From: an uncultured Flavobacteriaceae bacterium
GTDB taxonomy: Bacteria; Bacteroidota; Bacteroidia; Flavobacteriales; Flavobacteriaceae
DNA: 64,000 bases
Direction: 5' to 3'
Assembly: GCA_947500385.1 (NCBI GenBank)
Contig: CANMSA010000001.1
Span: 372,001-436,000 of the forward strand
In this document: positions 1-64,000 of the stretch, piece by piece
How positions within the stretch are numbered: position 1 is the first letter of the stretch
Layout: every line of letters begins with the position of its first letter
The notes under the pieces: generated by a model
What the model saw: only the letters and a program-made list of their open reading frames with translations
The model's database searches: none
What the model was told of the DNA's origin: nothing
Translations under genes and position numbers: made by a program

Positions 1-268
1 CCTTCCCGGAATATAGTACGTCCATCGCATCAATGATCATAGCGGAATCGGTCGCATTTTTTCCTTGGGTATAGCCATACTGTTGAATGGGGGTTATGGC
101 ATTTTCCAATAGTACATTCTTCCATTTACCCAAACGCGGATTGGTCCAATCCCCATATATGCGTTTAATGGTAGGGTTCCCATACTTGGCGATTTCTTCC
201 ATCATTTCCTTTACGTAGGCAGATGGTATATTATCGCCATCGATCAATACAGCCAAGTTTAAATCCAT
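1..268 (-). CDS. NYN-domain (LabA-like) protein, partial
   Basis: This is the N-terminal 89 codons of a protein whose 3' part lies beyond the left edge. Reading the minus strand from the ATG at 268 gives a start MDLNLAVLIDGDNIPS, followed by YGNPTIKRIYGDWTNP and later GKNATDSAMIIDAMDV. The LIDGDN strand and the downstream ATDSAMIIDAMD segment carry the conserved acidic residues of NYN/PIN-like nucleases (LabA/DUF88 group), which bind a metal and are thought to cleave RNA. Family members often carry a C-terminal OST-HTH/LOTUS domain, which cannot be checked here. The family call is good; the in vivo role is unknown. Confidence 0.8.
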   Translation of the reverse strand, partial: MDLNLAVLIDGDNIPSAYVKEMMEEIAKYGNPTIKRIYGDWTNPRLGKWKNVLLENAITPIQQYGYTQGKNATDSAMIIDAMDVLYSGK

Positions 269-375
269 GCTTCTATTCCTTATGGTTGCTTATAGCAGTG
301 CTTGTTTACCCAATTGAGTTGGTTCTATGCAAGTTAGCTTGTTTTTATGATGATTGCTAACGTGCATCCTATCTT

Positions 376-1227
376 TTAAGGAATGATGCCCATTTGCCGT
401 AAAGCTTTGTAGGTAATTGTTTTTCGAATCTCAGGGAAATGTTTCATTTCAAAAGCATCCTCGGGTTCTATATTCGTAGCAAAGAAATACACTTCTTCTT
501 CTTTTTCAACAAACCCGACAAACCAACCGTTGTTTTGCCCTCCAGAAATAGACCATCCTGTTTTTCCACTGATGCGATAGTCCTTATGTTCGTTCATCAC
601 CATTAATTGCTTCATAAGTGTTTCGGTGCGTTTTGATATGCTAAGTTTTGAATGGTACAAACGGTTCAAAAAATCAATTTGTTCAAAGGGTGTTATCCGC
701 GAAGCCCCTGTCAACCAAAACATATCAATGGTCGTAGCATCCACTGCCATTTTCCCAAAGCGTAGTTTATGCACATATTCGTTCATACGGTCGGCCCCAA
801 TTTTCCTCGCTATTTGCTGGTAACAGGGCACGCAGGATAGGTGAAATGCTTCTCGTAGATTCAGGTCTTGCTCCCATACCGGCAAGGCCCTAGGTTCACC
901 GTTCCATTTAAAGACGACCGTATCGCTTTTTACAACCGCTGTTTCAAGGGCGATCATTGAATTGGGGATCTTAAACGTAGATGCCGGTAACTTACCGGTT
1001 TTTGACCAGCCGAAATCATTTGAATAAAAGGTTTCTTTTGCAGGATCATATAGTAGAATGGCTCCTTTCAGATGGGTGCTATCTAAAATAGTTTGAAATG
1101 CCTCCATCACAATTTCCTTTGATTTCATTACCCGATTTACAGGCTTTGAAACATTTTTACTTTTTTCGGAACAGGCGAAAAGCCCTCCTACGAACAGGTA
1201 AAGAAAACATTGTTTCGTTATAGACAT
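376..1227 (-). CDS. Class D (OXA-type) beta-lactamase, lipoprotein
   Basis: Serine beta-lactamase expected to hydrolyse penicillin-type beta-lactams outside the inner membrane. Counting from an upstream in-frame codon at 1263, the active-site tetrad STFK is at residues 95-98, the S-x-V motif (SCV) at 143-145, a conserved-type Trp (FWLTG) near 183 and KTG at 234-236. The order and spacing fit class D. The usual YGN motif reads FGK here. I prefer the ATG at 1227 because it gives a compact lipoprotein signal (start MSITKQ, lipobox LFAC, acylated Cys 19 residues in). BlaR1-like sensor domains share the STxK/KTG motifs, but this protein stands alone without a membrane or peptidase part, so an enzyme is more likely. 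It is flanked by a terminator-like hairpin upstream and is probably monocistronic. Confidence 0.88.
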   Translation of the reverse strand: MSITKQCFLYLFVGGLFACSEKSKNVSKPVNRVMKSKEIVMEAFQTILDSTHLKGAILLYDPAKETFYSNDFGWSKTGKLPASTFKIPNSMIALETAVVKSDTVVFKWNGEPRALPVWEQDLNLREAFHLSCVPCYQQIARKIGADRMNEYVHKLRFGKMAVDATTIDMFWLTGASRITPFEQIDFLNRLYHSKLSISKRTETLMKQLMVMNEHKDYRISGKTGWSISGGQNNGWFVGFVEKEEEVYFFATNIEPEDAFEMKHFPEIRKTITYKALRQMGIIP

Positions 1228-1315
1228 CTCTTTTCTAATTTTATGCACCGTTACGATCGTCACTGCGGTTTCTAAGACTTTTTAAAGTTACTATGAATAC
1301 TGTATTAATAAAATT

Positions 1316-1344
1316 AAAAAAGGCGCCATTAGATGGCGCCTTTT
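1316..1344. terminator. Bidirectional intrinsic terminator
   Basis: A perfect 8-bp GC-rich stem (GGCGCCAT / ATGGCGCC, 1322-1329 and 1333-1340) with a 3-nt loop is flanked by an A-run on the left and T4 on the right. Read on the minus strand it ends in T6, so it can stop transcripts arriving from the OmpA gene before they enter the beta-lactamase gene. Confidence 0.75.
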
Positions 1345-1497
1345 CCCAAAATAACTGCACTTCTACTCACAGTCCCAATTGTGAATACTCTTCAATATCA
1401 TTGATATTTTCATTTCTTTAAGATAAGTACTGCCCGTCGGGGGACGGACAGCACCTTTCTCCCAAATTTAGAGTACCTCTACTCACAATTAAAAACC

Positions 1498-1532
1498 ATC
1501 ACCACCGGCCAAGTTTGGAGTTTGGTGGTGAT
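1498..1532 (-). terminator. Terminator downstream of the OmpA gene
   Basis: A 9-bp inverted repeat (ATCACCACC / GGTGGTGAT, loop of 17 nt) lies 26 bp after the stop codon of the OmpA-family gene. On the minus strand it is followed by GG and then T5, as in an intrinsic terminator. A second terminator at 1316-1344 lies further on. Confidence 0.55.
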
Positions 1533-1558
1533 TGCTCATCGCATGAAAGGGCACTCCA

Positions 1559-3496
1559 CTATTCTACTACTACGAATTCCGATCTTCTATTTTTTTGATG
1601 TTCGGCTTCGGTACATTTTTTTGTATTATCACAATCATTCGTTAATTGCGATTCGCCATATCCCATACCCGTCATACGTTCTTCCCTGACCCCTTTGGAA
1701 ACCAAATAGGCAACTGTTGCTTTTGCCCGGCGGTCGGAAAGACGGTTGTTATAGGTATCGCTCGATCGGCTATCGGTATGAGAACGTACTTGAATCTTTA
1801 CTTGATCGTTTTCCAACAAAAAAGATACAATTTGATCCAATACGCTCTGCGCATCCTCACGAATATAGGCCTTGTTCAAGTCAAAGTAAATAAGGTCTAT
1901 ATTCAAAAAACTGGTTAAATTGGTACCAATGGCCACACCTTCTTTCATTGGAACCAGCCAAAAATCAACGGCGGTTACAGATTCTTCTTCCCGGTTGTCA
2001 ACGGCAAGGGTTTCCTTATCGTACTTTTCCTTGGTTGCGATAACCGCATACTGACCAGCGCCACAGTCGCTTTGCAGTACAAAAGTGCCATCTGTTCCAG
2101 AGGTTGTTTCCTCCAATATCGTATTTGAATCGTCATATAGGATCACCAAGGCGCCGGCAACCGTTTCCTGCGTCTCCTTATCTCTTACGACCCCGGAGAT
2201 TTCACTGCCGCAGTTCATATCGAGAGGCTTTGTTTCAAGGATCGCATAGATATCATCCCCACCTTTGCCGCCCTTTCGGTTCGAAGCAAAGTATCCTTTT
2301 TTGCTTTCGGAATTGATAATGAACGAAAAATCGTCGGCCGTACTATTTACCGGTTCACCTACATTAACTACATAAGGGTCTTGGCCGAGTCGTGTTGCAA
2401 AAATATCGAGCCCCCCTAGCCCAGGATGACCATCGCTTGAAAAATACAGAACGTTTTCCCTAGTTATATATGGAAACGTCTCTTTACCCTCCGTATTGAT
2501 TTTGGGACCTAAATTGGTGGGAATACCAAAGGTGCCGTCAGGATGTATGTCGACCACGAAAATATCGGATTGTCCAAAAGTACCCGGCATATCCGAAGAA
2601 AAATACAGCTTATCACCTGCCTTGTTAAGGCTGGGATGCGCTACCGAGTAATCCTCACTATTGAAGGGGAGCTCCCTTATATTTCCCCATTGACCGTTCT
2701 CAAAAGTAGCCTTATAGAGTTTTAAGCGACTAATTCCTTTGACATCGCGGGCAAAATTGTTGTTCTTGGTGTTGTTACGGGTAAAGTATACCGTTTTGCC
2801 ATCGGGTGTGAACGCAGTAGACGATTCATGTGCCCTTGTGTTCAGCTTATCGGAAAACTTTTGAATGGTTCCAAAATTGGCTTCATCGATCGGGGAAGCT
2901 GTATAAAGGTTTAAAAAACGTTTTTTATTCCAAGCATGTATCTCGCTCGAGCCTAAACTACTATCTCTAGAAGATGAAAACACCAGTGCTTCGAGCATAA
3001 AAGAAGGTGCAAATTCCGACTCGGGAGAATTGATGACCATATTGTTGATATCGAAACGGTTCGATCGTTTATTGATTCGTTTTATATAATCTCGGTTTTT
3101 AGCGTATGCCTTACCACGAATATCGTCGTTTTTGGCAGCTATGAGTTTCTCCATCCAACGATTTGATTCGGTATAATTCCCCACCGATTTAAGGGTAAGG
3201 GCAAAACGGTGCATATGTTCAACATCAAATGCACTTTCATCTTTTTCCGCCATTTTCCCAAACCAGGAAGCGGCTTTTTCATAGTCCGCGTTATAGTAAT
3301 GGGAATCGGCCAGATTTTGATACGCCTTGGGTTTATCGTATCCCTGAGCGATCGCTTTTTCGTACAGTTCGGCAGCTTGTGAAAAATCATACCGTGCAAA
3401 ACTTTTATCGGCCAATTTGATTTTTCTATTCTGCCCATAGGTCCACAGAGTACCTACTAGTAGGAGGCAAAAGAAGCAGTTTGATTTTAGGTTCAT
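1559..3496 (-). CDS. OmpA-family protein with TPR, PD40 and CNA-B-like domains
   Basis: A 645-residue periplasmic/outer-membrane protein. After a signal peptide ending near TYGQ come TPR-type helices (about residues 25-130), WD40-like PD40 propeller strands (about 160-420, with repeated YFSSD/YFASNRKGG motifs), a carboxypeptidase-regulatory/CNA-B-like domain (SGVVRDKETQETVAGALV, about 435-515) and a C-terminal OmpA peptidoglycan-binding domain (IQVRSHTDSRSSDTYNNRLS, about 535-645). This arrangement is typical of the third gene in Bacteroidota adhesin - PorP/SprF - OmpA clusters, where it probably anchors the secreted adhesin or its exporter to peptidoglycan. It starts 58 bp after the PorP/SprF stop on the same strand, so the genes are probably co-transcribed. 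Confidence 0.92.
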   Translation of the reverse strand: MNLKSNCFFCLLLVGTLWTYGQNRKIKLADKSFARYDFSQAAELYEKAIAQGYDKPKAYQNLADSHYYNADYEKAASWFGKMAEKDESAFDVEHMHRFALTLKSVGNYTESNRWMEKLIAAKNDDIRGKAYAKNRDYIKRINKRSNRFDINNMVINSPESEFAPSFMLEALVFSSSRDSSLGSSEIHAWNKKRFLNLYTASPIDEANFGTIQKFSDKLNTRAHESSTAFTPDGKTVYFTRNNTKNNNFARDVKGISRLKLYKATFENGQWGNIRELPFNSEDYSVAHPSLNKAGDKLYFSSDMPGTFGQSDIFVVDIHPDGTFGIPTNLGPKINTEGKETFPYITRENVLYFSSDGHPGLGGLDIFATRLGQDPYVVNVGEPVNSTADDFSFIINSESKKGYFASNRKGGKGGDDIYAILETKPLDMNCGSEISGVVRDKETQETVAGALVILYDDSNTILEETTSGTDGTFVLQSDCGAGQYAVIATKEKYDKETLAVDNREEESVTAVDFWLVPMKEGVAIGTNLTSFLNIDLIYFDLNKAYIREDAQSVLDQIVSFLLENDQVKIQVRSHTDSRSSDTYNNRLSDRRAKATVAYLVSKGVREERMTGMGYGESQLTNDCDNTKKCTEAEHQKNRRSEFVVVE

Positions 3497-3554
3497 CTTG
3501 TTTAGTCTATATAAGTCATTTTGCGGGGAAGAATTTTAAATTGTTTTTGATTCC

Positions 3555-4493
3555 TTAAAAAAATCGGGGTGTCAAGACTCCGGATGCCTTTCTTCTTAGT
3601 TCGTATCTAAGAAAAACTTCAAAAGATCCGTCATTGAAAGTGGCATCGCCCAACTCCGTCGTTTCTTTATCATAGGCGAGACCCAGCATTAATTGATTCG
3701 TTATTTGAAAACCGAGCAAACCGCTTAATGCTGCATCCCATCTATAGGCCGCTCCAAGGGAGAACTTTTCATTGAGCAAGAAACTGGCGGATAGGTCGGC
3801 CTGTAAGGGCGCCCCCGTCACCATCTTGAACAGAACGGCCGGTTTAAATTTTAAATTCGAATTCAGATCGAACACATAACCCGAAATGAGGTACCAGTTC
3901 ATGCGCTCACTTGCCAAAAAGGATGCGTCCTCCGAGGCATTATCAAAATGTTCGGTTTCCAAAAAATTCGGAACGGAAAGTCCCATGTAAAAGTGATTGG
4001 TGTGATAGTATACCCCAGCTCCGAAATTCGGTGAGAATTTTTTATCTACGTTCAACATCCCATTGGCACCTTGTTCCATCGTAAAGCCCGCCAGACGGGA
4101 AAAATCAATACTTAATAAGTGCCCGCCCGCCTTGAGTCCAAAGGAGAGTCTTTTGGTATCTGACAACGGAAGCGTATAGGAAAAAGCTACATCGATATTT
4201 GTTTCTTGACTGGTCTTGTTCCCTATTTCATCATTTACCAAAGCGAAACCAAGGCCCACTCTTTTTCCCACAGGGGAATGCAGATTAAGCGTTTGCGTTT
4301 TGGGTGCTCCTTCTAGCCCGATCCATTGGGAACGATGTAACGCCGCCGCGCTAAACACACCCCGGGAGCCTGCGTAGGCAGGATTCACTACCATTGTATT
4401 ATACATATATTGGGTATACTGCGCATCTTGTTGTGCCGAGGCACCTTCAATGGCAAGTACAAGCAACAATATGCTAGTTAAAAAATTCTTCAT
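3555..4493 (-). CDS. PorP/SprF family T9SS membrane protein
   Basis: A 312-residue outer-membrane beta-barrel of the PorP/SprF family. The hallmark start is present: a signal peptide ending ASA, then QQDAQYTQYMYNTMVVNPAYAGSRG, the conserved NPAYAG segment of the family, followed by alternating amphipathic strands and an aromatic C-terminus (LTPRFF). In Flavobacterium johnsoniae, SprF is needed for export of the adhesin SprB, whose T9SS C-terminal domain is also type B. The gene lies between a type B adhesin (27 bp upstream) and an OmpA gene (58 bp downstream), so it is probably the dedicated export partner of that adhesin. Confidence 0.93.
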   Translation of the reverse strand: MKNFLTSILLLVLAIEGASAQQDAQYTQYMYNTMVVNPAYAGSRGVFSAAALHRSQWIGLEGAPKTQTLNLHSPVGKRVGLGFALVNDEIGNKTSQETNIDVAFSYTLPLSDTKRLSFGLKAGGHLLSIDFSRLAGFTMEQGANGMLNVDKKFSPNFGAGVYYHTNHFYMGLSVPNFLETEHFDNASEDASFLASERMNWYLISGYVFDLNSNLKFKPAVLFKMVTGAPLQADLSASFLLNEKFSLGAAYRWDAALSGLLGFQITNQLMLGLAYDKETTELGDATFNDGSFEVFLRYELRRKASGVLTPRFF

Positions 4494-4520
4494 GATTGGT
4501 TTTTTAAAGATTTGGTTTGA

Positions 4521-7500
4521 TTAACGATTGATATAGAGGTAACCCGATTTGGTAATTGTGTTGCCATCATCGGTATAATTGATAATGAAATAGTATACCC
4601 CTACAGGTAGTTGATTGTTTTCTTGAATGGTTACCCTACCGTTGGATTGACCATTGAACACATTTCCTTCGTTATCATATCCTTTCGCAGAAAACACCTT
4701 CACGCCCCAACGATTGTAAATGTCGACCGTATTGTCCGGATATTGTTCAATGTTTTTAATTCGAAAGAAATCATTGATACCATCCGCGTCCGGTGTCATT
4801 AACTCATTCTCGATCTCGATGCCACAGGCAATTCCATCGGGGGGCGTTCCTCCCAACGAATCACATGGATCTAAAGGATCGGTATTATCATTGGTTTCCG
4901 TCCCATCCGGAATTGAATCTCCATCGGTATCGACGTTTTCAGGGTCGGTGCCTAATTTCTCCTCTTCGCCATTGGTAAGCCCATCATTATCACAGTCACT
5001 GGTAGCAAGTGGTGTCCCGTTTATAGAATCACAGTCTTCCAAGGGGTCGGTATCGTCCACCACTTCTTGCCCATCGGCAATGCCATCATCATCTGTATCA
5101 TCGTCATTGGGGTCGGTACCCATGGTCTCTTCTTCAGAGGTATTTAAACCATCGTTGTCGCAATCACTTGTTGGTAAGGGTGTACCCCCAATAGAATCAC
5201 AATCATCAAGTGGGTCTGTAGCATCCAAGACTTCTTGCTCATCGCTAATACCGTCTCCATCTGAATCTTCGGTACATGATATTCCGGTGGGAGGAGTTCC
5301 TCCAAGAGAATCGCATGGGTCGGTAGGATCGGTCGTATCTATAGCTTCTTGTCCATCATTGATGCCGTCATCGTCGGTATCGGCATCAAGCGGATTCGTG
5401 ATACTACCCCGCGGATCGGCAGTGGTAATCGCGCTGTCTATTCCCGTAATCTCTTCCTCATTGGTTAAACCATCGGCATCACAATCGGCATTTTTCCATG
5501 CGGCATCGGTGGTAGCCGTAGTGCTGGCAAGTACAAAATCGCAGGCATCTTTTGGATCGGTACCATCGCTAATTTCCGTTGCATCGAGTACCCCATCGCC
5601 GTCGCAATCGGTCGTTGCGGTAATGGTTTCGGTGATATCGGCCACATTGTATGAACAGGCATCTAAGGGGTCCGTACCGTTTCCTATTTCCAAGGCGTTT
5701 GTTACCCCATCACCATCACAATCGGCAGTAGCGGTAATCGTTACGGTGATATCTGCCATATTGTAGTCGCAGGCATCCCTTGGGTCGGTACCATTGGCAA
5801 TTTCAGTTCCATTTATCACCCCATCCCCGTCACAATCCACTATTGCAGAAATCGTTTCTGTAATATCGTCTATTCTGTAGTCACATGAATCTTTCGGATC
5901 GGTACCATTGGCAATTTCCGTTCCATCGATGACCCCGTCTCCATCACAATCGGCGGTCGCCATAATGGTCACCGTAATGTCCGTCACGCTATAGGAACAT
6001 TCATCCTTGGGATCAGTACCGTTCGCAATTTCCGTCGCATCGATTACCCCGTCGCCATCGCAATCGGCGGTCGCCGTAATCGTTTCGGTGATATCAACCA
6101 CGTTATAGGAACAGTCGTCCTTGGAATCCGTACCGTTGGCCACTTCCGTGGCATCGAGCACCCCGTCGCCATCACAATCGGCGGTCGCCGTAATCGTCTC
6201 TGTGATATCCGTCACGTTATAGGAACATTCATCCTTGGGATCGGTACCATTGGCAATTTCCGTCGCATCGACTACCCCGTCGCCATCGCAATCAGCGGTC
6301 GCCGTGATAGTCACAGTGATATCGGCCACGTTATAGGAACATTCGTCCTTGGGGTCGGTACCATTGGCCACTTCCGCGGCATCGAGTACCCCGTCGCCGT
6401 CGCAGTCTGATGGTGAAAGAACCGCTACCGTAATGTCGGATAGGTTATAAGAACAGGCATCTTTAGGATCGGTGCCATTGGCCACTTCCGTGGCATCGAG
6501 CACCCCGTCCCCGTCGCAATCGGAGGTCGCCGTGATCGTCTCCGTGATATCGGCCACATTGTATGAACATTCGTCTCTTGGATCGGTACCATTGGCAATT
6601 TCCATGGCATCGAGCACCCCGTCGCCATCACAATCGGCGGTCGCCGTGATGGCCACAGTTATATCAGCTATGTTATAAGAACATTCATCCTTGGGATCGG
6701 TACCGTTCGCAATTTCCGTCGCATCGAGCACCCCGTCGCCATCGCAATCGGCGGTCGCCGTGATTGTCTCCGTGATATCGGCCACGTTATAGGAACATAC
6801 GTCCTTGGGATCGGTGCCATTGGCCACTTCCGTCGCATCGAGCACCCCGTCCCCATCGCAATCGGCGGTCGCCGTGATCGTCTCCGTGATATCGGCCACG
6901 TTATAGGAACATGCGTCCTTGGGATCGGTGCCATTGGCCACTTCCGTCGCATCGATTACCCCGTCTCCGTCGCAATCGGCGGTCGCCGTGATAGTCTCCG
7001 TGATATCAGCTATGTTATAAGAACACTCATCCTTGGGATCCGTACCGTTCGCAATTTCCGTGGCATCGAGCACCCCGTCGCCATCACAATCGGCGGTCGC
7101 CGTGATGGCCACAGTAATATCAGCTATGTTATAAGAACATTCATCCTTGGGATCGGTACCGTTCGCAATTTCCGTCGCATCGAGTACCCCGTCCCCGTCG
7201 CAATCGGCGGTGGCCGTGATCGTTTCCGTGATATCGGCCACATTATAGGAACAGTTGTCCTTGGGATCGGTACCATTGGCCACTTCCGTCGCATCGAGCA
7301 CCCCGTCCCCATCGCAATCGGCGGTCGCCGTAATCGTTTCCGTGATATCGGCCACATTGTATGAACATTCATCCTTGGGATCCGTACCGTTCGCAATTTC
7401 CGTCGCATCGATTACCCCGTCGCCGTCACAATCGGCGGTGGCCGTGATCGTCTCCGTGATATCGGCCACGTTATAGGAACATTCATCCTTGGGATCCGTA

Positions 7501-10500
7501 CCGTTCGCAATTTCCGTCGCATCGAGCACCCCGTCTCCATCGCAATCGGCGGTGGCCGTGATCGTTTCCGTGATATCGGCCACATTATAGGAACAGTTGT
7601 CCTTGGGATCGGTACCATTGGCCACTTCCGTCACATCGAGCACCCCGTCCCCATCACAATCGGCGGTCGCCGTGATTGTTTCCGTAATATCGGCCACGTT
7701 ATAGGAACATGCGTCCTTGGGATCGGTGCCATTGGCCACTTCCGTGGCATCGAGCACCCCGTCCCCATCACAATCGGCAGTCGCCGTGATAGTCACAGTG
7801 ATATCGGCCACGTTATAGGAACATGCGTCCTTGGGATCGGTACCGTTGGCCACCTCCGTGGCATCGAGCACCCCGTCCCCATCACAATCCGCGGTCGCCG
7901 TGATCGTTTCCGTAATATCGGCCACGTTATAGGAACATGCGTCCTTGGGATCGGTACCGTTCGCAATTTCCGTGGCATCGATCACCCCGTCGTCGTCACA
8001 ATCGGCGGTCGCCGTGATCGTTTCCGTGATATCGGCCACGTTATAGGAACATGCGTCTTTTGGATCCGTACCGTTCGCAATTTCCGTGGCATCGAGTACC
8101 CCGTCGCCATCACAATCGGCGGTCGCCGTGATCGTCTCCGTGATATCGGCCACGTTATAGGAACATGCGTCCTTGGGATCGGTGCCATTGGCCACTTCCG
8201 TCGCATCTAGTACCCCGTCGCCATCGCAATCGGCGGTCGCCGTAATCGTCTCCGTGATATCGGCCACGGTATAGGAACATGCGTCCTTGGGGTCGGTTCC
8301 ATTGGCCACTTCCGTTCCATCGATGACCCCGTCCCCATCGCAATCGGCGGTCGCCGTGATCGTCTCCGTGATATCGGCCACGTTATAGGAACATGCGTCC
8401 TTGGGATCGGTACCGTTCGCAATTTCCGTGGCATCGATCACCCCGTCGCCGTCACAATCGGCGGTCGCCGTGATAGTCAAGGTGATATCAACTATGTTAT
8501 AAGAACACTCATCCTTGGGATCCGTACCGTTCGCAATTTCCGTGGCATCGAGCACCCCGTCGCCATCACAATCGGCGGTCGCCGTGATCGTTTCCGTAAT
8601 ATCGGCCACGTTATAGGAACAGTTGTCCTTGGGATCGGTACCATTGGCCACTTCCGTCGCATCGAGCACCCCATCGCCATCGCAATCGGCGGTCGCTGTG
8701 ATCGTTTCCGTGATATCGGCCACGTTATAGGAACATGCGTCTTTGGGGTCGGTGCCGTTGGCCACCTCCGTGGCATCGAGCACCCCGTCCTCATCGCAAT
8801 CGGCGGTGGCCGTGATCGTCTCCGTGATATCGGCCACATTGTATGAACATTCATCCTTGGGATCGGTACCATTGGCCACTTCCGTAGCATCGAGTACCCC
8901 GTCACCGTCACAATCGGCGGTCGCCGTAATCGTTTCCGTGATATCGGCCACGTTGTAGGAGCACTCATCCTTGGGATCGGTGCCATTGGCCACTTCAGTG
9001 GCATCGAGCACCCCGTCCCCGTCACAATCGGCGGTCGCCGTGATCGTCTCCGTGATATCGGCCACGTTATAGGAACACTCGTCTCCTGGATCGGTACCGT
9101 TCGTAATTTCCGTCGCATCAAGCACCCCGTCCCCATCACAATCAGTGGTTGCCGTGATGGCCACAGTTATATCAGCTATGTTATAAGAACACTCGTCCTT
9201 GGGATCGGTACCGTTCGCAATTTCCGTGGCATCGATTACCCCGTCGCCGTCGCAGTCTGTAATAGCTAAAATTGGCTCGGTAATATCTACTACATTGTAG
9301 GAACATTCGTCCTTGGGGTCGGTGCCATTGGCCACTTCCGTGGCATCGAGCACCCCATCCCCATCACAATCAACATCCGACGTGACCGTCACGGTAATAT
9401 CCGCAACATTATAGGAGCACTCATCTTTGGGATCGGTACCGTTCGCCACTTCCGTCGCATCGATTACCCCATCTTCATCACAATCTGAAGTGGCTGTTAT
9501 CGTTACCGTAACATCGGCTACATTATAGGAACAGGCATTTTTGGGATTGGTCCCATTGGCCACTTCTGTGCCATCGATCACACCGTCCCCATCACAATCA
9601 GAGGTAGAAGTAACCGGCTCCGTCACATCGGCAAAAAAATAGGAACAAGCATCCAAGGGATTGGTACTGTTCGCTATTTCCGTACCGTTGATTACCCCAT
9701 CACCATCACAATCGGTACTGTTCCATACTGCGGAAGGTGCAACCGTGGCACTGGCCAATATGAAGCTGCAGAGGTTCAATGGGTTGGTGCTGTCTATAAC
9801 TTCTTGTGCATTCGTTACGCCATCACCATCACAATCCAATGCTTCCCAATAGGCCGTAACATTTGCCAATACCTGAAAATTGGTATAGACACAAGGATCA
9901 TTGGGATCGGAATCCGTCACATTCGGATCTCCGTCACCATCATTATCCAACTCGCATGCACCCACCAAACCGTCATTGTCTTGGTCTATAGTGTCCGCAA
10001 CAGTTACCGCTAAAACAGTACCGGTATCGTAAGCGGCCCCATCGACCAGTCCTGTGCTGCCTACGGTTGCCGGATCCGTACCATAAGTTCCTGTATCACC
10101 TCCATCGGCGGTAGCACTTTCATGCGCTTCGTTGGCATCACTACAGCCATCACCATCACTGTCCAAATTCAAATAATCGGCAATCGCCAAGGTGGTCTCC
10201 GTAGGGTTTGTTCCGGCACCGGCCGAGGTCGGGATACCACTGGTAGTATTATCGGCATTGTCATCATTATCGTCAGCACGCCCTTCCTGACCTATAGCCG
10301 TACTAGGAGTTCCCCCTGCTTCTACGACATCATAAATACCATCATTGTCTGCATCTAAATCCAAATGGTTGGCTACACCGTCACTATCAAAATCATAAAC
10401 ATCGGGAATTCCGTCACCGTTACTATCCGTATAGTCGGTTATACTACCATCGCCGGTACCGTCATCTGTTGTATCGTTCCAATTGAATATTCCATCACCA

Positions 10501-12626
10501 TCTTCGTCCCCGTCCGGTTCATTCGAATTCGCTTCTTCCGTGTCTAGAATACCATCGTTATCATCGTCTAAATCCAGAGCGTCCACCACCGTATCACCGT
10601 CTGAATCGAAGGCCGAACCATTGATCGTAATCGTTAAGGTTGCCGTATCGACATTGCCTCCGGGCTCTCCAAGTTTCTTATCGTTTAAAGTGTAGGGTAT
10701 TGCATCGGTCAGCGTATTACCGGATAACAGATTGATGACATCTAAATTCGTTGGATCTAAGGTGTAGGTGTAACTACCGTCGCTATTGATAGTAATAAAA
10801 CCATAAGTCATCGCAATTTGTACTCCTACATCACCGGCGTTTCCATTTACCTCACTTACCCGGGGTGCGCTGGTTCCCTGCCAGTTCAGATCAGATACGC
10901 CGGCAATTTGAATACCGTTGTCGGCATCGGTCGCTGCCGGTCCGTAGTTATACGACAATACCAGTTGATCGATCGGCTCATTAAAATAGATGTTTATATT
11001 GCCATGGGCATCCTCCGGAGGTACCGAGCCGGTACCATAAAAGAGGTTATCCCCTACCTGCACGACAGACCCGGATACCTGTGGAATAAAGGATACCGGT
11101 GTCCCGGCCAGCGTTCCATTCACTTCAATCTGATCTTGCCAAGTGGTTCCTTGGGACCAGTCTATATCTGAAAGTGTAAAAGAGAGATTCACCACCGCCC
11201 TGTCAAAATTGATAGTGGTTTCTGTGGGTTGCGAAGGATTTACCGAGCCATCTACGGCATAGTAGAGATAGCCCGTATGCCCCCCGTTGGTAGAGAACCT
11301 GAGTACGGTTTGGTTTTCTCCGGGAATCCCCATCCCATCGGGGTCGGTTGAAGAAAAGCTTACATCTACATCATCAACGGTTCTTGTTTCTCCGTTTATC
11401 GGTTGTAAATTTGCGAATTCGTTCTCCCAAATGAGTTGTGACAATGGCCGATCACCGGTATCAACACCGAAGCCGTCATCGTCATATATCACCGAACCTG
11501 AAGCGGTTGTTCCCGTATACACTGTAACGCTGTTTTCGTTATCGGTCGCTACAGGAAGTTCATCGACCCCATTGATGGTAACTGAAATATATCCATAGTC
11601 GATAAACCCCAATGGATCTTGCACGCCATAAGAGATGATATCCGTAATCGTTTCACCCGTCTCGAGGCCACTGACCGCTATATTTGTCGCATCAACAGTA
11701 TAGGAGTAACTGCCATTTGACTGTACCGTAATGAAGCCATAAGTTGACGCGAACACGCTACCAACTGCCGCACTATAACCGTTCACTTCTGAAATGCTCA
11801 ACGTTTGTGACGGAACGGTTGGGTCGGTGTCATTACCCGCTAAATTTCCGGTAACGGCCCCCGTTGCAGCTGCTGAAATCGTATTCACATCGTCAACCGC
11901 TATTGGAGTGTACCCAACATATATAAGGGTTTGGGCCGATGACGTTCCTTCGGAATCGGTGACGGCAACATTCATGGTTCTATTTCCTTCGGTTGCCCCG
12001 GTAGCCAGTTGATGACCGTAAAGCACATTTACCAAGAAGGTCATAAAATCGGTATCGGGGATGGAACCGCCTGCACTATTTACCACGGTAAATACGCCCA
12101 TTGCCGTATTTGTGACCGTAAGCGTGCTGGTCCCAGCTATAATAGCACTGGAGGCGCCCACGACAGATAGATCGTATACGCCACCCAAAGAGCTATCATT
12201 ACTGTTCAGGATACCTATGAATTCATTTCCAGTATCCACGATGCCCGAATAGGTAAGCGTAGCACTTTGAATGCCTCCACCATCCGAACTTACTGTAAGT
12301 TCAGGATTCATATAGGCCCCCACCGAACCGGGCGTGGGTTCTACCAAGGCAGCATGATCGACACCCGATTCACTTCCGTTTAAATCTAATACCGGAGGCG
12401 CCATCATCGGAAACCGAGGAAAAAAGTTTGGCACACTTGTTCCAAAGGATGTCGCTTTCGCATGCGCCTTTATCCCGGGTTCTTTGAGCTCAGGATCGAC
12501 GGTTTCAATAGGATGGACAAATTGACTTAGCCCCAATAGCAATGTTACTAAAGAAGTACTAAGAAACTTTTTTAAAAATGATACGTACGGAGGGGGAGTT
12601 GTACATTGGCAGTTATTGGTTGTCAT
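4521..12626 (-). CDS. Giant TSP3-repeat adhesin with T9SS type B C-terminal domain
   Basis: A 2701-residue secreted surface protein. A hydrophobic signal segment lies at about residues 18-38. Next come cadherin/VCBS-like modules (about 60-670) containing repeated YGFITxxSxGSYxYTxD strands, then calcium-binding thrombospondin type 3 (TSP3) DxDxDG stretches. Residues 994-2361 are 36 tandem 38-residue repeats, each with one DCDGDG-type calcium loop and two Cys (positions 1 and 18). More TSP3 loops follow. The last ~95 residues are the gliding-motility-associated type B domain (start LMTPDADGINDFFRI, then DIYNRWGVKVF, end SGYLYINR). It is probably exported by T9SS with the adjacent PorP/SprF and held at the cell surface. 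The target surface is unknown. Confidence 0.92.
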   Translation of the reverse strand: MTTNNCQCTTPPPYVSFLKKFLSTSLVTLLLGLSQFVHPIETVDPELKEPGIKAHAKATSFGTSVPNFFPRFPMMAPPVLDLNGSESGVDHAALVEPTPGSVGAYMNPELTVSSDGGGIQSATLTYSGIVDTGNEFIGILNSNDSSLGGVYDLSVVGASSAIIAGTSTLTVTNTAMGVFTVVNSAGGSIPDTDFMTFLVNVLYGHQLATGATEGNRTMNVAVTDSEGTSSAQTLIYVGYTPIAVDDVNTISAAATGAVTGNLAGNDTDPTVPSQTLSISEVNGYSAAVGSVFASTYGFITVQSNGSYSYTVDATNIAVSGLETGETITDIISYGVQDPLGFIDYGYISVTINGVDELPVATDNENSVTVYTGTTASGSVIYDDDGFGVDTGDRPLSQLIWENEFANLQPINGETRTVDDVDVSFSSTDPDGMGIPGENQTVLRFSTNGGHTGYLYYAVDGSVNPSQPTETTINFDRAVVNLSFTLSDIDWSQGTTWQDQIEVNGTLAGTPVSFIPQVSGSVVQVGDNLFYGTGSVPPEDAHGNINIYFNEPIDQLVLSYNYGPAATDADNGIQIAGVSDLNWQGTSAPRVSEVNGNAGDVGVQIAMTYGFITINSDGSYTYTLDPTNLDVINLLSGNTLTDAIPYTLNDKKLGEPGGNVDTATLTITINGSAFDSDGDTVVDALDLDDDNDGILDTEEANSNEPDGDEDGDGIFNWNDTTDDGTGDGSITDYTDSNGDGIPDVYDFDSDGVANHLDLDADNDGIYDVVEAGGTPSTAIGQEGRADDNDDNADNTTSGIPTSAGAGTNPTETTLAIADYLNLDSDGDGCSDANEAHESATADGGDTGTYGTDPATVGSTGLVDGAAYDTGTVLAVTVADTIDQDNDGLVGACELDNDGDGDPNVTDSDPNDPCVYTNFQVLANVTAYWEALDCDGDGVTNAQEVIDSTNPLNLCSFILASATVAPSAVWNSTDCDGDGVINGTEIANSTNPLDACSYFFADVTEPVTSTSDCDGDGVIDGTEVANGTNPKNACSYNVADVTVTITATSDCDEDGVIDATEVANGTDPKDECSYNVADITVTVTSDVDCDGDGVLDATEVANGTDPKDECSYNVVDITEPILAITDCDGDGVIDATEIANGTDPKDECSYNIADITVAITATTDCDGDGVLDATEITNGTDPGDECSYNVADITETITATADCDGDGVLDATEVANGTDPKDECSYNVADITETITATADCDGDGVLDATEVANGTDPKDECSYNVADITETITATADCDEDGVLDATEVANGTDPKDACSYNVADITETITATADCDGDGVLDATEVANGTDPKDNCSYNVADITETITATADCDGDGVLDATEIANGTDPKDECSYNIVDITLTITATADCDGDGVIDATEIANGTDPKDACSYNVADITETITATADCDGDGVIDGTEVANGTDPKDACSYTVADITETITATADCDGDGVLDATEVANGTDPKDACSYNVADITETITATADCDGDGVLDATEIANGTDPKDACSYNVADITETITATADCDDDGVIDATEIANGTDPKDACSYNVADITETITATADCDGDGVLDATEVANGTDPKDACSYNVADITVTITATADCDGDGVLDATEVANGTDPKDACSYNVADITETITATADCDGDGVLDVTEVANGTDPKDNCSYNVADITETITATADCDGDGVLDATEIANGTDPKDECSYNVADITETITATADCDGDGVIDATEIANGTDPKDECSYNVADITETITATADCDGDGVLDATEVANGTDPKDNCSYNVADITETITATADCDGDGVLDATEIANGTDPKDECSYNIADITVAITATADCDGDGVLDATEIANGTDPKDECSYNIADITETITATADCDGDGVIDATEVANGTDPKDACSYNVADITETITATADCDGDGVLDATEVANGTDPKDVCSYNVADITETITATADCDGDGVLDATEIANGTDPKDECSYNIADITVAITATADCDGDGVLDAMEIANGTDPRDECSYNVADITETITATSDCDGDGVLDATEVANGTDPKDACSYNLSDITVAVLSPSDCDGDGVLDAAEVANGTDPKDECSYNVADITVTITATADCDGDGVVDATEIANGTDPKDECSYNVTDITETITATADCDGDGVLDATEVANGTDSKDDCSYNVVDITETITATADCDGDGVIDATEIANGTDPKDECSYSVTDITVTIMATADCDGDGVIDGTEIANGTDPKDSCDYRIDDITETISAIVDCDGDGVINGTEIANGTDPRDACDYNMADITVTITATADCDGDGVTNALEIGNGTDPLDACSYNVADITETITATTDCDGDGVLDATEISDGTDPKDACDFVLASTTATTDAAWKNADCDADGLTNEEEITGIDSAITTADPRGSITNPLDADTDDDGINDGQEAIDTTDPTDPCDSLGGTPPTGISCTEDSDGDGISDEQEVLDATDPLDDCDSIGGTPLPTSDCDNDGLNTSEEETMGTDPNDDDTDDDGIADGQEVVDDTDPLEDCDSINGTPLATSDCDNDGLTNGEEEKLGTDPENVDTDGDSIPDGTETNDNTDPLDPCDSLGGTPPDGIACGIEIENELMTPDADGINDFFRIKNIEQYPDNTVDIYNRWGVKVFSAKGYDNEGNVFNGQSNGRVTIQENNQLPVGVYYFIINYTDDGNTITKSGYLYINR
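5544..9647 (-). repeat. 36 x 114-bp in-frame tandem repeat array
   Basis: From the Cys codon at 9647 to the Cys codon at 5543 is exactly 4104 bp, or 36 units of 114 bp, each coding 38 residues of the form CSYNVADITETITATADC... DGDGVLDATE... NGTDPKD. Central units are almost identical in DNA; units near both ends have diverged. Blocks are also duplicated: an ATEIANGTDPKDE unit followed by a CSYNIADITVAIT unit recurs several times. This points to repeated unequal recombination or gene conversion. The copy number may vary between strains and could be misassembled. Confidence 0.95.
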
Positions 12627-12934
12627 TTGGTATAAATTAATAGGCTAGCATCAAGTAAGATTTTTCTTCATAATTTCGATTGTGAATGTAGGTTTATTCT
12701 TATATTTCAAATATTTTTTGTTGTATATTCCTACAAAAATGATGTGTAGCAGCCAAAAATTGTTGAAGGGAAGTGTGCAGTTCGTCGGACTTTTAATGTA
12801 TTTTATCGAAGATTGTATGTCAGGAATGGGTACTTAGGCCGTACTACGCCACCCTACCTAAGTGCAGGTATTGGTAGTAGCATAAAAAATCTACGAATAG
12901 CAATGGACGTCTCTTAAGGATAAGGAAGGTACCC
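12627..12934. other. Intergenic region upstream of the adhesin gene
   Basis: A 308-bp AT-rich gap between the adhesin start and the stop of the upstream OmpA paralogue. It holds the candidate adhesin promoter (12708-12737) and a weak 7-bp inverted repeat (ACTTAGG at 12832, CCTAAGT at 12857) with no T-run. I see no credible gene and no clear terminator. Confidence 0.5.
12708..12737 (-). promoter_or_regulatory. Candidate promoter of the adhesin operon
   Basis: On the minus strand TTTG (12734-12737), an 18-bp spacer and AATATTTG (12708-12715) approximate the Bacteroidota TTTG-N18/19-TAnnTTTG promoter, with one mismatch in the -7 element. It would leave a leader of about 75 nt before the adhesin ATG. 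Confidence 0.35.
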
Positions 12935-14065
12935 TCAACGGGAAGACAGACGGGTAATGGTAAACTCGACCCGTCTATTCTGTCTGCGTGCTTCTTCGGT
13001 TTCGTTGCCATTAATAGGTCGTGTACCGCCATGGCCTTCCCATATAATACGGTCTTTTGAAACTCCCAATTTCTGAAGGTAATTTGCAACTGCTTGAGCC
13101 CGTTTTGCAGATAAGGTCATATTGTAGGCCTTCGCCCCTACATTATCGGTATGGCCATTAATGGCGATCTGAAGATTCGCATTAGATTTCAGGAGGGTGT
13201 AAACCTTTTGAAGTTCAATACGTGACGATTCCAATAGCATAGAGCGATCAAACTCGAACAATACATTTTTAAAGATATAGCTACGGTCAAGCTCAATATT
13301 CTTGGTTTCTTTGCCATCGGCAATTGCTACCAATTCCATCGCTTCCTTACTTTTATTCGCAGTGGTTACAGAAACCATATCTAGATAATAATAGGCTCCT
13401 TGATGCGCATTCTTTTTGGTTTTGAACAAGCGTGTGCGGGCGTTTTGTTTAAAATTGCCCAGTATCATATAGCGTTCCCCTCCTTTGGCCTGAAATTGCG
13501 TACTTACCAAAATCCAGTCTTTGGTATCAGAATAGAAATTGGTATATCCAATTTCCATGTAGGTATATTTATACCCTTCCTGTTGATACCGCAGTCGCTT
13601 TGAAAGGTATTTTTGCGTATTTATTTTAAGTTCGAAATTTGAAAATAGCACTCCAAACTCTTTTATCGCGGAGTCTGACTTTTCTGCCAAACTAACATAA
13701 AAAGACACTTGATATTTTTTCCCTTTTTCCAAAGGTTTTTGAAGAGGTACTTGTACATATTCTCGATAATCGTCTGGTGCATACACGTACATTCCCGTAT
13801 AGCCATCACCAAAATCGGCAGGTTGCCGGCCCTTAAAATTATCTGGCGTACCCATTGCAGTGCTACAGGCATTAAAATAGTCAGTGGTACCTGAAGTAGG
13901 ACACGACCAAGAAGACACGTTCGTATCGAAAAGCCCCAGCCGTTCGGGACAATCCGCATACAATTCAAAACTCGGATTCTGCACCAAATTTTGAGCGCAT
14001 CCTATATATCCGATACTCAACAAAAAAAGGGAGAGCAATTTCTTAATGTCAAGTGAAACAATCAT
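12935..14065 (-). CDS. OmpA-family protein with N-terminal jelly-roll-like domain
   Basis: A 376-residue exported protein. A signal peptide (ends near GCAQ) is followed by NLVQNPSFELYADCPE and a beta-rich domain (about 25-235) resembling carbohydrate-binding/discoidin-like jelly rolls, then an OmpA C-terminal domain (AINGHTDNVGAKAYN, about 260-372; ends in a QNRRVEFTI motif). It is a tandem paralogue of the next gene upstream; the two share order, the NPSFE start and the PADFGDGY/QAEFGDGY segment. OmpA domains bind peptidoglycan, so it probably displays the N-terminal domain in the periplasm or at the outer membrane. The ligand is unknown. Confidence 0.85.
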   Translation of the reverse strand: MIVSLDIKKLLSLFLLSIGYIGCAQNLVQNPSFELYADCPERLGLFDTNVSSWSCPTSGTTDYFNACSTAMGTPDNFKGRQPADFGDGYTGMYVYAPDDYREYVQVPLQKPLEKGKKYQVSFYVSLAEKSDSAIKEFGVLFSNFELKINTQKYLSKRLRYQQEGYKYTYMEIGYTNFYSDTKDWILVSTQFQAKGGERYMILGNFKQNARTRLFKTKKNAHQGAYYYLDMVSVTTANKSKEAMELVAIADGKETKNIELDRSYIFKNVLFEFDRSMLLESSRIELQKVYTLLKSNANLQIAINGHTDNVGAKAYNMTLSAKRAQAVANYLQKLGVSKDRIIWEGHGGTRPINGNETEEARRQNRRVEFTITRLSSR

Positions 14066-14267
14066 TTAGGGCGTTTTATACCCTTTAAAATTACAATTTA
14101 TGCTTCACCGATTCAAAACTGGCCTCATTGCTTCGTTCAAATACATCTTTTTTGGGATGTTCGGGTACTTCGAAAATACCCTTGTGCTGGTATCAACTTT
14201 TAAACCGGTATTCGGCAAACATCCTTCTGCGGTATCCTATTTTGGCCACAGAAAAGAATTTACACCA

Positions 14268-15392
14268 CTAGTTATCCTCTTCGAAGATCGTTTCGGTTAT
14301 TCTGCTGTCTTTACTTTCAAATGCTCCATTGGAAATCATAAACTCTGCTCTTCTATTTTTCTGTTTCCCGTCTTCTGAAGTATTTTCTGCAATCGGCTGA
14401 TCCCCACCATGGCCTACCCAACGAATCCGATTTTTTGCCAATCCTTTCCCAAGTAAATAGGTCGCGACGGATCTGGCACGTTTCGAAGATAGATCGCGGT
14501 TGTAATTGCTTGACCCGGCATTATCGGTATGGGCATGTATGGTGACGAATAAAGAAGGGTCTTTTCCCAATTGGTCAAATAGTAGATCGAGTTCCTTTTG
14601 GGCCTTTTCGCTTAGTTCATGAACATCGCTTGGAAAAACCACGTGCTCTAAAACATACAGTTTGTTAATCTGGAGATCATTGTGCGGGTACTCTTCCGGT
14701 AATTGTGTTACCGAAACCATGTCCAAATAATAATAGGCAGCACTTTTGACCCCTTTTACGCTGTTTATCTGAGATTTTACGTCATCCCGGAAATTACCGA
14801 TGATCAAATATTGTTCATTTCCCTTTGCCGTAATGGTGGTGGAGACTTGGGTCCACCCAGCTTTGTTCCCAAAATACATCCAATTACGAATCTCCACAAA
14901 ATTTGAATGCTCGTTGCCTCCCAGGTTTCTAAAATACTTGATTACCTTTCTGGTATCTTCCTTTGATTTGGATGAAGAGAACAACACCCCGATATCACGT
15001 AAGGCAAAGTTTGATTTGTCGGCCAAACTCACATAAAAACTGACTTTGTATTTAATTCCTTTTTGCAAGGGCCGTTTTAATTCTCCTTGCAGATATTCTC
15101 GATAGTTGTTCGGGGCGCTTAAGTATAGACCCGCATATCCATCACCAAACTCGGCTTGCTGATATCCATTGAAATTTTTAGGCATCCCCATGGCAACGCT
15201 ACAACGATTAAAGTAGTCTGTGGTGCCATTCGAAGCCCGAGACCAATGCGGGACATCTTCATCAATGTTCCCTAATTCTTCAGGACATTTAGTATGCTCT
15301 TCAAAACTAGGATTTTTCACCAAGTTTTGAGCCTTCAAGCAGTGCGTTAAACTCCATAAAAGTATAGTCAGTACTAGGGGGATTCTATACAT
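14268..15392 (-). CDS. OmpA-family protein, tandem paralogue
   Basis: A 374-residue paralogue of the preceding entry with the same architecture: signal peptide (ends near LKAQ), NLVKNPSFEEHTKCPEE, a beta-rich domain containing FGDGYAGLYLSAPNNYREYL, and an OmpA domain (TIHAHTDNAGSSNYNRDLS; ends KNRRAEFMI). It lies 202 bp upstream of its paralogue on the same strand. The duplication next to the PorP/SprF - OmpA - adhesin module suggests surface-anchoring functions clustered here, but I see no direct functional evidence. Confidence 0.85.
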   Translation of the reverse strand: MYRIPLVLTILLWSLTHCLKAQNLVKNPSFEEHTKCPEELGNIDEDVPHWSRASNGTTDYFNRCSVAMGMPKNFNGYQQAEFGDGYAGLYLSAPNNYREYLQGELKRPLQKGIKYKVSFYVSLADKSNFALRDIGVLFSSSKSKEDTRKVIKYFRNLGGNEHSNFVEIRNWMYFGNKAGWTQVSTTITAKGNEQYLIIGNFRDDVKSQINSVKGVKSAAYYYLDMVSVTQLPEEYPHNDLQINKLYVLEHVVFPSDVHELSEKAQKELDLLFDQLGKDPSLFVTIHAHTDNAGSSNYNRDLSSKRARSVATYLLGKGLAKNRIRWVGHGGDQPIAENTSEDGKQKNRRAEFMISNGAFESKDSRITETIFEEDN

Positions 15393-15611
15393 CTTAAGTT
15401 CAATTTTTTAAGTTTTTTCTTACATTTATTGAGTACTAAACGTTAAATTTTAACATTTATTATATGTATGTATTTCCCGTACGTACCGTTTCACTCTGGT
15501 ACTATTCTATGGTTCAAGGGAGCTCTCGAAGCCTTGCATACCTATCCCATATTGGACAAACGCCCATTCATTTAGCAGAAAAAATGCGAAGGATATGCTA
15601 TCTTGTAGTGT

Positions 15612-16676
15612 CTAAAAGGCGGAATCTGAAATCCGAATATTATCCATCAAAAGGGTTGTTGCCACGGGCGTAGCGGAAATGCCCACTTCAAGGATATTTT
15701 GGAGGCCGTTTGAAGTTTGCAGGTTGATTCCAGTGGTTTGAAGAAGCTGTTCTCCATTTTGCCACAGTTCTATGATACCATCTTGGGTATTACTAAACTT
15801 CAGGTGTACCTTCACCGTAAACCACTCTTTTACCGGTACCGTTGTATCACTATTCGACTCATATTGTAGTTTTGCCCCAAATTTATTGTTCAAGGCTAGT
15901 TTGCCCCCGGTGATGATCACTCTCGGTCCAGGCGATTGTTCAAAAAAAGAGCTTTCAAAATCAACAATGCTATAAGGCATGCCCTCCGCGATGTAATAAT
16001 CCGCTTCATACCAAACATCAGCTCCTTTTGCAAAATAAGCAAGTAACGAACTAAGACTACATTTTGCTGTCACCATATCGGCCGTAGGCGCTACGCTGGT
16101 AAACTGTATTACTTGATTTTCGTCGTTAACGGGATCGTTTGTGATAGCGATACGATTGTCTAAAAAATCACAATTGTCTATCAAGAGACATTCGGAAAGC
16201 GCTACATATTCGGACACGGTTTTGGCCTGCGGACTTTGTAAAGTTAAGTTTGTCCAGAAAAAGTCGGGGTCGGTCGTGTCAAAAAGAAAAAGATCTTTAA
16301 AATCGTTTTTTGATGAGAAATCTTCTAAAAAGTTGTTTTTAACCGCAATTAAATTCGAATCATCAATAAGAAATGTTCCTGATGCATTGGTTTCATAATT
16401 GTTTTCTAAAAAATTGGGATCAAAATACTGCAACTCAAATTGGCAGGCACCCTCTTTTTCAAGATACAGTTCCCCGTTATCATAAATAAAAATTCGATTA
16501 CCTTCCGTATCCGTAGCGAATTCCAGCAAGCCCTCTTGTTCGCAAATAGTAGAAGGTTCGGGAAATTCAATGATTGGTTCTTCTGCATCATTCCCGCAAC
16601 CAAGCAAGATGACCATTAGGGCTATAAACCCCTTTCTCTTTTTAAGCCAGTAAAGCATGTTAGTACATTTTACCAT
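15612..16676 (-). CDS. Lipoprotein with polysaccharide-lyase-like (jelly-roll) domain
   Basis: A 354-residue predicted lipoprotein (lipobox MVILLGC; the ATG at 16658 is an alternative start giving a shorter leader). The N-terminal half has short beta-like repeats (FIYDNGELYLE, GTFLIDDSNLIAVKNN). The C-terminal half (about 165-354) resembles the heparin-lyase-like Polysacc_lyase family: it contains DVWYEADYYIAEG, WFTVKVHLKFSN, GIIELWQNGEQLL and a final LLMDNIRIS strand. It may bind or cleave an acidic polysaccharide, but I could not identify catalytic residues, so binding alone is possible. There is no neighbouring SusC/SusD pair, so it is not an obvious polysaccharide utilisation locus. Confidence 0.6.
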   Translation of the reverse strand: MVKCTNMLYWLKKRKGFIALMVILLGCGNDAEEPIIEFPEPSTICEQEGLLEFATDTEGNRIFIYDNGELYLEKEGACQFELQYFDPNFLENNYETNASGTFLIDDSNLIAVKNNFLEDFSSKNDFKDLFLFDTTDPDFFWTNLTLQSPQAKTVSEYVALSECLLIDNCDFLDNRIAITNDPVNDENQVIQFTSVAPTADMVTAKCSLSSLLAYFAKGADVWYEADYYIAEGMPYSIVDFESSFFEQSPGPRVIITGGKLALNNKFGAKLQYESNSDTTVPVKEWFTVKVHLKFSNTQDGIIELWQNGEQLLQTTGINLQTSNGLQNILEVGISATPVATTLLMDNIRISDSAF

Positions 16677-16760
16677 TACTAAAACGCAAAGTGAAAAGAA
16701 ATATTGAATGAGGTTACTTACGTATCAGGAAGAACCATATCTTTTTACTGAGGTTACCGA

Positions 16761-18512
16761 TCAAAAATCAAACTTATAAGTAGCTCCTCCCAGTACTTGT
16801 AATCCCTGCACCTTGAAATTGGACCATCGTTGGTAGTTATTATTAGCAAGGTTGGCTCCCTTGACAAATACCGATAATTGGTTGCTCAACCGATACCCGA
16901 CATGCGCGTTTGCATCAAAATAACTGTCCAACGTGAGAATAGTGGCCGGAAATTCCGAAAAAATACCGCTTGCAGTAGCAACGGTGGCCACATCTTGGCG
17001 CTCCCCCACAAAAAAGAGGTTGGCGCCCATAAACCACTTTTCCCCTATTTGGTAATCCATAAACAGGTTGGCTGTAATTTCGGGCAAATTCCAGGCGGGT
17101 CGATCTGTTTCTGTTGAATAGCTATTGTATTGTGCGTTCACGCTCATGGTGAAATTGCGGTTGAAGTCCACATTCAGTTCTCCGAAAATTCCCAAGGTTC
17201 GCAAGTCATCGTAAAACACATCGAACGAATTCCCAAAATTATACCCTTCAGGGTCGCCCCTTTCGGCATTCTGCGGATTCAATAAGAACAGTGGTTTTCG
17301 ATTTTCCGCGGTATAGGAACCCTTAATATTATAGCTTAAGTTTGGCAATAATTGTCCGCGGAGTCCAAGGTAGGCGTCGTACTGTTTATCGGTAGGTATG
17401 ATATTCAAGGTAGGCGATACAAAGGGATTGTCCTCTACAAAACCATAATACGAGTTTTGCTTTAATTCCCCTTCGATACCACCATAGGCAATCGCAAATT
17501 CGTTCAAAAGTCGGTACGATGCGGTGACGGCCGGATAAATGTAAAAATTACTTTCGCTTCGTTCACCGTCCAAGCCGTATACCAAACGCACACCAAGGTT
17601 TAAGGACAAGTCGTCACGAAGCATGGTAAGGCTAGGATTGACCCCTATTTGCAGGTTGCTATAATTGATTCCAATCTCATTGGTCGGCAGGTTCAAAGGA
17701 GCGTTTTCAAAACTCCCGTTCACATAATCAACTGCTAGTTTTATTCCAAAAGTTTCATCATTTACCGGAAAATCAAAAGCCGGTTGAAAAACGATTCTGT
17801 TCTCACCAGATTTGGCGCTATCCCAAAACCGACGATACCGTACATCTGCACTTTTAAAATAGGAATCTTCTACATTTAAATGGGCACCTACCTCCGCCCT
17901 GAAATAATTTTGGCGTTCGTCAATAGCTCCTACGGTGGTAGCATCAAAGGTCTCGGGTGGCAAGCCATACCAATTGTACAACTGGTGTTGTGCCCCGATA
18001 TCAAAACCCCAATCAAAATCGCGGTCTCTCTTTTTATAGGAGCCTTCAATTTCAGAATCGGAATACACGTTGTCCAATGCCACTCCCGCAATATCGCCCC
18101 TAGTAGAATTATGGCCCAGGCCCACGGTATAGCCAGACTCCCTGTCGATTGTTCTACTGGTATAAAATTTGGCCATCAGATTTGCCGGATTACCACCGCC
18201 CGCCGATGCATAGGAATTGAAAAGTTCTGGCGGCGGAGATTTCTTGACCGTAGATGCTTTCCCTTTGGCAGGTGTAAATGTGGAAGCCACAGGTACGGAA
18301 AAAATACTGTACTCGATTTCCTTTTTTTGCAGCACAATGGAATCGTTCAAATTGGGCACCGACTTGATTTTGAACGCATCTGAAATGGTTGGTGAATAGG
18401 CCTTCGTAACCGTAACGGTCTCTGTTCCTAAATCTTCTTTCGTCTCTTGGGCATACCCGTTGAAAGCCAGGCCCAAAAAGCATATTATGACTATTAATAA
18501 GTGTTTTCGCAT
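16761..18512 (-). CDS. TonB-dependent-receptor-like outer-membrane barrel
   Basis: A 583-residue outer-membrane beta-barrel. A signal peptide (ends GYAQ) is followed by ETVTVTKAYSPTISDAFKI, resembling the TonB-box/plug start, then antiparallel barrel strands and an aromatic C-terminus (GGATYKFDF; preceded by VFVKGANLANNNYQRW, typical of TonB receptor barrels). At 583 residues it is shorter than usual receptors and the plug appears reduced. It starts 22 bp after the stop of the TPR gene, so the two form an operon. This pairing of a reduced receptor with a ~1000-residue TPR protein is seen in other Flavobacteriia from memory; its substrate is unknown. Confidence 0.75.
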   Translation of the reverse strand: MRKHLLIVIICFLGLAFNGYAQETKEDLGTETVTVTKAYSPTISDAFKIKSVPNLNDSIVLQKKEIEYSIFSVPVASTFTPAKGKASTVKKSPPPELFNSYASAGGGNPANLMAKFYTSRTIDRESGYTVGLGHNSTRGDIAGVALDNVYSDSEIEGSYKKRDRDFDWGFDIGAQHQLYNWYGLPPETFDATTVGAIDERQNYFRAEVGAHLNVEDSYFKSADVRYRRFWDSAKSGENRIVFQPAFDFPVNDETFGIKLAVDYVNGSFENAPLNLPTNEIGINYSNLQIGVNPSLTMLRDDLSLNLGVRLVYGLDGERSESNFYIYPAVTASYRLLNEFAIAYGGIEGELKQNSYYGFVEDNPFVSPTLNIIPTDKQYDAYLGLRGQLLPNLSYNIKGSYTAENRKPLFLLNPQNAERGDPEGYNFGNSFDVFYDDLRTLGIFGELNVDFNRNFTMSVNAQYNSYSTETDRPAWNLPEITANLFMDYQIGEKWFMGANLFFVGERQDVATVATASGIFSEFPATILTLDSYFDANAHVGYRLSNQLSVFVKGANLANNNYQRWSNFKVQGLQVLGGATYKFDF

Positions 18513-18534
18513 AAGGTGTTCTTTTCCTGCTTTT

Positions 18535-21500
18535 CTAATTCTGTGGGTTTACCGAAGAATTACTTTTCGCTTCTTTTGATTTGATGATCGCCAATTCTCC
18601 TTTTGCCTCGGAGACAATTTCGGGATATTGGCTAAAGTTGGTAATTACACTCTCTAAGATGTATGTGGCTTGGTAGGCATCACCCAGTACATAGAAGTTT
18701 TTCGCCATAACGACCAGTCCTTTGCCCCCCCATTCTTTGTAAGCCGCATAATCTTTTGCCAATTTTTGAACCGCTCTATTCGAATTTTCATATTCCCCGT
18801 CCTTGTGCATGAAATAGGCATTGTAGTAGAGGGCCTCCGCGGCAGTTTCTCCCGAAGCTATTTTCAAAACATCCGTATATGCTTGGGCGGCCTTGGTCTC
18901 GTTGCCGGTCGCGATCGCCGATCGTGCAATCATGATCTGGGCATCGCTCTTAATACGATCATCGATACTGGGTGTTGCGAGCACCTTTTCTGCATAAGCC
19001 AATGTTTGATCGTAGTTCTTTTGTTGGTAGTACCCCTTCATTAAATTCGATTGGGCGAAGGTGCGATTTTGACGAATATCGGCTGTGCTTTCCAAGCGTT
19101 CAAGATAAGGCAATGCACTCGTGTAATCTTTTGAACCTATGTAAATCTCACAAACCCGGGTCAGGGCCTGTTCGGCATACTCGCTACCTCCTTTATCCGC
19201 TACGAATTTGTAATTGGGCAATGCTTTTTCTTTTTGCCCCTTCCCAAAATAAAGTTGCGCCAAATTAAAGTTGGCCTTGATCGAATGCAGTCCGTTCGGG
19301 AATTGTTTGATATATTTCTCGTACCCGCGAATGGCCGCATCTTTTTTACCTTCCAAATTTTGTTTATCGGCCGATTCAAAGGTTGCATTGTCCAATTCGG
19401 AATCGGTCACTTCCACAAAATCCAAATCTTTTACCCAAGCCGCATATTCGTCTACCCGCCCCAAATCAACATAGATCAATTTTGCGGTAGCAACAGCCTG
19501 CACGGCTTCCTGCGTATTCGGGAAATCGCGTACCACAGCTTTAAAATTGCCCAAGGCCCTTTCATTGCGGTTGGCATTATAGTGTACCAAGCCCTGCCGC
19601 ATCATTGTCTGTGGCACCAGGGAGCTTCGACGGTATTCACTAATTAAGCGATCATAGGTTTCCAACCCCTGTTGTTCGTTCCCGGAACTGATATAGGTAT
19701 TGCCCAGTTCAAAAAGGGCATCATCTTTTAAGGTCGATTTTGGGTAGGCCGCTACAAAACGATCTAGTTCTTCAATTTTGGTATTCCGCCTATCCACAAA
19801 ACCATAACTCATTGCTTTTTGGTAGGCGGCATAGTCTTTTTGCGTACCGGGCAGTGCCAGGGCCTTATTGTAGGTTTCGATAGCGGGCCAATACTTACTG
19901 GTTACGAAGTAACTGTCGCCCAAACGTACATACGCATCGTACATTTTTTGGGTATCCTCATTGCCAGCGGCCGTAAAATCATTAAAATTGGCAATGGCGC
20001 TGGGATAGTCTCGAAGCTTAAAGTAGGTATACGCCAAGTTGTAGTTCACCTCTTTATACTCGGGGGTTGATCGGGCCTGCGGGCTGCGCTTAAACGCCAG
20101 AAAATTTACCAAAGCCTCGTCAAAGCGGTTCAACAAATAATCGGATTCGGCCTTCCAATAGCTTGCCCTGGCTTTATACAAGGCATCTTCCGCACTGCCA
20201 AGTGATTTCTGAAAAGCCTCGGAAGCTGCGCCATGATCGCCATCTATGAACAGTTCCACTCCCCTGAAATAGGCCACCTTTTGATAGGTCGCCTTGCTTG
20301 CGAACCCTTTGTTTTCTTCAAGAAGTTCCATGGCGCCCGCAAAATTTTTCGAAGTGATATACGAATCTACCAACAGTTCTTGCATTTCCTTTGTATTGGC
20401 ATCATTGGGATACTTCTCCAAGTAATTGGAAATCACTTGTGGTACCGGTTCGTAGGCATTCCCCACTTCATAACTCAAACGGGCATAATTCAAATAGGCA
20501 TCTTTCTGTATCTCCGGGGAAAATTCCATTTGCGATGCATTCCGAAAGGCGTTCAACGTCTCTTGCTTTTTATCAAGTTTCAAATAGCATTCGGCCAGGT
20601 GATAATACGCGTTTTGTGAAACGCTGTTCGTGCCCCCGATAATTTTATTGAATTGTTGAATGGCATTTGCAAAATCTCCTTGCTTGTAGTAGCTATATCC
20701 CAATAGGTAATAGTCGGTATTGCTCCACTTCCCTCTTTTTCCACGGTATTCTTCCAAATAGGGAATCGCATTGTCATATTGCTTTAGGTTAAAGTAACTT
20801 TCTCCGATAATTTTATTGAGTTCGGACTTTTCGGTGCGGTCCGATTTTGGCAGTTGCTGTTTGGCCAATGCGATGGCATCCTCGAACTTTCCCAATTTAA
20901 AGTTCATATCCGCTTGGTAATAGCTCAATTTTTCCTCTAGTAATTCCGGATCATTTATTTGATCAAACCGTTCATTGGCCGCCTCATAATCATCTTCCTG
21001 GTATGCAATATAACCGAGGTAGTATTTGGCTTGAGAGCCGTAGACCTCTGAATTGCTCACTTTACCCAGATATTGTTCCGCTTGACGTTTCTTGCCAGAG
21101 GAAAAAAGCGAATATCCGTAATTGAAGTTGAACTTGTCCATCTCTTTTCTAGACAGGGCACTTTGGTCTACCTTGTTGTACCACTTTAGCGCATAGGGGT
21201 ATTTGCCCGTCTCAAAGTAGTATTCGGCCACATCGGCAAAGGCAGAATTGCGTTTTGTAGAGGTGGGATACTTTTCTACAAAATCCTCCATTAGACGATC
21301 GGCCCCTAATTGGTTCAAACGCACTGCAGCGTTCGCCTCATAGTACGCACTGTTCGCTCGGGTCTCCAAACTGCTACTGCTGGTCTTTACTTTTCCAAAG
21401 ATGGCCTGCGCCGCTTGGAACTGCTCGTTGTTGTAGAGGGCCAGGGCATCTTGATAGTCTTTATCGTCGTGGGTATAAATTTTTGTCTCTTGGGAAGCTC

Positions 21501-21555
21501 CCCAAAAAACCATCCCTAAGAAGAAGGGAAGCAAAGCGGCTGTTTTTTGAAACAT
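18535..21555 (-). CDS. Large TPR-repeat periplasmic protein
   Basis: A 1006-residue exported protein. A signal peptide (ends WGASQ) is followed by about 25 tetratricopeptide repeats running to the end, with recurrent motifs such as AYYEANAAVRLNQLG, AKYYLGYIAYQEDDYEAA, YYLLGYSYYKQGDFANAI and YYHLAECYLKLDKKQETL. TPR arrays hold protein partners. The closest candidate is the barrel encoded 22 bp downstream, which suggests a periplasmic scaffold for an outer-membrane assembly or transport complex. It is divergent from the small-protein/ftsE pair. No catalytic domain is visible. Confidence 0.85.
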   Translation of the reverse strand: MFQKTAALLPFFLGMVFWGASQETKIYTHDDKDYQDALALYNNEQFQAAQAIFGKVKTSSSSLETRANSAYYEANAAVRLNQLGADRLMEDFVEKYPTSTKRNSAFADVAEYYFETGKYPYALKWYNKVDQSALSRKEMDKFNFNYGYSLFSSGKKRQAEQYLGKVSNSEVYGSQAKYYLGYIAYQEDDYEAANERFDQINDPELLEEKLSYYQADMNFKLGKFEDAIALAKQQLPKSDRTEKSELNKIIGESYFNLKQYDNAIPYLEEYRGKRGKWSNTDYYLLGYSYYKQGDFANAIQQFNKIIGGTNSVSQNAYYHLAECYLKLDKKQETLNAFRNASQMEFSPEIQKDAYLNYARLSYEVGNAYEPVPQVISNYLEKYPNDANTKEMQELLVDSYITSKNFAGAMELLEENKGFASKATYQKVAYFRGVELFIDGDHGAASEAFQKSLGSAEDALYKARASYWKAESDYLLNRFDEALVNFLAFKRSPQARSTPEYKEVNYNLAYTYFKLRDYPSAIANFNDFTAAGNEDTQKMYDAYVRLGDSYFVTSKYWPAIETYNKALALPGTQKDYAAYQKAMSYGFVDRRNTKIEELDRFVAAYPKSTLKDDALFELGNTYISSGNEQQGLETYDRLISEYRRSSLVPQTMMRQGLVHYNANRNERALGNFKAVVRDFPNTQEAVQAVATAKLIYVDLGRVDEYAAWVKDLDFVEVTDSELDNATFESADKQNLEGKKDAAIRGYEKYIKQFPNGLHSIKANFNLAQLYFGKGQKEKALPNYKFVADKGGSEYAEQALTRVCEIYIGSKDYTSALPYLERLESTADIRQNRTFAQSNLMKGYYQQKNYDQTLAYAEKVLATPSIDDRIKSDAQIMIARSAIATGNETKAAQAYTDVLKIASGETAAEALYYNAYFMHKDGEYENSNRAVQKLAKDYAAYKEWGGKGLVVMAKNFYVLGDAYQATYILESVITNFSQYPEIVSEAKGELAIIKSKEAKSNSSVNPQN

Positions 21556-21699
21556 AGTGTTCTAACTATTTACTAGAGTATATAACGGCAAATATGGTGC
21601 CTAAGTATATTTTGGGCTTCTCAAAGGAAAAGATTTTCAAGCACCGGAGGTCTCATATCGTCAGGAACTTATTACTTTTATATCAACAAAGCCGGGGAG

Positions 21700-21984
21700 A
21701 TGAACAAGGAGGAGCTGGCACAAATGGCCAAGGACATTCACAAGGATATTGAAAAAAACTACGATCTTAGCGTCCACGAAAAGGAACACAAGATGCTTTC
21801 TGAACTAGCTACAAAACATGTAATGGCCGAATCGCAATGGAATCTTTTAAACGCTAGAAAAGCCATCTTAACATTGGCCGACGGAAAAATTGACAAAATA
21901 CCGGAATTGGTAAGGGCCGCTCAAAAAGATTTTCGGGATGTCATCTATTGGGCAACCCTCGACCGTAAAGATCAAAAACCATAA
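21700..21984 (+). CDS. Small conserved-type protein upstream of ftsE
   Basis: A 94-residue soluble, mainly helical protein with no signal peptide or known motif (start MNKEELAQMAKDIHKDIEKN; charged throughout; ends DRKDQKP). It lies 5 bp upstream of the ftsE-like gene in the same direction, so the two are almost certainly co-transcribed. The function is not recognised. A role alongside the FtsE ATPase is only an inference from position. Confidence 0.7.
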   Translation: MNKEELAQMAKDIHKDIEKNYDLSVHEKEHKMLSELATKHVMAESQWNLLNARKAILTLADGKIDKIPELVRAAQKDFRDVIYWATLDRKDQKP

Positions 21985-21989
21985 TTCGA

Positions 21990-22673
21990 ATGTCAGAACC
22001 TATTTTACAACTACAGGACGCAGTGATTTTCCAAAAGGAAAGCTTGATATTGAACGATGTGACCCTCACCGTAAATCCGGGAGAGTTTGTGTATCTGATC
22101 GGCAAAACGGGCAGCGGCAAAAGTAGTTTTATGAAAACACTTTACGGAGACATCCCTTTAAAACAGGGATCGGGAAGTATCGTTGATTTTGACCTTCGAA
22201 AGCTTAAAGAGAAAGACATTCCCTATCTGCGCAGAAAATTGGGTATTGTATTCCAGGATTTCAAGTTACTCCCAGATCGTAATATCAACAACAATTTGAA
22301 ATTTGTACTCAAAGCCACTGGTTGGAAAGATCCGGTTAAAATGAGCTCCCAAATTGAAAATGTACTTGATAAAGTGGGAATGAAAACCAAGGGTTTTAAA
22401 TTTCCTCATGAAATTTCTGGTGGTGAGCAACAACGTATCGCAATCGCGAGGGCCCTATTAAATGACCCTGAATTGATCATTGCAGATGAGCCTACCGGCA
22501 ACTTGGATCCTCAAACCAGTGTAGAAGTCATGAAAGTGTTGCAGGACATTAACAAAGCAGGCAGAACCATTCTTATGGCGACCCATGATTATGCACTTAT
22601 CTTAAAATTCCCCTCCAAAACGCTTAAATGCGATGGTGGAAAAGTCTTTGAGGTGGTGCAACGAGCGGTGTAG
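21990..22673 (+). CDS. ftsE: FtsE-like ABC transporter ATPase
   Basis: A 227-residue ABC ATPase with Walker [10 protein letters not shown] (about residues 38-46), signature [15 protein letters not shown] (about 142-156) and Walker [16 protein letters not shown]. The length and NLDP segment fit FtsE, which with FtsX controls cell-wall hydrolases at division. No FtsX is next to it; in Bacteroidota ftsX is usually elsewhere. A LolD/MacB-type ATPase is the main alternative, because these families share the motifs. Confidence 0.82.
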
Positions 22674-22699
22674 AGAAAAAAGAAATGAACTAGCGAAAT

Positions 22700-23827
22700 A
22701 TGAAAATCGTAATCGCCCCAGACAAATTTAAAGGGTCCTTGACGGGATTTGAGTTTTGTGATATCGTGGCAGACGGTTTGCGAAAGGGGCTTTTAGATCC
22801 TGAAATAGTCAAAATACCCTTGGCAGATGGCGGTGATGGCACTATGGAAGTCGCTCAGCATTATATGCAAGGCAACAAGATATCGCTACAGGTAAACGAT
22901 CCGTTTTTTAGACCTATTGACAGTAGGTACCTTTTTTCTTCTCAACAGAAAGTTGCTTATATCGAAATGGCGGAAGCTTCCGGCTTAAAGTTGTTAGCAA
23001 CTACCGAATACGATTGCATGAACGCCACTACTTTTGGTACCGGGGAACTTATACGGGATGCCCTTGAAAAAGGAGCAGAGGAAATTATTCTGGGTATCGG
23101 CGGAAGTGCTACGAATGACGGGGGTATCGGGATGGCGACCGCCCTTGGGTTTCAATTCTTTGATCATAAGGGAGGCATTTTAAAGGGCGTTGGTGCGAAC
23201 CTTTCTAAAATTCACACGATCAATGCAAGGGAAGCGCATCCGAGGATCAAAGAGGTGCATTTTAAAGTAGCTTGTGATGTTACCAATCCATTTTACGGCG
23301 CCCACGGAGCGGCCTATATTTATGCAAGACAAAAGGGTGCCACTTCTCAAGAAATAGACCTTCTGGACAAGGGACTACGAAGCTTTGCCAAGGTCCTTTT
23401 TAAACACTATCATAAAGATCTTCAAAAAATTCCGGGCGCCGGGGCCGCAGGGGGTATTGGAGGTGGCGCAATGCTATTCTTAAATGCAGAACTGTGTTCG
23501 GGCATCGACTTGATCAAAGAACTTGCAAACTTTGATTCGGCGATCCAAGGAGCCGATTGGATCATTACGGGGGAAGGCCAGTTAGATAGGCAAACACTTT
23601 CCGGCAAAACGATCAATGGGGTACTTGCCTCCGCCAAACAAAAAAATATATCGGTCGCAGCCCTTTGCGGAGCGGTCGATATCAATAGAGAACAGCAAAC
23701 CAAAATGGGGCTATCGTATGTAAAGGCCATCTCGGAGGGTATGCCAGATCTGAAACAGGCCATCGCACAAAGCGGACCCAATCTATTAAAGGCCACCCTA
23801 GCTTTTACAAATACCCTGGCAAGGTAG
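22700..23827 (+). CDS. Glycerate 2-kinase (GarK/GlxK family)
   Basis: A 375-residue ATP-dependent glycerate kinase. Family features include the start MKIVIAPDKFKGSLTGFEF, LADGGDGTMEVAQHY, LGIGGSATNDGGIGMATALG (about residues 130-150), PGAGAAGGIGGGAMLF (about 245-260) and DWIITGEGQLDRQTLSGK. It phosphorylates glycerate to 2-phosphoglycerate, feeding lower glycolysis. It follows ftsE by 26 bp, but the functions are unrelated. The length is typical and the gene looks intact. Confidence 0.93.
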   Translation: MKIVIAPDKFKGSLTGFEFCDIVADGLRKGLLDPEIVKIPLADGGDGTMEVAQHYMQGNKISLQVNDPFFRPIDSRYLFSSQQKVAYIEMAEASGLKLLATTEYDCMNATTFGTGELIRDALEKGAEEIILGIGGSATNDGGIGMATALGFQFFDHKGGILKGVGANLSKIHTINAREAHPRIKEVHFKVACDVTNPFYGAHGAAYIYARQKGATSQEIDLLDKGLRSFAKVLFKHYHKDLQKIPGAGAAGGIGGGAMLFLNAELCSGIDLIKELANFDSAIQGADWIITGEGQLDRQTLSGKTINGVLASAKQKNISVAALCGAVDINREQQTKMGLSYVKAISEGMPDLKQAIAQSGPNLLKATLAFTNTLAR

Positions 23828-23891
23828 TAATTTTTAATCCTTGTAAGCAGTGGGTTAGCCCACGGGGAAATTCCCATGAAATGATTTTAAT

Positions 23892-23944
23892 GGGTATCAG
23901 TGTACCCAACAGCACTTTTTAAGCACAGAATACCCGTAACTTTA
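23892..23944 (+). promoter_or_regulatory. Candidate operator and promoter of the AraC-type regulator gene
   Basis: A dyad GGGTA-N6-TACCC (23892-23907), continuing into CAA-type sequence (ends AA at 23909), lies 27 bp upstream of a -7-like TAACTTTA (23937-23944). A related site with the same 27-bp spacing to TAGTTTTA precedes the next gene (25083-25135). Neither promoter has a good -33 box, as expected for activator-dependent promoters. Confidence 0.5.
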
Positions 23945-23958
23945 GCATTCCAAAATAT

Positions 23959-25080
23959 GTGCCCGTGTCCTTTAATTTTACCGATATCGTACTCTTCTTG
24001 GGAGTAAGTCAAGGTATTTTCCTTGCCGTTAGCTTACAGCTCATTCATAACAGAAACAAAAGTGCCAATCGCGTACTTTCATGGCTTTTACTGATTTCCG
24101 TAGTCATGCTTTTCGCCCGCATTTCTACCTTTCGTATTCCCGCCGATTGGGTATGGCGTTTCGGTATCTTGGTCGATACCAGTCTGTTCCTGTTCGGGCC
24201 GTTGGTATTTTTGTATGTACGGAAGATGCTTTTTCTAACCCCTCGGGTTCGCACGCTTAACTGGGTTCACTATGTCCCGGCCGGCCTTCACTTATCCTAT
24301 TATTTCTGGACCTTGGGCATCCCATTAAAAGACTTCAATGCAACCTATGCCAACGGAGGATTAAATCTGCAATTTTTCATCGTTGAAACAGCAGGTTTGA
24401 TTTCATTTATCGTATACTGGCTCAAAACCTATGGCCTTCTTCGGAGCTACCGTAAAGAAGAAAAAAAACAGCTATCATTTCAACAAAACGTTTTTACATT
24501 TTTGAGCTGCGTCATGGGGGCCCTGTTCCTATCAATATCCCTGTGGGGGATCAGTTTTGTCTCGTTACAGTTTTTTGGCATTCAAATTCCGTATCTCGGC
24601 TACACCACCATGTGGATCAGTACTCCCATATTCATCTACGTCATAGGGTATTTTAGTCTGCGACAGCCAGAGATTTTCAGAATTCCCATCTCTGGAAAAG
24701 CCAAAGTGGAAAAGGATCGCCTTCAACCAGCAGAAATTCAACAACTTCAAAAACGTCTGAATTACTTTATGGCAGAAGAAGCGGTTTATATGCAACCAGA
24801 CTTGACCTTGAAATCGCTGGCAGACAAATTAAACACCTCTCCCAACAATCTATCATGGCTCTTGAATCAAGTGTACCAAGCTACTTTTTACGAGTATATT
24901 AATCGCCATCGTATCAAAGCATTTATTAAACGAATCGAAAACGAAGCGCATCGAAACCATACACTCTTATCCTTGGCAATGGATGTGGGCTTCAACTCAA
25001 AATCGACTTTTAACAAGGCCTTTAAGGCCGTAACAGGACAAACACCCAGTCATTACATCAAAAATCAACAAGTCGCTTAG
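23959..25080 (+). CDS. Membrane-bound AraC-family transcriptional regulator
   Basis: A 373-residue regulator with six to seven N-terminal membrane helices (about residues 5-235) and a C-terminal AraC-type double helix-turn-helix (about 255-373; SLADKLNTSPNNLSWLLNQV, then LLSLAMDVGFNSKSTFNKAF and TGQTPSHYI). The start is GTG (MPVSFNFTDIV); the nearby ATG at 23957 is out of frame. Such 7TM-AraC proteins are common in Flavobacteriia and presumably pass a membrane signal to DNA. A shared operator-like motif upstream of this gene and of the next suggests autoregulation and control of the lipoprotein gene. The signal is unknown. Confidence 0.88.
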   Translation: MPVSFNFTDIVLFLGVSQGIFLAVSLQLIHNRNKSANRVLSWLLLISVVMLFARISTFRIPADWVWRFGILVDTSLFLFGPLVFLYVRKMLFLTPRVRTLNWVHYVPAGLHLSYYFWTLGIPLKDFNATYANGGLNLQFFIVETAGLISFIVYWLKTYGLLRSYRKEEKKQLSFQQNVFTFLSCVMGALFLSISLWGISFVSLQFFGIQIPYLGYTTMWISTPIFIYVIGYFSLRQPEIFRIPISGKAKVEKDRLQPAEIQQLQKRLNYFMAEEAVYMQPDLTLKSLADKLNTSPNNLSWLLNQVYQATFYEYINRHRIKAFIKRIENEAHRNHTLLSLAMDVGFNSKSTFNKAFKAVTGQTPSHYIKNQQVA

Positions 25081-25082
25081 AT

Positions 25083-25135
25083 AGGTGTACATGTACCCAA
25101 AACGTCGCAATTGCCCATCAAGGCCTTTAGTTTTA
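25083..25135 (+). promoter_or_regulatory. Candidate operator and promoter of the propeller lipoprotein gene
   Basis: GGTGTACATGTACCC (25084-25098, containing the 10-bp palindrome GTACATGTAC) resembles the site upstream of the adjacent AraC gene (13 of 18 positions, including TGTACCCAA). It sits 27 bp before TAGTTTTA (25128-25135), the same spacing as at 23892-23944. Confidence 0.5.
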
Positions 25136-25160
25136 TGGCCTAACAATTAAAACTACACAA

Positions 25161-26099
25161 ATGATAAAGCCCAATTTATTTTTTCGATCAGGAATTGCCA
25201 TACTCGTATTGGCCGTTCTACTGTTAAGCGCATGTATCAAAGATTTTCATGGTCAAGGTGGTAAGCCGGTGAAAGTAAAAACGCTGGTGGGGGAAGATTT
25301 TCCCGCAAATGACGGACTCTTTGTTGCACCCGACGGAACTATATTTGCCTCTAACTTTGGGGTATTCGACCAGGCGCAAGGCAAGTATAATGGTACCACG
25401 GTATATGAGGTCAGTAGAAAAGGGGACATTACAGAAAAAGCAACCGGATTTGAAGCCCCTATGGCAGGAGTTACCGATAGCCAAGGAAATTTCTACTTTA
25501 CCAATGAGAACAACAATGATCTGGTGTCCGGAGTTTTGGTAAAAATTGCCCCAGATGGCTCCTCTTCCCAGCTGGCGGAAATTCCAGGATGGCCTTCAGG
25601 TTTAACCATCGATGAGGAGGACAATATTTACGCCGCTAATTTCGCCCTTCCCGTCATCAATAAAATAACACCGGACGGCACCGTATCAACATTCGCTACC
25701 GATGACCGCTTGGCAGGTTGCGTGGGCATTGACATCGACAAATACGGTAATTTGGTAACCGCTAATTTTTCCACTGCCGATTTCCTGAGCATCGATGCCG
25801 AGGCAAACGTTTCATTAATTGCCACCGTTCCCAACGTTACTTTGGGTTTTGCCATCGGTTACATGACCATCTTCGAAGATGCTATCTATGCTACCGGCAT
25901 CAGTGAACATGTAATTTTTAAGATTACACTTGATGGTGAAATCAGCATTTTTGCAGGTACGGGGGAAAATGGAAATTCCGATGGAAAGCTGTCGAAAGCA
26001 AGCTTTTCAAGCCCAAATGGCATTGCGGCCGATCACCGCAGGAGAATCCTATACATTTCCCAATACGGGATACCTGGACTTCGAAAAATAAAATTTTAA
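25161..26099 (+). CDS. SMP-30/NHL-type beta-propeller lipoprotein
   Basis: A 312-residue lipoprotein (lipobox LLLSAC, about residues 19-24) with a six-bladed propeller of SMP-30/NHL type. Repeated blades read NDGLFVAPDGTIFASNFG, AGVTDSQGNFYFTNENNN, WPSGLTIDEEDNIYAANF, GCVGIDIDKYGNLVTANF and SPNGIAADHRRRILYISQYG. Such proteins bind or hydrolyse small lactones, or bind ligands; I cannot identify the calcium-site residues well enough to claim gluconolactonase activity. It lies 80 bp downstream of the AraC-type regulator and shares its operator motif, so it is its most likely target. Confidence 0.78.
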   Translation: MIKPNLFFRSGIAILVLAVLLLSACIKDFHGQGGKPVKVKTLVGEDFPANDGLFVAPDGTIFASNFGVFDQAQGKYNGTTVYEVSRKGDITEKATGFEAPMAGVTDSQGNFYFTNENNNDLVSGVLVKIAPDGSSSQLAEIPGWPSGLTIDEEDNIYAANFALPVINKITPDGTVSTFATDDRLAGCVGIDIDKYGNLVTANFSTADFLSIDAEANVSLIATVPNVTLGFAIGYMTIFEDAIYATGISEHVIFKITLDGEISIFAGTGENGNSDGKLSKASFSSPNGIAADHRRRILYISQYGIPGLRKIKF

Positions 26100-26107
26100 A
26101 ACAAACG

Positions 26108-26151
26108 GGTACTAAGGGTAACAATCGCTAAAAATAGTTATCCTTAGTACC
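26108..26151. other. 15-bp hairpin between the lipoprotein and SnoaL-like genes
   Basis: GGTACTAAGGGTAAC (26108-26122) pairs with GTTATCCTTAGTACC (26137-26151) over 15 bp with one G-U pair and a 14-nt loop. There is no T-run, so it is not a classical terminator. It may be a processing or stability element in the transcript, or an operator dyad. Confidence 0.45.
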
Positions 26152-26175
26152 TATTCAATCATCAAAAACGAACAC

Positions 26176-26970
26176 ATGAAAACTATCTTAGGAAATCAAA
26201 TCACATTTTTGGCAGTCATTCTGCTATTCAGCATTACCGAATCGGTGTATGCCCAACAAGCAAAATCAGCGTCCATTGCATCAAAAGTAGTGGCTTTGGA
26301 TGCCGAATTCTGGAAAGCATATAACCAATGTACCGTAGAGGACTTTAGAAAATACCTGACCGAAGACCTCGAATTCTATCACGACAAGGGAGGATTGACC
26401 GCTGGTTTGGAAAAGATGCTCTCCTTGGTTAAAACCGGCATTTGCGCAAATCCAGATACTCGCCTGCGAAGGGTAGCGGTCCAAGAAACCATACAGTTTT
26501 ATCCCCTAAACAAATACGGCGGCATACTCACAGGGGAGCATCTGTTCTATTTGACCGAAAAAGGACAGCCCGAACGCTTGGTGGAAAAAGCAAAATTCAC
26601 CCATGTATGGAGGTCGGCCAATGATCAATTGAAAATGGCCCGAGTCCTTAGTTACGATCATCAACCGGCATCGGAGAACAGCTTTAAGGAATCGCTTGCG
26701 CTTTCACCGGAACAGCTGTCGCGTTTTACCGGCAAGTATCAAGCGCCACAAACAGGAACGGTGCATATTACCCTTGACGAAAATGACCCGCTGTTGGAAA
26801 TGAAAGCGGGACAAATGCAGTCAAAGCTATATCCCGAAACCGCTACCCTGTTTTTTATGAAGGAAGCTCCCATCACAATCGAATTTGTATTGGATTCTGA
26901 AGAAAAACCCGTACGGTTCGTTGTTCGTGAAAACGGAAAAGTAGTCGAAGAGGCCAAAAGGTTAGAATAG
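26176..26970 (+). CDS. Secreted SnoaL/DUF4440-like protein with DUF3471-like C-terminus
   Basis: A 264-residue exported protein (signal peptide ends VYAQ). Residues ~35-160 look like an NTF2/SnoaL-like DUF4440 cone (LDAEFWKAYNQCTVEDFRKYLTEDLEFYHD). The C-terminus (about 172-264; LSPEQLSRFTGKYQ) resembles the DUF3471 domain often appended to class C beta-lactamase-like hydrolases. The next gene encodes such a hydrolase without its own DUF3471, so the two products may work together. Enzyme activity, if any, is unknown. Confidence 0.68.
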   Translation: MKTILGNQITFLAVILLFSITESVYAQQAKSASIASKVVALDAEFWKAYNQCTVEDFRKYLTEDLEFYHDKGGLTAGLEKMLSLVKTGICANPDTRLRRVAVQETIQFYPLNKYGGILTGEHLFYLTEKGQPERLVEKAKFTHVWRSANDQLKMARVLSYDHQPASENSFKESLALSPEQLSRFTGKYQAPQTGTVHITLDENDPLLEMKAGQMQSKLYPETATLFFMKEAPITIEFVLDSEEKPVRFVVRENGKVVEEAKRLE

Positions 26971-27077
26971 CCCATCTAGGTTGTTGAAAAAGGTTTTGCC
27001 TCAATATATATGGGGTTAACGAGTGAATGACATATAAGTGACACCTAATTGTCGCTAAAAAAACCATCGACTAGCCA

Positions 27078-27085
27078 TACATTTG
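27078..27085 (+). promoter_or_regulatory. -7 promoter element TACATTTG
   Basis: A perfect TAnnTTTG sits 21 bp before the ATG at 27107. It overlaps the alternative TTG start at 27083, which argues that translation begins at 27107. No good -33 box is present at the expected distance. Confidence 0.5.
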
Positions 27086-27106
27086 TTCCAAACAAAATCA
27101 GGACGA

Positions 27107-28864
27107 ATGGAAAACCAGTCAATTGCAAAAAACCTTCTATACCAGAGAAAACTAAAGGGGTATACTCAAGAAGATTTATCTTCTAAAACTCAAGTAACGG
27201 TCCGTACGATTCAACGTATCGAAAAAGGCAGTGTACAACCCCATCTCCAAACCATTAAGTTATTGGCGGCAGGCTTGGGCGTAGAAGTTGACGCCCTTTT
27301 GCCTCTTGAGGACCCTAAAGAGGAAACCATCCAAAAAAAATGGTTGATTCTTTTACACAGCACCCCTTTTTTAGGTTTTATCATACCATTGGCCAATATA
27401 TTAATCCCCTTGTTTTTATGGATTCATAAACGTGAGGACAACAAAGTATATGACGTTCATGGAGTTCAAATCATCAATTTTCAAATTACGATAAGCATTC
27501 TTTATGCGCTTTCCTTGGTCGCCTTGGTAACTATAGAGAAATGGGGGTTCTTTCTTTTTATTTCTGTTATCCCTATAAGTGTCTGTATTATGTTGTTCAA
27601 TATTGTTCGGGTGCTAAACGGGAAAACCTGTAGGTATCCCTTCATTCCTTTCCTTCAAAAATCCAAATCGGTTGTAACCAATGTAATGCTTGGACTGCTA
27701 TTGATGGGAATCACTACTGGCTGCAACGTACCGAAAAATGCACCTAGCGTACAACGTTTGGATGGTTCCGAAATCACAATGGATTCTTTAACGCTTGGGT
27801 TGGAAAAATTGGCGATACTTGGTAGGGTACATGGTATGGCAGTAACTGTTTTTAATGAAAACGAGGTGGTATATCAACACCTCTTCGGTTATAAAAATCG
27901 TAAAGAGAAACTACCCTTTACCGATTCAACAAATGTCTACGGAGGCTCGCTGAGCAAGGCCGTTTTTGGGGTGCTGGTCATGAAATTGGTCGAAAACGGG
28001 GTACTGGATCTGGATACCCCTTTAGAGTCGTATTTGCCAAAAAAAATATATGAATATGAACCGTTGACCCGCTGGCATGATGATTTTTCGGCCTTAAAGA
28101 ACGACAGTCTGTATCATAAAATAACCGCCCGTATGTGCTTGAGCCATACCACGGGATTTGCCAATTCACGATGGCTCGAAGAGGATCATCAACTTCGGGT
28201 AAACCGCGAACCGGGATCTAGATATTTTTACTCGGGAGAAGGTTTTATATACCTACAAGTAGTTTTGGAAAAGCTCTTGAAAAAAAATCTGGAGGTTTTG
28301 GCCCAAGAACTAATTTTTAAACCACTGGATATGAAAAACTCCAGCTACCAATGGTCTACAAAATTTGAAGATGATTTTGCACATGGCCATGGATCCAATG
28401 ACGAAATATGGAAAAAAGATATCGATAACGAACCAAGGGCCGGCAGTACTTTGGAAACCACTCCAGAAGACTATACGAAATTCCTCACGGGAATGCTCCA
28501 AGGCAAAATACTGTCAAAAAAATCGTTCGATGAATTATTCTCGCCACAAATAAAAATACGTGCGATCAAACAGTTCGGCCCGCTTGCCTTGAAAGACTCT
28601 ACGCTGAATGACGGCATTGAACTCAGTTATGGTTTGGGATGGGGTATTCTACAAACCCCCTATGGAAAGGGCGCCTTTAAATCATGCCATGGCAATGGTT
28701 TTCAGCACTATTCCATCTTGTTCCCTGATGCAAAAAAAGGGGTATTGCTAATGACCAATAGCGATAATGGAGAAGGAATTTATAAAGAAGCTTTAGAACT
28801 AATCATGAAGGATGTATATACGCCTTGGGAATGGGGGAACTATATCCCATACCATCAGAAGTAG
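27107..28864 (+). CDS. HTH - DUF4870-like membrane domain - class C beta-lactamase-like fusion
   Basis: One continuous frame joins three modules. An XRE-type HTH (about residues 5-65; LKGYTQEDLSSKTQVTVRTI) is followed by a DUF4870-like segment with three or four membrane helices (about 80-205; includes DVHGVQIINFQ) and then, after a further hydrophobic stretch ending in a lipobox-like GITTGC, a serine-hydrolase domain of the beta-lactamase/PBP4* family (about 225-585). The hydrolase has a nucleophile motif SLSK, a YSGEG in place of Y-x-N and a late HGNGF in the KTG position. This would put a DNA-binding domain in the cytoplasm and a penicillin-binding-like domain in the periplasm. It may be a one-component sensor or a recent gene fusion. 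No stop or frameshift is seen. Confidence 0.8.
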   Translation: MENQSIAKNLLYQRKLKGYTQEDLSSKTQVTVRTIQRIEKGSVQPHLQTIKLLAAGLGVEVDALLPLEDPKEETIQKKWLILLHSTPFLGFIIPLANILIPLFLWIHKREDNKVYDVHGVQIINFQITISILYALSLVALVTIEKWGFFLFISVIPISVCIMLFNIVRVLNGKTCRYPFIPFLQKSKSVVTNVMLGLLLMGITTGCNVPKNAPSVQRLDGSEITMDSLTLGLEKLAILGRVHGMAVTVFNENEVVYQHLFGYKNRKEKLPFTDSTNVYGGSLSKAVFGVLVMKLVENGVLDLDTPLESYLPKKIYEYEPLTRWHDDFSALKNDSLYHKITARMCLSHTTGFANSRWLEEDHQLRVNREPGSRYFYSGEGFIYLQVVLEKLLKKNLEVLAQELIFKPLDMKNSSYQWSTKFEDDFAHGHGSNDEIWKKDIDNEPRAGSTLETTPEDYTKFLTGMLQGKILSKKSFDELFSPQIKIRAIKQFGPLALKDSTLNDGIELSYGLGWGILQTPYGKGAFKSCHGNGFQHYSILFPDAKKGVLLMTNSDNGEGIYKEALELIMKDVYTPWEWGNYIPYHQK

Positions 28865-28900
28865 CCCTTTAATTATTGGCAGATTATACGTTCGTCGAGT

Positions 28901-29014
28901 ATGAAAAACATCGTCTTTTTTGTTGCCTTAGGCCTTAGGAAGTACCCTATTGGCCGAGAATCGGTACCGAGGGCACCTATCTCAAATCAACAAACCTTGG
29001 TTTTAAAAGCATAG
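28901..29014 (+). other. Possible small-ORF or gene remnant
   Basis: An ATG opens a 37-codon frame starting MKNIVFFVALGL, like the beginning of a signal peptide. The hydrophobic run breaks after 12 residues, and the expected continuation (GSTLLAENRYRG) is found in another frame. It may be the decayed 5' end of a lost exported protein, or chance. Confidence 0.2.
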
Positions 29015-29040
29015 CTCCTTCGCATAGGCCATAACCTTTC

Positions 29041-30213
29041 TCAAAAAGAAAGCCCTTCCGAATTGTCCAAGCGCGCGATAATGCCCCATCCGAAGAAGTA
29101 GTTTGTAACCCCTATCAACACTTCGTTTTCCCCTTCTTGCAAGGGCAGTTCAAAGGAAGTGTTCTCTATGGAACAACGCCCACGTGGTTTTTTCATTCCC
29201 GGAGACCCGTAATAGTTTTTATCGATATGTAAGGGCTGTCCGTTGATAAAAACCCATACCTCATCGCTGAAGCCCATAGCTACCTGTCTTTTTTGAGCTT
29301 CCTTGGCGGTAATGGTGGTCTTGATCCAGGTAAGCCGTCGCTCCCCTTGTTCCGTTTGCCCAAACCTTCGTGTAAGATTCACCAACCCCCGACGTTCTGC
29401 TTTGAGCGGTGTCCATACCGCCGTACTATCGAACAAACCAGGATCAATTGCAACTCCAGGGCTTCTTGGAATGCCTAACATCAGGTCCTTCCCAAAAGGA
29501 AAATCGATTGGTTTGGTAACGGACCAATTTCGTAAATACCGCGGATCATTGCTTGTGGCATCGAATCCGGGTCCTGCGGGTAGGTCTTCCGTCGCGTTGG
29601 GTCGTACCACAAAATTGGCATAGATCACGTTGCCCGTAAGTTCAATACCCCCCACTAGGTTTTCCCCCTCCATCGCGGGAACTTGGAGCGCCGCTTGTTG
29701 CATGTCGTTTACATACACTTTCAGTTGTCGCCCATGAACCACCAGTTTAACATGGTTCCATTGCTTTTCGTAAATGGTCGCGGCTGCTTGATAATCATCG
29801 GTCATATCCCACATGTTCACCTTATCCTGAACGGAGGTATACTGTAAGGTAGTCCGCTTTTTGTCGTCCGGTGTTCCGAAATATCGTATGTAAAACAATT
29901 CGGAGTTCAAGGTATCTTTCCCTGTTCTGAACATGATGCCGGGAAAGCCGCGCCCCACAAGTTCTACATCGTATTCGATGGTACCGTCGGCAAATTGAAA
30001 ATCTTTCAGATGTATGCCGTACCCCTCATTGTTGGCACTACGAACCGCAGGAACCGATCGATGTGTCACAAATTCGACCGAACCGTTTGTGGGCGCCCAA
30101 TGTTCCGCGTTCATGGGTACCTTTATTACTTTCTTACTTTTTTTTGTGCGTTGCCCGTGCATTGCCCCACTTAGAAGCAGTAGCCCTACCACAAAGAATA
30201 CCCTCTTAATCAT
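29041..30213 (-). CDS. Secreted LamG-like/DUF1080-type protein with jelly-roll C-terminus
   Basis: An exported protein of about 390 residues. The ATG at 30213 gives a clean signal peptide (MIKRVFFVVGLLLLSGAMHG), so I prefer it to the longer frame from 30312. Residues ~20-210 resemble a concanavalin/LamG fold of the DUF1080 type (FADGTIEYDVELVGRGFPGI, WNHVKLVVHGRQLKVYVNDM). The C-terminus resembles galactose-binding jelly rolls of glycosidases (DEVWVFINGQPL, LPLQEGENEVLIGVTNYFFG). It probably binds, and may cleave, a carbohydrate; catalytic residues are not evident. It is divergent from a membrane-tethered putative regulator whose periplasmic part is also LamG-like. Confidence 0.7.
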   Translation of the reverse strand: MIKRVFFVVGLLLLSGAMHGQRTKKSKKVIKVPMNAEHWAPTNGSVEFVTHRSVPAVRSANNEGYGIHLKDFQFADGTIEYDVELVGRGFPGIMFRTGKDTLNSELFYIRYFGTPDDKKRTTLQYTSVQDKVNMWDMTDDYQAAATIYEKQWNHVKLVVHGRQLKVYVNDMQQAALQVPAMEGENLVGGIELTGNVIYANFVVRPNATEDLPAGPGFDATSNDPRYLRNWSVTKPIDFPFGKDLMLGIPRSPGVAIDPGLFDSTAVWTPLKAERRGLVNLTRRFGQTEQGERRLTWIKTTITAKEAQKRQVAMGFSDEVWVFINGQPLHIDKNYYGSPGMKKPRGRCSIENTSFELPLQEGENEVLIGVTNYFFGWGIIARLDNSEGLSF

Positions 30214-30364
30214 ACCGTTCACTTTTTGTTCTGTTTGCATTTTAAAACTAACTTTGATGAAGGCTAAAAATACCTCCCCAAATTTTAAATGGCCAATCTG
30301 TTGCTTGTTCAATTCTGTTTAATCCTGTTCAAAACAGACTACTGTAAATGCCCTTGTTATTTTT

Positions 30365-31639
30365 ATGGACAAATCTACCTTACATATGACCACACATTTG
30401 GTATCGGCCATCGAGAAAAAACTCGATTGGGGAAATGGAGATACATGGACGAACAAGGATTTTGAGGCCTTAAGCGAGCGTATTTTAAAATCTACCAATA
30501 AACGCCTCAGTGTTACCACCTTAAAACGCATTTGGGGAAGGGCCGAGCAGGTGGCCAACCCTAGTATGGCGACCTTGGATATCCTTTCGGAGTATCTGGG
30601 GCACGAAAACTGGAGGGCATTTGTTCGTGTACAAGAGCAGGCCACAGTAACCAATAAGATACCGCCTTGGTGGAATGCGAAAATTGGCTACGGTGTTTTG
30701 GGTCTGCTAGTCTTCGGTGGGTTGCTTAGCTTCTTCATGAGCTCTTCCAAAAAAGGAACCGAAAAAGTATCCTATGATCCGGGAAATTTTTCGTTCACCA
30801 GCAGGCCTGTAAGCAATGACATTCCGAATTCGGTGGTTTTCGAATACGATGCCGCTGCGGCACCTAAAAATGCCAAAATAGAAATTCAACAAAGTTGGGA
30901 TCGCCGTAAACGAATAAAAATTAATAGGGAGGACAGCATTGCTACCTGTATCTACTACCGCCCCGGATTTTTTAAATCCAAACTGGTCATAAACGATTCG
31001 GTTGTAAAGGAAAAGGATGTATTCATTACCTCTCAAGATTGGTTGGGCATGATTGATCGCGACAGTGTACCGATTTACCTGAAAAACGAAGAAATCTTTA
31101 CCAATGGATCCCTTGGGGTCGGCGAAGCCACCTTAAGCAAGTATGGCATAGATCCTGGCATCTCCCGAACCAGGGTGAGTTTGCACCAGGTGCGTGATTT
31201 TGGAGAATTGTACACCAATGACTTTGAATTCAAAACGGTTCTTCAGAACCAATACAATGAAGGAATCAATGCCTGCCAAGGAACCTTGATTACCCTATTG
31301 TACGATGGAGGAGCCATTGTTCTTACCTTGGCCGATAAGGGATGTGTTGCCGAATTGAATCTGATGGCATTTGATCGATATATAGATGGGAGCAAAACGG
31401 ACCTTTCGGCCTTTGGAGTAGACTTTTCCACTGCTGCAAGGGTACAGTGTATTTCCAAAAATCAAAAGCTGTCCATTTTTGTTAACGGTCATGTCGCCTA
31501 CGAATTGAAGGTTCCCGAGATACCTAAGAAAATAATAGGGTTTCGCATTCAGTTTGATGGTGCGGGTATGGTAGAACAAGTAGTCTTAAGGAATCAAAGC
31601 AGGGTTTTGTATACTACCAATTTTACGAAATATCCCTAG
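30365..31639 (+). CDS. Membrane-tethered putative regulator with LamG-like periplasmic domain
   Basis: A 424-residue protein with one membrane helix (about residues 108-124; YGVLGLLVFGGLLSFF). The cytosolic N-terminus (about 1-90; LSVTTLKRIWGRAEQVANPS, LDILSEYLGHENWRAF) is helical and HTH-like, of a kind often seen at the start of Bacteroidota membrane regulators. The periplasmic part (about 130-424) ends in a concanavalin/LamG-like region (FGELYTNDFEFKTVLQNQ, QKLSIFVNGHVAYELKVPE). It is divergent from the secreted LamG-like gene. A start at the ATG at 30386 is possible. A sensor of a carbohydrate or of its neighbour's product is an inference. Confidence 0.65.
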   Translation: MDKSTLHMTTHLVSAIEKKLDWGNGDTWTNKDFEALSERILKSTNKRLSVTTLKRIWGRAEQVANPSMATLDILSEYLGHENWRAFVRVQEQATVTNKIPPWWNAKIGYGVLGLLVFGGLLSFFMSSSKKGTEKVSYDPGNFSFTSRPVSNDIPNSVVFEYDAAAAPKNAKIEIQQSWDRRKRIKINREDSIATCIYYRPGFFKSKLVINDSVVKEKDVFITSQDWLGMIDRDSVPIYLKNEEIFTNGSLGVGEATLSKYGIDPGISRTRVSLHQVRDFGELYTNDFEFKTVLQNQYNEGINACQGTLITLLYDGGAIVLTLADKGCVAELNLMAFDRYIDGSKTDLSAFGVDFSTAARVQCISKNQKLSIFVNGHVAYELKVPEIPKKIIGFRIQFDGAGMVEQVVLRNQSRVLYTTNFTKYP

Positions 31640-31747
31640 GTTGCTAATCCACTTTCGAATACGAACTTTTAAAAACAGCGAGTACTTATTTACCGTGTCT
31701 TTTATTGCCTTTTATCCAAAAACAAGACACGCATACCGAGCTTTGGA

Positions 31748-31777
31748 TTTGTAGGAGAATCTTTTTTGCTATTTTTG
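31748..31777 (+). promoter_or_regulatory. Promoter of ppgK
   Basis: TTTG (31748-31751), an 18-bp spacer and a perfect TATTTTTG (31770-31777) match the Bacteroidota housekeeping promoter. The ATG lies 23 bp downstream, giving a leader of about 17-20 nt. Confidence 0.65.
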
Positions 31778-31800
31778 CCCGTGAATTTTAATACCATTTA

Positions 31801-32544
31801 ATGGAAGTCTTAGGAATCGATATTGGAGGTTCAGGAATAAAAGGGGCCTTAGTGAATTCAGTGACAGGTAAAATGTTGACAAAACGGTATCGAATTCCTA
31901 CCCCTGAGTCGAGAAAACCTAAGGAAATGGCCGAGGTAGTCGCGGCTATTGTAAAGCACTTTGACCATACGGGACCTATTGGGGTCGGCTTTCCTACCGT
32001 GATCAAAAATGGTATTTGCAAGTCTCCCGGAAATCTTCATAAAAAATGGCTCGGGCGCGACGTACAGGAATTGTTTTCGAATGCTACCGGTCAACCGGTG
32101 ACGGTAGTCAACGACGCCGATGCGGCCGGCTATGCCACCATGAACTACGGAATCGGGAAAGACAAAAAAGGCTTGGTCTTGATGATAACCATCGGTACCG
32201 GTCTGGGAAGTGGAGCCTTTCTGGATGGGGTGTTGATTCCGAATTTTGAGTTGGGCCAAATTCCATATAAAAAATATTCCAAAATAGAACTGTGGGCCGC
32301 TGATTCGGCCAAAGAGCGTGAAGACCTGACCTATGTGCAATGGGGGAAGCGCTTTAATAAGTTTTTGAAATTGGTCGAACTGATCGTTTGTCCGGATCTC
32401 ATTATTTTAGGAGGCGGTGCATCCAAGGATTTTGAAGAATACAAAGACTGCATTACCATTGAAACTCCTGTGGTACCCGCAGAGCTCAGGAACCATGCCG
32501 GAATCATCGGCGCTGCCGTTGCCGCGGTAAAGTCTGTTCGCTGA
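31801..32544 (+). CDS. ppgK: Polyphosphate glucokinase (ROK family)
   Basis: A 247-residue ROK-family kinase. Phosphate-binding start VLGIDIGGSGIKGALV, VNDADAAGYATMNYG with the catalytic Asp, ITIGTGLGSGAF and LILGGGASKDF are all present. The short length, the GVGFPT motif and the C-terminal HAGIIGAAVAA fit polyphosphate-dependent glucokinases (PpgK), which phosphorylate glucose using polyphosphate and sometimes ATP. It has its own promoter and no operon partner. A strictly ATP-dependent ROK glucokinase is the alternative but is usually longer. Confidence 0.85.
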   Translation: MEVLGIDIGGSGIKGALVNSVTGKMLTKRYRIPTPESRKPKEMAEVVAAIVKHFDHTGPIGVGFPTVIKNGICKSPGNLHKKWLGRDVQELFSNATGQPVTVVNDADAAGYATMNYGIGKDKKGLVLMITIGTGLGSGAFLDGVLIPNFELGQIPYKKYSKIELWAADSAKEREDLTYVQWGKRFNKFLKLVELIVCPDLIILGGGASKDFEEYKDCITIETPVVPAELRNHAGIIGAAVAAVKSVR

Positions 32545-32774
32545 CCTTTTCAAACGGCTACGGTTCGTGCAACTGGTGCTCCTTGGGCATATACCTAAAT
32601 GTGAGTTGCTTTTATTTAATTTGGGAAGTATGCCGACACTGACGACCAAGGTATTTTTAAAGTGTATGACCCTTGTTTTTGAAGAAATTTTATTTGATTT
32701 GCTCAGCGTTTTCAGGTAGTTTTAAAAACGAGGGTGTTTACGTATTATTCCAATAATCTTTTGCCTGACACCCT

Positions 32775-34583
32775 TTATCCTTGGCTTGGAGAACGTTTTT
32801 GCCGTTTGTTTTTCGGGGAATCGGAATGGGGAGGGGAAGGAGACGGCAACCGTCGTTTCTCGTTCATTGGTTTCCCCATGGCACCCATTGCATGTTCACG
32901 TCTTGAATCTTTTTCCAACGCTGACAAAATTTTCTTGACACGCAGTTGGATTCCTTTTTGGAAGCCGGTTCGTATACCTTCAAGCTCGTTCGCTTCTGCA
33001 CGGCCCAAGGCGTTTCTTAGCCGCTCTTTCAAGGTCGGGACATTGATCAGTTCTTCTACCTCGGGATGGCCGTAATGCTCTATGGCCAAGGCACTGTTTT
33101 CGGGTCGTTGTAAAAAATCCTGCAATTCGGCAGCGAAAAGCGTTACTTGCTTTTCGCTTTCTGAAATCAACCCACGAGCGGAAAGGTAACCTTCTGTCAT
33201 TGTTTTGATCTTTGTAGGATCCAAGACATACGAACCCTGCTCCCGGATCGCCACACCCTGTTCGTTCGTCTTGCAGACCAAGGCGGTAAATGCGGCGATC
33301 AGGGGTTCCCTCCTCTCACCACTCAATTGTGAAAAAGCAAAACCGGGATAGGCCGTCTTGGAGGGAAGGAAATTGCGATTTCCTTGGATCGATATGGGGT
33401 TTTCTTCGTACTGTTCCGCTCCTTCCAGATATATCAAGTTCAAAAGCCCTTCTACCTGTTCGATCCTCTCATTTTGCTGCAGCAGCCCGCCAAGTTTTAT
33501 AGTTATTTGCTCCTGTATCGCCTCGCGTTGCAGAAGTGCCATATCTATGGCGTCCATCTCCCCTTTTCCGTGCAGTAGTCGCCCGATATGCTCTTGCATC
33601 ATCAACGATTTTATCGGAGTGGTGCAGTCTCCAAGACTCGTAAAAATAGTTTGCAGGGCTGTATTGCGTTCGTCAACTGTTTTATGGGGATTTAGAACAT
33701 CGTCCAACAAACGTTTTACAGCAGGAAGGTATACCCGATCCGATAGGGGGTCCTCCAAGGGAATCCCTTTTAAAAAACTAAAAATCGCCTCTTTTGGCGC
33801 CGTTTTATTCGGCTGCTCATCCGGGCCGAGTACATCCAGTTCATGGTTCGAGTATTCTATACCCTCAAGCATCTTATCCGCGTCCTCCCCATACAAGACC
33901 TGCAATACCGCGTCGGGATCGACCTCCTCGTCCTGCGCTGCCATATTGGTCAATAATTCAATATCGGCAAAAACGTTACTCAACCAGGTCCTCGTCTCAG
34001 GGGTAAGTGGATTGTCTCGAAGATCAAGGGCATCAATCCCTAAGTTCCCTAACGATTCCGGAAGAACCCTGAGATTGTTCTCTGCTGCTTCTAAGGTTTC
34101 TAGACTTTCCAACAAACCTATCTCCTCTGGAAGAGCGCCAATTTCGTTATCCGAAATGTATAAAGACCTAAGGTTGCCCAATTGTCCTATTTCTGGAGGT
34201 AGTTCGGAAATAAGGCAATCACCTAGGTTTAAATTATTCAGCATTTTGAGTTCCCCTATTTCACTGGTTACCGAGGTTAGTTGCTGGTTTTGTTGTACAT
34301 CCAATTCTTGGAGATTCACCAGCTTTCCGATTCCTTCCAAAGAAACAAAATTGTTCTGGGACAGATCTAAGGTAGTAAGACCTGACAGCACCCCTATGTT
34401 TGCCGGGAAGGAGGTAAGCTCATTACCGTTCAAAATTAAGGTGTCTAGGTGTTCCAACAGTGCTATCGCTGGCAACAAGTTTTCCAAGTCTTCCGTATAC
34501 AATTCCAAACCAGATAGATCCAAGCGATTTGAATTGGCGCTCGCCTCTTGAATTTTTTCTAGTGCTTTTTCAATATTCGTCAT
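32775..34583 (-). CDS. LRR protein with helical C-terminal domain and NLS-like tail
   Basis: A 602-residue protein without a signal peptide or membrane helix. Residues ~20-190 carry seven or eight 23-residue LRRs (SLEGIGKLVNLQELDVQQNQ, EIGQLGNLRSLYISDNEI), capped by NPLTPETRTWLSNVF (191-205). Residues ~265-572 form a helical domain with a single Cys in GDCTTPIKSL (Cys320, about 115 residues after the LRRs). The order LRR, cap, helical domain with an early Cys recalls NEL-type E3 ligase effectors (IpaH/SspH), but the C-x-D motif is absent, so this is weak. The tail (573-602) is rich in Ser/Pro/Lys/Arg with KRR at 576-578 and KNKRQKR at 591-597, resembling a bipartite nuclear-localisation signal. 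First of three related LRR genes. Confidence 0.75.
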   Translation of the reverse strand: MTNIEKALEKIQEASANSNRLDLSGLELYTEDLENLLPAIALLEHLDTLILNGNELTSFPANIGVLSGLTTLDLSQNNFVSLEGIGKLVNLQELDVQQNQQLTSVTSEIGELKMLNNLNLGDCLISELPPEIGQLGNLRSLYISDNEIGALPEEIGLLESLETLEAAENNLRVLPESLGNLGIDALDLRDNPLTPETRTWLSNVFADIELLTNMAAQDEEVDPDAVLQVLYGEDADKMLEGIEYSNHELDVLGPDEQPNKTAPKEAIFSFLKGIPLEDPLSDRVYLPAVKRLLDDVLNPHKTVDERNTALQTIFTSLGDCTTPIKSLMMQEHIGRLLHGKGEMDAIDMALLQREAIQEQITIKLGGLLQQNERIEQVEGLLNLIYLEGAEQYEENPISIQGNRNFLPSKTAYPGFAFSQLSGERREPLIAAFTALVCKTNEQGVAIREQGSYVLDPTKIKTMTEGYLSARGLISESEKQVTLFAAELQDFLQRPENSALAIEHYGHPEVEELINVPTLKERLRNALGRAEANELEGIRTGFQKGIQLRVKKILSALEKDSRREHAMGAMGKPMNEKRRLPSPSPPHSDSPKNKRQKRSPSQG

Positions 34584-34658
34584 ACCGGTATTTTTTCTAT
34601 CTATGGGAATAAAAATCTGTTGTCATCCCATATGGTAGATGAAGAAATGGTCTAGGGC

Positions 34659-35453
34659 TTAACCATGTTGCCTCAATGTATGGTTCCTTGACCAATAGAA
34701 AATATCAGAATCTTCCGGGTGGCACAATTTTGATGCTGGATCCTTATAGCGGCCTGTAAAGGACAGTTGTTGTGCTACTTCTTGTTCATTCACCAATACA
34801 TCGGTATGTACCAAGGTTCTAGAAAAAGTATGGTGCAGCCATAACAAAGTTGCCTGGTGAAGGGGGTTACCGTTTAGGTCTATACTGTGGAGTACATCTC
34901 TCAACTCCCCTAAAGATGCGGGCAATACGCGCAGTGCGTTCCCATCGAGTGCCAATTTATGAAGTTGGCGCAACGCCCCCATTTCCTTTGGCAAAGAATG
35001 CAGACGGTTACTCCCCAAATCCAGTTTTCGAAGGCTTGTTAGTTTACCCATCGAAGCCGGTAGGTGGGTAAGTTCATTATCTTCCAAATCCAAGGATACG
35101 AGCTGTTTCAATACTGTTATTTCCTCGGGAAGGATTCTAAGACCGTTATCTTCCACCCCCAAAGATCGGAGGTTGACCAACTTTCCTATCTCCTTGGGAA
35201 GGGTCCTAAGCATGTTGTTTCCGAGTCCCAGAACCTGTAGTTCTTTCAGTTCGCCAATGCCTTCGGGCAGGGAAGTGAGCGCATTACAGTTTAGATATAA
35301 AACCTGTAGATTTGGCAACGTAGCTATTGCCGGTAATAAGGTTGCCAGCTTTTCGGTCGTAAGCTCTAATTCCGAAAGGTCCAAGGCGGTGGTTTCCTTT
35401 GATATGGCCGCTGCTATTCTTTGTTGCGGTACTGTGCTGTTTTCCAGGAACAT
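34659..35453 (-). CDS. LRR protein, paralogue 2
   Basis: A 264-residue LRR protein without a signal peptide. The capping start ALDLSELELTTEKLATLLPA matches its neighbours, followed by six 23-residue LRRs (LPNLQVLYLNCNALTSLPEG, LVNLRSLGVEDNGLRILPEE, LTSLRKLDLGSNRLHSLPKE) and the same kind of cap (NPLHQATLLWLHHTF). A short C-terminal tail (KDPASKLCHPEDSDIFYWSR) follows. It lacks the large helical domain of the 602-residue paralogue 75 bp downstream. LRRs bind proteins; the partner is unknown, and a cytosolic or injected protein is more likely than a surface one. Confidence 0.78.
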   Translation of the reverse strand: MFLENSTVPQQRIAAAISKETTALDLSELELTTEKLATLLPAIATLPNLQVLYLNCNALTSLPEGIGELKELQVLGLGNNMLRTLPKEIGKLVNLRSLGVEDNGLRILPEEITVLKQLVSLDLEDNELTHLPASMGKLTSLRKLDLGSNRLHSLPKEMGALRQLHKLALDGNALRVLPASLGELRDVLHSIDLNGNPLHQATLLWLHHTFSRTLVHTDVLVNEQEVAQQLSFTGRYKDPASKLCHPEDSDIFYWSRNHTLRQHG

Positions 35454-35679
35454 GTGTATGCTTTATACCTATGTATGAAAAAATTGCTTTTACCCCCAAT
35501 TGCATCCATAAAGAATGCATACGGCGATGGGCCATGCAGTGGGTCAACCTAGTCTTCTGCCTGACAGCGTACTTTCTTCCCTACTTCTTTTACCATTTAT
35601 TTCAAGGCTTGTTTCTAACAACTTTTTTTGCCCAAAAAACCATATACGGTCTATATGCTTTGTTGTGCCCATTCATCGG

Positions 35680-36225
35680 CTAAGCCGCCATATCATCCCC
35701 TAGCGTATATTGATCAAAAGTAACCGCCAGCCAGTTCATGGTCCGCTGGGTAAGTGGATTGTTTTTTAGGTTGAGCCCTACAAGGGGATCGGCCAACTCG
35801 GCAAGTGATTCGGGTACCTCTATAAGATGGTTGCCCTCTAGGTTCAATTCGACAAGTTTGCGCAGATTGCTTATTTCCTCAGGAAGAAGCCTAAGCCTGT
35901 TGTAGTTGACATCCAATTTTTTAAGCCTGGAAAGTTTCCCGATAGCCGATGGTAAATCGATCAGCAAGTTATCTTCCAAGTCCAGTTCTTTCAACCATGC
36001 TAAATTGAACAAGTTTTCTGGCAATGCATAGAGATAATTATCATTTAGATACAGTCTTTCCAAGCCTTCCACTTTTTGAATTTTCGGTAATAGATACGCT
36101 AGATCTTCTGTTGTAAGACCAAGGGAGGATAAATCCAAACTATTAAGCCCCTTGCACCTAGCGGCGTCTATTCTATTTTTTGCTTCTTTCATATTTACTT
36201 TGAGCATACTCATATTTTTAACCAT
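35680..36225 (-). CDS. LRR protein, paralogue 3
   Basis: A 181-residue, nearly pure LRR protein: a shared start (GLNSLDLSSLGLTTEDLAYL), four or five LRRs (VEGLERLYLNDNYLYALPEN, LSRLKKLDVNYNRLRLLPEE) and a cap NPLTQRTMNWLAVTF. Several in-frame ATGs exist; the one at 36192 (MKEAKN) aligns best with its paralogues. The three genes run in the same direction with gaps of 226 and 75 bp. The small members may be adaptors or remnants of the longer form. Confidence 0.75.
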   Translation of the reverse strand: MVKNMSMLKVNMKEAKNRIDAARCKGLNSLDLSSLGLTTEDLAYLLPKIQKVEGLERLYLNDNYLYALPENLFNLAWLKELDLEDNLLIDLPSAIGKLSRLKKLDVNYNRLRLLPEEISNLRKLVELNLEGNHLIEVPESLAELADPLVGLNLKNNPLTQRTMNWLAVTFDQYTLGDDMAA

Positions 36226-36374
36226 AAGTATTGAAAAGTGGACTTTTCCCCCGATCGTGAAGTGAAAAATAGATTCCTAGCCATTCTAATTTTACGTTAA
36301 AACTTTGAACGTGCACATAGCCACTAGTACGTATTTGAACTAAGAAAACGAACTTACACAATGCCCATAAAAAA

Positions 36375-36398
36375 AGCCCTGACTTATTGGTCAGGGCT
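36375..36398 (-). terminator. typA: Terminator of typA
   Basis: A perfect 9-bp stem AGCCCTGAC / GTCAGGGCT with a 6-nt loop is followed on the minus strand by T6. It lies 20 bp after the typA stop codon. The A/T runs on both sides make it possibly bidirectional. Confidence 0.85.
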
Positions 36399-36418
36399 GT
36401 TAAAAAAAGGGGTGTACC

Positions 36419-38218
36419 TTATGCTATTTTATTGCGTTTGCGTTCTACCTCAGTCAGGTAGATTTTACGCAGCCGAAGGTGCTTGGGTGTAACCTCAACA
36501 TACTCGTCTTTCTGAATATACTCCAAGGCTTCTTCCAATGAAAACTTGATAGCCGGAACAATTTTTGCCTTATCATCCGCTCCTGCCGAACGTACGTTCG
36601 AGAGTTTTTTGGTTTTGGTGATATTGATGGTCATATCATCTCCACGAGAATTTTCGCCAATCACTTGTCCTTCGTAAATATCTTCTCCGGGATCTACAAA
36701 AAACTTACCACGGTCTTGCAATTTATCGATTGAATACGGAATGGCCTTGCCTTTTTCCATAGAGACTAAAGATCCATTCTGACGCTGTGGAATATCCCCT
36801 TTCATGGGCTGGTATTCTAAAAATCGGTGCGCCATGATCGCTTCCCCGGCGGTAGCCGTCAGCAATTGGTTACGCAAACCGATGATACCGCGTGACGGAA
36901 TCAAAAACTCGCACAACATACGATCGCCCTTGGCTTCCATGCTCGTCATTTCTCCTTTGCGAATCGAGACCATTTCCACGGCACGACCCGAAACTTCCTC
37001 CGGCAAATCGATCGTCAGCGATTCGACCGGCTCACATTTAACACCATCGATCTCCTTAATGATGACCTGTGGTTGTCCTATTTGCAATTCATACCCTTCT
37101 CGTCTCATGGTCTCTATTAAGACGGACAAATGCAATACACCGCGACCAAATACCAAGAACTTATCGGCACTATCGGTTTCGTTTACCCGCAGCGCCAAGT
37201 TCTTTTCCAATTCCCGTTCCAAACGTTCCTTGATGTGGCGCGAGGTCACAAACTTGCCATCTTGTCCGAAAAAGGGGCTATCGTTGATGGTGAACAACAT
37301 ACTCATGGTAGGCTCATCGATGGCAATGGTCTTAAGCCCTTCCGGGTTTTCGATATCGGCAATCGTATCGCCGATCTCAAAACCTTCCAAACCAACAATG
37401 GCACAAATATCGCCCGTAGCTACTTCTTTTACCTTCTTACGGCCCAGGCCTTCAAAGGTAAAAAGCTCCTTTACTTTTGATTTTACGATGCTACCATCTC
37501 TTTTCACCAAGGAAACCTGTTGTCCTTCTTTTAAACTACCCCGCTGCAATCTCCCAATGGCGATTCGTCCGGTAAAGGACGAAAAGTCTAGAGAGGTGAT
37601 CAACATTTGCGTATTTCCGTCGGCAGGTTCGAAAGTGGGAATATGCTCCACCACCATATCCAACAAAGGTTCGATATTATCGGTCTCATTTTGCCAATCT
37701 TCGCTCATCCAATTGTTTTTGGCAGAGCCATATACCGTTGGGAAATCGAGTTGCCATTCTTCGGCGCCCAATTCGAACATCAGGTCAAAAACCTTTTCAT
37801 GTACTTCCTCCGGGGTACAGTTTTCCTTGTCAACTTTGTTGATGACCACACAAGGTTTTAAACCCAGGTCGATTGCTTTTTGCAACACAAAACGCGTTTG
37901 GGGCATAGGACCTTCAAAGGCATCTACCAATAACAAAACCCCATCGGCCATGTTCAATACCCGCTCCACTTCCCCACCAAAATCGGCGTGACCAGGGGTA
38001 TCGATGATATTGATCTTTGTATCCTTATAGACTACCGATACATTCTTTGAAGTAATGGTAATGCCTCTTTCCCTTTCCAGATCATTATTATCCAAAATAA
38101 GATCTCCTGTATTTTGATTCTCACGAAACAATTGACAGTGGTACATGATCTTATCTACCAAGGTAGTCTTGCCGTGGTCTACGTGCGCAATGATCGCAAT
38201 ATTCTTTGTTGTTGACAT
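36419..38218 (-). CDS. typA: Translational GTPase TypA/BipA
   Basis: A ribosome-binding GTPase of the EF-G family, involved in stress adaptation and late 50S assembly. The G1 motif IAHVDHGKTTLVDK follows directly after the start, then GITITSKNVSV, the G3 motif DTPGHADFGGEVER and the G4 motif NKVDKENCTP, followed by domain II, III and V sequences and the BipA C-terminus (SVMAHRFLEY-type segment, KTKKLSNVRSAGADDKA). The start is the ATG at 38218 (MSTTKNIAI); the frame could be extended to a TTG at 38233, but that is unlikely. It has its own promoter and terminator and is about 599 residues, normal for the family. Confidence 0.96.
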   Translation of the reverse strand: MSTTKNIAIIAHVDHGKTTLVDKIMYHCQLFRENQNTGDLILDNNDLERERGITITSKNVSVVYKDTKINIIDTPGHADFGGEVERVLNMADGVLLLVDAFEGPMPQTRFVLQKAIDLGLKPCVVINKVDKENCTPEEVHEKVFDLMFELGAEEWQLDFPTVYGSAKNNWMSEDWQNETDNIEPLLDMVVEHIPTFEPADGNTQMLITSLDFSSFTGRIAIGRLQRGSLKEGQQVSLVKRDGSIVKSKVKELFTFEGLGRKKVKEVATGDICAIVGLEGFEIGDTIADIENPEGLKTIAIDEPTMSMLFTINDSPFFGQDGKFVTSRHIKERLERELEKNLALRVNETDSADKFLVFGRGVLHLSVLIETMRREGYELQIGQPQVIIKEIDGVKCEPVESLTIDLPEEVSGRAVEMVSIRKGEMTSMEAKGDRMLCEFLIPSRGIIGLRNQLLTATAGEAIMAHRFLEYQPMKGDIPQRQNGSLVSMEKGKAIPYSIDKLQDRGKFFVDPGEDIYEGQVIGENSRGDDMTINITKTKKLSNVRSAGADDKAKIVPAIKFSLEEALEYIQKDEYVEVTPKHLRLRKIYLTEVERKRNKIA

Positions 38219-38260
38219 AGTATGTATATTCAATAACAGAAACCTGTCATTTTAAGCGTG

Positions 38261-38295
38261 CAAAGATACTGCTATTTTTTGCTCCTTGGTACAAA
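38261..38295 (-). promoter_or_regulatory. typA: Promoter of typA
   Basis: On the minus strand a perfect -7 element TATCTTTG (38261-38268) lies 42 bp before the ATG at 38218. A TTTG (38292-38295) lies 23 bp upstream, slightly further than the usual 18-19 bp. Confidence 0.5.
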
Positions 38296-38330
38296 CTTAT
38301 GTTATTTTTATGTTGTTGATTTTGAGGAAG

Positions 38331-38876
38331 TTATTTTTTTTGACCTTTACCTAAGACCCAGCCTAAGCGGACATCGGCCCAGATACCAAAATCGGTGCCT
38401 ATTTCGTCGTTCAAAAGCGCAGGGCCGAAAGAAACGCCCCAGTAGAAACCTCTGGGTCGCGTGCGTTGAATTCCATATAATACGGCCACATTGTAAAAAT
38501 AGGAAGTGTCGTAATCCAGATTGCCGATCAAAGGATCTCCCGATAAAAGCTGATTCGTAAGCGACAGATAGTTTCCGCTATTCCCTGTAATATTTTTGCG
38601 CTTCCTTTTTCTGCGTTCCATGTTGGTAAAATACCGAAAATCTGCCTGTAGTCCGGGGAAAAGTCCAAAATCGGTATTACGATCGGTACCCCCGGCCAAG
38701 GCGAAGCCCAAAAGGGCATCGAAGTTCAAGGTAGTGTTTTGGCCCAATCCGATTTCATAGGATATCCCGGGAGTCAGCGCATTCACCTTAAAGAGTTGGT
38801 CTTCTACATTTTTATTGGATTGGGCAAACATGAGCGCAGCACATAACAGGAAAAAATAAATCAAGCATTTTCGCAT
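38331..38876 (-). CDS. Small outer-membrane-type beta-barrel protein
   Basis: A 181-residue exported protein (signal peptide ends MFAQ) with alternating beta strands and no known motif. It shares with the gene at 43316-43885 the segments LxPGIxYEIGL, a basic run before GNSGNY (here KNITGNSGNYLS), YGIQRTRPRGFYW and a glycine-rich last strand. The two are paralogues flanking the TonB receptor and LytS/LytTR genes. They look like small outer-membrane barrels; the function is not recognised. Confidence 0.6.
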   Translation of the reverse strand: MRKCLIYFFLLCAALMFAQSNKNVEDQLFKVNALTPGISYEIGLGQNTTLNFDALLGFALAGGTDRNTDFGLFPGLQADFRYFTNMERRKRKRKNITGNSGNYLSLTNQLLSGDPLIGNLDYDTSYFYNVAVLYGIQRTRPRGFYWGVSFGPALLNDEIGTDFGIWADVRLGWVLGKGQKK

Positions 38877-38943
38877 AGTGGGTGTTGTTTTTAGTGGTAC
38901 GCCACAAGCGAATCAAACATCGGACCAAACTGGGAATTCTGAA

Positions 38944-41340
38944 TTAATCTATTCTTCCCTTTTCATCTTCGAGTCCCGTTTCGCGCTTCCGCACCTTCTT
39001 AATTTCGTTTCGTCCAAAGTTATAGCTCAGACTAAAAGCGACTTGTCTACTATCCCCACCACCACTACCATCAATGAACAATTCACCAAATTGTGTAGTA
39101 CCACTCCAAGGCACCGTATATAATAAGTCATTGAAAGAAAGCCGAGCCGTTAATTTTTCTGCAAAGAATTTTTTCTGAAAAGCGAGGTTTAACGACCCTA
39201 AGGAGCGAGCTTGGTACGTACCTCCCCAAATAGAAGGGGAACTATACCATCCTGATAACTCCATTCGAATAGCGGCCGGAAGGCTAAAGGTGTTTTGTGC
39301 ATACAAACTAAGCGTCTCCTGTGTCACGGCCAAAAATTCGGGACTGGTGGGTTTGTATTTACTTTGAAACGCATTGACACTTACAAAAATTCGCCACCAG
39401 TCGTTGATCTTGCCCGGGTACGAAACCCCTACATTGATGGTTTGCTGGTCGGCCACGTCCCGAGTGATCAGAAAATTTCGTCCCCCACTCTCTGCTACGG
39501 TTACTTGGGCAAAAAAATCGGAAACATAGCTATAACTCAAAGAGGTGGTGAGGCGATAATTGAAGGTATGCGATAGTTTTAAGTTATCGGTATATTGGGG
39601 TTGTAAAAAGGGATTTCCCTTGCGAAACGACAGCTCATCGATTTTGTATTCGAAAGGGTTGAGCGATTGGTAGTTGGGGCGTTGAATACGCTTGCTATAG
39701 GTCAGTGCAAACTGGTTTTTTCTATTGTGTTGGTAGGTAAGTCCGCCGGAAGGGAAAAAATCCACGTAATTGCGTTTTACTCTATTGGCATCTGTCTCTT
39801 GATCACTTCTTAGGTTCCCGTCGGAGATGGTATTTTCCATTCGTAGGCCAAATTGCACGTTCCATTTATTCCATTTTCGATTGTAGTTAAAATAAGCGGC
39901 ATTGATTTGCTCATCATATTCAAATCGGTTGCTTTGCGACACATCCAATACTTCTTGTTGACTTACGGTATTGAAAAAATCAAACGTATTCTCCGTGGCC
40001 ACAAAAGAAATTTTACCCCCTAACCCGAGCTTCCCCTTCCAGAAATTTTGCTCATAGTCAATTTTAGCCGTAACAATATTAATATCTATAGGCGTTTCCT
40101 GCCGGGTGATTTGTTCGCCAATGATTTCGGTCTCAGGGCCATTGAAGTAAAAGTTGGGCTGAAAAGCATTACGGTCACTTTTGTACTTTCCATAATCCAA
40201 ATCGACGTTTACGGTATACCCTAGGGTATCGGCATACCGATAATTTACATTGGCATTCACGTTATACGACTTAAAAGAGGAACGGTTGTTTGCAACCAAA
40301 ACGCTGTCGTTGACCATTGCGCCTATGGGCCGTATAGGAGTTCGCGAGTCGCTTTCGCCAAAACCATTGTTGAAGTTTCCGTTAAAGATAGCTCCAAATG
40401 TGCTTTTTGCACTTGCATATAGGTCGTACCCAAGCTTGATGTTATTGCTGTTTTGGTCAAAAACACTCCTTGTCTTCGCATCAAACTCAGTGGCACCTTG
40501 CCTGCGAAATAGGTTGATGAAGTTGGCACTCTTTCCAAATCGGTTGCTGTATGTCCCATACAAGTTGCCCTTGGCCCCTCTTGTATTAAAGGATACGCTT
40601 GTATTGTACCGTTTAAAATTCCCAATGGTAAGCCCCGAAGTGATCGACCCATTGGTTCCCAAGCTTTTATCTTTTTTTAACTTGATATTAATGATACCGG
40701 CGTTCCCCGCAGCGTCGTATTTCGATGAGGGTTGTGTAATGATCTCCAAGGCCTCGATATCGGTCGCTTGTAGACTCTCGAGGTAATTGGTTAGATCATC
40801 TCCTTGTAATATGGAAGGCTTTCCATCGATATAAAACTGCACTCCGGCCTTCCCTTCCAAAACCACTCCACCGTTATTATCAATAATCACTCCAGGTGCT
40901 TTGCGCAGCAATTCAAAAGCACTGGTGCCGGTGGCATTAATCGTGTTTTCTACGTTAAATACCGTTTTATCGGCCATCACTTGTACCATGGGTTTTTCTG
41001 CTACTACCGTTACTTCTTCTAGATTTTGCATTTCGGAAGTCATGGTGATCGATCCCAATTCAAGGTCTGTTTGGCTTACGGCTACCGTTTTTCCTAACTC
41101 GGCAAAACCGACACTGGTGATAACAAGTTGATATGTGCCCTCGGAAAGGCCCTTAAGTTCAAAGAAGCCATCTTCATTACTGGTCGTTGCCTTTACAAGC
41201 ACACTGTCTTGAGTGTCGTTTAAAAGAACTGTGGCAAATGCCAGTGGTTCCCCGTTTTCGGAAATCAGTTGGCCTGAAATAGATTGGCCCCAAAGAAAAG
41301 GAAAGCTTAGTAAGGTAATTAAGGTACAAATGGTTTTCAT
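38944..41340 (-). CDS. TonB-dependent receptor with carboxypeptidase-regulatory-like N-terminus
   Basis: A 798-residue outer-membrane receptor. A signal peptide (ends LWGQ) is followed by a CarboxypepD_reg-like domain (SISGQLISENGEPLAFATVL, about 20-105), a plug (LLRKAPGVIIDNNGGVVLEG, about 120-225) and a barrel of the outer_membrane_beta-barrel_3 type (about 370-780; FALTYSKRIQRPNYQSLNPF). There is no adjacent SusD, so it is probably not a glycan importer of the SusC type; the substrate is unknown. It is divergent from the LytS/LytTR genes and shares with them a strongly structured intergenic region, so that system may control it. Confidence 0.9.
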   Translation of the reverse strand: MKTICTLITLLSFPFLWGQSISGQLISENGEPLAFATVLLNDTQDSVLVKATTSNEDGFFELKGLSEGTYQLVITSVGFAELGKTVAVSQTDLELGSITMTSEMQNLEEVTVVAEKPMVQVMADKTVFNVENTINATGTSAFELLRKAPGVIIDNNGGVVLEGKAGVQFYIDGKPSILQGDDLTNYLESLQATDIEALEIITQPSSKYDAAGNAGIINIKLKKDKSLGTNGSITSGLTIGNFKRYNTSVSFNTRGAKGNLYGTYSNRFGKSANFINLFRRQGATEFDAKTRSVFDQNSNNIKLGYDLYASAKSTFGAIFNGNFNNGFGESDSRTPIRPIGAMVNDSVLVANNRSSFKSYNVNANVNYRYADTLGYTVNVDLDYGKYKSDRNAFQPNFYFNGPETEIIGEQITRQETPIDINIVTAKIDYEQNFWKGKLGLGGKISFVATENTFDFFNTVSQQEVLDVSQSNRFEYDEQINAAYFNYNRKWNKWNVQFGLRMENTISDGNLRSDQETDANRVKRNYVDFFPSGGLTYQHNRKNQFALTYSKRIQRPNYQSLNPFEYKIDELSFRKGNPFLQPQYTDNLKLSHTFNYRLTTSLSYSYVSDFFAQVTVAESGGRNFLITRDVADQQTINVGVSYPGKINDWWRIFVSVNAFQSKYKPTSPEFLAVTQETLSLYAQNTFSLPAAIRMELSGWYSSPSIWGGTYQARSLGSLNLAFQKKFFAEKLTARLSFNDLLYTVPWSGTTQFGELFIDGSGGGDSRQVAFSLSYNFGRNEIKKVRKRETGLEDEKGRID

Positions 41341-41398
41341 GACGGTTTGTTTTTAGTTTCCTCAAAAATCCAATTTTGACGGAGCTCATGAAACTGGA

Positions 41399-41472
41399 AT
41401 TCGACGAATGGCCCTGTAGCCGGTTGAAGCTACCCCGGACAATTCAACTGCCTATAGGACCATTCGTCGGAT
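41399..41472. other. 74-nt double-stem hairpin between divergent genes
   Basis: The outer arms (41402-41419 and 41452-41469) pair at 17 of 18 positions including one G-U; three more pairs extend to 41399/41472. A second 8-bp stem (CGGTTGAA 41421-41428 with TTCAACTG 41443-41450) lies inside, leaving a 14-nt loop. An alternative stem GTAGC/GCTAC (41416-41420, 41429-41433) competes with both. It sits almost exactly midway between the two divergent start codons (about 60 bp each side). There is no T-run, so it is not a terminator. It may be an operator, a leader structure or an inserted hairpin element. Confidence 0.7.
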
Positions 41473-41532
41473 GTTACTTTTGAAAATGAGCCTTTATTAG
41501 TACTTTGCTATTGAACATATACACTACTTCAA

Positions 41533-42591
41533 ATGAAAAAAAGGTTGCCTTGGGGAATTAAGTTAGGAGAGCTCTTATCTCTAATGTTCCTGTATTTCTT
41601 TTTTGCGTTTTTGTATTGTTCGACACTCTGGCTGAATAGGGCCGGTTATAAAAACCCGGATGATCCCTTGTTCAGTATTCAGAATTTTATCTCCAATGGG
41701 GGAACCCAGTATTTCCTATTTTTTCTTTTTACGGTTCCCATCTGGTGGCTCGTTTTTAAACGTTTTGCCCATTTGTCAATTCTGTCCAAACTATCTATTA
41801 ACTTGGTAATGCTGCCCGTATTCGTGGTAGGTACGCAACAAGCTTACTATTACCTTTCAGAACTATGGGGCTACGGACATTTGATCGGTACCGGGCGCGT
41901 TTGGGATTTGTATATCCCCACCTTATTTTACCTGATTCAGTTCGGTTTTTTTCATGCCTACGAATACTTCAAGGAAAATCAACGAAAGCTTTTGTTGGAG
42001 GGGGAACTGAGACAGGTTGCCTTAAAAAGTGAGCTGTCAGCTATTAAGGCACAGTTGAATCCTCATTTTCTGTACAATGTTTTTAATACCATCAATGCAT
42101 CGGTACCGCCCGAACAGGAACAAACCCGTGAGATGATAGGGCAACTTTCGGATCTATTCCGCTATCAACTACGTGCCACCCAGACCGAACTGGTACCTTT
42201 GGAAGATGAGTTGGCTTTTGTACGGAAATACTTGGATTTGGAAAAAGCACGTTTTGAGGAACGCCTTAAAATCATCATCGATGTGGCACCAGCCCTTCTA
42301 AAGGAACAAGTACCCCCAATGTTGCTGCAGCCCTTGGTAGAAAACTCCGTCAAACACGGTCTTTCTAGTTTGATCGAAGGCGGTACTATCACCATACGAA
42401 TAAAAAAAATAGAAGATAAATTGCGCTTCGAAATTTCGGATACTGGTATCGGCGTCACGGATAAAAAAGCCATCTTCAATAAAGGCATCGGGCTTACGAA
42501 CACCAAATTACGGCTTCAAAAAATGTATCAAGCACATTTAGAAGTTTCCGATAATGACCCTAAGGGTCTTAAAATCGCTTTTTCGATATGA
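41533..42591 (+). CDS. LytS-type sensor histidine kinase
   Basis: A 352-residue kinase with four N-terminal membrane helices (about residues 12-135), a short coiled segment and a His_kinase domain with the phospho-acceptor in LNPHFLYNVFNTIN (about 178-191), followed by an HATPase_c domain (ENSVKHGL N-box, DTGIGVTDK and GIGLTNTKLRL G-boxes). It is the partner of the downstream LytTR regulator; the stop codon overlaps that gene's ATG by 4 bp (ATGA). In Bacteroidota such pairs control surface, envelope or motility genes. The ligand is unknown. Confidence 0.93.
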   Translation: MKKRLPWGIKLGELLSLMFLYFFFAFLYCSTLWLNRAGYKNPDDPLFSIQNFISNGGTQYFLFFLFTVPIWWLVFKRFAHLSILSKLSINLVMLPVFVVGTQQAYYYLSELWGYGHLIGTGRVWDLYIPTLFYLIQFGFFHAYEYFKENQRKLLLEGELRQVALKSELSAIKAQLNPHFLYNVFNTINASVPPEQEQTREMIGQLSDLFRYQLRATQTELVPLEDELAFVRKYLDLEKARFEERLKIIIDVAPALLKEQVPPMLLQPLVENSVKHGLSSLIEGGTITIRIKKIEDKLRFEISDTGIGVTDKKAIFNKGIGLTNTKLRLQKMYQAHLEVSDNDPKGLKIAFSI

Positions 42592-43310
42592 AAAAAGTAA
42601 TTATCGTTGATGACGAAAAGGCCGGTCGAAAATTGATTAAGGAATACTTAGAAGCTTTTCCTAATTTAATTCTGGTCGCCGAAGTCAATAACGGGGTAGA
42701 CGCCGTCAAGGAAATTAATCGTTTTAAACCGGATCTTGTTTTTTTAGATATACAAATGCCGGGAATGACCGGTTTTGAGGTACTCACCCATCTCGAGGAA
42801 ATACCACAGATCATCTTCTCCACTGCCTACGATAAATACGCATTGCAGGCATTTGAAGTACATGCGGTAGATTATTTATTGAAACCGTATACCAAAGAGC
42901 GCTTTGATAAAGCGATCGAAAAATTGGGACAAGGCACAGCACCTATAGGGGCACTTACCGAAAGTCTTTTGATGGAAAAACCATCATACCCGGAGCGTGT
43001 TTTGGTACAGCACGCAAATCGCCTTATTACCGTGGCGGTAGAAGATATTTTATGGGTAGAGGCCTATGGCGACTATTCGAAGTTACACACGGCCACAGAT
43101 GTTTTCCTCAGTAACTATGGAATTTCGGCCCTAGAGGAAAAATTGGATCCCAAAAAATTTATTCGGGTACATCGATCTTCTTTAATCCAGCTTAAATCGG
43201 TAAAAGAGCTTCATAAGTACGGAAAGTCATACGATGTAACGATGCAAAACGGGGATGTGGTACGCGTAAGTCGTGGTTATATGGAAGCATTGAAAGAACT
43301 AATGCTCTAA
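42588..43310 (+). CDS. LytTR-type response regulator
   Basis: A 240-residue regulator. The receiver domain (about 1-120) has the acidic pair VDDE, the phospho-acceptor Asp in DLVFLDIQMPGM and the conserved Lys in LLKPYTKERF. The C-terminal LytTR DNA-binding domain (about 140-235) has RLITVAVEDILWVEAYGDYS and KKFIRVHRSSLIQL. It is translationally coupled to the kinase (ATGA overlap). Targets may include the divergent TonB receptor or the two small barrel genes nearby, but no LytTR direct-repeat site was recognised. Confidence 0.94.
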   Translation: MKKVIIVDDEKAGRKLIKEYLEAFPNLILVAEVNNGVDAVKEINRFKPDLVFLDIQMPGMTGFEVLTHLEEIPQIIFSTAYDKYALQAFEVHAVDYLLKPYTKERFDKAIEKLGQGTAPIGALTESLLMEKPSYPERVLVQHANRLITVAVEDILWVEAYGDYSKLHTATDVFLSNYGISALEEKLDPKKFIRVHRSSLIQLKSVKELHKYGKSYDVTMQNGDVVRVSRGYMEALKELML

Positions 43311-43315
43311 TTGCG

Positions 43316-43885
43316 TCAATTCTTTCTTTTTGAAGGGGTCCACCCAATATTGAAACCGACCATGGGTCCGTAACCGGACAGTACCCCATCGCCACGGTAA
43401 TAGCCTGCTCCCAATTCTGCGGTAAAATTAAGTCCTTTTGGGTACGTTCGTTGAATTCCATAGACCATTCCGTAGAACCCCACATTAAAATCGCTCGGCC
43501 CTTCAATATTGGTTGCAACGCGTAATTGGGAAAAGAAGATGGCCTGTGCCGCAGCTATGTAGTTGCCTGAATTACCATCTACATTTTTACGTAAATCCCG
43601 TCGGCGTTGTAGGTTGTGATAGTAACGGTAGCGGTTGTTCCAGACAAGTCCAAAGGCATAGCCTTCCTCATAGGTCGCCAAGCCAAAACCCAAGGAGGTC
43701 GAAGCGGTTTGATTTCTAAACAGCCCTATTTCATACGTAATGCCAGGACTTAATAAGTTGAAATTCACGTGGTGTTTTTCCAAATTTACCAGTCCACTGC
43801 CCTGTTCGTTGATTTTCCGAATTTGTGCATCCGCTTCGAACGATAGCACAAAAAAAGTGAGTACCAGTAGTAATTTTTTAGCCAT
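43316..43885 (-). CDS. Small outer-membrane-type beta-barrel protein, paralogue
   Basis: A 189-residue exported protein (signal peptide ends ADAQ) and paralogue of the gene at 38331-38876: it has LLSPGITYEIGLFRNQ, a basic run then GNSGNY (here RKNVDGNSGNYIA), YGIQRTYPKGLNF and a glycine-rich end (GPMVGFNIGWTPSKRKN). It is convergent with the response-regulator gene, with 5 bp between stop codons, and divergent from kdsA. It is probably an outer-membrane barrel of unknown function. Confidence 0.6.
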   Translation of the reverse strand: MAKKLLLVLTFFVLSFEADAQIRKINEQGSGLVNLEKHHVNFNLLSPGITYEIGLFRNQTASTSLGFGLATYEEGYAFGLVWNNRYRYYHNLQRRRDLRKNVDGNSGNYIAAAQAIFFSQLRVATNIEGPSDFNVGFYGMVYGIQRTYPKGLNFTAELGAGYYRGDGVLSGYGPMVGFNIGWTPSKRKN

Positions 43886-43938
43886 GTAAAATCCCGTTTT
43901 CTGTGTTTAAATCTAAAAACTAAACCCGAGGGAAACAC

Positions 43939-43946
43939 TATCTTTG
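43939..43946 (+). promoter_or_regulatory. kdsA: -7 promoter element of kdsA
   Basis: A perfect TATCTTTG sits 15 bp before the kdsA ATG, implying a leader of about 12 nt. No clear TTG is present at -33. Confidence 0.5.
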
Positions 43947-43961
43947 TGGAAAATTTAAGAA

Positions 43962-44783
43962 ATGGACCTTTCGCTTGTTCCTCAAATAAAACATACTGAC
44001 AACAACAATTTTTTTCTTCTTTCCGGACCTTGTGCCATTGAAGGGGAAGAGATGGCGCTGCGCATCGCAGAAAAGATCGTTGGGATTACCGATCGTTTGA
44101 AGATTCCCTATGTATTCAAGGGAAGTTTTAAAAAAGCAAACCGCAGTAGGGTAGATTCTTTTACCGGTATCGGGGACGAAAAGGCTTTGAAAATACTTAG
44201 AAAGGTTTCGGAGACCTTTCACGTACCCACCGTGACCGATATTCATGAAGTTTCCGATGCCCTCAAGGCGGCGGAATATGTAGATGTTTTGCAGATACCG
44301 GCCTTTTTGGTTCGCCAGACGGATTTGGTGGTGGCAGCGGCAAAAACCGGGAAGACCATCAACTTGAAAAAAGGGCAGTTCATGAGCCCGGAAAGCATGC
44401 AACATGCAACGACCAAAGTGACGGGTACCGGGAATGGGCAAGTGATGGTTACCGACCGGGGTACCATGTTCGGATATCAAGATATGGTCGTTGATTTTCG
44501 TGGAATTCCTACCATGAAAGCCTATGCGCCCGTAGTATTGGATGTCACCCATTCGTTACAACAGCCCAACCAATCTTCCGGAGTAACAGGGGGGCGCCCA
44601 GATATGATCGAGACCATTGCACGAGCGGGAATCGCGACCGGGGTTGATGGTATTTTTATGGAAACCCATTTCGACCCCTCGATTGCAAAGAGTGATGGGG
44701 CAAACATGCTTCATTTGGACCATCTAGCACCCTTGTTGACAAATCTGACACGTTTGCGAAAAACGGTGAACGACCTGCAATAA
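43962..44783 (+). CDS. kdsA: 3-deoxy-8-phosphooctulonate synthase (KDO-8-P synthase)
   Basis: A 273-residue enzyme that joins phosphoenolpyruvate and arabinose 5-phosphate to give KDO-8-phosphate, a step in the lipopolysaccharide core pathway in the cytoplasm. Family features are intact: FFLLSGPCAIEGEEMA, YVFKGSFKKANRSRVDSFTG, VPTVTDIHE, LQIPAFLVRQTDLV, NLKKGQFMSPE and VTHSLQQPNQSSGVTGGRP. It has its own promoter and stands alone. The length is normal. Confidence 0.97.
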   Translation: MDLSLVPQIKHTDNNNFFLLSGPCAIEGEEMALRIAEKIVGITDRLKIPYVFKGSFKKANRSRVDSFTGIGDEKALKILRKVSETFHVPTVTDIHEVSDALKAAEYVDVLQIPAFLVRQTDLVVAAAKTGKTINLKKGQFMSPESMQHATTKVTGTGNGQVMVTDRGTMFGYQDMVVDFRGIPTMKAYAPVVLDVTHSLQQPNQSSGVTGGRPDMIETIARAGIATGVDGIFMETHFDPSIAKSDGANMLHLDHLAPLLTNLTRLRKTVNDLQ

Positions 44784-44828
44784 TTTTACCATTTCTTAGT
44801 TTCTTTTGTACGATTAAGCCAACCGAAC

Positions 44829-44945
44829 ATGTACAAATACTTTTGTCTATTTGCCCCTATTTTGTTTTTAAGCTTTTTGGGCACGGCCCAAATACCCGAT
44901 ACGTTTGGGAATGTTACCGCCGCCGAGCAACGTAACCACCTATGA
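44829..44945 (+). other. Signal-peptide fragment in a different frame from the following gene
   Basis: An ATG opens a 38-codon frame beginning MYKYFCLFAPILFLSFLGTA (a clear signal peptide), continuing QIPDTFGNVTAAEQR and then hitting a stop. FGxVTxxE is how DUF3857 proteins usually begin after their signal peptide. The rest of the gene is in the next frame (skip of one base near 44935), so this is probably its detached 5' end. Confidence 0.65.
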
Positions 44946-46797
44946 CAAAGATGCAGATGCCGTTGCCGTGGTGCTCTTTGAAAGAGGTGATCATTATTTT
45001 AAGGTCGTAAATGATAAGGTTCGTCTTATTAAAGAATACCATGCCAAAATAAAAATATTGGATATTAAGGGGTTCAACCACGGTACCATTCAAATTCCCT
45101 ACTATCACAATGACACCTCTACTGAAAAAATTACAAAGATAAAAGCGATTACCCACAACGGAGCGAACCAATACCGTGTGTTGCCTTCCGAGATGTTTAC
45201 CGTAGACCTTACTGAACGGTGGAAAGCTACCAAATTCACCTTTCCTAAAATCCAAAAAGGAAGTGTTCTAGAATACACTTATTCCATCACCTCCCCATAT
45301 TTCGGTAATTTCGACGGATGGGCATTTCAATCTGAAATCCCCAAAATGTATAGTGAATTCAATGCACGTATACCGGGCAATTTTATTTATAATCGTTCTC
45401 TAACCGGTTACTTAAAACTGGATACCAATGATGCCACTATTGAGAAAAACTGCTTTTTCTTAAGAGGGGCCGGCGATGCCGATTGTGAGATATTGAAATA
45501 TGCTATGAAGGATATTCCTGCCTTTAAAATGGATGAAGAATACGCACTCTCCGAAAAAAATTATATTGCCCAGATCGAATTTGAAATGTCCGAAATGATC
45601 GGTGTAGATGGTACAAGCGATAAGTACACCAAATCTTGGAAGGATGTTGATCGGGAGTTCCGATCGGATAAGGATATCGGAAGGCAGTTAACTAAAAAAA
45701 GTTTTTTTGAAAAAAATGTCCCAACGTCCTTGTTGGTAGAGGGAGATGCGATGGGAAGGGCAAAAAATATTTACCAATTTGTCCAAAACCATTTTACATG
45801 GAACGAGGAATACGGGGTATACAACGATAATAGGGTAAAGCAGGCTTTTGAACAAAAAAAGGGTACTACGGCCGAAATCAACATGTCGTTGATCAACTTA
45901 CTCAATGCGGCGGGCATCCCGACACATTTAATGCTATTGGCCACCCGCAAGCGGGGATTGCCCAAGAAAGTCCATCCTGTAATGAACGACTTTAACTATA
46001 CGGTGGCCAAAACAACTATCGATGGTCAAGACTATCTTCTGGACGCTTCGGATAAGTATCATCCTTTTGGCTATTTACCCTTTCGTGCCCTAAACCACTA
46101 TGGTAGGGTAATGGACTTCAAAAATGAGAGCTATTGGTACGATATTAAACCCAACACCAAAAACAAATACCAGGTGCGCGCAAATGTTAAATTTGATCTT
46201 GAATCTCAAAATGCTACAGGCATTTTAGATGTATTTACCACTGGGTACAAAGCCATACAAAAAAGAAAGCAGATCAACTACTATTCAGAAGAAGCTTATC
46301 TTGATAAGATAGAAGGGCAATTTGAAGGTGAGTTTGCCATTACTTCCTATGAATTGAACAAAGAGCGGAGTAATGAGGAAAAAGTAGCCGAACGTTTTGC
46401 CTTTGAAATCGAAGAGGTAGTGCAAGGCGACCTGCTGTATTTTAATCCCTTCTTGATTCGTTTTTTTGATGAAAACCCGTTCAAAGTAAAAGAGCGTACC
46501 TACCCAATTGATTTTGGCTACCCGGCAACTTACCGCTACCAAGTAGGTATCCAGATTCCCGAAGGTTTTGAAGTAAAAGAACTTCCCGAAAAGAAAGCAA
46601 TCGCACTTGATGAAAGCAGGCGGGTTACCTACCGCTTTTTCAGCGATCAAAAACAAAATTCGGTTTTGTTGTCTTTTGACCTTTCATTGAACAGCTCCCA
46701 TTTTAAGGCCGAGAATTATGAGATGATCAAGGATTTATTCAAACAAATCGTTAATGATCAGAAAAACGCCCTGGTGGTGCTGCAGCGGAAACCTTGA
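44905..46797 (+). CDS. DUF3857/transglutaminase-like protein, apparently frameshifted at its 5' end
   Basis: A 630-codon frame from a TTG. Residues ~10-200 are DUF3857-like (TYDKDADAVAVVLFERGDHY, LIKEYHAKIKILD). A transglutaminase-like core follows (about 285-400: NIYQFVQNHFTWNEEYG; the usual catalytic Cys position reads GTTAEINMSLINLLNAAGIP, so Cys appears replaced). The C-terminus is beta-rich. The protein should be exported, but the signal peptide lies in another frame (44829-44945). Either one base is wrong in the sequence or the gene is a recent pseudogene; the long intact remainder favours sequencing error or very recent mutation. The function is unknown. Confidence 0.75.
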   Translation: MGMLPPPSNVTTYDKDADAVAVVLFERGDHYFKVVNDKVRLIKEYHAKIKILDIKGFNHGTIQIPYYHNDTSTEKITKIKAITHNGANQYRVLPSEMFTVDLTERWKATKFTFPKIQKGSVLEYTYSITSPYFGNFDGWAFQSEIPKMYSEFNARIPGNFIYNRSLTGYLKLDTNDATIEKNCFFLRGAGDADCEILKYAMKDIPAFKMDEEYALSEKNYIAQIEFEMSEMIGVDGTSDKYTKSWKDVDREFRSDKDIGRQLTKKSFFEKNVPTSLLVEGDAMGRAKNIYQFVQNHFTWNEEYGVYNDNRVKQAFEQKKGTTAEINMSLINLLNAAGIPTHLMLLATRKRGLPKKVHPVMNDFNYTVAKTTIDGQDYLLDASDKYHPFGYLPFRALNHYGRVMDFKNESYWYDIKPNTKNKYQVRANVKFDLESQNATGILDVFTTGYKAIQKRKQINYYSEEAYLDKIEGQFEGEFAITSYELNKERSNEEKVAERFAFEIEEVVQGDLLYFNPFLIRFFDENPFKVKERTYPIDFGYPATYRYQVGIQIPEGFEVKELPEKKAIALDESRRVTYRFFSDQKQNSVLLSFDLSLNSSHFKAENYEMIKDLFKQIVNDQKNALVVLQRKP

Positions 46798-46913
46798 AAT
46801 CAAGCCCACATTCAAATAGCAAATCGGAGCCTTTGGATGTTGGATGCAATAGGCGCAACTAAAAACTCAAACGTCCATTCCAAATTCAGTAGTGAATACT
46901 TATTGCTGAATAC

Positions 46914-46987
46914 CGCTCACTGCCCACCGTTTACTTCCCATTCTGTTCACTGCTCACCGCGGACTGCTCACCGCGCACTGCTCACTG
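46914..46987. repeat. Short GC-rich tandem repeats
   Basis: TTCACTGCTCACCG (46946-46959), CGGACTGCTCACCG (46960-46973) and CGCACTGCTCACTG (46974-46987) are three consecutive 14-bp units; two decayed units precede them from about 46914. Composition and periodicity differ from the AT-rich surroundings. Confidence 0.75.
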
Positions 46988-47079
46988 TTTGGATGTTAAA
47001 CGAACAACTAAATGCTAGTTACCGATCAATGGGCGCAAAACGTACTCGCCCCAAAACGCATGCGGTAACCAAAGTTACC

Positions 47080-47108
47080 TTGCTGTTTTACTTTTTACAG
47101 TACCTTTG
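47080..47108 (+). promoter_or_regulatory. Promoter of the SulP gene (leaderless)
   Basis: TTG (47080-47082), an 18-bp spacer and a perfect TACCTTTG (47101-47108). Transcription would begin within a few bases of the ATG at 47113, so the mRNA would have essentially no leader. Confidence 0.6.
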
Positions 47109-47112
47109 AACC

Positions 47113-48855
47113 ATGCAAAAGTTCCTACCTTTTTTAGGATGGTTGCCAACCTACCAAAAAACCGACTTTACCAAAGATCTTATAGCGGGTCTCACCGTGG
47201 GAATCGTATTGGTACCGCAAGGAATGGCGTATGCCATGATTGCAGGGCTTCCACCGGTTTATGGCCTTTATACCGCAATTATGCCATTGATTTTGTATGT
47301 CTTTTTAGGAACCTCGCGACAGGTCGCCATGGGTCCCGTTGCTATGGATTCTATCTTGGTAGCGGCCGGTTTGGGAACATTGGCTCTTGTAGGGGTTGAA
47401 AGCTATATAGCCATGGCGTTGGTTTTAAGCTTCATGGTGGGGTTGATTCAGTTCCTACTGGGCTTGTTTCGTATGGGTTTTTTGGTACACTTCCTCTCAA
47501 AACCCGTCATAAGCGGCTTTACCTCGGGTGCAGCCATCATTATTATTTTCAGCCAGTTAGAACATCTTCTGGGAACCGATATCGTGGGAAGCAACCAGTT
47601 TCACCAATTGGTGCTAAATGCATTCGAAAAACTAGGTGATACCAATGTTTATGACCTCATGATCGGACTCTTGGGCATCCTGATCATCGTATTGTTCAAG
47701 AAATGGGACAAACGAATACCCGCAATACTCCTAGTGGTATTTTTGGGTATTTTGGCAGTGTACTCCCTAGGCCTACAGGACTATGGTGTAGCTATTGTAG
47801 GTACCGTTCCCGAAGGACTTCCCATGTTCAACATCCCCAATATCACGATTAAAAATCTTTTGGACATTTGGCCCATAGCGCTCACTTTGGCCTTGGTCGG
47901 TTACTTGGAAACGATTTCGATCGGGAAGGCTATTGAAGAAAAAAACAGCGCCAGTACCATCGACCCAAATCAAGAATTGATCGCCTTAGGAACCGCCAAT
48001 GTAGTGGGTTCCTTTTTTCAATCCTATATTTCCACGGCCAGTTTTTCGCGATCGGCGATCAATAATGAATCCGGGGCGAGCACCCCTTTGGCATCCCTTA
48101 TAAGTGTGGTATTGGTGGTGTTGACCTTGTTATTCTTCACTCCCCTTTTCTATTACCTGCCCAATGCAATCCTGGCAAGCATCATCATGGTCTCGGTCTT
48201 CAGTCTTATTGATATTCGGTATCCCAAAAGCCTGTTCCAACACCGCAAAGATGAATTGCTTGTATTGTTGGCTACCTTCTTGGCGACTCTCTTTATTGGT
48301 ATCAAAGAAGGTATTTTAATAGGGGTACTGTTTTCCTTATTACTAATGGTGTATCGCACCTCCAATCCTCACTTCGCAATTTTGGGAAACATCAAAAACT
48401 CGGACTACTACAAAAATGTGAAGCGTTTTGGAGACGAAGCTATTTTAAGGGAGGATCTTTTAACAGTGCGTTTTGACGCGCAACTGTATTTTGGGAATGC
48501 CAATTACTTTAAAAAGCAGTTGTTGCAGGCCGTTGAGGACAAAGGAGAAGGCCTAAAGGTGGTGATTCTCAACGCCGAGGCTATAAATTATATTGATTCT
48601 ACCGGTGCGCAAATGCTGACGAAGGTAATCGATGATCTGAAAGCCCGCGGACTCCAATTTTACATTGCCGGTGCCATTGGGCCTACCCGAGACATTATTT
48701 TTCGAAGCGGCATCATCAATTCCTTAAAAAAAGAACACCTGTTTGTAAAAATCAAGGAGGCGGTCGCCTATTTCGAAGACCCTAAATGCCTGACGGCCCT
48801 GCAGGATAAGGTGGCACACCAAAATAAGAACGCGGTAACCAATGTTACAAACTAA
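47113..48855 (+). CDS. SulP-family anion permease with STAS domain
   Basis: A 580-residue inner-membrane transporter. It has the SulP start (FLGWLPTYQKTDFTKDLIAG, then GIVLVPQGMAYAMIAGLPPV), 10-12 membrane helices and a C-terminal STAS domain (about 440-555; VVILNAEAINYIDSTGAQML). SulP proteins move sulfate or other anions such as bicarbonate. The two genes downstream encode sulfur-handling proteins (MBL-rhodanese, YgaP-like), which favours a sulfur-related role, but the substrate cannot be read from sequence. Confidence 0.92.
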   Translation: MQKFLPFLGWLPTYQKTDFTKDLIAGLTVGIVLVPQGMAYAMIAGLPPVYGLYTAIMPLILYVFLGTSRQVAMGPVAMDSILVAAGLGTLALVGVESYIAMALVLSFMVGLIQFLLGLFRMGFLVHFLSKPVISGFTSGAAIIIIFSQLEHLLGTDIVGSNQFHQLVLNAFEKLGDTNVYDLMIGLLGILIIVLFKKWDKRIPAILLVVFLGILAVYSLGLQDYGVAIVGTVPEGLPMFNIPNITIKNLLDIWPIALTLALVGYLETISIGKAIEEKNSASTIDPNQELIALGTANVVGSFFQSYISTASFSRSAINNESGASTPLASLISVVLVVLTLLFFTPLFYYLPNAILASIIMVSVFSLIDIRYPKSLFQHRKDELLVLLATFLATLFIGIKEGILIGVLFSLLLMVYRTSNPHFAILGNIKNSDYYKNVKRFGDEAILREDLLTVRFDAQLYFGNANYFKKQLLQAVEDKGEGLKVVILNAEAINYIDSTGAQMLTKVIDDLKARGLQFYIAGAIGPTRDIIFRSGIINSLKKEHLFVKIKEAVAYFEDPKCLTALQDKVAHQNKNAVTNVTN

Positions 48856-48930
48856 ACATACATTTCATGCTATCTTTACAAAAGAATAGTGGCAGTGGTG
48901 AATGGCATAATTGAAGAAAAGAAGAAACCT

Positions 48931-50340
48931 ATGAATATAGAACAGATCTATACCGGATGCCTTGCTCAAGGGGCGTACTATATAGAGAGCAATGGTGAAG
49001 TGGCCATTATAGACCCTCTTAGGGAGGTAGACCCCTACCTGGCCAGGGCAAAAAATGATGATGCAAAAATTAAATACATTTTTGAAACACATTTTCATGC
49101 CGATTTCGTGAGCGGTCATGTCACCCTGTCAAAGCAAACCGGAGCCCCCATAATTTATGGGCCGCAAGCCAATCCTACTTTTGACGCGATCATCGCTGAA
49201 GACGGGCAAGAATTCCCTTTGGGCGATGTACGCATAAAAGTGCTCCATACACCCGGTCATACAATGGAAAGCACCACCTATTTATTGAAGGACAAAAGAG
49301 GAAAGGACTATGCTATTTTCTCAGGGGACACCCTTTTTTTGGGAGATGTAGGGCGCCCGGACCTAGCACAAAAAGCAGCGGATGTTACCCAAGAAGATTT
49401 GGCGGGTATCCTGTATGATAGTCTGCGATCCAAAATTATGCCGCTAAGCGACGACGTTATCGTGTATCCCGCACATGGTGCTGGATCCGCCTGTGGCAAA
49501 AATATGATGAAAGAAACGGTAGATTCCCTCGGGAACCAAAAGAAAATGAACTATGCCCTGCGAGCAGATATGACCAGGCAAGAGTTTATCGCAGAGGTTA
49601 CGGAAGGGTTGCTGCCCCCACCGAAATACTTTCCCCTAAACGTACAGATGAACCGGGAAGGGTATGAAGACATTGGGGAAGTACTAAAAAGAGGAACCAC
49701 TGCGCTTGCCCCGGAAGCATTTGAACGTGCGGCGAACGAAACGGGCGCAATTGTCTTGGATGTACGGCACCAAAACGATTTTGTACAAGGCCATGTACCG
49801 CGCTCTATTTTTATAGGACTAAATGGCGATTTTGCGCCCTGGGTAGGCGCCCTGATCGCGGATACCAAACAAGCGCTACTACTTGTTACTCCCAAGGGAA
49901 AAGAGGCCGAAACCATAACCCGTTTATCACGTGTTGGTTTTGACGGTACCATTGGTTATTTAGACGGCGGTTTTGAACATTGGCAACAGAGCGGAAAACA
50001 GTTCGATACGATGCCTTCCTTTAGTGCAACGATGGCGAAGGAAAAAATGGAAGCGAGCCAAGCATTGGTCTTTGATGTACGAAAAGAAACAGAATATCAG
50101 GCATCACATCTGGTAAACGTGAAGCATACCCCTTTGAGCGACCTGAACTCATTTCTTTCCGAATTTCCAAAAGAAGGTGACTTTTATGTGCATTGTGCCG
50201 GAGGGTACCGGTCGGTTATCGCGGGATCTATCTTAAAAAGTAGGGGCATTCACAACTTGGTAAATATAGAAGGTGGTTTCGGGGCCTTGAAAGAAGCAGG
50301 AGCGGCCGTGACCAACTATGTTTGCCCGTCTACACAATAA
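48931..50340 (+). CDS. MBL-fold hydrolase fused to two rhodanese domains
   Basis: About 469 residues from the ATG at 48931 (MNIEQIYTGCLAQG); the frame extends to a GTG at 48889, but the family begins at the later site. The metallo-beta-lactamase domain (about 1-240) has ETHFHADFVSGH, HTPGHTMEST, FSGDTLF and PAHGAGS metal ligands, like ETHE1-type persulfide dioxygenases. Two rhodanese domains follow. The second has its catalytic loop (HCAGGYRS); the first lacks a Cys in the same place (LLVTPKGKEAE) and is probably structural. It likely oxidises or transfers persulfide sulfur. Confidence 0.9.
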   Translation: MNIEQIYTGCLAQGAYYIESNGEVAIIDPLREVDPYLARAKNDDAKIKYIFETHFHADFVSGHVTLSKQTGAPIIYGPQANPTFDAIIAEDGQEFPLGDVRIKVLHTPGHTMESTTYLLKDKRGKDYAIFSGDTLFLGDVGRPDLAQKAADVTQEDLAGILYDSLRSKIMPLSDDVIVYPAHGAGSACGKNMMKETVDSLGNQKKMNYALRADMTRQEFIAEVTEGLLPPPKYFPLNVQMNREGYEDIGEVLKRGTTALAPEAFERAANETGAIVLDVRHQNDFVQGHVPRSIFIGLNGDFAPWVGALIADTKQALLLVTPKGKEAETITRLSRVGFDGTIGYLDGGFEHWQQSGKQFDTMPSFSATMAKEKMEASQALVFDVRKETEYQASHLVNVKHTPLSDLNSFLSEFPKEGDFYVHCAGGYRSVIAGSILKSRGIHNLVNIEGGFGALKEAGAAVTNYVCPSTQ

Positions 50341-50423
50341 GTATAGCGTAACACTGCCCTTAGAACCGTAGACACCTCATCCCAGTGCTCATTAAACTGT
50401 AATACGAACATAAAAAAGCAACC

Positions 50424-50636
50424 ATGAAAACCAACATGAGTAAAACCGATCGTCTAGTACGTACACTGGTCGCTATAGGAGTAGCGCTATTGATCTATTT
50501 CGATATAGTTTCCGGAATTTTCGCTTATATACTGCTCGCCTTGGCCGGAATCTTTGTATTGACCAGTCTGGTTAATTTTTGTCCACTGTACCGCCTTTTA
50601 GGAATTAGTACCTGCAGCGTGCCAAAGAAGAAATAG
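50424..50636 (+). CDS. DUF2892/YgaP-like small membrane protein
   Basis: A 70-residue protein with two membrane helices (VRTLVAIGVALLIYFDIVSG and FAYILLALAGIFVLTSLVNF), starting MSKTDRLVRT after a possible earlier ATG. This matches the DUF2892 membrane unit that in YgaP is fused to a rhodanese domain. It contains two Cys (FCPLYRLLGISTC). Together with the preceding MBL-rhodanese gene it probably forms a sulfur-handling module. A strong terminator follows. Confidence 0.82.
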   Translation: MKTNMSKTDRLVRTLVAIGVALLIYFDIVSGIFAYILLALAGIFVLTSLVNFCPLYRLLGISTCSVPKKK

Positions 50637-50668
50637 CGCTTTTGGCTTTGATTTCATTCAGTTACCGG

Positions 50669-50700
50669 GCCTAAAACCTTCTTTTAGGCTCTTTTTTTTA
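50669..50700 (+). terminator. Terminator of the sulfur module
   Basis: An 8-bp stem GCCTAAAA / TTTTAGGC with a 5-nt loop, followed by TCTTTTTTTA, lies 33 bp after the YgaP-like gene. Confidence 0.88.
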
Positions 50701-50821
50701 TGATAGCTCTAAAGAATTGAGCTATTTTTTAAGAAATTCGTAAATGTTAAAGAAATCATAACATTTTTGACGGGACCAGCTGGCTTATTTAGTACCTTTA
50801 ATAAGAATTACTTTACGAAGA

Positions 50822-51004
50822 ATGATTAAAAACTTTCTGGAGCGCATTGGCATCATGAATGCCATCATGCTCTTGGTGGTAGTATCCATCATCCTTGTTT
50901 CTGAATATATGTTCCTTAAAGGGGACAAACTAGATGCAATATTTATTGCCTTCTGGGCGCCGACCATACTTGGTTTTATGAATTATTTTAAGCACAAAAA
51001 GTAA
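50822..51004 (+). CDS. Small two-helix membrane protein
   Basis: A 60-residue protein with two predicted helices (IMNAIMLLVVVSIILVSEYM and AIFIAFWAPTILGFMNYF) and a basic C-terminus. No family is recognised. It is translationally coupled to the next small gene: its stop TAA overlaps that gene's ATG (TAATG). A separate TACCTTTA-like -7 element lies about 25 bp upstream. Confidence 0.6.
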   Translation: MIKNFLERIGIMNAIMLLVVVSIILVSEYMFLKGDKLDAIFIAFWAPTILGFMNYFKHKK

Positions 51005-51099
51005 TGGATTTTATTTTACTATATTCCATTTTTGTCGCTATAGTCTTTACCATTTGGATGCTTTTTGTGATTCGCATGTATAAAAAGCTCAAAGATTAA
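51004..51099 (+). CDS. 31-residue single-helix membrane protein
   Basis: The ATG overlaps the stop of the preceding small gene by one base (TAATG), a typical coupling signal. The product is one membrane helix (start MDFILLYSIFVAIVFTIWML) with a basic end (RMYKKLKD). Its size and coupling suggest a two-subunit small membrane complex, but no family is recognised. It is convergent with the DnaQ-like gene, whose stop codon lies 6 bp away. Confidence 0.55.
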   Translation: MDFILLYSIFVAIVFTIWMLFVIRMYKKLKD

Positions 51100-51105
51100 A
51101 GGTCT

Positions 51106-52485
51106 TTAGACGACCCGATCCGTCAACACTAAGATATTCCCCTTATTCTTATTGAGATACGACTGTATGATGCCCTGCGTTTCAACGGTATTGCGCTGTG
51201 GTATTAAATAGGCCTCCAAGTCTTCCCGATTAGCAAGTTGCATTTCATTTTCCACAAAACCGTAGCCACTGTAAGCTCCATTCTCCAGCAAAATAAAAGC
51301 ACTTTCAGAAGGGTTGCGTCCTTTTTGTCGGATGACCATATCATCCCCTTTTACATCGGCGTAGGCAATAGCCTCTTCAACCCTTTTATTGTAGTCCGCT
51401 ACGGACTCCGTATCCCGACATACCCCTCGGCATTCGGTAATACTATAGTGTGAACACGCCCCGTTGCTTTCTTGCAGATGGCAAAACTTAGGACATAGTT
51501 CGAACATCTTACATAGGTGTTCTAAAAAGGTGCGACAAGCCGTGGGGCTATAACACACCGTAATGGCTTTGGGAACCATTTTAAGTTTATTGTATGCCAG
51601 GTGCAAAACCCCTTTTCGGTCTTGATATGCAAAAATACCATACTGCTGAACCGTTCTTTTCTGGGCGCGATTGTATATGGGGAAATGATGCTTGATAGCC
51701 GATGATTCCATCAACAAGGCCAGTAGTTCGCTGCCCGATAGTTCAAAGTCTATATCCGTGGTCTCCTGACAGAGCCGTACTTCCTTCGAGGATTTGTCGT
51801 AAAAATGTCCCAAAACCCTTTTTTTGATGTTGATGGCCTTCCCTACATAAATAATCGTACCCGTCGTATTCTTGAAATAATATACCCCGGGGGCAGACGG
51901 GAGGTTTTCGAAGGTTTCCCTAGGCAGCCCCGGTGGTAGGGTCGCCTCCTGAGAACGGGAATTTAAAAAGGTCTTGAATACTTTTTCCGCGCCATCGGCC
52001 CGAAGCAATTTTGCAAACAAGAGTACGGTGGCATGGGCATCACCTCTTGCCCGGTGCCGATCCGAAAGAGGAATGTTTAAGGCCGAGCAGAGTTTCCCCA
52101 AGCTATAGGAGCGATATCCTGGAATCAGTTTACGGGAAAGTCGTACCGTGCATAATTTTTTGCGCACAAAATCGAGCCCAATATGCTTCAACTCGTTCTT
52201 GATCACATTATAATCAAAATTGACGCTATGCGCCACAAAAATACATCCTTTGGTAATTTCTAGAATCCTTTGGGCAATCTCGTCAATTTTTGGCGCCCCG
52301 CGGACCGTTTCATTATCAATACCCGTTAGCCCGGTAATAAAGTACGGAATTTCACATTCGGGATCTACAAGTGAGGTAAACTCATCAATTACTTCGTGTC
52401 CGTCGTATTTGAAAATAGAAATTTCTGTAATCCGGTTTCCCTTGATTCCATTTCCAGTGGTTTCTATATCAACAATCGTATACAC
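51106..52485 (-). CDS. DnaQ-type exonuclease fused to GIY-YIG (UvrC-like) nuclease
   Basis: A 459-residue fusion. Residues 1-160 are a DEDDh 3'-5' exonuclease (YTIVDIETTGNGIKG, VAHSVNFDYNVIKNEL, HRARGDAHATV). Residues ~195-285 are a GIY-YIG endonuclease like the UvrC N-terminus (APGVYYFKNTTGTIIYVGKA, KKRVLGHF, ESSAIKHHFPIYNRAQK). The C-terminal part is UvrC/Cho-like, with Cys pairs (LCPKFCHLQ, CRGVCRD). This fusion is widespread in Bacteroidota and other phyla and is presumed to act in DNA repair; the exact reaction is not established here. Confidence 0.9.
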   Translation of the reverse strand: MYTIVDIETTGNGIKGNRITEISIFKYDGHEVIDEFTSLVDPECEIPYFITGLTGIDNETVRGAPKIDEIAQRILEITKGCIFVAHSVNFDYNVIKNELKHIGLDFVRKKLCTVRLSRKLIPGYRSYSLGKLCSALNIPLSDRHRARGDAHATVLLFAKLLRADGAEKVFKTFLNSRSQEATLPPGLPRETFENLPSAPGVYYFKNTTGTIIYVGKAINIKKRVLGHFYDKSSKEVRLCQETTDIDFELSGSELLALLMESSAIKHHFPIYNRAQKRTVQQYGIFAYQDRKGVLHLAYNKLKMVPKAITVCYSPTACRTFLEHLCKMFELCPKFCHLQESNGACSHYSITECRGVCRDTESVADYNKRVEEAIAYADVKGDDMVIRQKGRNPSESAFILLENGAYSGYGFVENEMQLANREDLEAYLIPQRNTVETQGIIQSYLNKNKGNILVLTDRVV

Positions 52486-52566
52486 GTTCTACTGCCTATT
52501 TATAGAATAAAGTTAGGCATTTATTTGAATCGGGCGCCGGGACATTTAGAAGCACCCACTTTTTCT

Positions 52567-52574
52567 TACATTTG
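52567..52574 (+). promoter_or_regulatory. -7 promoter element of the second AraC gene
   Basis: A perfect TACATTTG lies 21 bp before the ATG at 52596 and supports that start. The -33 region is poor, so the promoter may need an activator. Confidence 0.5.
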
Positions 52575-52595
52575 TTGGAATACCGACCCGGCCCC

Positions 52596-53693
52596 ATGAA
52601 ACTCATTGTCGTTTTATCGATTGTATGTATTACTCTTTTCGCGTTGTTGGGTCTCTATCTTATCACCACACAAAAAGGTACTAAAACGGCGAACCGTTTA
52701 TTGGGAAGCTTTTTCATTTTGTGGTCGTTGGATTTGTTGGATGGACTGCTATTACTTCAGGGGTATCAATTGAAGCATCCGCATTTTGCACTTTGGACCG
52801 AGCCTTTTTTTCTCCTGTATGGTCCTTTGCTATTTTTCTATACCAGACTATCGCTGGGAAATGAGCGATTGCCGGGAGTACGCACGTTAATTCACTTCAT
52901 TCCATTTATTCTTGGTCTCCTTTTATTGTTGTTTTCTTTTCACTTACGCCCGGTATCCGAGAAATTGCAGATACTTACCGCCATTACCGATTTTGATCAA
53001 CCAGTAGAATCCCTTTTGATCGCCCCTTTGATTTATGTGCACTTTGCCATCTATCTATGGAAATCGAAAAAACGGATCGGCACAGCTAAAAAGCAATTGG
53101 TAAATTTTTATTCCCATTTTAATATAACGTGGCTCGATAAGCTATTAAACCTTATGATTCTTATATTGGTTTTATCAATACTTATTGGAATCGTACAACA
53201 CATTTCCGGTCAAAAGTACTACGAGACCGCATTAATAGGCGTATTGATTTTAATAGGTATTTTTATCAGTACTATTATTTTCAAAGCTCTTGATCGCCCC
53301 TTCCTAGCTACTCCCGTCACCAGTAAAAAAGAGCATCCCATTGCATCACAAGAAATCGAAACAATTCTTCATAGCATTACGGATTCCCTTGAAAGAAAAC
53401 GCCTTTTTTTAAAACCCGAACTTAGTCTAAAAGATCTTTCAGAAGCTGTGGGGCATCCCAGCAGAAAAGTTTCGCAGGTCATCAATGATCAAATGAACCA
53501 GAGTTTTTTCGACCTTGTTAATGGCTATCGTATCGAAGAGGCAAAAAAGATTTTCAAGGAGAACAACGACCCCAAATTAACCGTATTAGAGGTCATGTAC
53601 GAAGTAGGTTTCAATTCGAAGTCTTCTTTCAATACCCAATTCAAGAAAAAAACCGGACGTACACCCTCTGCATTTTTAAAGGGTAATAGCTGA
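52596..53693 (+). CDS. Membrane-bound AraC-family transcriptional regulator 2
   Basis: About 365 residues from the ATG at 52596 (MKLIVVLSIVCITLFALLGL), preferred over an upstream codon because it lies just after a good -7 element. Seven predicted helices (about 1-235) precede an AraC-type double HTH (about 255-365; LSLKDLSEAVGHPSRKVSQV, VLEVMYEVGFNSKSSFNTQF, TGRTPSAFLKG). It is the same architecture as the gene at 23959. The next gene, a CPBP protease, may be a target. The signal is unknown. Confidence 0.88.
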   Translation: MKLIVVLSIVCITLFALLGLYLITTQKGTKTANRLLGSFFILWSLDLLDGLLLLQGYQLKHPHFALWTEPFFLLYGPLLFFYTRLSLGNERLPGVRTLIHFIPFILGLLLLLFSFHLRPVSEKLQILTAITDFDQPVESLLIAPLIYVHFAIYLWKSKKRIGTAKKQLVNFYSHFNITWLDKLLNLMILILVLSILIGIVQHISGQKYYETALIGVLILIGIFISTIIFKALDRPFLATPVTSKKEHPIASQEIETILHSITDSLERKRLFLKPELSLKDLSEAVGHPSRKVSQVINDQMNQSFFDLVNGYRIEEAKKIFKENNDPKLTVLEVMYEVGFNSKSSFNTQFKKKTGRTPSAFLKGNS

Positions 53694-53770
53694 GTAGTAC
53701 TTTGTTGCGCGTAAAGCCGAACGCATCTAAAGCGTTCGACTTCATGTATTCGGTCGCACAAAACCAGTGG

Positions 53771-53809
53771 TAATACGAGATTTGTCCTGAACAATAAAAT
53801 CTCGTATTA
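53771..53809 (+). promoter_or_regulatory. Hairpin covering the start region of the CPBP gene
   Basis: TAATACGAGATTT (53771-53783) and AAATCTCGTATTA (53797-53809) form a perfect 13-bp inverted repeat with a 13-nt loop. The last A is the first base of the ATG, so the stem would hide the ribosome-binding region of the mRNA. It could also be a protein-binding dyad. Confidence 0.6.
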
Positions 53810-54564
53810 TGCACTCTTCTTTTGACATTTCTAAAGATCAACTTCCTTTAAAAAAGATACTCTGGTATCATTTTTATCCAGGTATCATTATCACCCTCGT
53901 ATATCTTTTTATCAGTGAGTACCTCGTTGAACATGGTTTTCCAGGCCTATCGGCATTATTATTCATAGAATTGCTAGTGCTAGCCCCTATTGCTTTTCTG
54001 CACATGGGTTGGAAAGGCAAACAACTTAATGGCTCTTTTTCACTAAAACGGGTCATTGCCTTTTGTGACAAACTGAGCCTTAAACAATATCTAAAATGGT
54101 CGCTTTTAGGAATTCTTGGTTGTGTATTGATCTACGGTCCTTTATATCCGATAGGATTATATTTAAAAGACACCCTCTTTTCCTGGCTTCCCGCTTGGTA
54201 CTTTGATCCCGGCTTTGGTACTACTGATATGACTTTGATAGCGAAGGTCTTTCTCTTTGCCATCTTTATTGACGGCATCGTAGGGCCGGTCGCGGAAGAA
54301 TTATTTTTTCGAGGGTATTTACTCCCACGTATGGCTTACTTAAAAAAATGGGCGCCGATTCTGAATGGGGCCTTGTTCGGCCTTTATCATTTTTGGCAAC
54401 CACACAATTACTTGGCTATTATGGGGGTTGGCATCGTTATTAGTTATGTCGTATGGAAAAAAAAGAACGTATACCTTGGCATCATCATACATTGTACCCT
54501 AAACATTTTGGGCGCCCTATCGGGATTCATTGCCGCCAGTGGAGGGGAATTGATTGCACGCTAG
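53809..54564 (+). CDS. CPBP-family intramembrane metalloprotease
   Basis: A 251-residue membrane protein with about seven helices and the three CPBP (ABI/Rce1) motifs: EELFFRGYLL (Glu-Glu and Arg, about 164-173), FGLYHFWQPHNY (His, about 190-203) and a final HCTLN (His/Asn, about 227-231). These enzymes cleave membrane proteins or act as bacteriocin-immunity proteins. It lies 115 bp downstream of the second AraC gene in the same direction. A 13-bp hairpin covers its start. Confidence 0.88.
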   Translation: MHSSFDISKDQLPLKKILWYHFYPGIIITLVYLFISEYLVEHGFPGLSALLFIELLVLAPIAFLHMGWKGKQLNGSFSLKRVIAFCDKLSLKQYLKWSLLGILGCVLIYGPLYPIGLYLKDTLFSWLPAWYFDPGFGTTDMTLIAKVFLFAIFIDGIVGPVAEELFFRGYLLPRMAYLKKWAPILNGALFGLYHFWQPHNYLAIMGVGIVISYVVWKKKNVYLGIIIHCTLNILGALSGFIAASGGELIAR

Positions 54565-54593
54565 TCTTGAAACAAAGAAGTAATAAATGTGAA

Positions 54594-54634
54594 GATATTA
54601 GAGGCTTGTAAATAGTAGGCAAACCTCTAATATC
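54594..54634. other. 11-bp inverted repeat at the convergent boundary
   Basis: GATATTAGAGG (54594-54604) and CCTCTAATATC (54624-54634) are perfect inverted repeats with a 19-nt loop, between the converging CPBP and YegP-like genes. There is no T-run on either strand. It may end transcripts by another mechanism. Confidence 0.35.
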
Positions 54635-54707
54635 CTAGTGGGCTCTCAAAAATGCGCGCCCCGACTTACCTGTAGTAAGTGTTCATACACTGATCGGCGT
54701 CGACTAC

Positions 54708-55037
54708 TTACGAATTATCCTCGACCGTGGCGTCAATCGCATTATTGGTAACGGAAGTGATTCCACCTTCCATTGCCGCAACACTCGAATACATCTCACT
54801 GGTACCGATTACCTGATTATTGCCCGCTCGGAGATTAAAGTACGGACTGCCGTCAGAAGCCGTTTTACGATCGTACCTGGTTTGATCAACGGCATTTGTT
54901 CTAACGGAGGTAATCCCATTCTCGCAAGCCGATTTCGTGGTATAGCCTTCACTTTTTAAAATGACTTCCCCGTTCCCAGCTTTCAGGTTAAACCGAAACT
55001 GATTTGACGCATCTTTTTTAATTACAAATTTTCCCAT
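54708..55037 (-). CDS. YegP/DUF1508-family protein
   Basis: A 109-residue protein made of two DUF1508 repeats: MGKFVIKKDASNQFRFNLKA with GITSVRTNA, and a second unit SPYFNLRAGNNQVIGTSEMY with GGITSVTNNA. It has no signal peptide. It lies 60 bp after the AAA+ ATPase stop on the same strand, so it may be the last gene of the eCIS-like block. The role of DUF1508 is unknown. Confidence 0.9.
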   Translation of the reverse strand: MGKFVIKKDASNQFRFNLKAGNGEVILKSEGYTTKSACENGITSVRTNAVDQTRYDRKTASDGSPYFNLRAGNNQVIGTSEMYSSVAAMEGGITSVTNNAIDATVEDNS

Positions 55038-55097
55038 GATGGTATGTTTAAGGTTATTAACTATGTATTGTCTTTTATTTATATATGAGGCAAGAAA

Positions 55098-56414
55098 TCA
55101 TCGCATGATCCTTCCCCCTTTTTGAAACTCTCTTCGAATACCGCTGGTAATATAGGAAGCGGTTATTGTTTTCTTTTTTTCCTCCAAAGCACACAAACAG
55201 GCATACTGCACTACATTCATGATTTCCGCTCCTGAAATCTCGTACTTCCTTGCCATACTGCCCAAATCTAAATCGGGGCTTAATTTTACTACCGAGGGAA
55301 ACGCTTTTTCCCATAAGATCAGGCGTTCCGCTGCCTTTGGCATTGGAAAGTGGACAATGGATTGAAAACGGCGTATAAACGCTTCATCAATATTGCTTTT
55401 GAAATTGGAAGCGAGAATCACGAGGCCTTTGTACCCTTCGATACGTTGTAATAGATATGAAACTTCTTGGTTCGCATATTTGTCATGTGCGTCTCGCACA
55501 CTAGTGCGCTTCCCGAACAGCGCGTCACATTCATCACAAAAAAGGATATTATCCGTCTTCTCTGCTTTGGCCAACAAATTGGACAAGTTTTTTTCTGTTT
55601 CCCCTATAAATTTAGAAACCACCATAGAAAGATCTATTCGATAAACTTGTTTTCCCGTATACTTTCCCAATAAATTGGCGGTGAGGGTTTTTCCTGTTCC
55701 AGGCGGACCATAAAAAAGTGCTCGGTATCCAGGCTTTATCTTTTTACCCAGGCCCCAATCATCCAACAACGTATCCCCATAGGTAACCCATGTCTGTAAT
55801 TCTGATACTTGACGTTGCGTTTCCTCATTTAAGACTAAATCATCCCATTCCATTTCAGTGGTAATTAGTTCTGCAGGGAACTTCATACTAAACCTTGGCG
55901 TACGCATCTTACCCAAAACAAAGAGTTCTATATAATCTGAGGATAGCACCAGCTTACCACTCATTACCGGTTCTCCTTCTGAAGCTTCTTCTAGCCATAG
56001 TATGTGCTTTTTGGCAAAAAGGTGGTCGGATCCGAACAGTTCATATATGGGTTTTCGATTTTTAAAATTATCACCGTCCAACAAAAAGAGTGCCGTCTGT
56101 CCTGTGGGCAAAAATCCCCTGAAATTCTTTCCCCGAACGCCTCCCAACTGCGGGAAGTCTCCTGTAGCCGCCAATTTGCCTTGAATAATCTGATCTAAAA
56201 GATTGCTCGCGATATGTGGGCAAAGGGCCAACAATACCACTATCTTTTCTTGCTTCTGCAACTTTGCCTGTTTTAATACCTCGGGAATATGTATTCCCCA
56301 CTTGCTCAATGGTGGCATCTTAGGTTCTTTGGTGGTACTACTGGGATCAAAGTAACGATCCAGTCGGTATCTAACAAAAGCTTCTAAGTATTTGAATTCT
56401 GGCAAATCTGTCAT
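55098..56414 (-). CDS. AAA+ ATPase, Afp15/PVC15-like
   Basis: A 438-residue ATPase. A non-AAA N-terminal region (about 1-200) is followed by the AAA+ core: Walker A GPPGTGKT (236-243), Walker B ending DECD (294-297; the fourth residue pattern is usually DExD), and sensor/arginine region ILASNFKSNIDEAFIRRF. Single ATPases of this layout are a standard part of eCIS loci (Afp15/PVC15), where they act in assembly or cargo loading. Two DUF4157 genes lie upstream on the same strand, the nearer one 20 bp away, which supports that role. A general Cdc48/FtsH-type helper ATPase is the alternative. Confidence 0.78.
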   Translation of the reverse strand: MTDLPEFKYLEAFVRYRLDRYFDPSSTTKEPKMPPLSKWGIHIPEVLKQAKLQKQEKIVVLLALCPHIASNLLDQIIQGKLAATGDFPQLGGVRGKNFRGFLPTGQTALFLLDGDNFKNRKPIYELFGSDHLFAKKHILWLEEASEGEPVMSGKLVLSSDYIELFVLGKMRTPRFSMKFPAELITTEMEWDDLVLNEETQRQVSELQTWVTYGDTLLDDWGLGKKIKPGYRALFYGPPGTGKTLTANLLGKYTGKQVYRIDLSMVVSKFIGETEKNLSNLLAKAEKTDNILFCDECDALFGKRTSVRDAHDKYANQEVSYLLQRIEGYKGLVILASNFKSNIDEAFIRRFQSIVHFPMPKAAERLILWEKAFPSVVKLSPDLDLGSMARKYEISGAEIMNVVQYACLCALEEKKKTITASYITSGIRREFQKGGRIMR

Positions 56415-56434
56415 TGTAATACAATTGTTTTAAT

Positions 56435-57769
56435 TTAACGTACTGGCAGCCACCCGCCGCTTGCCCAGTTTAAAAAAGGAGGTAGCGATTTTCTATCTTC
56501 AATGAATTTAGCCTGCTGCTCGGCATTCCAAAACCGCCACGGAATACGAAAACGAATCATAGGATGGTAATTATAAGCACCTGAACGTGTACCTGTTAAC
56601 AGCCATGAGGCTAGTTGTGCGCTTAAAGCACTTGGTATGTATCCATACGGGACACCGTTTTGATGCTGCCATACATGCGCGGCTTCATGAATTAGCGTAC
56701 TGTCTGAAATGGCTCCTGGGCTCGCTATCAAGTTTCCTATGGTTCTGGCAACGCCATCGGGCGAGCATATACTGTTTTGACAAATCCGCACTGAAAAGTA
56801 GTTTAAATGGGGGCCGTACACCGGCATTAAAACACCTATTTCCCGTCTATTCAAAGGCCTCCCAAGAGCGCTTCCGATCAAGGTAGTGGTATCTGGAATT
56901 AAATTGCGAAGAGGGCCCAATATGGGACTCGTTTGAGGATCTCTCTGAATCTTGGGTAGGATCGTTTTATTTTGCTGCACTACATGTGTTAATTCATGTG
57001 CCAAAAGGCGTTTCCCTTCCGTAGAATCTGGATTATACTTGCCTGCATTAAAGTAAACGTCTTTCCCGTGCGTAAAAGCGTTGGCGCCCAGTTCTTTGTT
57101 CATTTTAACCGCATCCTGATCGGTATGAATGTTGACTCCACTAAAATCAACTCCAAAGGAAGTTTCCATTTCTGTCTTTGTTTTCTTTGACATACTTCGC
57201 CCCCTTCCTGATTTATGTTTCAGCTTCCGTGTTACCCCCGTACTTGCTGTTTGCGGCGTGCGGGCAGTTGTACTTTTTGTTTGAATGGGGGCCGTTTCCT
57301 CCTCCTCTTTTTCCCCATCCATCTTATTGATCATTCCGGATGCTTCTTCTTCCTCCTTTTCTCCATCCATTTTATTGATCATTCCCTCCTCTTCCTCAAG
57401 ACCTGGCATCTTTTCGGTTTCTGGCTTTTCCTGAATCAATTTATCTTCTTCCATACGCTGTTCCGCCGTACCGAGCTTTTCATCTTTCAAGGGAGTGGCC
57501 AGTGATTCTCGTTGAATGCTACTGATCTCTTTGTTCTGAATGTCTGGTTTTGCGGTTTTGTTGACAACAGCATTTGCCACATTATCCGCTTCTTTCTCAT
57601 ATTTATCCCCGGCTTCGCCCACCTTCAGCTTCGTTTGAACAGTTCCCTTGGAAGAACCATTGAAAAAAGGTTTTTTAACCTCCTTTCCAAAAAACGATGC
57701 TTCTTCTTTCCCTGATTCCTCATTGGTATGTGGACTCTTGTTTCGGCTACTTGAGAATATACTTTTCAT
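56435..57769 (-). CDS. DUF4157 (eCIS core domain) protein with second zinc-protease-like motif
   Basis: A 444-residue protein without a signal peptide. The N-terminus has the usual linker VQTKLKVGEAGDKYEKEADN (about 44-63) and a duplicated acidic 16-residue segment (129-160). The DUF4157 core (about 196-266) reads FGVDFSGVNIHTD, AFTHGKDVYFNAGKY and HELTHVVQQ (His258, Glu259, His262). A second HExxH, HEAAHVWQHQ (361-370), lies in the C-terminal domain near ASWLLTGTRSGAYNYHP. DUF4157 marks eCIS cargo or loader proteins. The two HExxH motifs suggest metal sites, but protease activity is unproven. Confidence 0.82.
   Translation of the reverse strand: MKSIFSSSRNKSPHTNEESGKEEASFFGKEVKKPFFNGSSKGTVQTKLKVGEAGDKYEKEADNVANAVVNKTAKPDIQNKEISSIQRESLATPLKDEKLGTAEQRMEEDKLIQEKPETEKMPGLEEEEGMINKMDGEKEEEEASGMINKMDGEKEEEETAPIQTKSTTARTPQTASTGVTRKLKHKSGRGRSMSKKTKTEMETSFGVDFSGVNIHTDQDAVKMNKELGANAFTHGKDVYFNAGKYNPDSTEGKRLLAHELTHVVQQNKTILPKIQRDPQTSPILGPLRNLIPDTTTLIGSALGRPLNRREIGVLMPVYGPHLNYFSVRICQNSICSPDGVARTIGNLIASPGAISDSTLIHEAAHVWQHQNGVPYGYIPSALSAQLASWLLTGTRSGAYNYHPMIRFRIPWRFWNAEQQAKFIEDRKSLPPFLNWASGGWLPVR
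57290..57385 (-). repeat. 2 x 48-bp in-frame repeat in the DUF4157 gene
   Basis: Two adjacent 16-residue units (GMINKMDGEKEEEEAS and GMINKMDGEKEEEETA, residues 129-160) form an acidic linker between the N-terminal linker and the DUF4157 core. The DNA is nearly identical and may vary in copy number. Confidence 0.75.
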
Positions 57770-57779
57770 CTTATTTGAT

Positions 57780-58544
57780 TTAGGTGTTCATTCGTTCTAA
57801 AAACTCATCGGTAAGGTCTGCGTAGTCAAAAGCACCGTTGGCGTTGGCGTCATGGTTGAAAATATGAGTGCCATTTTCTTGCGCGTTGGCAAGCGCAATA
57901 TTGGTTCTAATGTGCGTTGCAAAGACATTCTTAGCGGTAAACTCGGTCTCAAGTTCTTTCTTTATCTGACGATTCATTTTCTTTCGTTCGTCGTACTTGG
58001 TCAGTACAAAGCCCAATAGCGTTATTTTTTTATTCAGTTTTCGAATGCGTTTAAAATGTGCCAAAAAACTACGGGCCCCTTTTAAAGGTAAAAATTCTGC
58101 CTGCAAAGGAATTAGCACATAATCGCTTGCCACCAAAGCGTTGATGGTGAGCATTCCCATAGACGGGGGACAATCAATGAATACAAAATCATACCCGGTC
58201 AGCGATCGTATCAATTGAGAAAGGATATGTTCCCGACCATAAACGCTTGACAGTTCCAATTCTGCATTGGCCAGGTCGAGCGATGCAGGAATGAGATCCA
58301 AACCCGACTTCTTTACCAACACCTCCAATAAATCTGTCTCTTCTCCCATCGCTTCTTTGTGCAACACCGAATAGATGGCCTTCTCATCTTCTTCTACCCC
58401 CAACGATTGAGAAAGATTGGCCTGGGGATCTACATCGAGCAATAGTACCTTTTTGCCTCTTGTTTTCAATCCGGCAGCCAAGTTGATTGCGGTGGTGGTT
58501 TTCCCAACACCTCCTTTGAAATTTGCTATTGCTATTACTTTCAT
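57780..58544 (-). CDS. ParA-like ATPase
   Basis: A 254-residue ParA/Soj-type ATPase with the deviant Walker A AIANFKGGVGKTTTAINLA (about 4-22), Walker A' LLLDVDPQANLSQSLG and Walker B FVFIDCPPSMGM. No ParB, parS-like repeat or replication gene is nearby. It sits between a DUF4157 gene (10 bp downstream) and the haloperoxidase gene. In this setting it may position injection particles or cargo in the cell, rather than partition a replicon; that is inference. Confidence 0.85.
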   Translation of the reverse strand: MKVIAIANFKGGVGKTTTAINLAAGLKTRGKKVLLLDVDPQANLSQSLGVEEDEKAIYSVLHKEAMGEETDLLEVLVKKSGLDLIPASLDLANAELELSSVYGREHILSQLIRSLTGYDFVFIDCPPSMGMLTINALVASDYVLIPLQAEFLPLKGARSFLAHFKRIRKLNKKITLLGFVLTKYDERKKMNRQIKKELETEFTAKNVFATHIRTNIALANAQENGTHIFNHDANANGAFDYADLTDEFLERMNT

Positions 58545-58626
58545 CCTATTTCACTTTCTTTTTGGCTTAAATCTGTTCTGCTTATATCATTTGGCAATTT
58601 CCTTCAAGGAAAGAACGGCGTATGGT

Positions 58627-60039
58627 CTACCCCAATTCCCCATTAAAATATTGCATGGCCTTGTTCCAAACTTCGCAACCCACATTCATCCCCAAGGCTC
58701 GGCCTTCCATATCACCATCCTTAAAATGGATACCTCCATAGAGCCTTGAAATACCTGCCTCGTCAGCAGCGTCTTTCAAATTTTTCCAATGAATGGTAAG
58801 GTCTTCGGCGGGGGTACAATCGGGCTCTATTCTGGACCCTCCCTTTGGGATGACCACCGATTCCCCATATTTGCCATTCCCACAAAAACTAGATAACACT
58901 TCTGCGGCGGCGGCACTGAAAGTGCTATGCCCGGAAACATATTCTGCAAAGGGAGGTGTTGGGATGTACGGAAGCCAGTTTTCCCCTTCTATTTCCTTAG
59001 TACCTTCACAAGGTCCGCCCCAGGCAGTAATGCTCTTGCCACGGTATAAATTCTGTATGGCGGAAATGGGACGTACATAATCGTAAAATACTTTACAGTC
59101 CCAGGCTGCAATTGCCGCATCTAAAAGAGCATTTCCGAGCAGAAAAAACAACTTAATATCATACGCATTCTTATGACCGTACATTCTAGAGAGGTAGCGC
59201 GCCTGTCTACAACATTGCTCTGGCGGGGTAGCCGATCGCGAGGTATCATCTTTGACAGCATCTACAAATTTGTCTTCATGCATCCCTGCCCAGAATTCTG
59301 CCACCAACTTTTGGGTATCGGTAAGATTTGCGCTGTAATGCAATACCTGATCGGCCTGTTTTTTGAACTCATTTTTATCACATCCGATCGGGGAAGGTGG
59401 TCTGCACTGTCCCCCCCATAGCAATGCAAAGGGTTTCACCAACCCCCAATGAGCGGTCAAGAACTCTTGCGGCTTATGACCATTTAGCTGCGCTTGCCAA
59501 TGATCTTCGTATTTCATAGGTTGTGGCAGGGGCGGGTTTATAGGGCTATAGTTGCTATAATCGCTGTAGTTCCCTTCCTGTAGGGTCGCATGCTGGTTGG
59601 CGCCATCGCCCATTCTGCATTCGAGCACTAGGAGCCCTGATAGATTGCCTACACCTATGGCATTGTCGGGAATCAGGTTTTTATTGTCAGGGTCAAAATT
59701 ACAATCGCACATAAAATCGCGAAACATGCTTTTCTTTTCTGGGGGTAATTCACACCAAAAAAGGGCCTGCACAACGGTAAATGCAGCATGGCTATATGCC
59801 GTTTCCCTATTTTCGGTAGTACAGTTGCTATCGGGTTGTTTTAGGCGACTGCCGGTCGTGGTGCTCACTTCACAGCCTCCGTCGTTGTAATTCGTCCATG
59901 CATCGTACATGGCCGTATGTACCATCGCCAAGGCCCTAGCGGCCACGGTTGGCGGGAAATTCACATAGTGGATGGCATCGCATACCAAGCGATTCCATTG
60001 GTGGGCTTTGCTGGGGATGTATTGTTTTGTTGTTGCCAT
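58627..60039 (-). CDS. Soluble vanadium-dependent haloperoxidase (PAP2 superfamily)
   Basis: A 470-residue protein without a signal peptide or membrane helix. The vanadate-binding set is complete and correctly spaced: Lys316 and Arg323 (DCKVFYDYVRP), Ser369-Gly370-His371 (VSGHSTF), Arg432 and His438 (SRLYGGIHF). The Lys-Arg spacing of 7 and Arg-His spacing of 6 are those of vanadium chloroperoxidase, as known from the family. It would oxidise halides with H2O2 to hypohalous acid; acid-phosphatase activity is possible in this fold. Which halide cannot be read. Its place among eCIS-type genes makes it a candidate cargo. Confidence 0.85.
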   Translation of the reverse strand: MATTKQYIPSKAHQWNRLVCDAIHYVNFPPTVAARALAMVHTAMYDAWTNYNDGGCEVSTTTGSRLKQPDSNCTTENRETAYSHAAFTVVQALFWCELPPEKKSMFRDFMCDCNFDPDNKNLIPDNAIGVGNLSGLLVLECRMGDGANQHATLQEGNYSDYSNYSPINPPLPQPMKYEDHWQAQLNGHKPQEFLTAHWGLVKPFALLWGGQCRPPSPIGCDKNEFKKQADQVLHYSANLTDTQKLVAEFWAGMHEDKFVDAVKDDTSRSATPPEQCCRQARYLSRMYGHKNAYDIKLFFLLGNALLDAAIAAWDCKVFYDYVRPISAIQNLYRGKSITAWGGPCEGTKEIEGENWLPYIPTPPFAEYVSGHSTFSAAAAEVLSSFCGNGKYGESVVIPKGGSRIEPDCTPAEDLTIHWKNLKDAADEAGISRLYGGIHFKDGDMEGRALGMNVGCEVWNKAMQYFNGELG

Positions 60040-60094
60040 TGTTCTTTTTTTTTATAAGTTTCTTTAGATCGTTTTGTTTTAAGGTCGCATCGGT

Positions 60095-60568
60095 TTAACT
60101 GTTTGATTCTTCTATGGTTGGTCTGTCAAAAAAATTATCTCCCTTGATAATACTTTCTACAACCTCCGTTAATGAAACACCCGCAAAAATCGAATCTTCT
60201 ATAAACAGTGAGCCTAGTTGTACAATGTAAACAGCATACGCGCCATTACCGAGTGCATTTGTTGGGTCATAGAAATAAATACTGCCGCCGGCATCATCTC
60301 CAATTACGAACATATCCGGAATATTTTCTATAAACCGTTCATCCATATTATGGCCAATCAAAATTTTTGGGGATTCCAGGTGTATGACCATTTCATCTCC
60401 TTTAATGGTGCCTTGATGAAAGGTTTTTACAAAGCTCAAATAGTCCTTGGGCAGTTTCAATGAATGTACTTCTTGGAGTTCATCAACAAACCGAAGCCCA
60501 TCAGCTTGCTCATCGGGCCTACTTTCTTTTGGCAAGGACTTTATTAATTTTATTAAATTATTTTTCAT
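60095..60568 (-). CDS. SUKH (SMI1/KNR4) family immunity protein
   Basis: A 157-residue soluble acidic protein of the SMI1/KNR4 superfamily: LKLPKDYLSFVKTFHQG near the start (usual LPxxYxxFL motif), MFVIGDDAGGSIYFYDP (GxGxxxY-type motif) and a late helix (TEVVESIIKGDNFFD). SUKH proteins are typical immunity partners of polymorphic nuclease toxins. It starts 15 bp after the stop of the DUF4157-toxin gene, exactly where such an immunity gene is expected. It should bind and block the toxin's C-terminal domain. Confidence 0.82.
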   Translation of the reverse strand: MKNNLIKLIKSLPKESRPDEQADGLRFVDELQEVHSLKLPKDYLSFVKTFHQGTIKGDEMVIHLESPKILIGHNMDERFIENIPDMFVIGDDAGGSIYFYDPTNALGNGAYAVYIVQLGSLFIEDSIFAGVSLTEVVESIIKGDNFFDRPTIEESNS

Positions 60569-60583
60569 ATTATATAAATGGTA

Positions 60584-63500
60584 TTAAGGGGTCCAACTTC
60601 CAAAGTATTTTACTAAGCTGCCAGGGTCGGTCGTTTCTATTTGACGATATAGCTGTCCAAAATAAGTGTCACTGTCATTGATTATTCTTTGGGCATGCAC
60701 CGTTGGCACATCTGCTGCCTGCATGTCTGCTATCATAAGTTGTCGTTCATCTGCGTAGGTCCTTGTTGCACGTCCAGCCCTTCTAGTTCTTGATGCTTGC
60801 CTAGCAGTAATTCTTTGATGGGGAGAACCTGTTTTAGAATCCCTCAGCAAAATAGCCGGGCAATCGTTTCTTCTGTAACCGGGAATCCTCTTGGCCCAAG
60901 TATCCTGAATACCATGATGGGATTGAAAGAAGTTTTGTGTACCGCGGGTCCCGGATAGTGTGCCGTGATTGCTAACCTCATATTCCCAAATTTTGGTTCC
61001 TCCCGGTCTGCTATATTCCCATCTACCACCTACGAGTCTTGCGGTAGCCCCTGGTTCAACGACATTATCTACAGCTATAGCACGATTTAAGCGTCGTTCC
61101 AAATCAGCGACATCGGATACACTTTCAATTGTATCAATGGCCGGCGTCAGGTTTCTTCTTCTCAACGGATGATTCAAATATTCCCTTAATCCCTTATGAG
61201 ACTGTAATTCAGGGAATCTATTAATTAGGGTTTCCAACCTTCCTAAATCGCTTGCCGATGGCCTTGGTCTTGTCGGGATACATGGACTACTACATTGAGT
61301 CAACAATCTGCGAACCGCCGGATTCATTTCGGAATAAAACCTTCTTAAACCGGGGTTGTCCCTAAACAACCTTCTGGTAAGGGGATTGAGGTTGTTTTCC
61401 CAACGCCTGGTAGCGGGTGGCAATTCTACCCCACCCGGGCCAACGACTTTTAATCTCCTTGCCAAGGCCACTTCCCCTACTTCAAGGACAATGGACACCC
61501 CCAAACCGATCCATGCCCACATCAAGGCATTCTCGGCTTGTTCTACTGTAACCCTTCGTATATCTTGACGCGTATCCATTCGAGCCATGTCAAGAACTTC
61601 TTGGGCATCAACGACGTCTTTGACACCCATTCCAATACTCACAGCCAGATCAATCGCTTTCAGTAAAATACCTCCGACCCCCGGTACCAGCATACTCGCC
61701 ACCGAAAGACTGACCATACCAGCGACCAATAGAAGTTCTTCAAAAGCACGTTCTGAACTTTCTTTCCAATGCCATGCGACAATGGTACGTGCCAAAAAGG
61801 GATTATTTTCGGCGGTCACCTCTCCTCTAAGAACTTGCAGTGTAAGGGTCCCTTCTGGAAATTCACTGATGCCAAGACGCGCCCTGGCCTCGTCATATAC
61901 TTCACCTGCATAATCCAGAGGGTCAAAATCCCCATCATTGATATCTTCTTTGACAGAATCGTACAATTCAATGGCTTCCAATAGCTCTTCCTTCCGTTCC
62001 TCTGCTCCGTCAGGATCCAAACGAATGGCTGCCTCATCTTCCATAAAAGTGGCCGCGTCCCTCAATTTTGAAACATCCGATTTTCTAACAATCTCGCCAT
62101 TTAACTCAATAGACTCGTAGTTATCCTCTTCAAGGTTATTGGCAATATCCTGATACTCTTCGGCCCCTGCACGTAAACGAATGGCAAATTCATAATTGGC
62201 GATATCCCAATTGTCGTACATGCCTTGCATCTCATCCCGATTGCGCTTGAGTTTTTCCTTTGCAATGGTCTTCAGCATTTCGAGCCACTCATTTTCTATG
62301 AATTCATTGGCATTATCCGCCACATTTTCAATGACTTCCGCAATATCTTCGAATTCCACGTTCACCGACTCACGAATTGCCTCCCTTGCCCTTCTCTCTT
62401 GCTCTTCAATGAGATCTGAAAATTCGGAGTAGGTGGAAAACAACTGGGGTAACATGAAAACTCCGGCCATTTCGGCAGGATACGCAAGCGTATTTAGAAT
62501 ATTCCTCCCAAAGTCAATGATTTCTTTGGTGATTGCACTGCCGGGAACCACACTATCCAATAAATTGTAAGTAGCCCTAGCGATTTCGGTCGCTATTGTG
62601 AAGTAATCATAAGGATTGTTGGCTATGTTCGCTATGTCGGTATCTAACTCATCTATAGGAGTATTGGTCAATTCATCGGCTAATGTATCGTTATACATTT
62701 CCCGACCTTTTGCCAGGGTATGATACAACACCAAACTTCTAAATCTACCTTCTTCAATGGCCGCAAAGCGCAAGGCATATAGCATATCCGGGTCCGAAAG
62801 GGAGAATTCCATGAACTTATCGACCAAATGGTTTAACAAACCTTCTTTATAGTTTTCTAAATCAAGCGCTTCCAGCCATTGTTCAGGTGATAATCCACTT
62901 ACCGCCCACTCGTCTAATAAATAACTGATCATCAATCCCGGTACGTCGTATTCAATGAAGTCGGCCAACAACAACTCCCGCTCAGCTTCTATTTCTTCCG
63001 CGCTATTTTCTGGTCGGAAATCTTCGATGTTAAAGTTTTCGGGAACATATTGGATGGCCTCGATTTGCGGAATCCAGTGGAACAGAAATTTCTCGCTATG
63101 AACTTGCAGGGTTTCCTCGGTAAAGTCATCGACCGTGAGCGTACGCAATACAAAATCGGAATAAACGATGCCTTCAAACTCATCGAGATCCGGACTGATC
63201 GCACCCGCAACGGGATCATTGCCACTTACTTCTGATAACATGATGGATAATACCAGTTGATACAAATCAAAGTCTGACGCCTGCATTAAGTTTTCTGGCT
63301 CCCAAGGCAAACGTGCTTGCAAGGCCGGAATGACTACGTTCCAATCTATGGCAGCCGGGTCATAGTTTGTATTGTTTTCGAGATATTCTTCCAGTTTGTA
63401 TAAAATCACATTCTCCGTAATGGATCGTATTCTTGCACTGATCCGCGCCTCGAGCAGCGGCATTTCAATCACTCCGCCTACCCTTGCCCAAGCCCTTGCA

Positions 63501-64000
63501 TCGCGTTCAATTAGGCTTTTTATACTTGTACTCCTAAGAAACTCAGCAGTTTCATGAATGGGACCTTCCTCAGGAGAGAACACCTGTTCTATATGCTCTT
63601 CAAATATTGACCAAGCATTGTCCGTGTTCGAGAAAAAATCCAACGTTTCCTGGTCTACCGCCAAATCATAATCGAGTGTTTCATCACCAAAGTATACTCT
63701 TATATACAAGGTTTCCGTAAGGGTATTTTGGCAATCAGGTGGACATGCCCGTTGTACATCCGGCATTTCTTTTTTCGCTATCCCTGCGCTAGCCCCCTGT
63801 TGCACCGTATGGGTCAATTCATGTGCCAACAAATGCTTGCCCGAAGCCGTATCTGGTCGGTATTTCCCTTCGTTAAAATAAATATCATTGCCATGGGTAA
63901 AAGCCTGAGCATTCAGGTCTTTGCTCATTTGTACTGCCTTGCTATCGGTATGGATGTTAACCCCACTGAAATCTGCTCCGATGCCCCCCTCCATCTGATT
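60584..64000 (-). CDS. DUF4157 polymorphic toxin with Tox-SHH-like nuclease C-terminus, partial
   Basis: The frame is open through the right edge, so the N-terminus is missing; more than 1138 codons are visible. At the right end lies the DUF4157 core (GADFSGVNIHTDSKAVQMSK, GNDIYFNEGKYRPD, HELTHTVQQ). A long acidic helical region with Asp/Glu-rich blocks follows, then two hydrophobic stretches (LVAGMVSLSVASMLVPGVGG and MWAWIGLGVSIVLEVGEVAL) like those that precede toxin tips. The C-terminal ~115 residues contain QSHHGIQDTWA and a basic, His-containing GSPHQRITARQASR, as in the Tox-SHH HNH/EndoVII nucleases. A SUKH immunity gene follows by 15 bp. It probably delivers a DNase or RNase. Confidence 0.8.
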   Translation of the reverse strand, partial: NQMEGGIGADFSGVNIHTDSKAVQMSKDLNAQAFTHGNDIYFNEGKYRPDTASGKHLLAHELTHTVQQGASAGIAKKEMPDVQRACPPDCQNTLTETLYIRVYFGDETLDYDLAVDQETLDFFSNTDNAWSIFEEHIEQVFSPEEGPIHETAEFLRSTSIKSLIERDARAWARVGGVIEMPLLEARISARIRSITENVILYKLEEYLENNTNYDPAAIDWNVVIPALQARLPWEPENLMQASDFDLYQLVLSIMLSEVSGNDPVAGAISPDLDEFEGIVYSDFVLRTLTVDDFTEETLQVHSEKFLFHWIPQIEAIQYVPENFNIEDFRPENSAEEIEAERELLLADFIEYDVPGLMISYLLDEWAVSGLSPEQWLEALDLENYKEGLLNHLVDKFMEFSLSDPDMLYALRFAAIEEGRFRSLVLYHTLAKGREMYNDTLADELTNTPIDELDTDIANIANNPYDYFTIATEIARATYNLLDSVVPGSAITKEIIDFGRNILNTLAYPAEMAGVFMLPQLFSTYSEFSDLIEEQERRAREAIRESVNVEFEDIAEVIENVADNANEFIENEWLEMLKTIAKEKLKRNRDEMQGMYDNWDIANYEFAIRLRAGAEEYQDIANNLEEDNYESIELNGEIVRKSDVSKLRDAATFMEDEAAIRLDPDGAEERKEELLEAIELYDSVKEDINDGDFDPLDYAGEVYDEARARLGISEFPEGTLTLQVLRGEVTAENNPFLARTIVAWHWKESSERAFEELLLVAGMVSLSVASMLVPGVGGILLKAIDLAVSIGMGVKDVVDAQEVLDMARMDTRQDIRRVTVEQAENALMWAWIGLGVSIVLEVGEVALARRLKVVGPGGVELPPATRRWENNLNPLTRRLFRDNPGLRRFYSEMNPAVRRLLTQCSSPCIPTRPRPSASDLGRLETLINRFPELQSHKGLREYLNHPLRRRNLTPAIDTIESVSDVADLERRLNRAIAVDNVVEPGATARLVGGRWEYSRPGGTKIWEYEVSNHGTLSGTRGTQNFFQSHHGIQDTWAKRIPGYRRNDCPAILLRDSKTGSPHQRITARQASRTRRAGRATRTYADERQLMIADMQAADVPTVHAQRIINDSDTYFGQLYRQIETTDPGSLVKYFGSWTP

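What the first reader, a model, noticed from the sequence alone, without database searches (positions are those of the whole stretch)
54708..64000. Edge of an extracellular contractile injection system (eCIS) locus with an unusual cargo set
Seen: an Afp15/PVC15-like AAA+ ATPase, two proteins with the DUF4157 (eCIS core) domain, a ParA ATPase, a haloperoxidase and a toxin/immunity pair all run on one strand with short gaps, from 55.0 kb to the right edge. Known: DUF4157 proteins and a single AAA+ ATPase are recurring members of eCIS loci such as Afp, PVC and MAC-like systems. Inference: the tube, sheath and baseplate genes lie to the right of base 64000 and these are accessory and cargo genes. 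No structural gene is visible, so this is not proven.
Basis: partly seen in the sequence, partly recalled or inferred. Interest (0 to 1): 0.85.

Follow-up and report, generated by a model that had tools for sequence, protein, structure and literature searches.

The report
Bacterial nanosyringe with built-in haloperoxidase
The genes at the window's edge are the cargo end of a complete phage-tail-like injection machine, of a lineage that also carries an enzyme of the kind that makes bleach-like oxidants, a partnership for which we found no earlier report.

Summary
The window is bases 372001-436000 of a 758,592-base contig. Within 30 kb to its right the same strand carries sheath, tubes, spike, PAAR, gp25, two giant baseplate proteins, tape measure and cap. 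Sheath, spike and baseplate match the Anabaena thylakoid-anchored CIS (PDB 7b5h) best. Two large DUF4157 effectors end in nuclease domains and are followed by small genes, one a SUKH immunity protein; such pairs are known from eCIS.
What I met in no searched paper is the vanadium-haloperoxidase (VHPO) gene near the loading ATPase. Of 80 VHPO relatives, 37, which form one branch of the tree, lie in CIS loci; the other 43 have no CIS structural gene or DUF4157 in the flanks held. VHPO lies 13-37 kb downstream of the spike gene in 32 of 32 measurable cases. An orphan ParA accompanies 28 of 37. VHPO, the Cis12-like baseplate protein and two lineage-specific proteins are cysteine-rich.
Verdict: a new variant of a known kind. 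What VHPO does is inferred; I favour oxidation of the particle's cysteines.

The parts
55098..56414 (-). Pvc15/Afp15-type AAA+ ATPase, 438 aa (effector loader)
   Evidence: PF00004 8.3e-27; follows the DUF4157 gene at the end of VHPO-type loci; role of Pvc15 from PMC11495950 (abstract and section 3.1 read)
56435..57769 (-). ATPase-proximal DUF4157 effector, 444 aa; basic N-terminus, two FF motifs, putative metallopeptidase C-terminus (DUF6782, 25.5 bits, below its cut-off of 27)
57780..58544 (-). orphan ParA-type ATPase, 254 aa, with KGGVGKTT Walker motif; no ParB recognised among the genes of the locus
   Evidence: beside VHPO in 28 of 37 loci
58627..60039 (-). vanadium-dependent haloperoxidase family protein, 470 aa, no export signal, residues K316 R323 S369 G370 H371 R432 H438 of the vanadate site all present, 16 Cys
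   Evidence: the roles of these residues are recalled from fungal VCPO
60095..60568 (-). SUKH (SMI1/KNR4) protein, 157 aa, predicted immunity to the 1583-aa toxin
   Evidence: PF09346 1.4e-5 (26.1 bits, cut-off 25.4)
60584..64000 (-). DUF4157 effector with C-terminal Tox-SHH nuclease domain; the gene continues to window coordinate 65335 (1583 aa)
54708..55037 (-). two DUF1508 repeats, 109 aa; adjacent, probably not part of the system
   Evidence: next to the ATPase elsewhere only in G007

Best explanation
A complete chromosomal contractile injection system (CIS) of a distinct lineage. Shown by sequence: a single-sheath tube-and-spike machine related to the Anabaena and Algoriphagus CISs; large DUF4157 effectors with exchangeable C-terminal parts, some of them recognised toxin nucleases, mostly followed by a small gene; and a block VHPO - (ParA) - DUF4157 - AAA ATPase that recurs in order. 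Inferred: the ATPase loads the effectors by their N-termini (two or three FF motifs before DUF4157). The particle is fired at bacteria, and the small genes protect producer and kin. The leaderless VHPO is a part of the machine and not a toxin. It uses H2O2 and halide to make hypohalite, which oxidises cysteines of the giant Cis12-like baseplate protein, p298, p326 and itself, and so cross-links or switches the particle. ParA places particles in the cell. Rough odds for VHPO: particle oxidation 0.35, oxidant used against target cells 0.25, producer-side lysis or defence 0.15, phosphatase or other chemistry 0.15, other 0.10. For ParA the positioning role rests on family analogy alone.
For: Machine. 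Toxin and immunity domains; 32 of 43 upstream effectors are followed by a small ORF. VHPO linkage: of 80 VHPO loci, 37 carry CIS genes, and 0 of the other 43 carry a sheath, tube, baseplate, tape-measure or DUF4157 match in the flanks held (the split was made from that output). A spike gene is in 35 of 35 of these genomes that were held (34 at 662 bits or more, one a 75-bit fragment); VHPO lies 13-37 kb downstream of it on the same strand in 32 of 32. VHPO tree: 38 CIS-linked rows on one side of a branch, SH-aLRT 100. VHPO diverges with AAA (r 0.90, n 36), tape measure (0.83, n 26) and ParA (0.79, n 29). No hydrophobic leader in 37 of 38 CIS-linked VHPOs, against 24 of 37 others with one. Cysteine: CIS-linked VHPO median 15.5 (7-19) against 0 (0-5) in 37 others; Cis12 median 2.9% (n 22, many of them C-terminal pieces) against 1.5% (n 16); the seven Cis12 ORFs of 2000 aa or more have 2.2-2.8% against a maximum of 1.9%. 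Cys is more invariant than other residues in p326 (13 of 16), p298 (13 of 18) and Cis12 (44 of 67). p326 is in 34 of 35 VHPO-type genomes and only in G000 and G088 among 395 drawn from the order. Two or more FF motifs in 67 of 73 effectors, shuffles mean 1.6, max 7.
Against: Nothing here shows halogenation or disulfides. Five of 38 CIS-linked VHPOs (L114, L116, L117, L118, L120) have lost G370 and R432 (one also H371), yet keep the gene and a Cys-rich Cis12 (2.0-5.4%), so the usual catalysis looks dispensable there. In VHPO and in the Cis11-like protein, Cys is not significantly more invariant than other residues (12 of 16 against 65%; 11 of 20 against 36%). In the window's Cis12 the Cys lie mostly in the C-terminal third, and the truncated Cis12 pieces of other loci come from that end, which inflates the 2.9%. 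Leaderless proteins may hold more Cys than exported ones for other reasons. Co-divergence is expected of any vertically inherited genes. ParA is missing in 9 of 37 loci. At most 9 of 43 effector C-termini match a known toxin family, and 11 of 43 effectors have no small gene behind them.
Confidence: 0.6

Rival explanations
1. VHPO is a weapon enzyme: released or carried with the particle, it makes hypohalite at the target, adding oxidative killing to the nucleases.
For: Vanadate-site residues intact in 33 of 38; many carriers are named Aquimarina (titles; that this is a marine genus is recalled); the gene lies at the effector end of the operon.
Against: None of 75 VHPO ORFs, CIS-linked or not, has two FF motifs near its start, against 67 of 73 effectors; it diverges with the ATPase and is not exchanged.
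Confidence: 0.25
2. VHPO works in the producer cell: peroxide-triggered lysis that frees particles, or disposal of peroxide.
For: No export signal in 37 of 38; eCIS release is described as relying on lysis of the producer (PMC12210884, passage).
Against: Does not explain the shared Cys enrichment with Cis12, p298 and p326.
Confidence: 0.15
3. It is not a haloperoxidase in function but a soluble PAP2-type phosphatase, another chemistry, or a scaffold that kept the fold.
For: PAP2 phosphatases and VHPOs share the oxyanion site (recalled; PAP2 match 18.6 bits, below its cut-off); five lineages have a degenerate site but keep the gene; two of the five best PDB matches are NapH3 and NapH1, and NapH3 is a homologue with other chemistry (recalled).
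Against: The best matches are the VCPO_2nd and DUF6851 families and chains named vanadium-dependent haloperoxidase.
Confidence: 0.15
4. VHPO and ParA are bystander genes that merely hitch-hike in a conserved operon.
For: Vertical inheritance alone can preserve order within a family.
Against: The same block order recurs in Flavobacteriaceae, Saprospiraceae, Chitinophagaceae, Sphingobacteriaceae (there mostly without ParA) and one Methylococcales MAG, while the effectors upstream differ.
Confidence: 0.07

Closest known systems
Anabaena thylakoid-anchored CIS (tCIS, PDB 7b5h; PMC8894136: section 7 and search passages read)
   Same: Best PDB match for sheath (All3325, 1.7e-149), spike (All3320, 5.5e-177), Cis11 (All3317, 1.7e-154) and Cis12 (All3315, 6.9e-132); DUF4157 cargo genes
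   Different: Here Cis12 has 2386 aa against 1335, and no Cis13 fibre or Cis19 crown was recognised; p298 and p326 are added; 'ParA' does not occur in that main text and its one 'peroxidase' is an antibody label
AlgoCIS of Algoriphagus machipongonensis (PDB 7aef; PMC8894135: passages read)
   Same: Second-best match for sheath, spike and both baseplate proteins; DUF4157 cargo shown in the tube lumen
   Different: 'peroxidase' does not occur in the main text
eCIS-associated toxins with immunity genes (PMC8213781: passages read)
   Same: DUF4157 at the N-terminus, toxin at the C-terminus, toxin-immunity pairs, LuxR/GerE regulator
   Different: 'peroxidase' and 'PAP2' do not occur in the main text
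Vanadium-dependent haloperoxidases (PDB 9l8x, 9ptr; VCPO 1idq)
   Same: Family match over most of the length; vanadate-site residues intact in 33 of 38
   Different: Leaderless, Cys-rich, CIS-linked; the 37 other relatives compared have a median of 0 Cys in the same columns
ParA/McdA positioning ATPases (PMC6328274 and PMC10241942: search listing with start of abstract only)
   Same: ParA family with Walker motif
   Different: No partner known; positioning was not tested

Membership tests
eCIS / phage-tail-like CIS | contractile sheath and inner tube genes | tested here: met
   sheath C1:462423-463820, tubes 459389-460339
eCIS / phage-tail-like CIS | spike, PAAR, gp25 and Cis11/Cis12-type baseplate | tested here: met
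eCIS / phage-tail-like CIS | tape measure, cap and AAA ATPase | tested here: met
   CIS_TMP 4e-109, Pvc16_N 1e-27, AAA 8e-27
eCIS / phage-tail-like CIS | DUF4157 effectors | tested here: met
   four eCIS_core domains in three proteins, the only matches at E 0.001 or better in the genome
eCIS / phage-tail-like CIS | tail fibre (Cis13) that binds the target | tested here: inconclusive
   none recognised by Pfam; p298, p326 and p447 have no PDB match at E 0.1; fibre genes are hard to find (PMC12923769, passages)
eCIS / phage-tail-like CIS | release to the outside rather than membrane anchoring | not testable with these tools
   needs microscopy
tCIS (membrane-anchored CIS) | Cis13 and Cis19 parts and baseplate extensions that anchor the particle | tested here: inconclusive
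   no Cis13 or Cis19 homologue recognised; a hydrophobic-segment protein (TM221) occurs in some loci only
vanadium haloperoxidase | VHPO fold by sequence | tested here: met
   PF22778 1.5e-29, PDB 9l8x 1.7e-53
vanadium haloperoxidase | seven vanadate-site residues of fungal VCPO (recalled) | tested here: met
   all seven in the window protein; intact in 33 of 38 CIS-linked rows. In the two best PDB matches the residue aligned to H371 is Ser (alignments)
vanadium haloperoxidase | halide oxidation activity | not testable with these tools
   needs an enzyme assay
polymorphic toxin-immunity cassettes | exchangeable toxin C-terminus with adjacent immunity gene | tested here: met
   window genome: Tox-SHH + SUKH; N-terminus conserved and C-terminus not; only part of the relatives have recognised domains
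IetA-type anti-phage ATPase | IetAS pair | tested here: not met
   AAA matches IetA models far below NCBIfam's cut-off (93 bits against 510); no IetS among the 10 proteins scanned

The most novel reading that the evidence does not exclude
A redox-gated injection machine: a lineage of contractile injection systems builds its baseplate from a cysteine network (Cis12-like protein with 67 Cys, p298, p326) and carries its own hypohalite-making enzyme to oxidise that network, so that peroxide and halide lock, mature or fire the particle, while an orphan ParA places it in the cell.
Probability: 0.2. Interest if true: 0.92.

Novelty: new variant of a known kind. Interest (0 to 1): 0.74.

Why it matters
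The searches showed no paper that joins a haloperoxidase with a contractile injection system; such an enzyme wired to a phage-tail machine would link oxidant chemistry to protein injection. The lineage is near tCIS and AlgoCIS by sequence, includes named strains such as Leptobacterium flavescens, Chitinophaga ginsengisegetis and Pedobacter spp., and makes clear predictions about disulfides, peroxide and halide. The FF motif is a candidate loading signal, where one earlier survey reports that no conserved signal sequence was detected (PMC11297309, passages) and another rare homology among signal peptides (PMC11495950, section 3.1).

Tried and rejected
ParA-activator idea: the basic N-terminus of the ATPase-proximal DUF4157 protein might activate ParA. 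It also occurs in CIS loci without ParA (G002, G008, G034; L101, L102), so the idea is not supported.

TM221 as a membrane anchor like Streptomyces CisA (PMC12237407, passages): recognised in only some VHPO-type loci, so it is not a general anchor.

IetA defence ATPase: rejected.

VHPO as an ordinary loaded effector: no double FF motif in 75 VHPO ORFs.

VHPO in other CISs: six of the 43 genomes with unlinked VHPO hold a spike-like gene at E 1e-20. Only in L132 (Burkholderiales) is it near: an ordinary CIS begins about 12 kb downstream of an exported-looking VHPO, probably unrelated. In G908 a 92-bit match is on contig C1, by coordinates megabases from the VHPO. A question left open is VHPO near cyanobacterial tCIS loci (searches failed).

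Strict separation by structural genes is not perfect. VgrG of G520, G549 and G661 (no VHPO at E 1e-40) scores above that of L107 (661.9 bits). VHPO-less G034 falls, with weak support (45), inside the VHPO-type ATPase clade (2 changes of label, 13.3 in shuffles). G661 has a weak p298-like gene near its spike gene. p298 was found in 29 of 35 VHPO-type genomes and in 1 of 26 others given; one of those 26, G727, has VHPO, but its contig starts beside the spike gene.

Limits of the counts. The VHPO scan used two peptide patterns, so relatives without either are missed; 80 of 169 confirmed relatives were kept, and flanks are cut at contig ends. VHPO tree: 75 of 81 rows (L119, L123, L126, L130, L131, L134 gave no usable ORF). 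Pfam scan of small genes: 50 of 52 from loci plus 3 of the window genome, one of these (TM221) not downstream of an effector; the table shows 25 of 45 families. ATPase-proximal effectors: 32 of 33 plus the window's (L103 left out); 32 of 35 (L095 and L103 on short contigs, L109 a fragment, left out); that spike and VHPO are on one contig is inferred from coordinates, strand and distance. L086 and L115 not held. p326 Cys counts: the window plus 30 of 34 hits. Cis12 Cys counts include truncated pieces.
Full report
WHAT WAS CLAIMED.

THE MACHINE IS THERE. The window is G000:C1:372001-436000, and the contig is 758,592 bases long. From C1:466752 down to 426708, 25 ORFs run on the minus strand with gaps of -20 to 220 bases, and a further 52-aa gene (DUF5908, Cis6-like) sits in the 168-base gap. 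In transcription order: LuxR regulator, Pvc16-type cap, p447, sheath, p298, p326, two gp19-type tubes, the DUF5908 protein, a CIS_tube protein, VgrG-like spike, PAAR, gp25, a 1553-aa Cis11-like and a 2386-aa Cis12-like baseplate protein, tape measure, a protein with a hydrophobic segment (TM221), a 1339-aa effector with two DUF4157 domains and an endonuclease domain, a 133-aa gene, the 1583-aa DUF4157/Tox-SHH effector, SUKH, VHPO, ParA, a 444-aa DUF4157 effector, AAA ATPase, DUF1508. The four eCIS_core domains in these three effectors are the only matches at E 0.001 in the genome. A T6SS VasE match just over its cut-off lies on another contig.

NEAREST KIN. Sheath, spike, Cis11 and Cis12 match PDB 7b5h, the Anabaena thylakoid-anchored CIS, best and AlgoCIS next. 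Cis12 is much longer here. Apart from a match at about residues 1926-2107, its residues 900-2386 have no informative PDB sequence match. No tail fibre was recognised; PMC12923769 (passages) says that fibre genes are missing from most eCIS annotations and that loci without them may act inside the cell.

EFFECTORS. Across VHPO-type genomes the N-termini and DUF4157 cores are similar and, except between the two nearest ATPase-proximal effectors, the C-terminal parts are not. Of 43 effectors upstream of VHPO, 32 are followed by a small ORF. Pfam finds toxin nucleases or deaminases in at most 9 of 43 C-termini (Endonuclea_NS_2 4, XOO_2897 deaminase 2, AHH, WHH and colicin DNase 1 each). Among 53 small proteins scanned it finds SUKH 3 (one of them the window's), ankyrin 2, TPR 2, HEAT 2 and LRR 1, which are common immunity folds (recalled), but also LGT 1 and OmpA 1, which are not. 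Among 33 ATPase-proximal effectors, SH3, peptidoglycan-binding, OmpA, YkuD and metallopeptidase domains occur in 1-3 each. Toxin-immunity pairs beside eCIS loci are known (PMC8213781, passages). Two or more FF motifs in the first 75 residues occur in 67 of 73 DUF4157 proteins of VHPO loci, against a mean of 1.6 and a maximum of 7 in 1000 shuffles and 0 of 73 at residues 151-225; in other ORFs of 200 aa or more of the 80 loci it is 19 of 499, and in CIS loci without VHPO 14 of 25 (counted).

THE HALOPEROXIDASE. A scan of the GTDB genome collection with a four-sequence VHPO alignment confirmed 169 relatives, of which the best 80 were kept. I split them after seeing the neighbourhoods: L083-L118 and L120 (37 loci, 42-80% identity) all have CIS genes in the flanks; L119 and L121-L162 (43 loci, 43% identity or less) have no sheath, tube, baseplate, tape-measure or DUF4157 match there, only a few weak AAA or ParA matches. 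Many flanks are cut by contig ends. Of the 37, AAA is seen in 36, the following DUF4157 gene in 33, ParA in 28 and tape measure in 25. A spike gene is in 35 of 35 genomes that could be searched, once as a fragment. In 32 of 32 cases where distance could be taken, VHPO lies 13-37 kb downstream on the same strand. On a quick tree the 38 CIS-linked VHPOs, the window's included, are one side of a branch (SH-aLRT 100). Carriers are Bacteroidota of four named families, two Bacteroidota MAGs without a family name and one Methylococcales MAG, which could be a binning error. In an even sample of 395 genomes of the phylum, 74 have a spike-like gene. Of the 11 with a VHPO relative at E 1e-40 or better, two, the window genome and G727, have it on the contig of the spike gene, 25 and 19 kb downstream. 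The lineage is thus rare among CISs.

The vanadate-site residues are all present in 33 of 38; four Sphingobacteriaceae rows and Agriterribacter have lost some. No hydrophobic leader in 37 of 38; the exception, L084, may be a start-codon choice. VHPO, ATPase, tape measure and ParA diverge together (Spearman 0.79-0.90 for five pairs, none of 999 permutations as high), which shows long joint inheritance, not function.

CYSTEINE. In the window genome Cis12 has 67 Cys, p298 18, p326 16 and VHPO 16, while spike, sheath and tubes have 0-2. CIS-linked VHPOs have a median of 15.5 Cys in 470 columns, 37 other VHPOs 0 (p 5e-14). Cis12 has a median of 2.9% (n 22) against 1.5% in CISs without VHPO (n 16, p 2e-7). 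Rows are related, so these p-values are optimistic, and many of the 22 are C-terminal pieces, the Cys-rich end in the window's protein; the seven ORFs of 2000 aa or more have 2.2-2.8%, still above the maximum of 1.9% in the 16. In the 37 loci 22 of 37 VHPOs but 1 of 117 unassigned ORFs of 250 aa or more reach 3% Cys, and VHPO is the most Cys-rich of 33 such ORFs in the window. p326 is in 34 of 35 VHPO-type genomes, with 9-20 Cys in the 31 sequences compared and nine columns with Cys in at least 80% of them; in 395 genomes of the order only the window genome and G088 have it. p298 is in 29 of 35. There is at most one CxxC motif in any of the five proteins checked, which speaks against ordinary zinc or iron-sulphur sites. 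[quoted passage not shown] Against the oxidation model, the five degenerate-site lineages keep a Cys-rich Cis12, and Cys in VHPO itself is no more invariant than its other residues.

LITERATURE. In the open library no paper holds both 'contractile injection system' and 'haloperoxidase'. The 20 of 175 papers listed for CIS with PAP2, vanadium, chloroperoxidase or orphan ParA do not mention CISs, and the 15 of 61 listed in a wider search do not contain 'haloperoxidase'. A search for ParA with this system gave, by its listing of 20 of 29 papers, none about a CIS-linked ParA. A search for CIS with 'disulfide' and 'cysteine-rich' gave two unrelated papers. The library lacks most subscription papers and all bioRxiv preprints.

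VERDICT. Observation confirmed; interpretation supported. The toxin-immunity end is ordinary for eCIS. The fixed VHPO, the orphan ParA and the shared cysteine enrichment make this a new variant of a known kind, with an open and testable mechanism.

Noticed in passing
L114, L116, L117, L118, L120: VHPO with degraded vanadate site (G370 and R432 replaced) but gene and locus kept; four of the five also lack ParA.
   Followed up: partly
L132 and G896:C52:27255-54241: A Burkholderiales genome with an exported-looking VHPO about 12 kb upstream of an ordinary CIS; perhaps coincidence.
   Followed up: partly
G000:C1:437763-441782: Effector with two eCIS_core domains far apart in one protein and an endonuclease C-terminus.
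   Followed up: no
ATPase-proximal DUF4157 proteins, e.g. window 56435-57769: A few of 33 carry envelope-directed or peptidase domains, and their N-termini are more basic (median net charge 3 against 1 in the first 18 residues) than those of the upstream effectors.
   Followed up: partly
window 4521-12626: Very large ORF with 3.3% cysteine, outside the locus.
   Followed up: no
G000:C1:451276-455937, residues about 780-1080: Most variable and gapped part of the Cis11-like protein among four genomes; candidate exposed or target-facing region in a system without a recognised fibre.
   Followed up: no
G661:C5:309889-310515: Weak p298-like gene near the spike gene in a genome without a VHPO at E 1e-40; may mark an older stage of the lineage.
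   Followed up: no
G000:C15:127361-127501: T6SS VasE/TssK match just over the family cut-off elsewhere in the genome.
   Followed up: no
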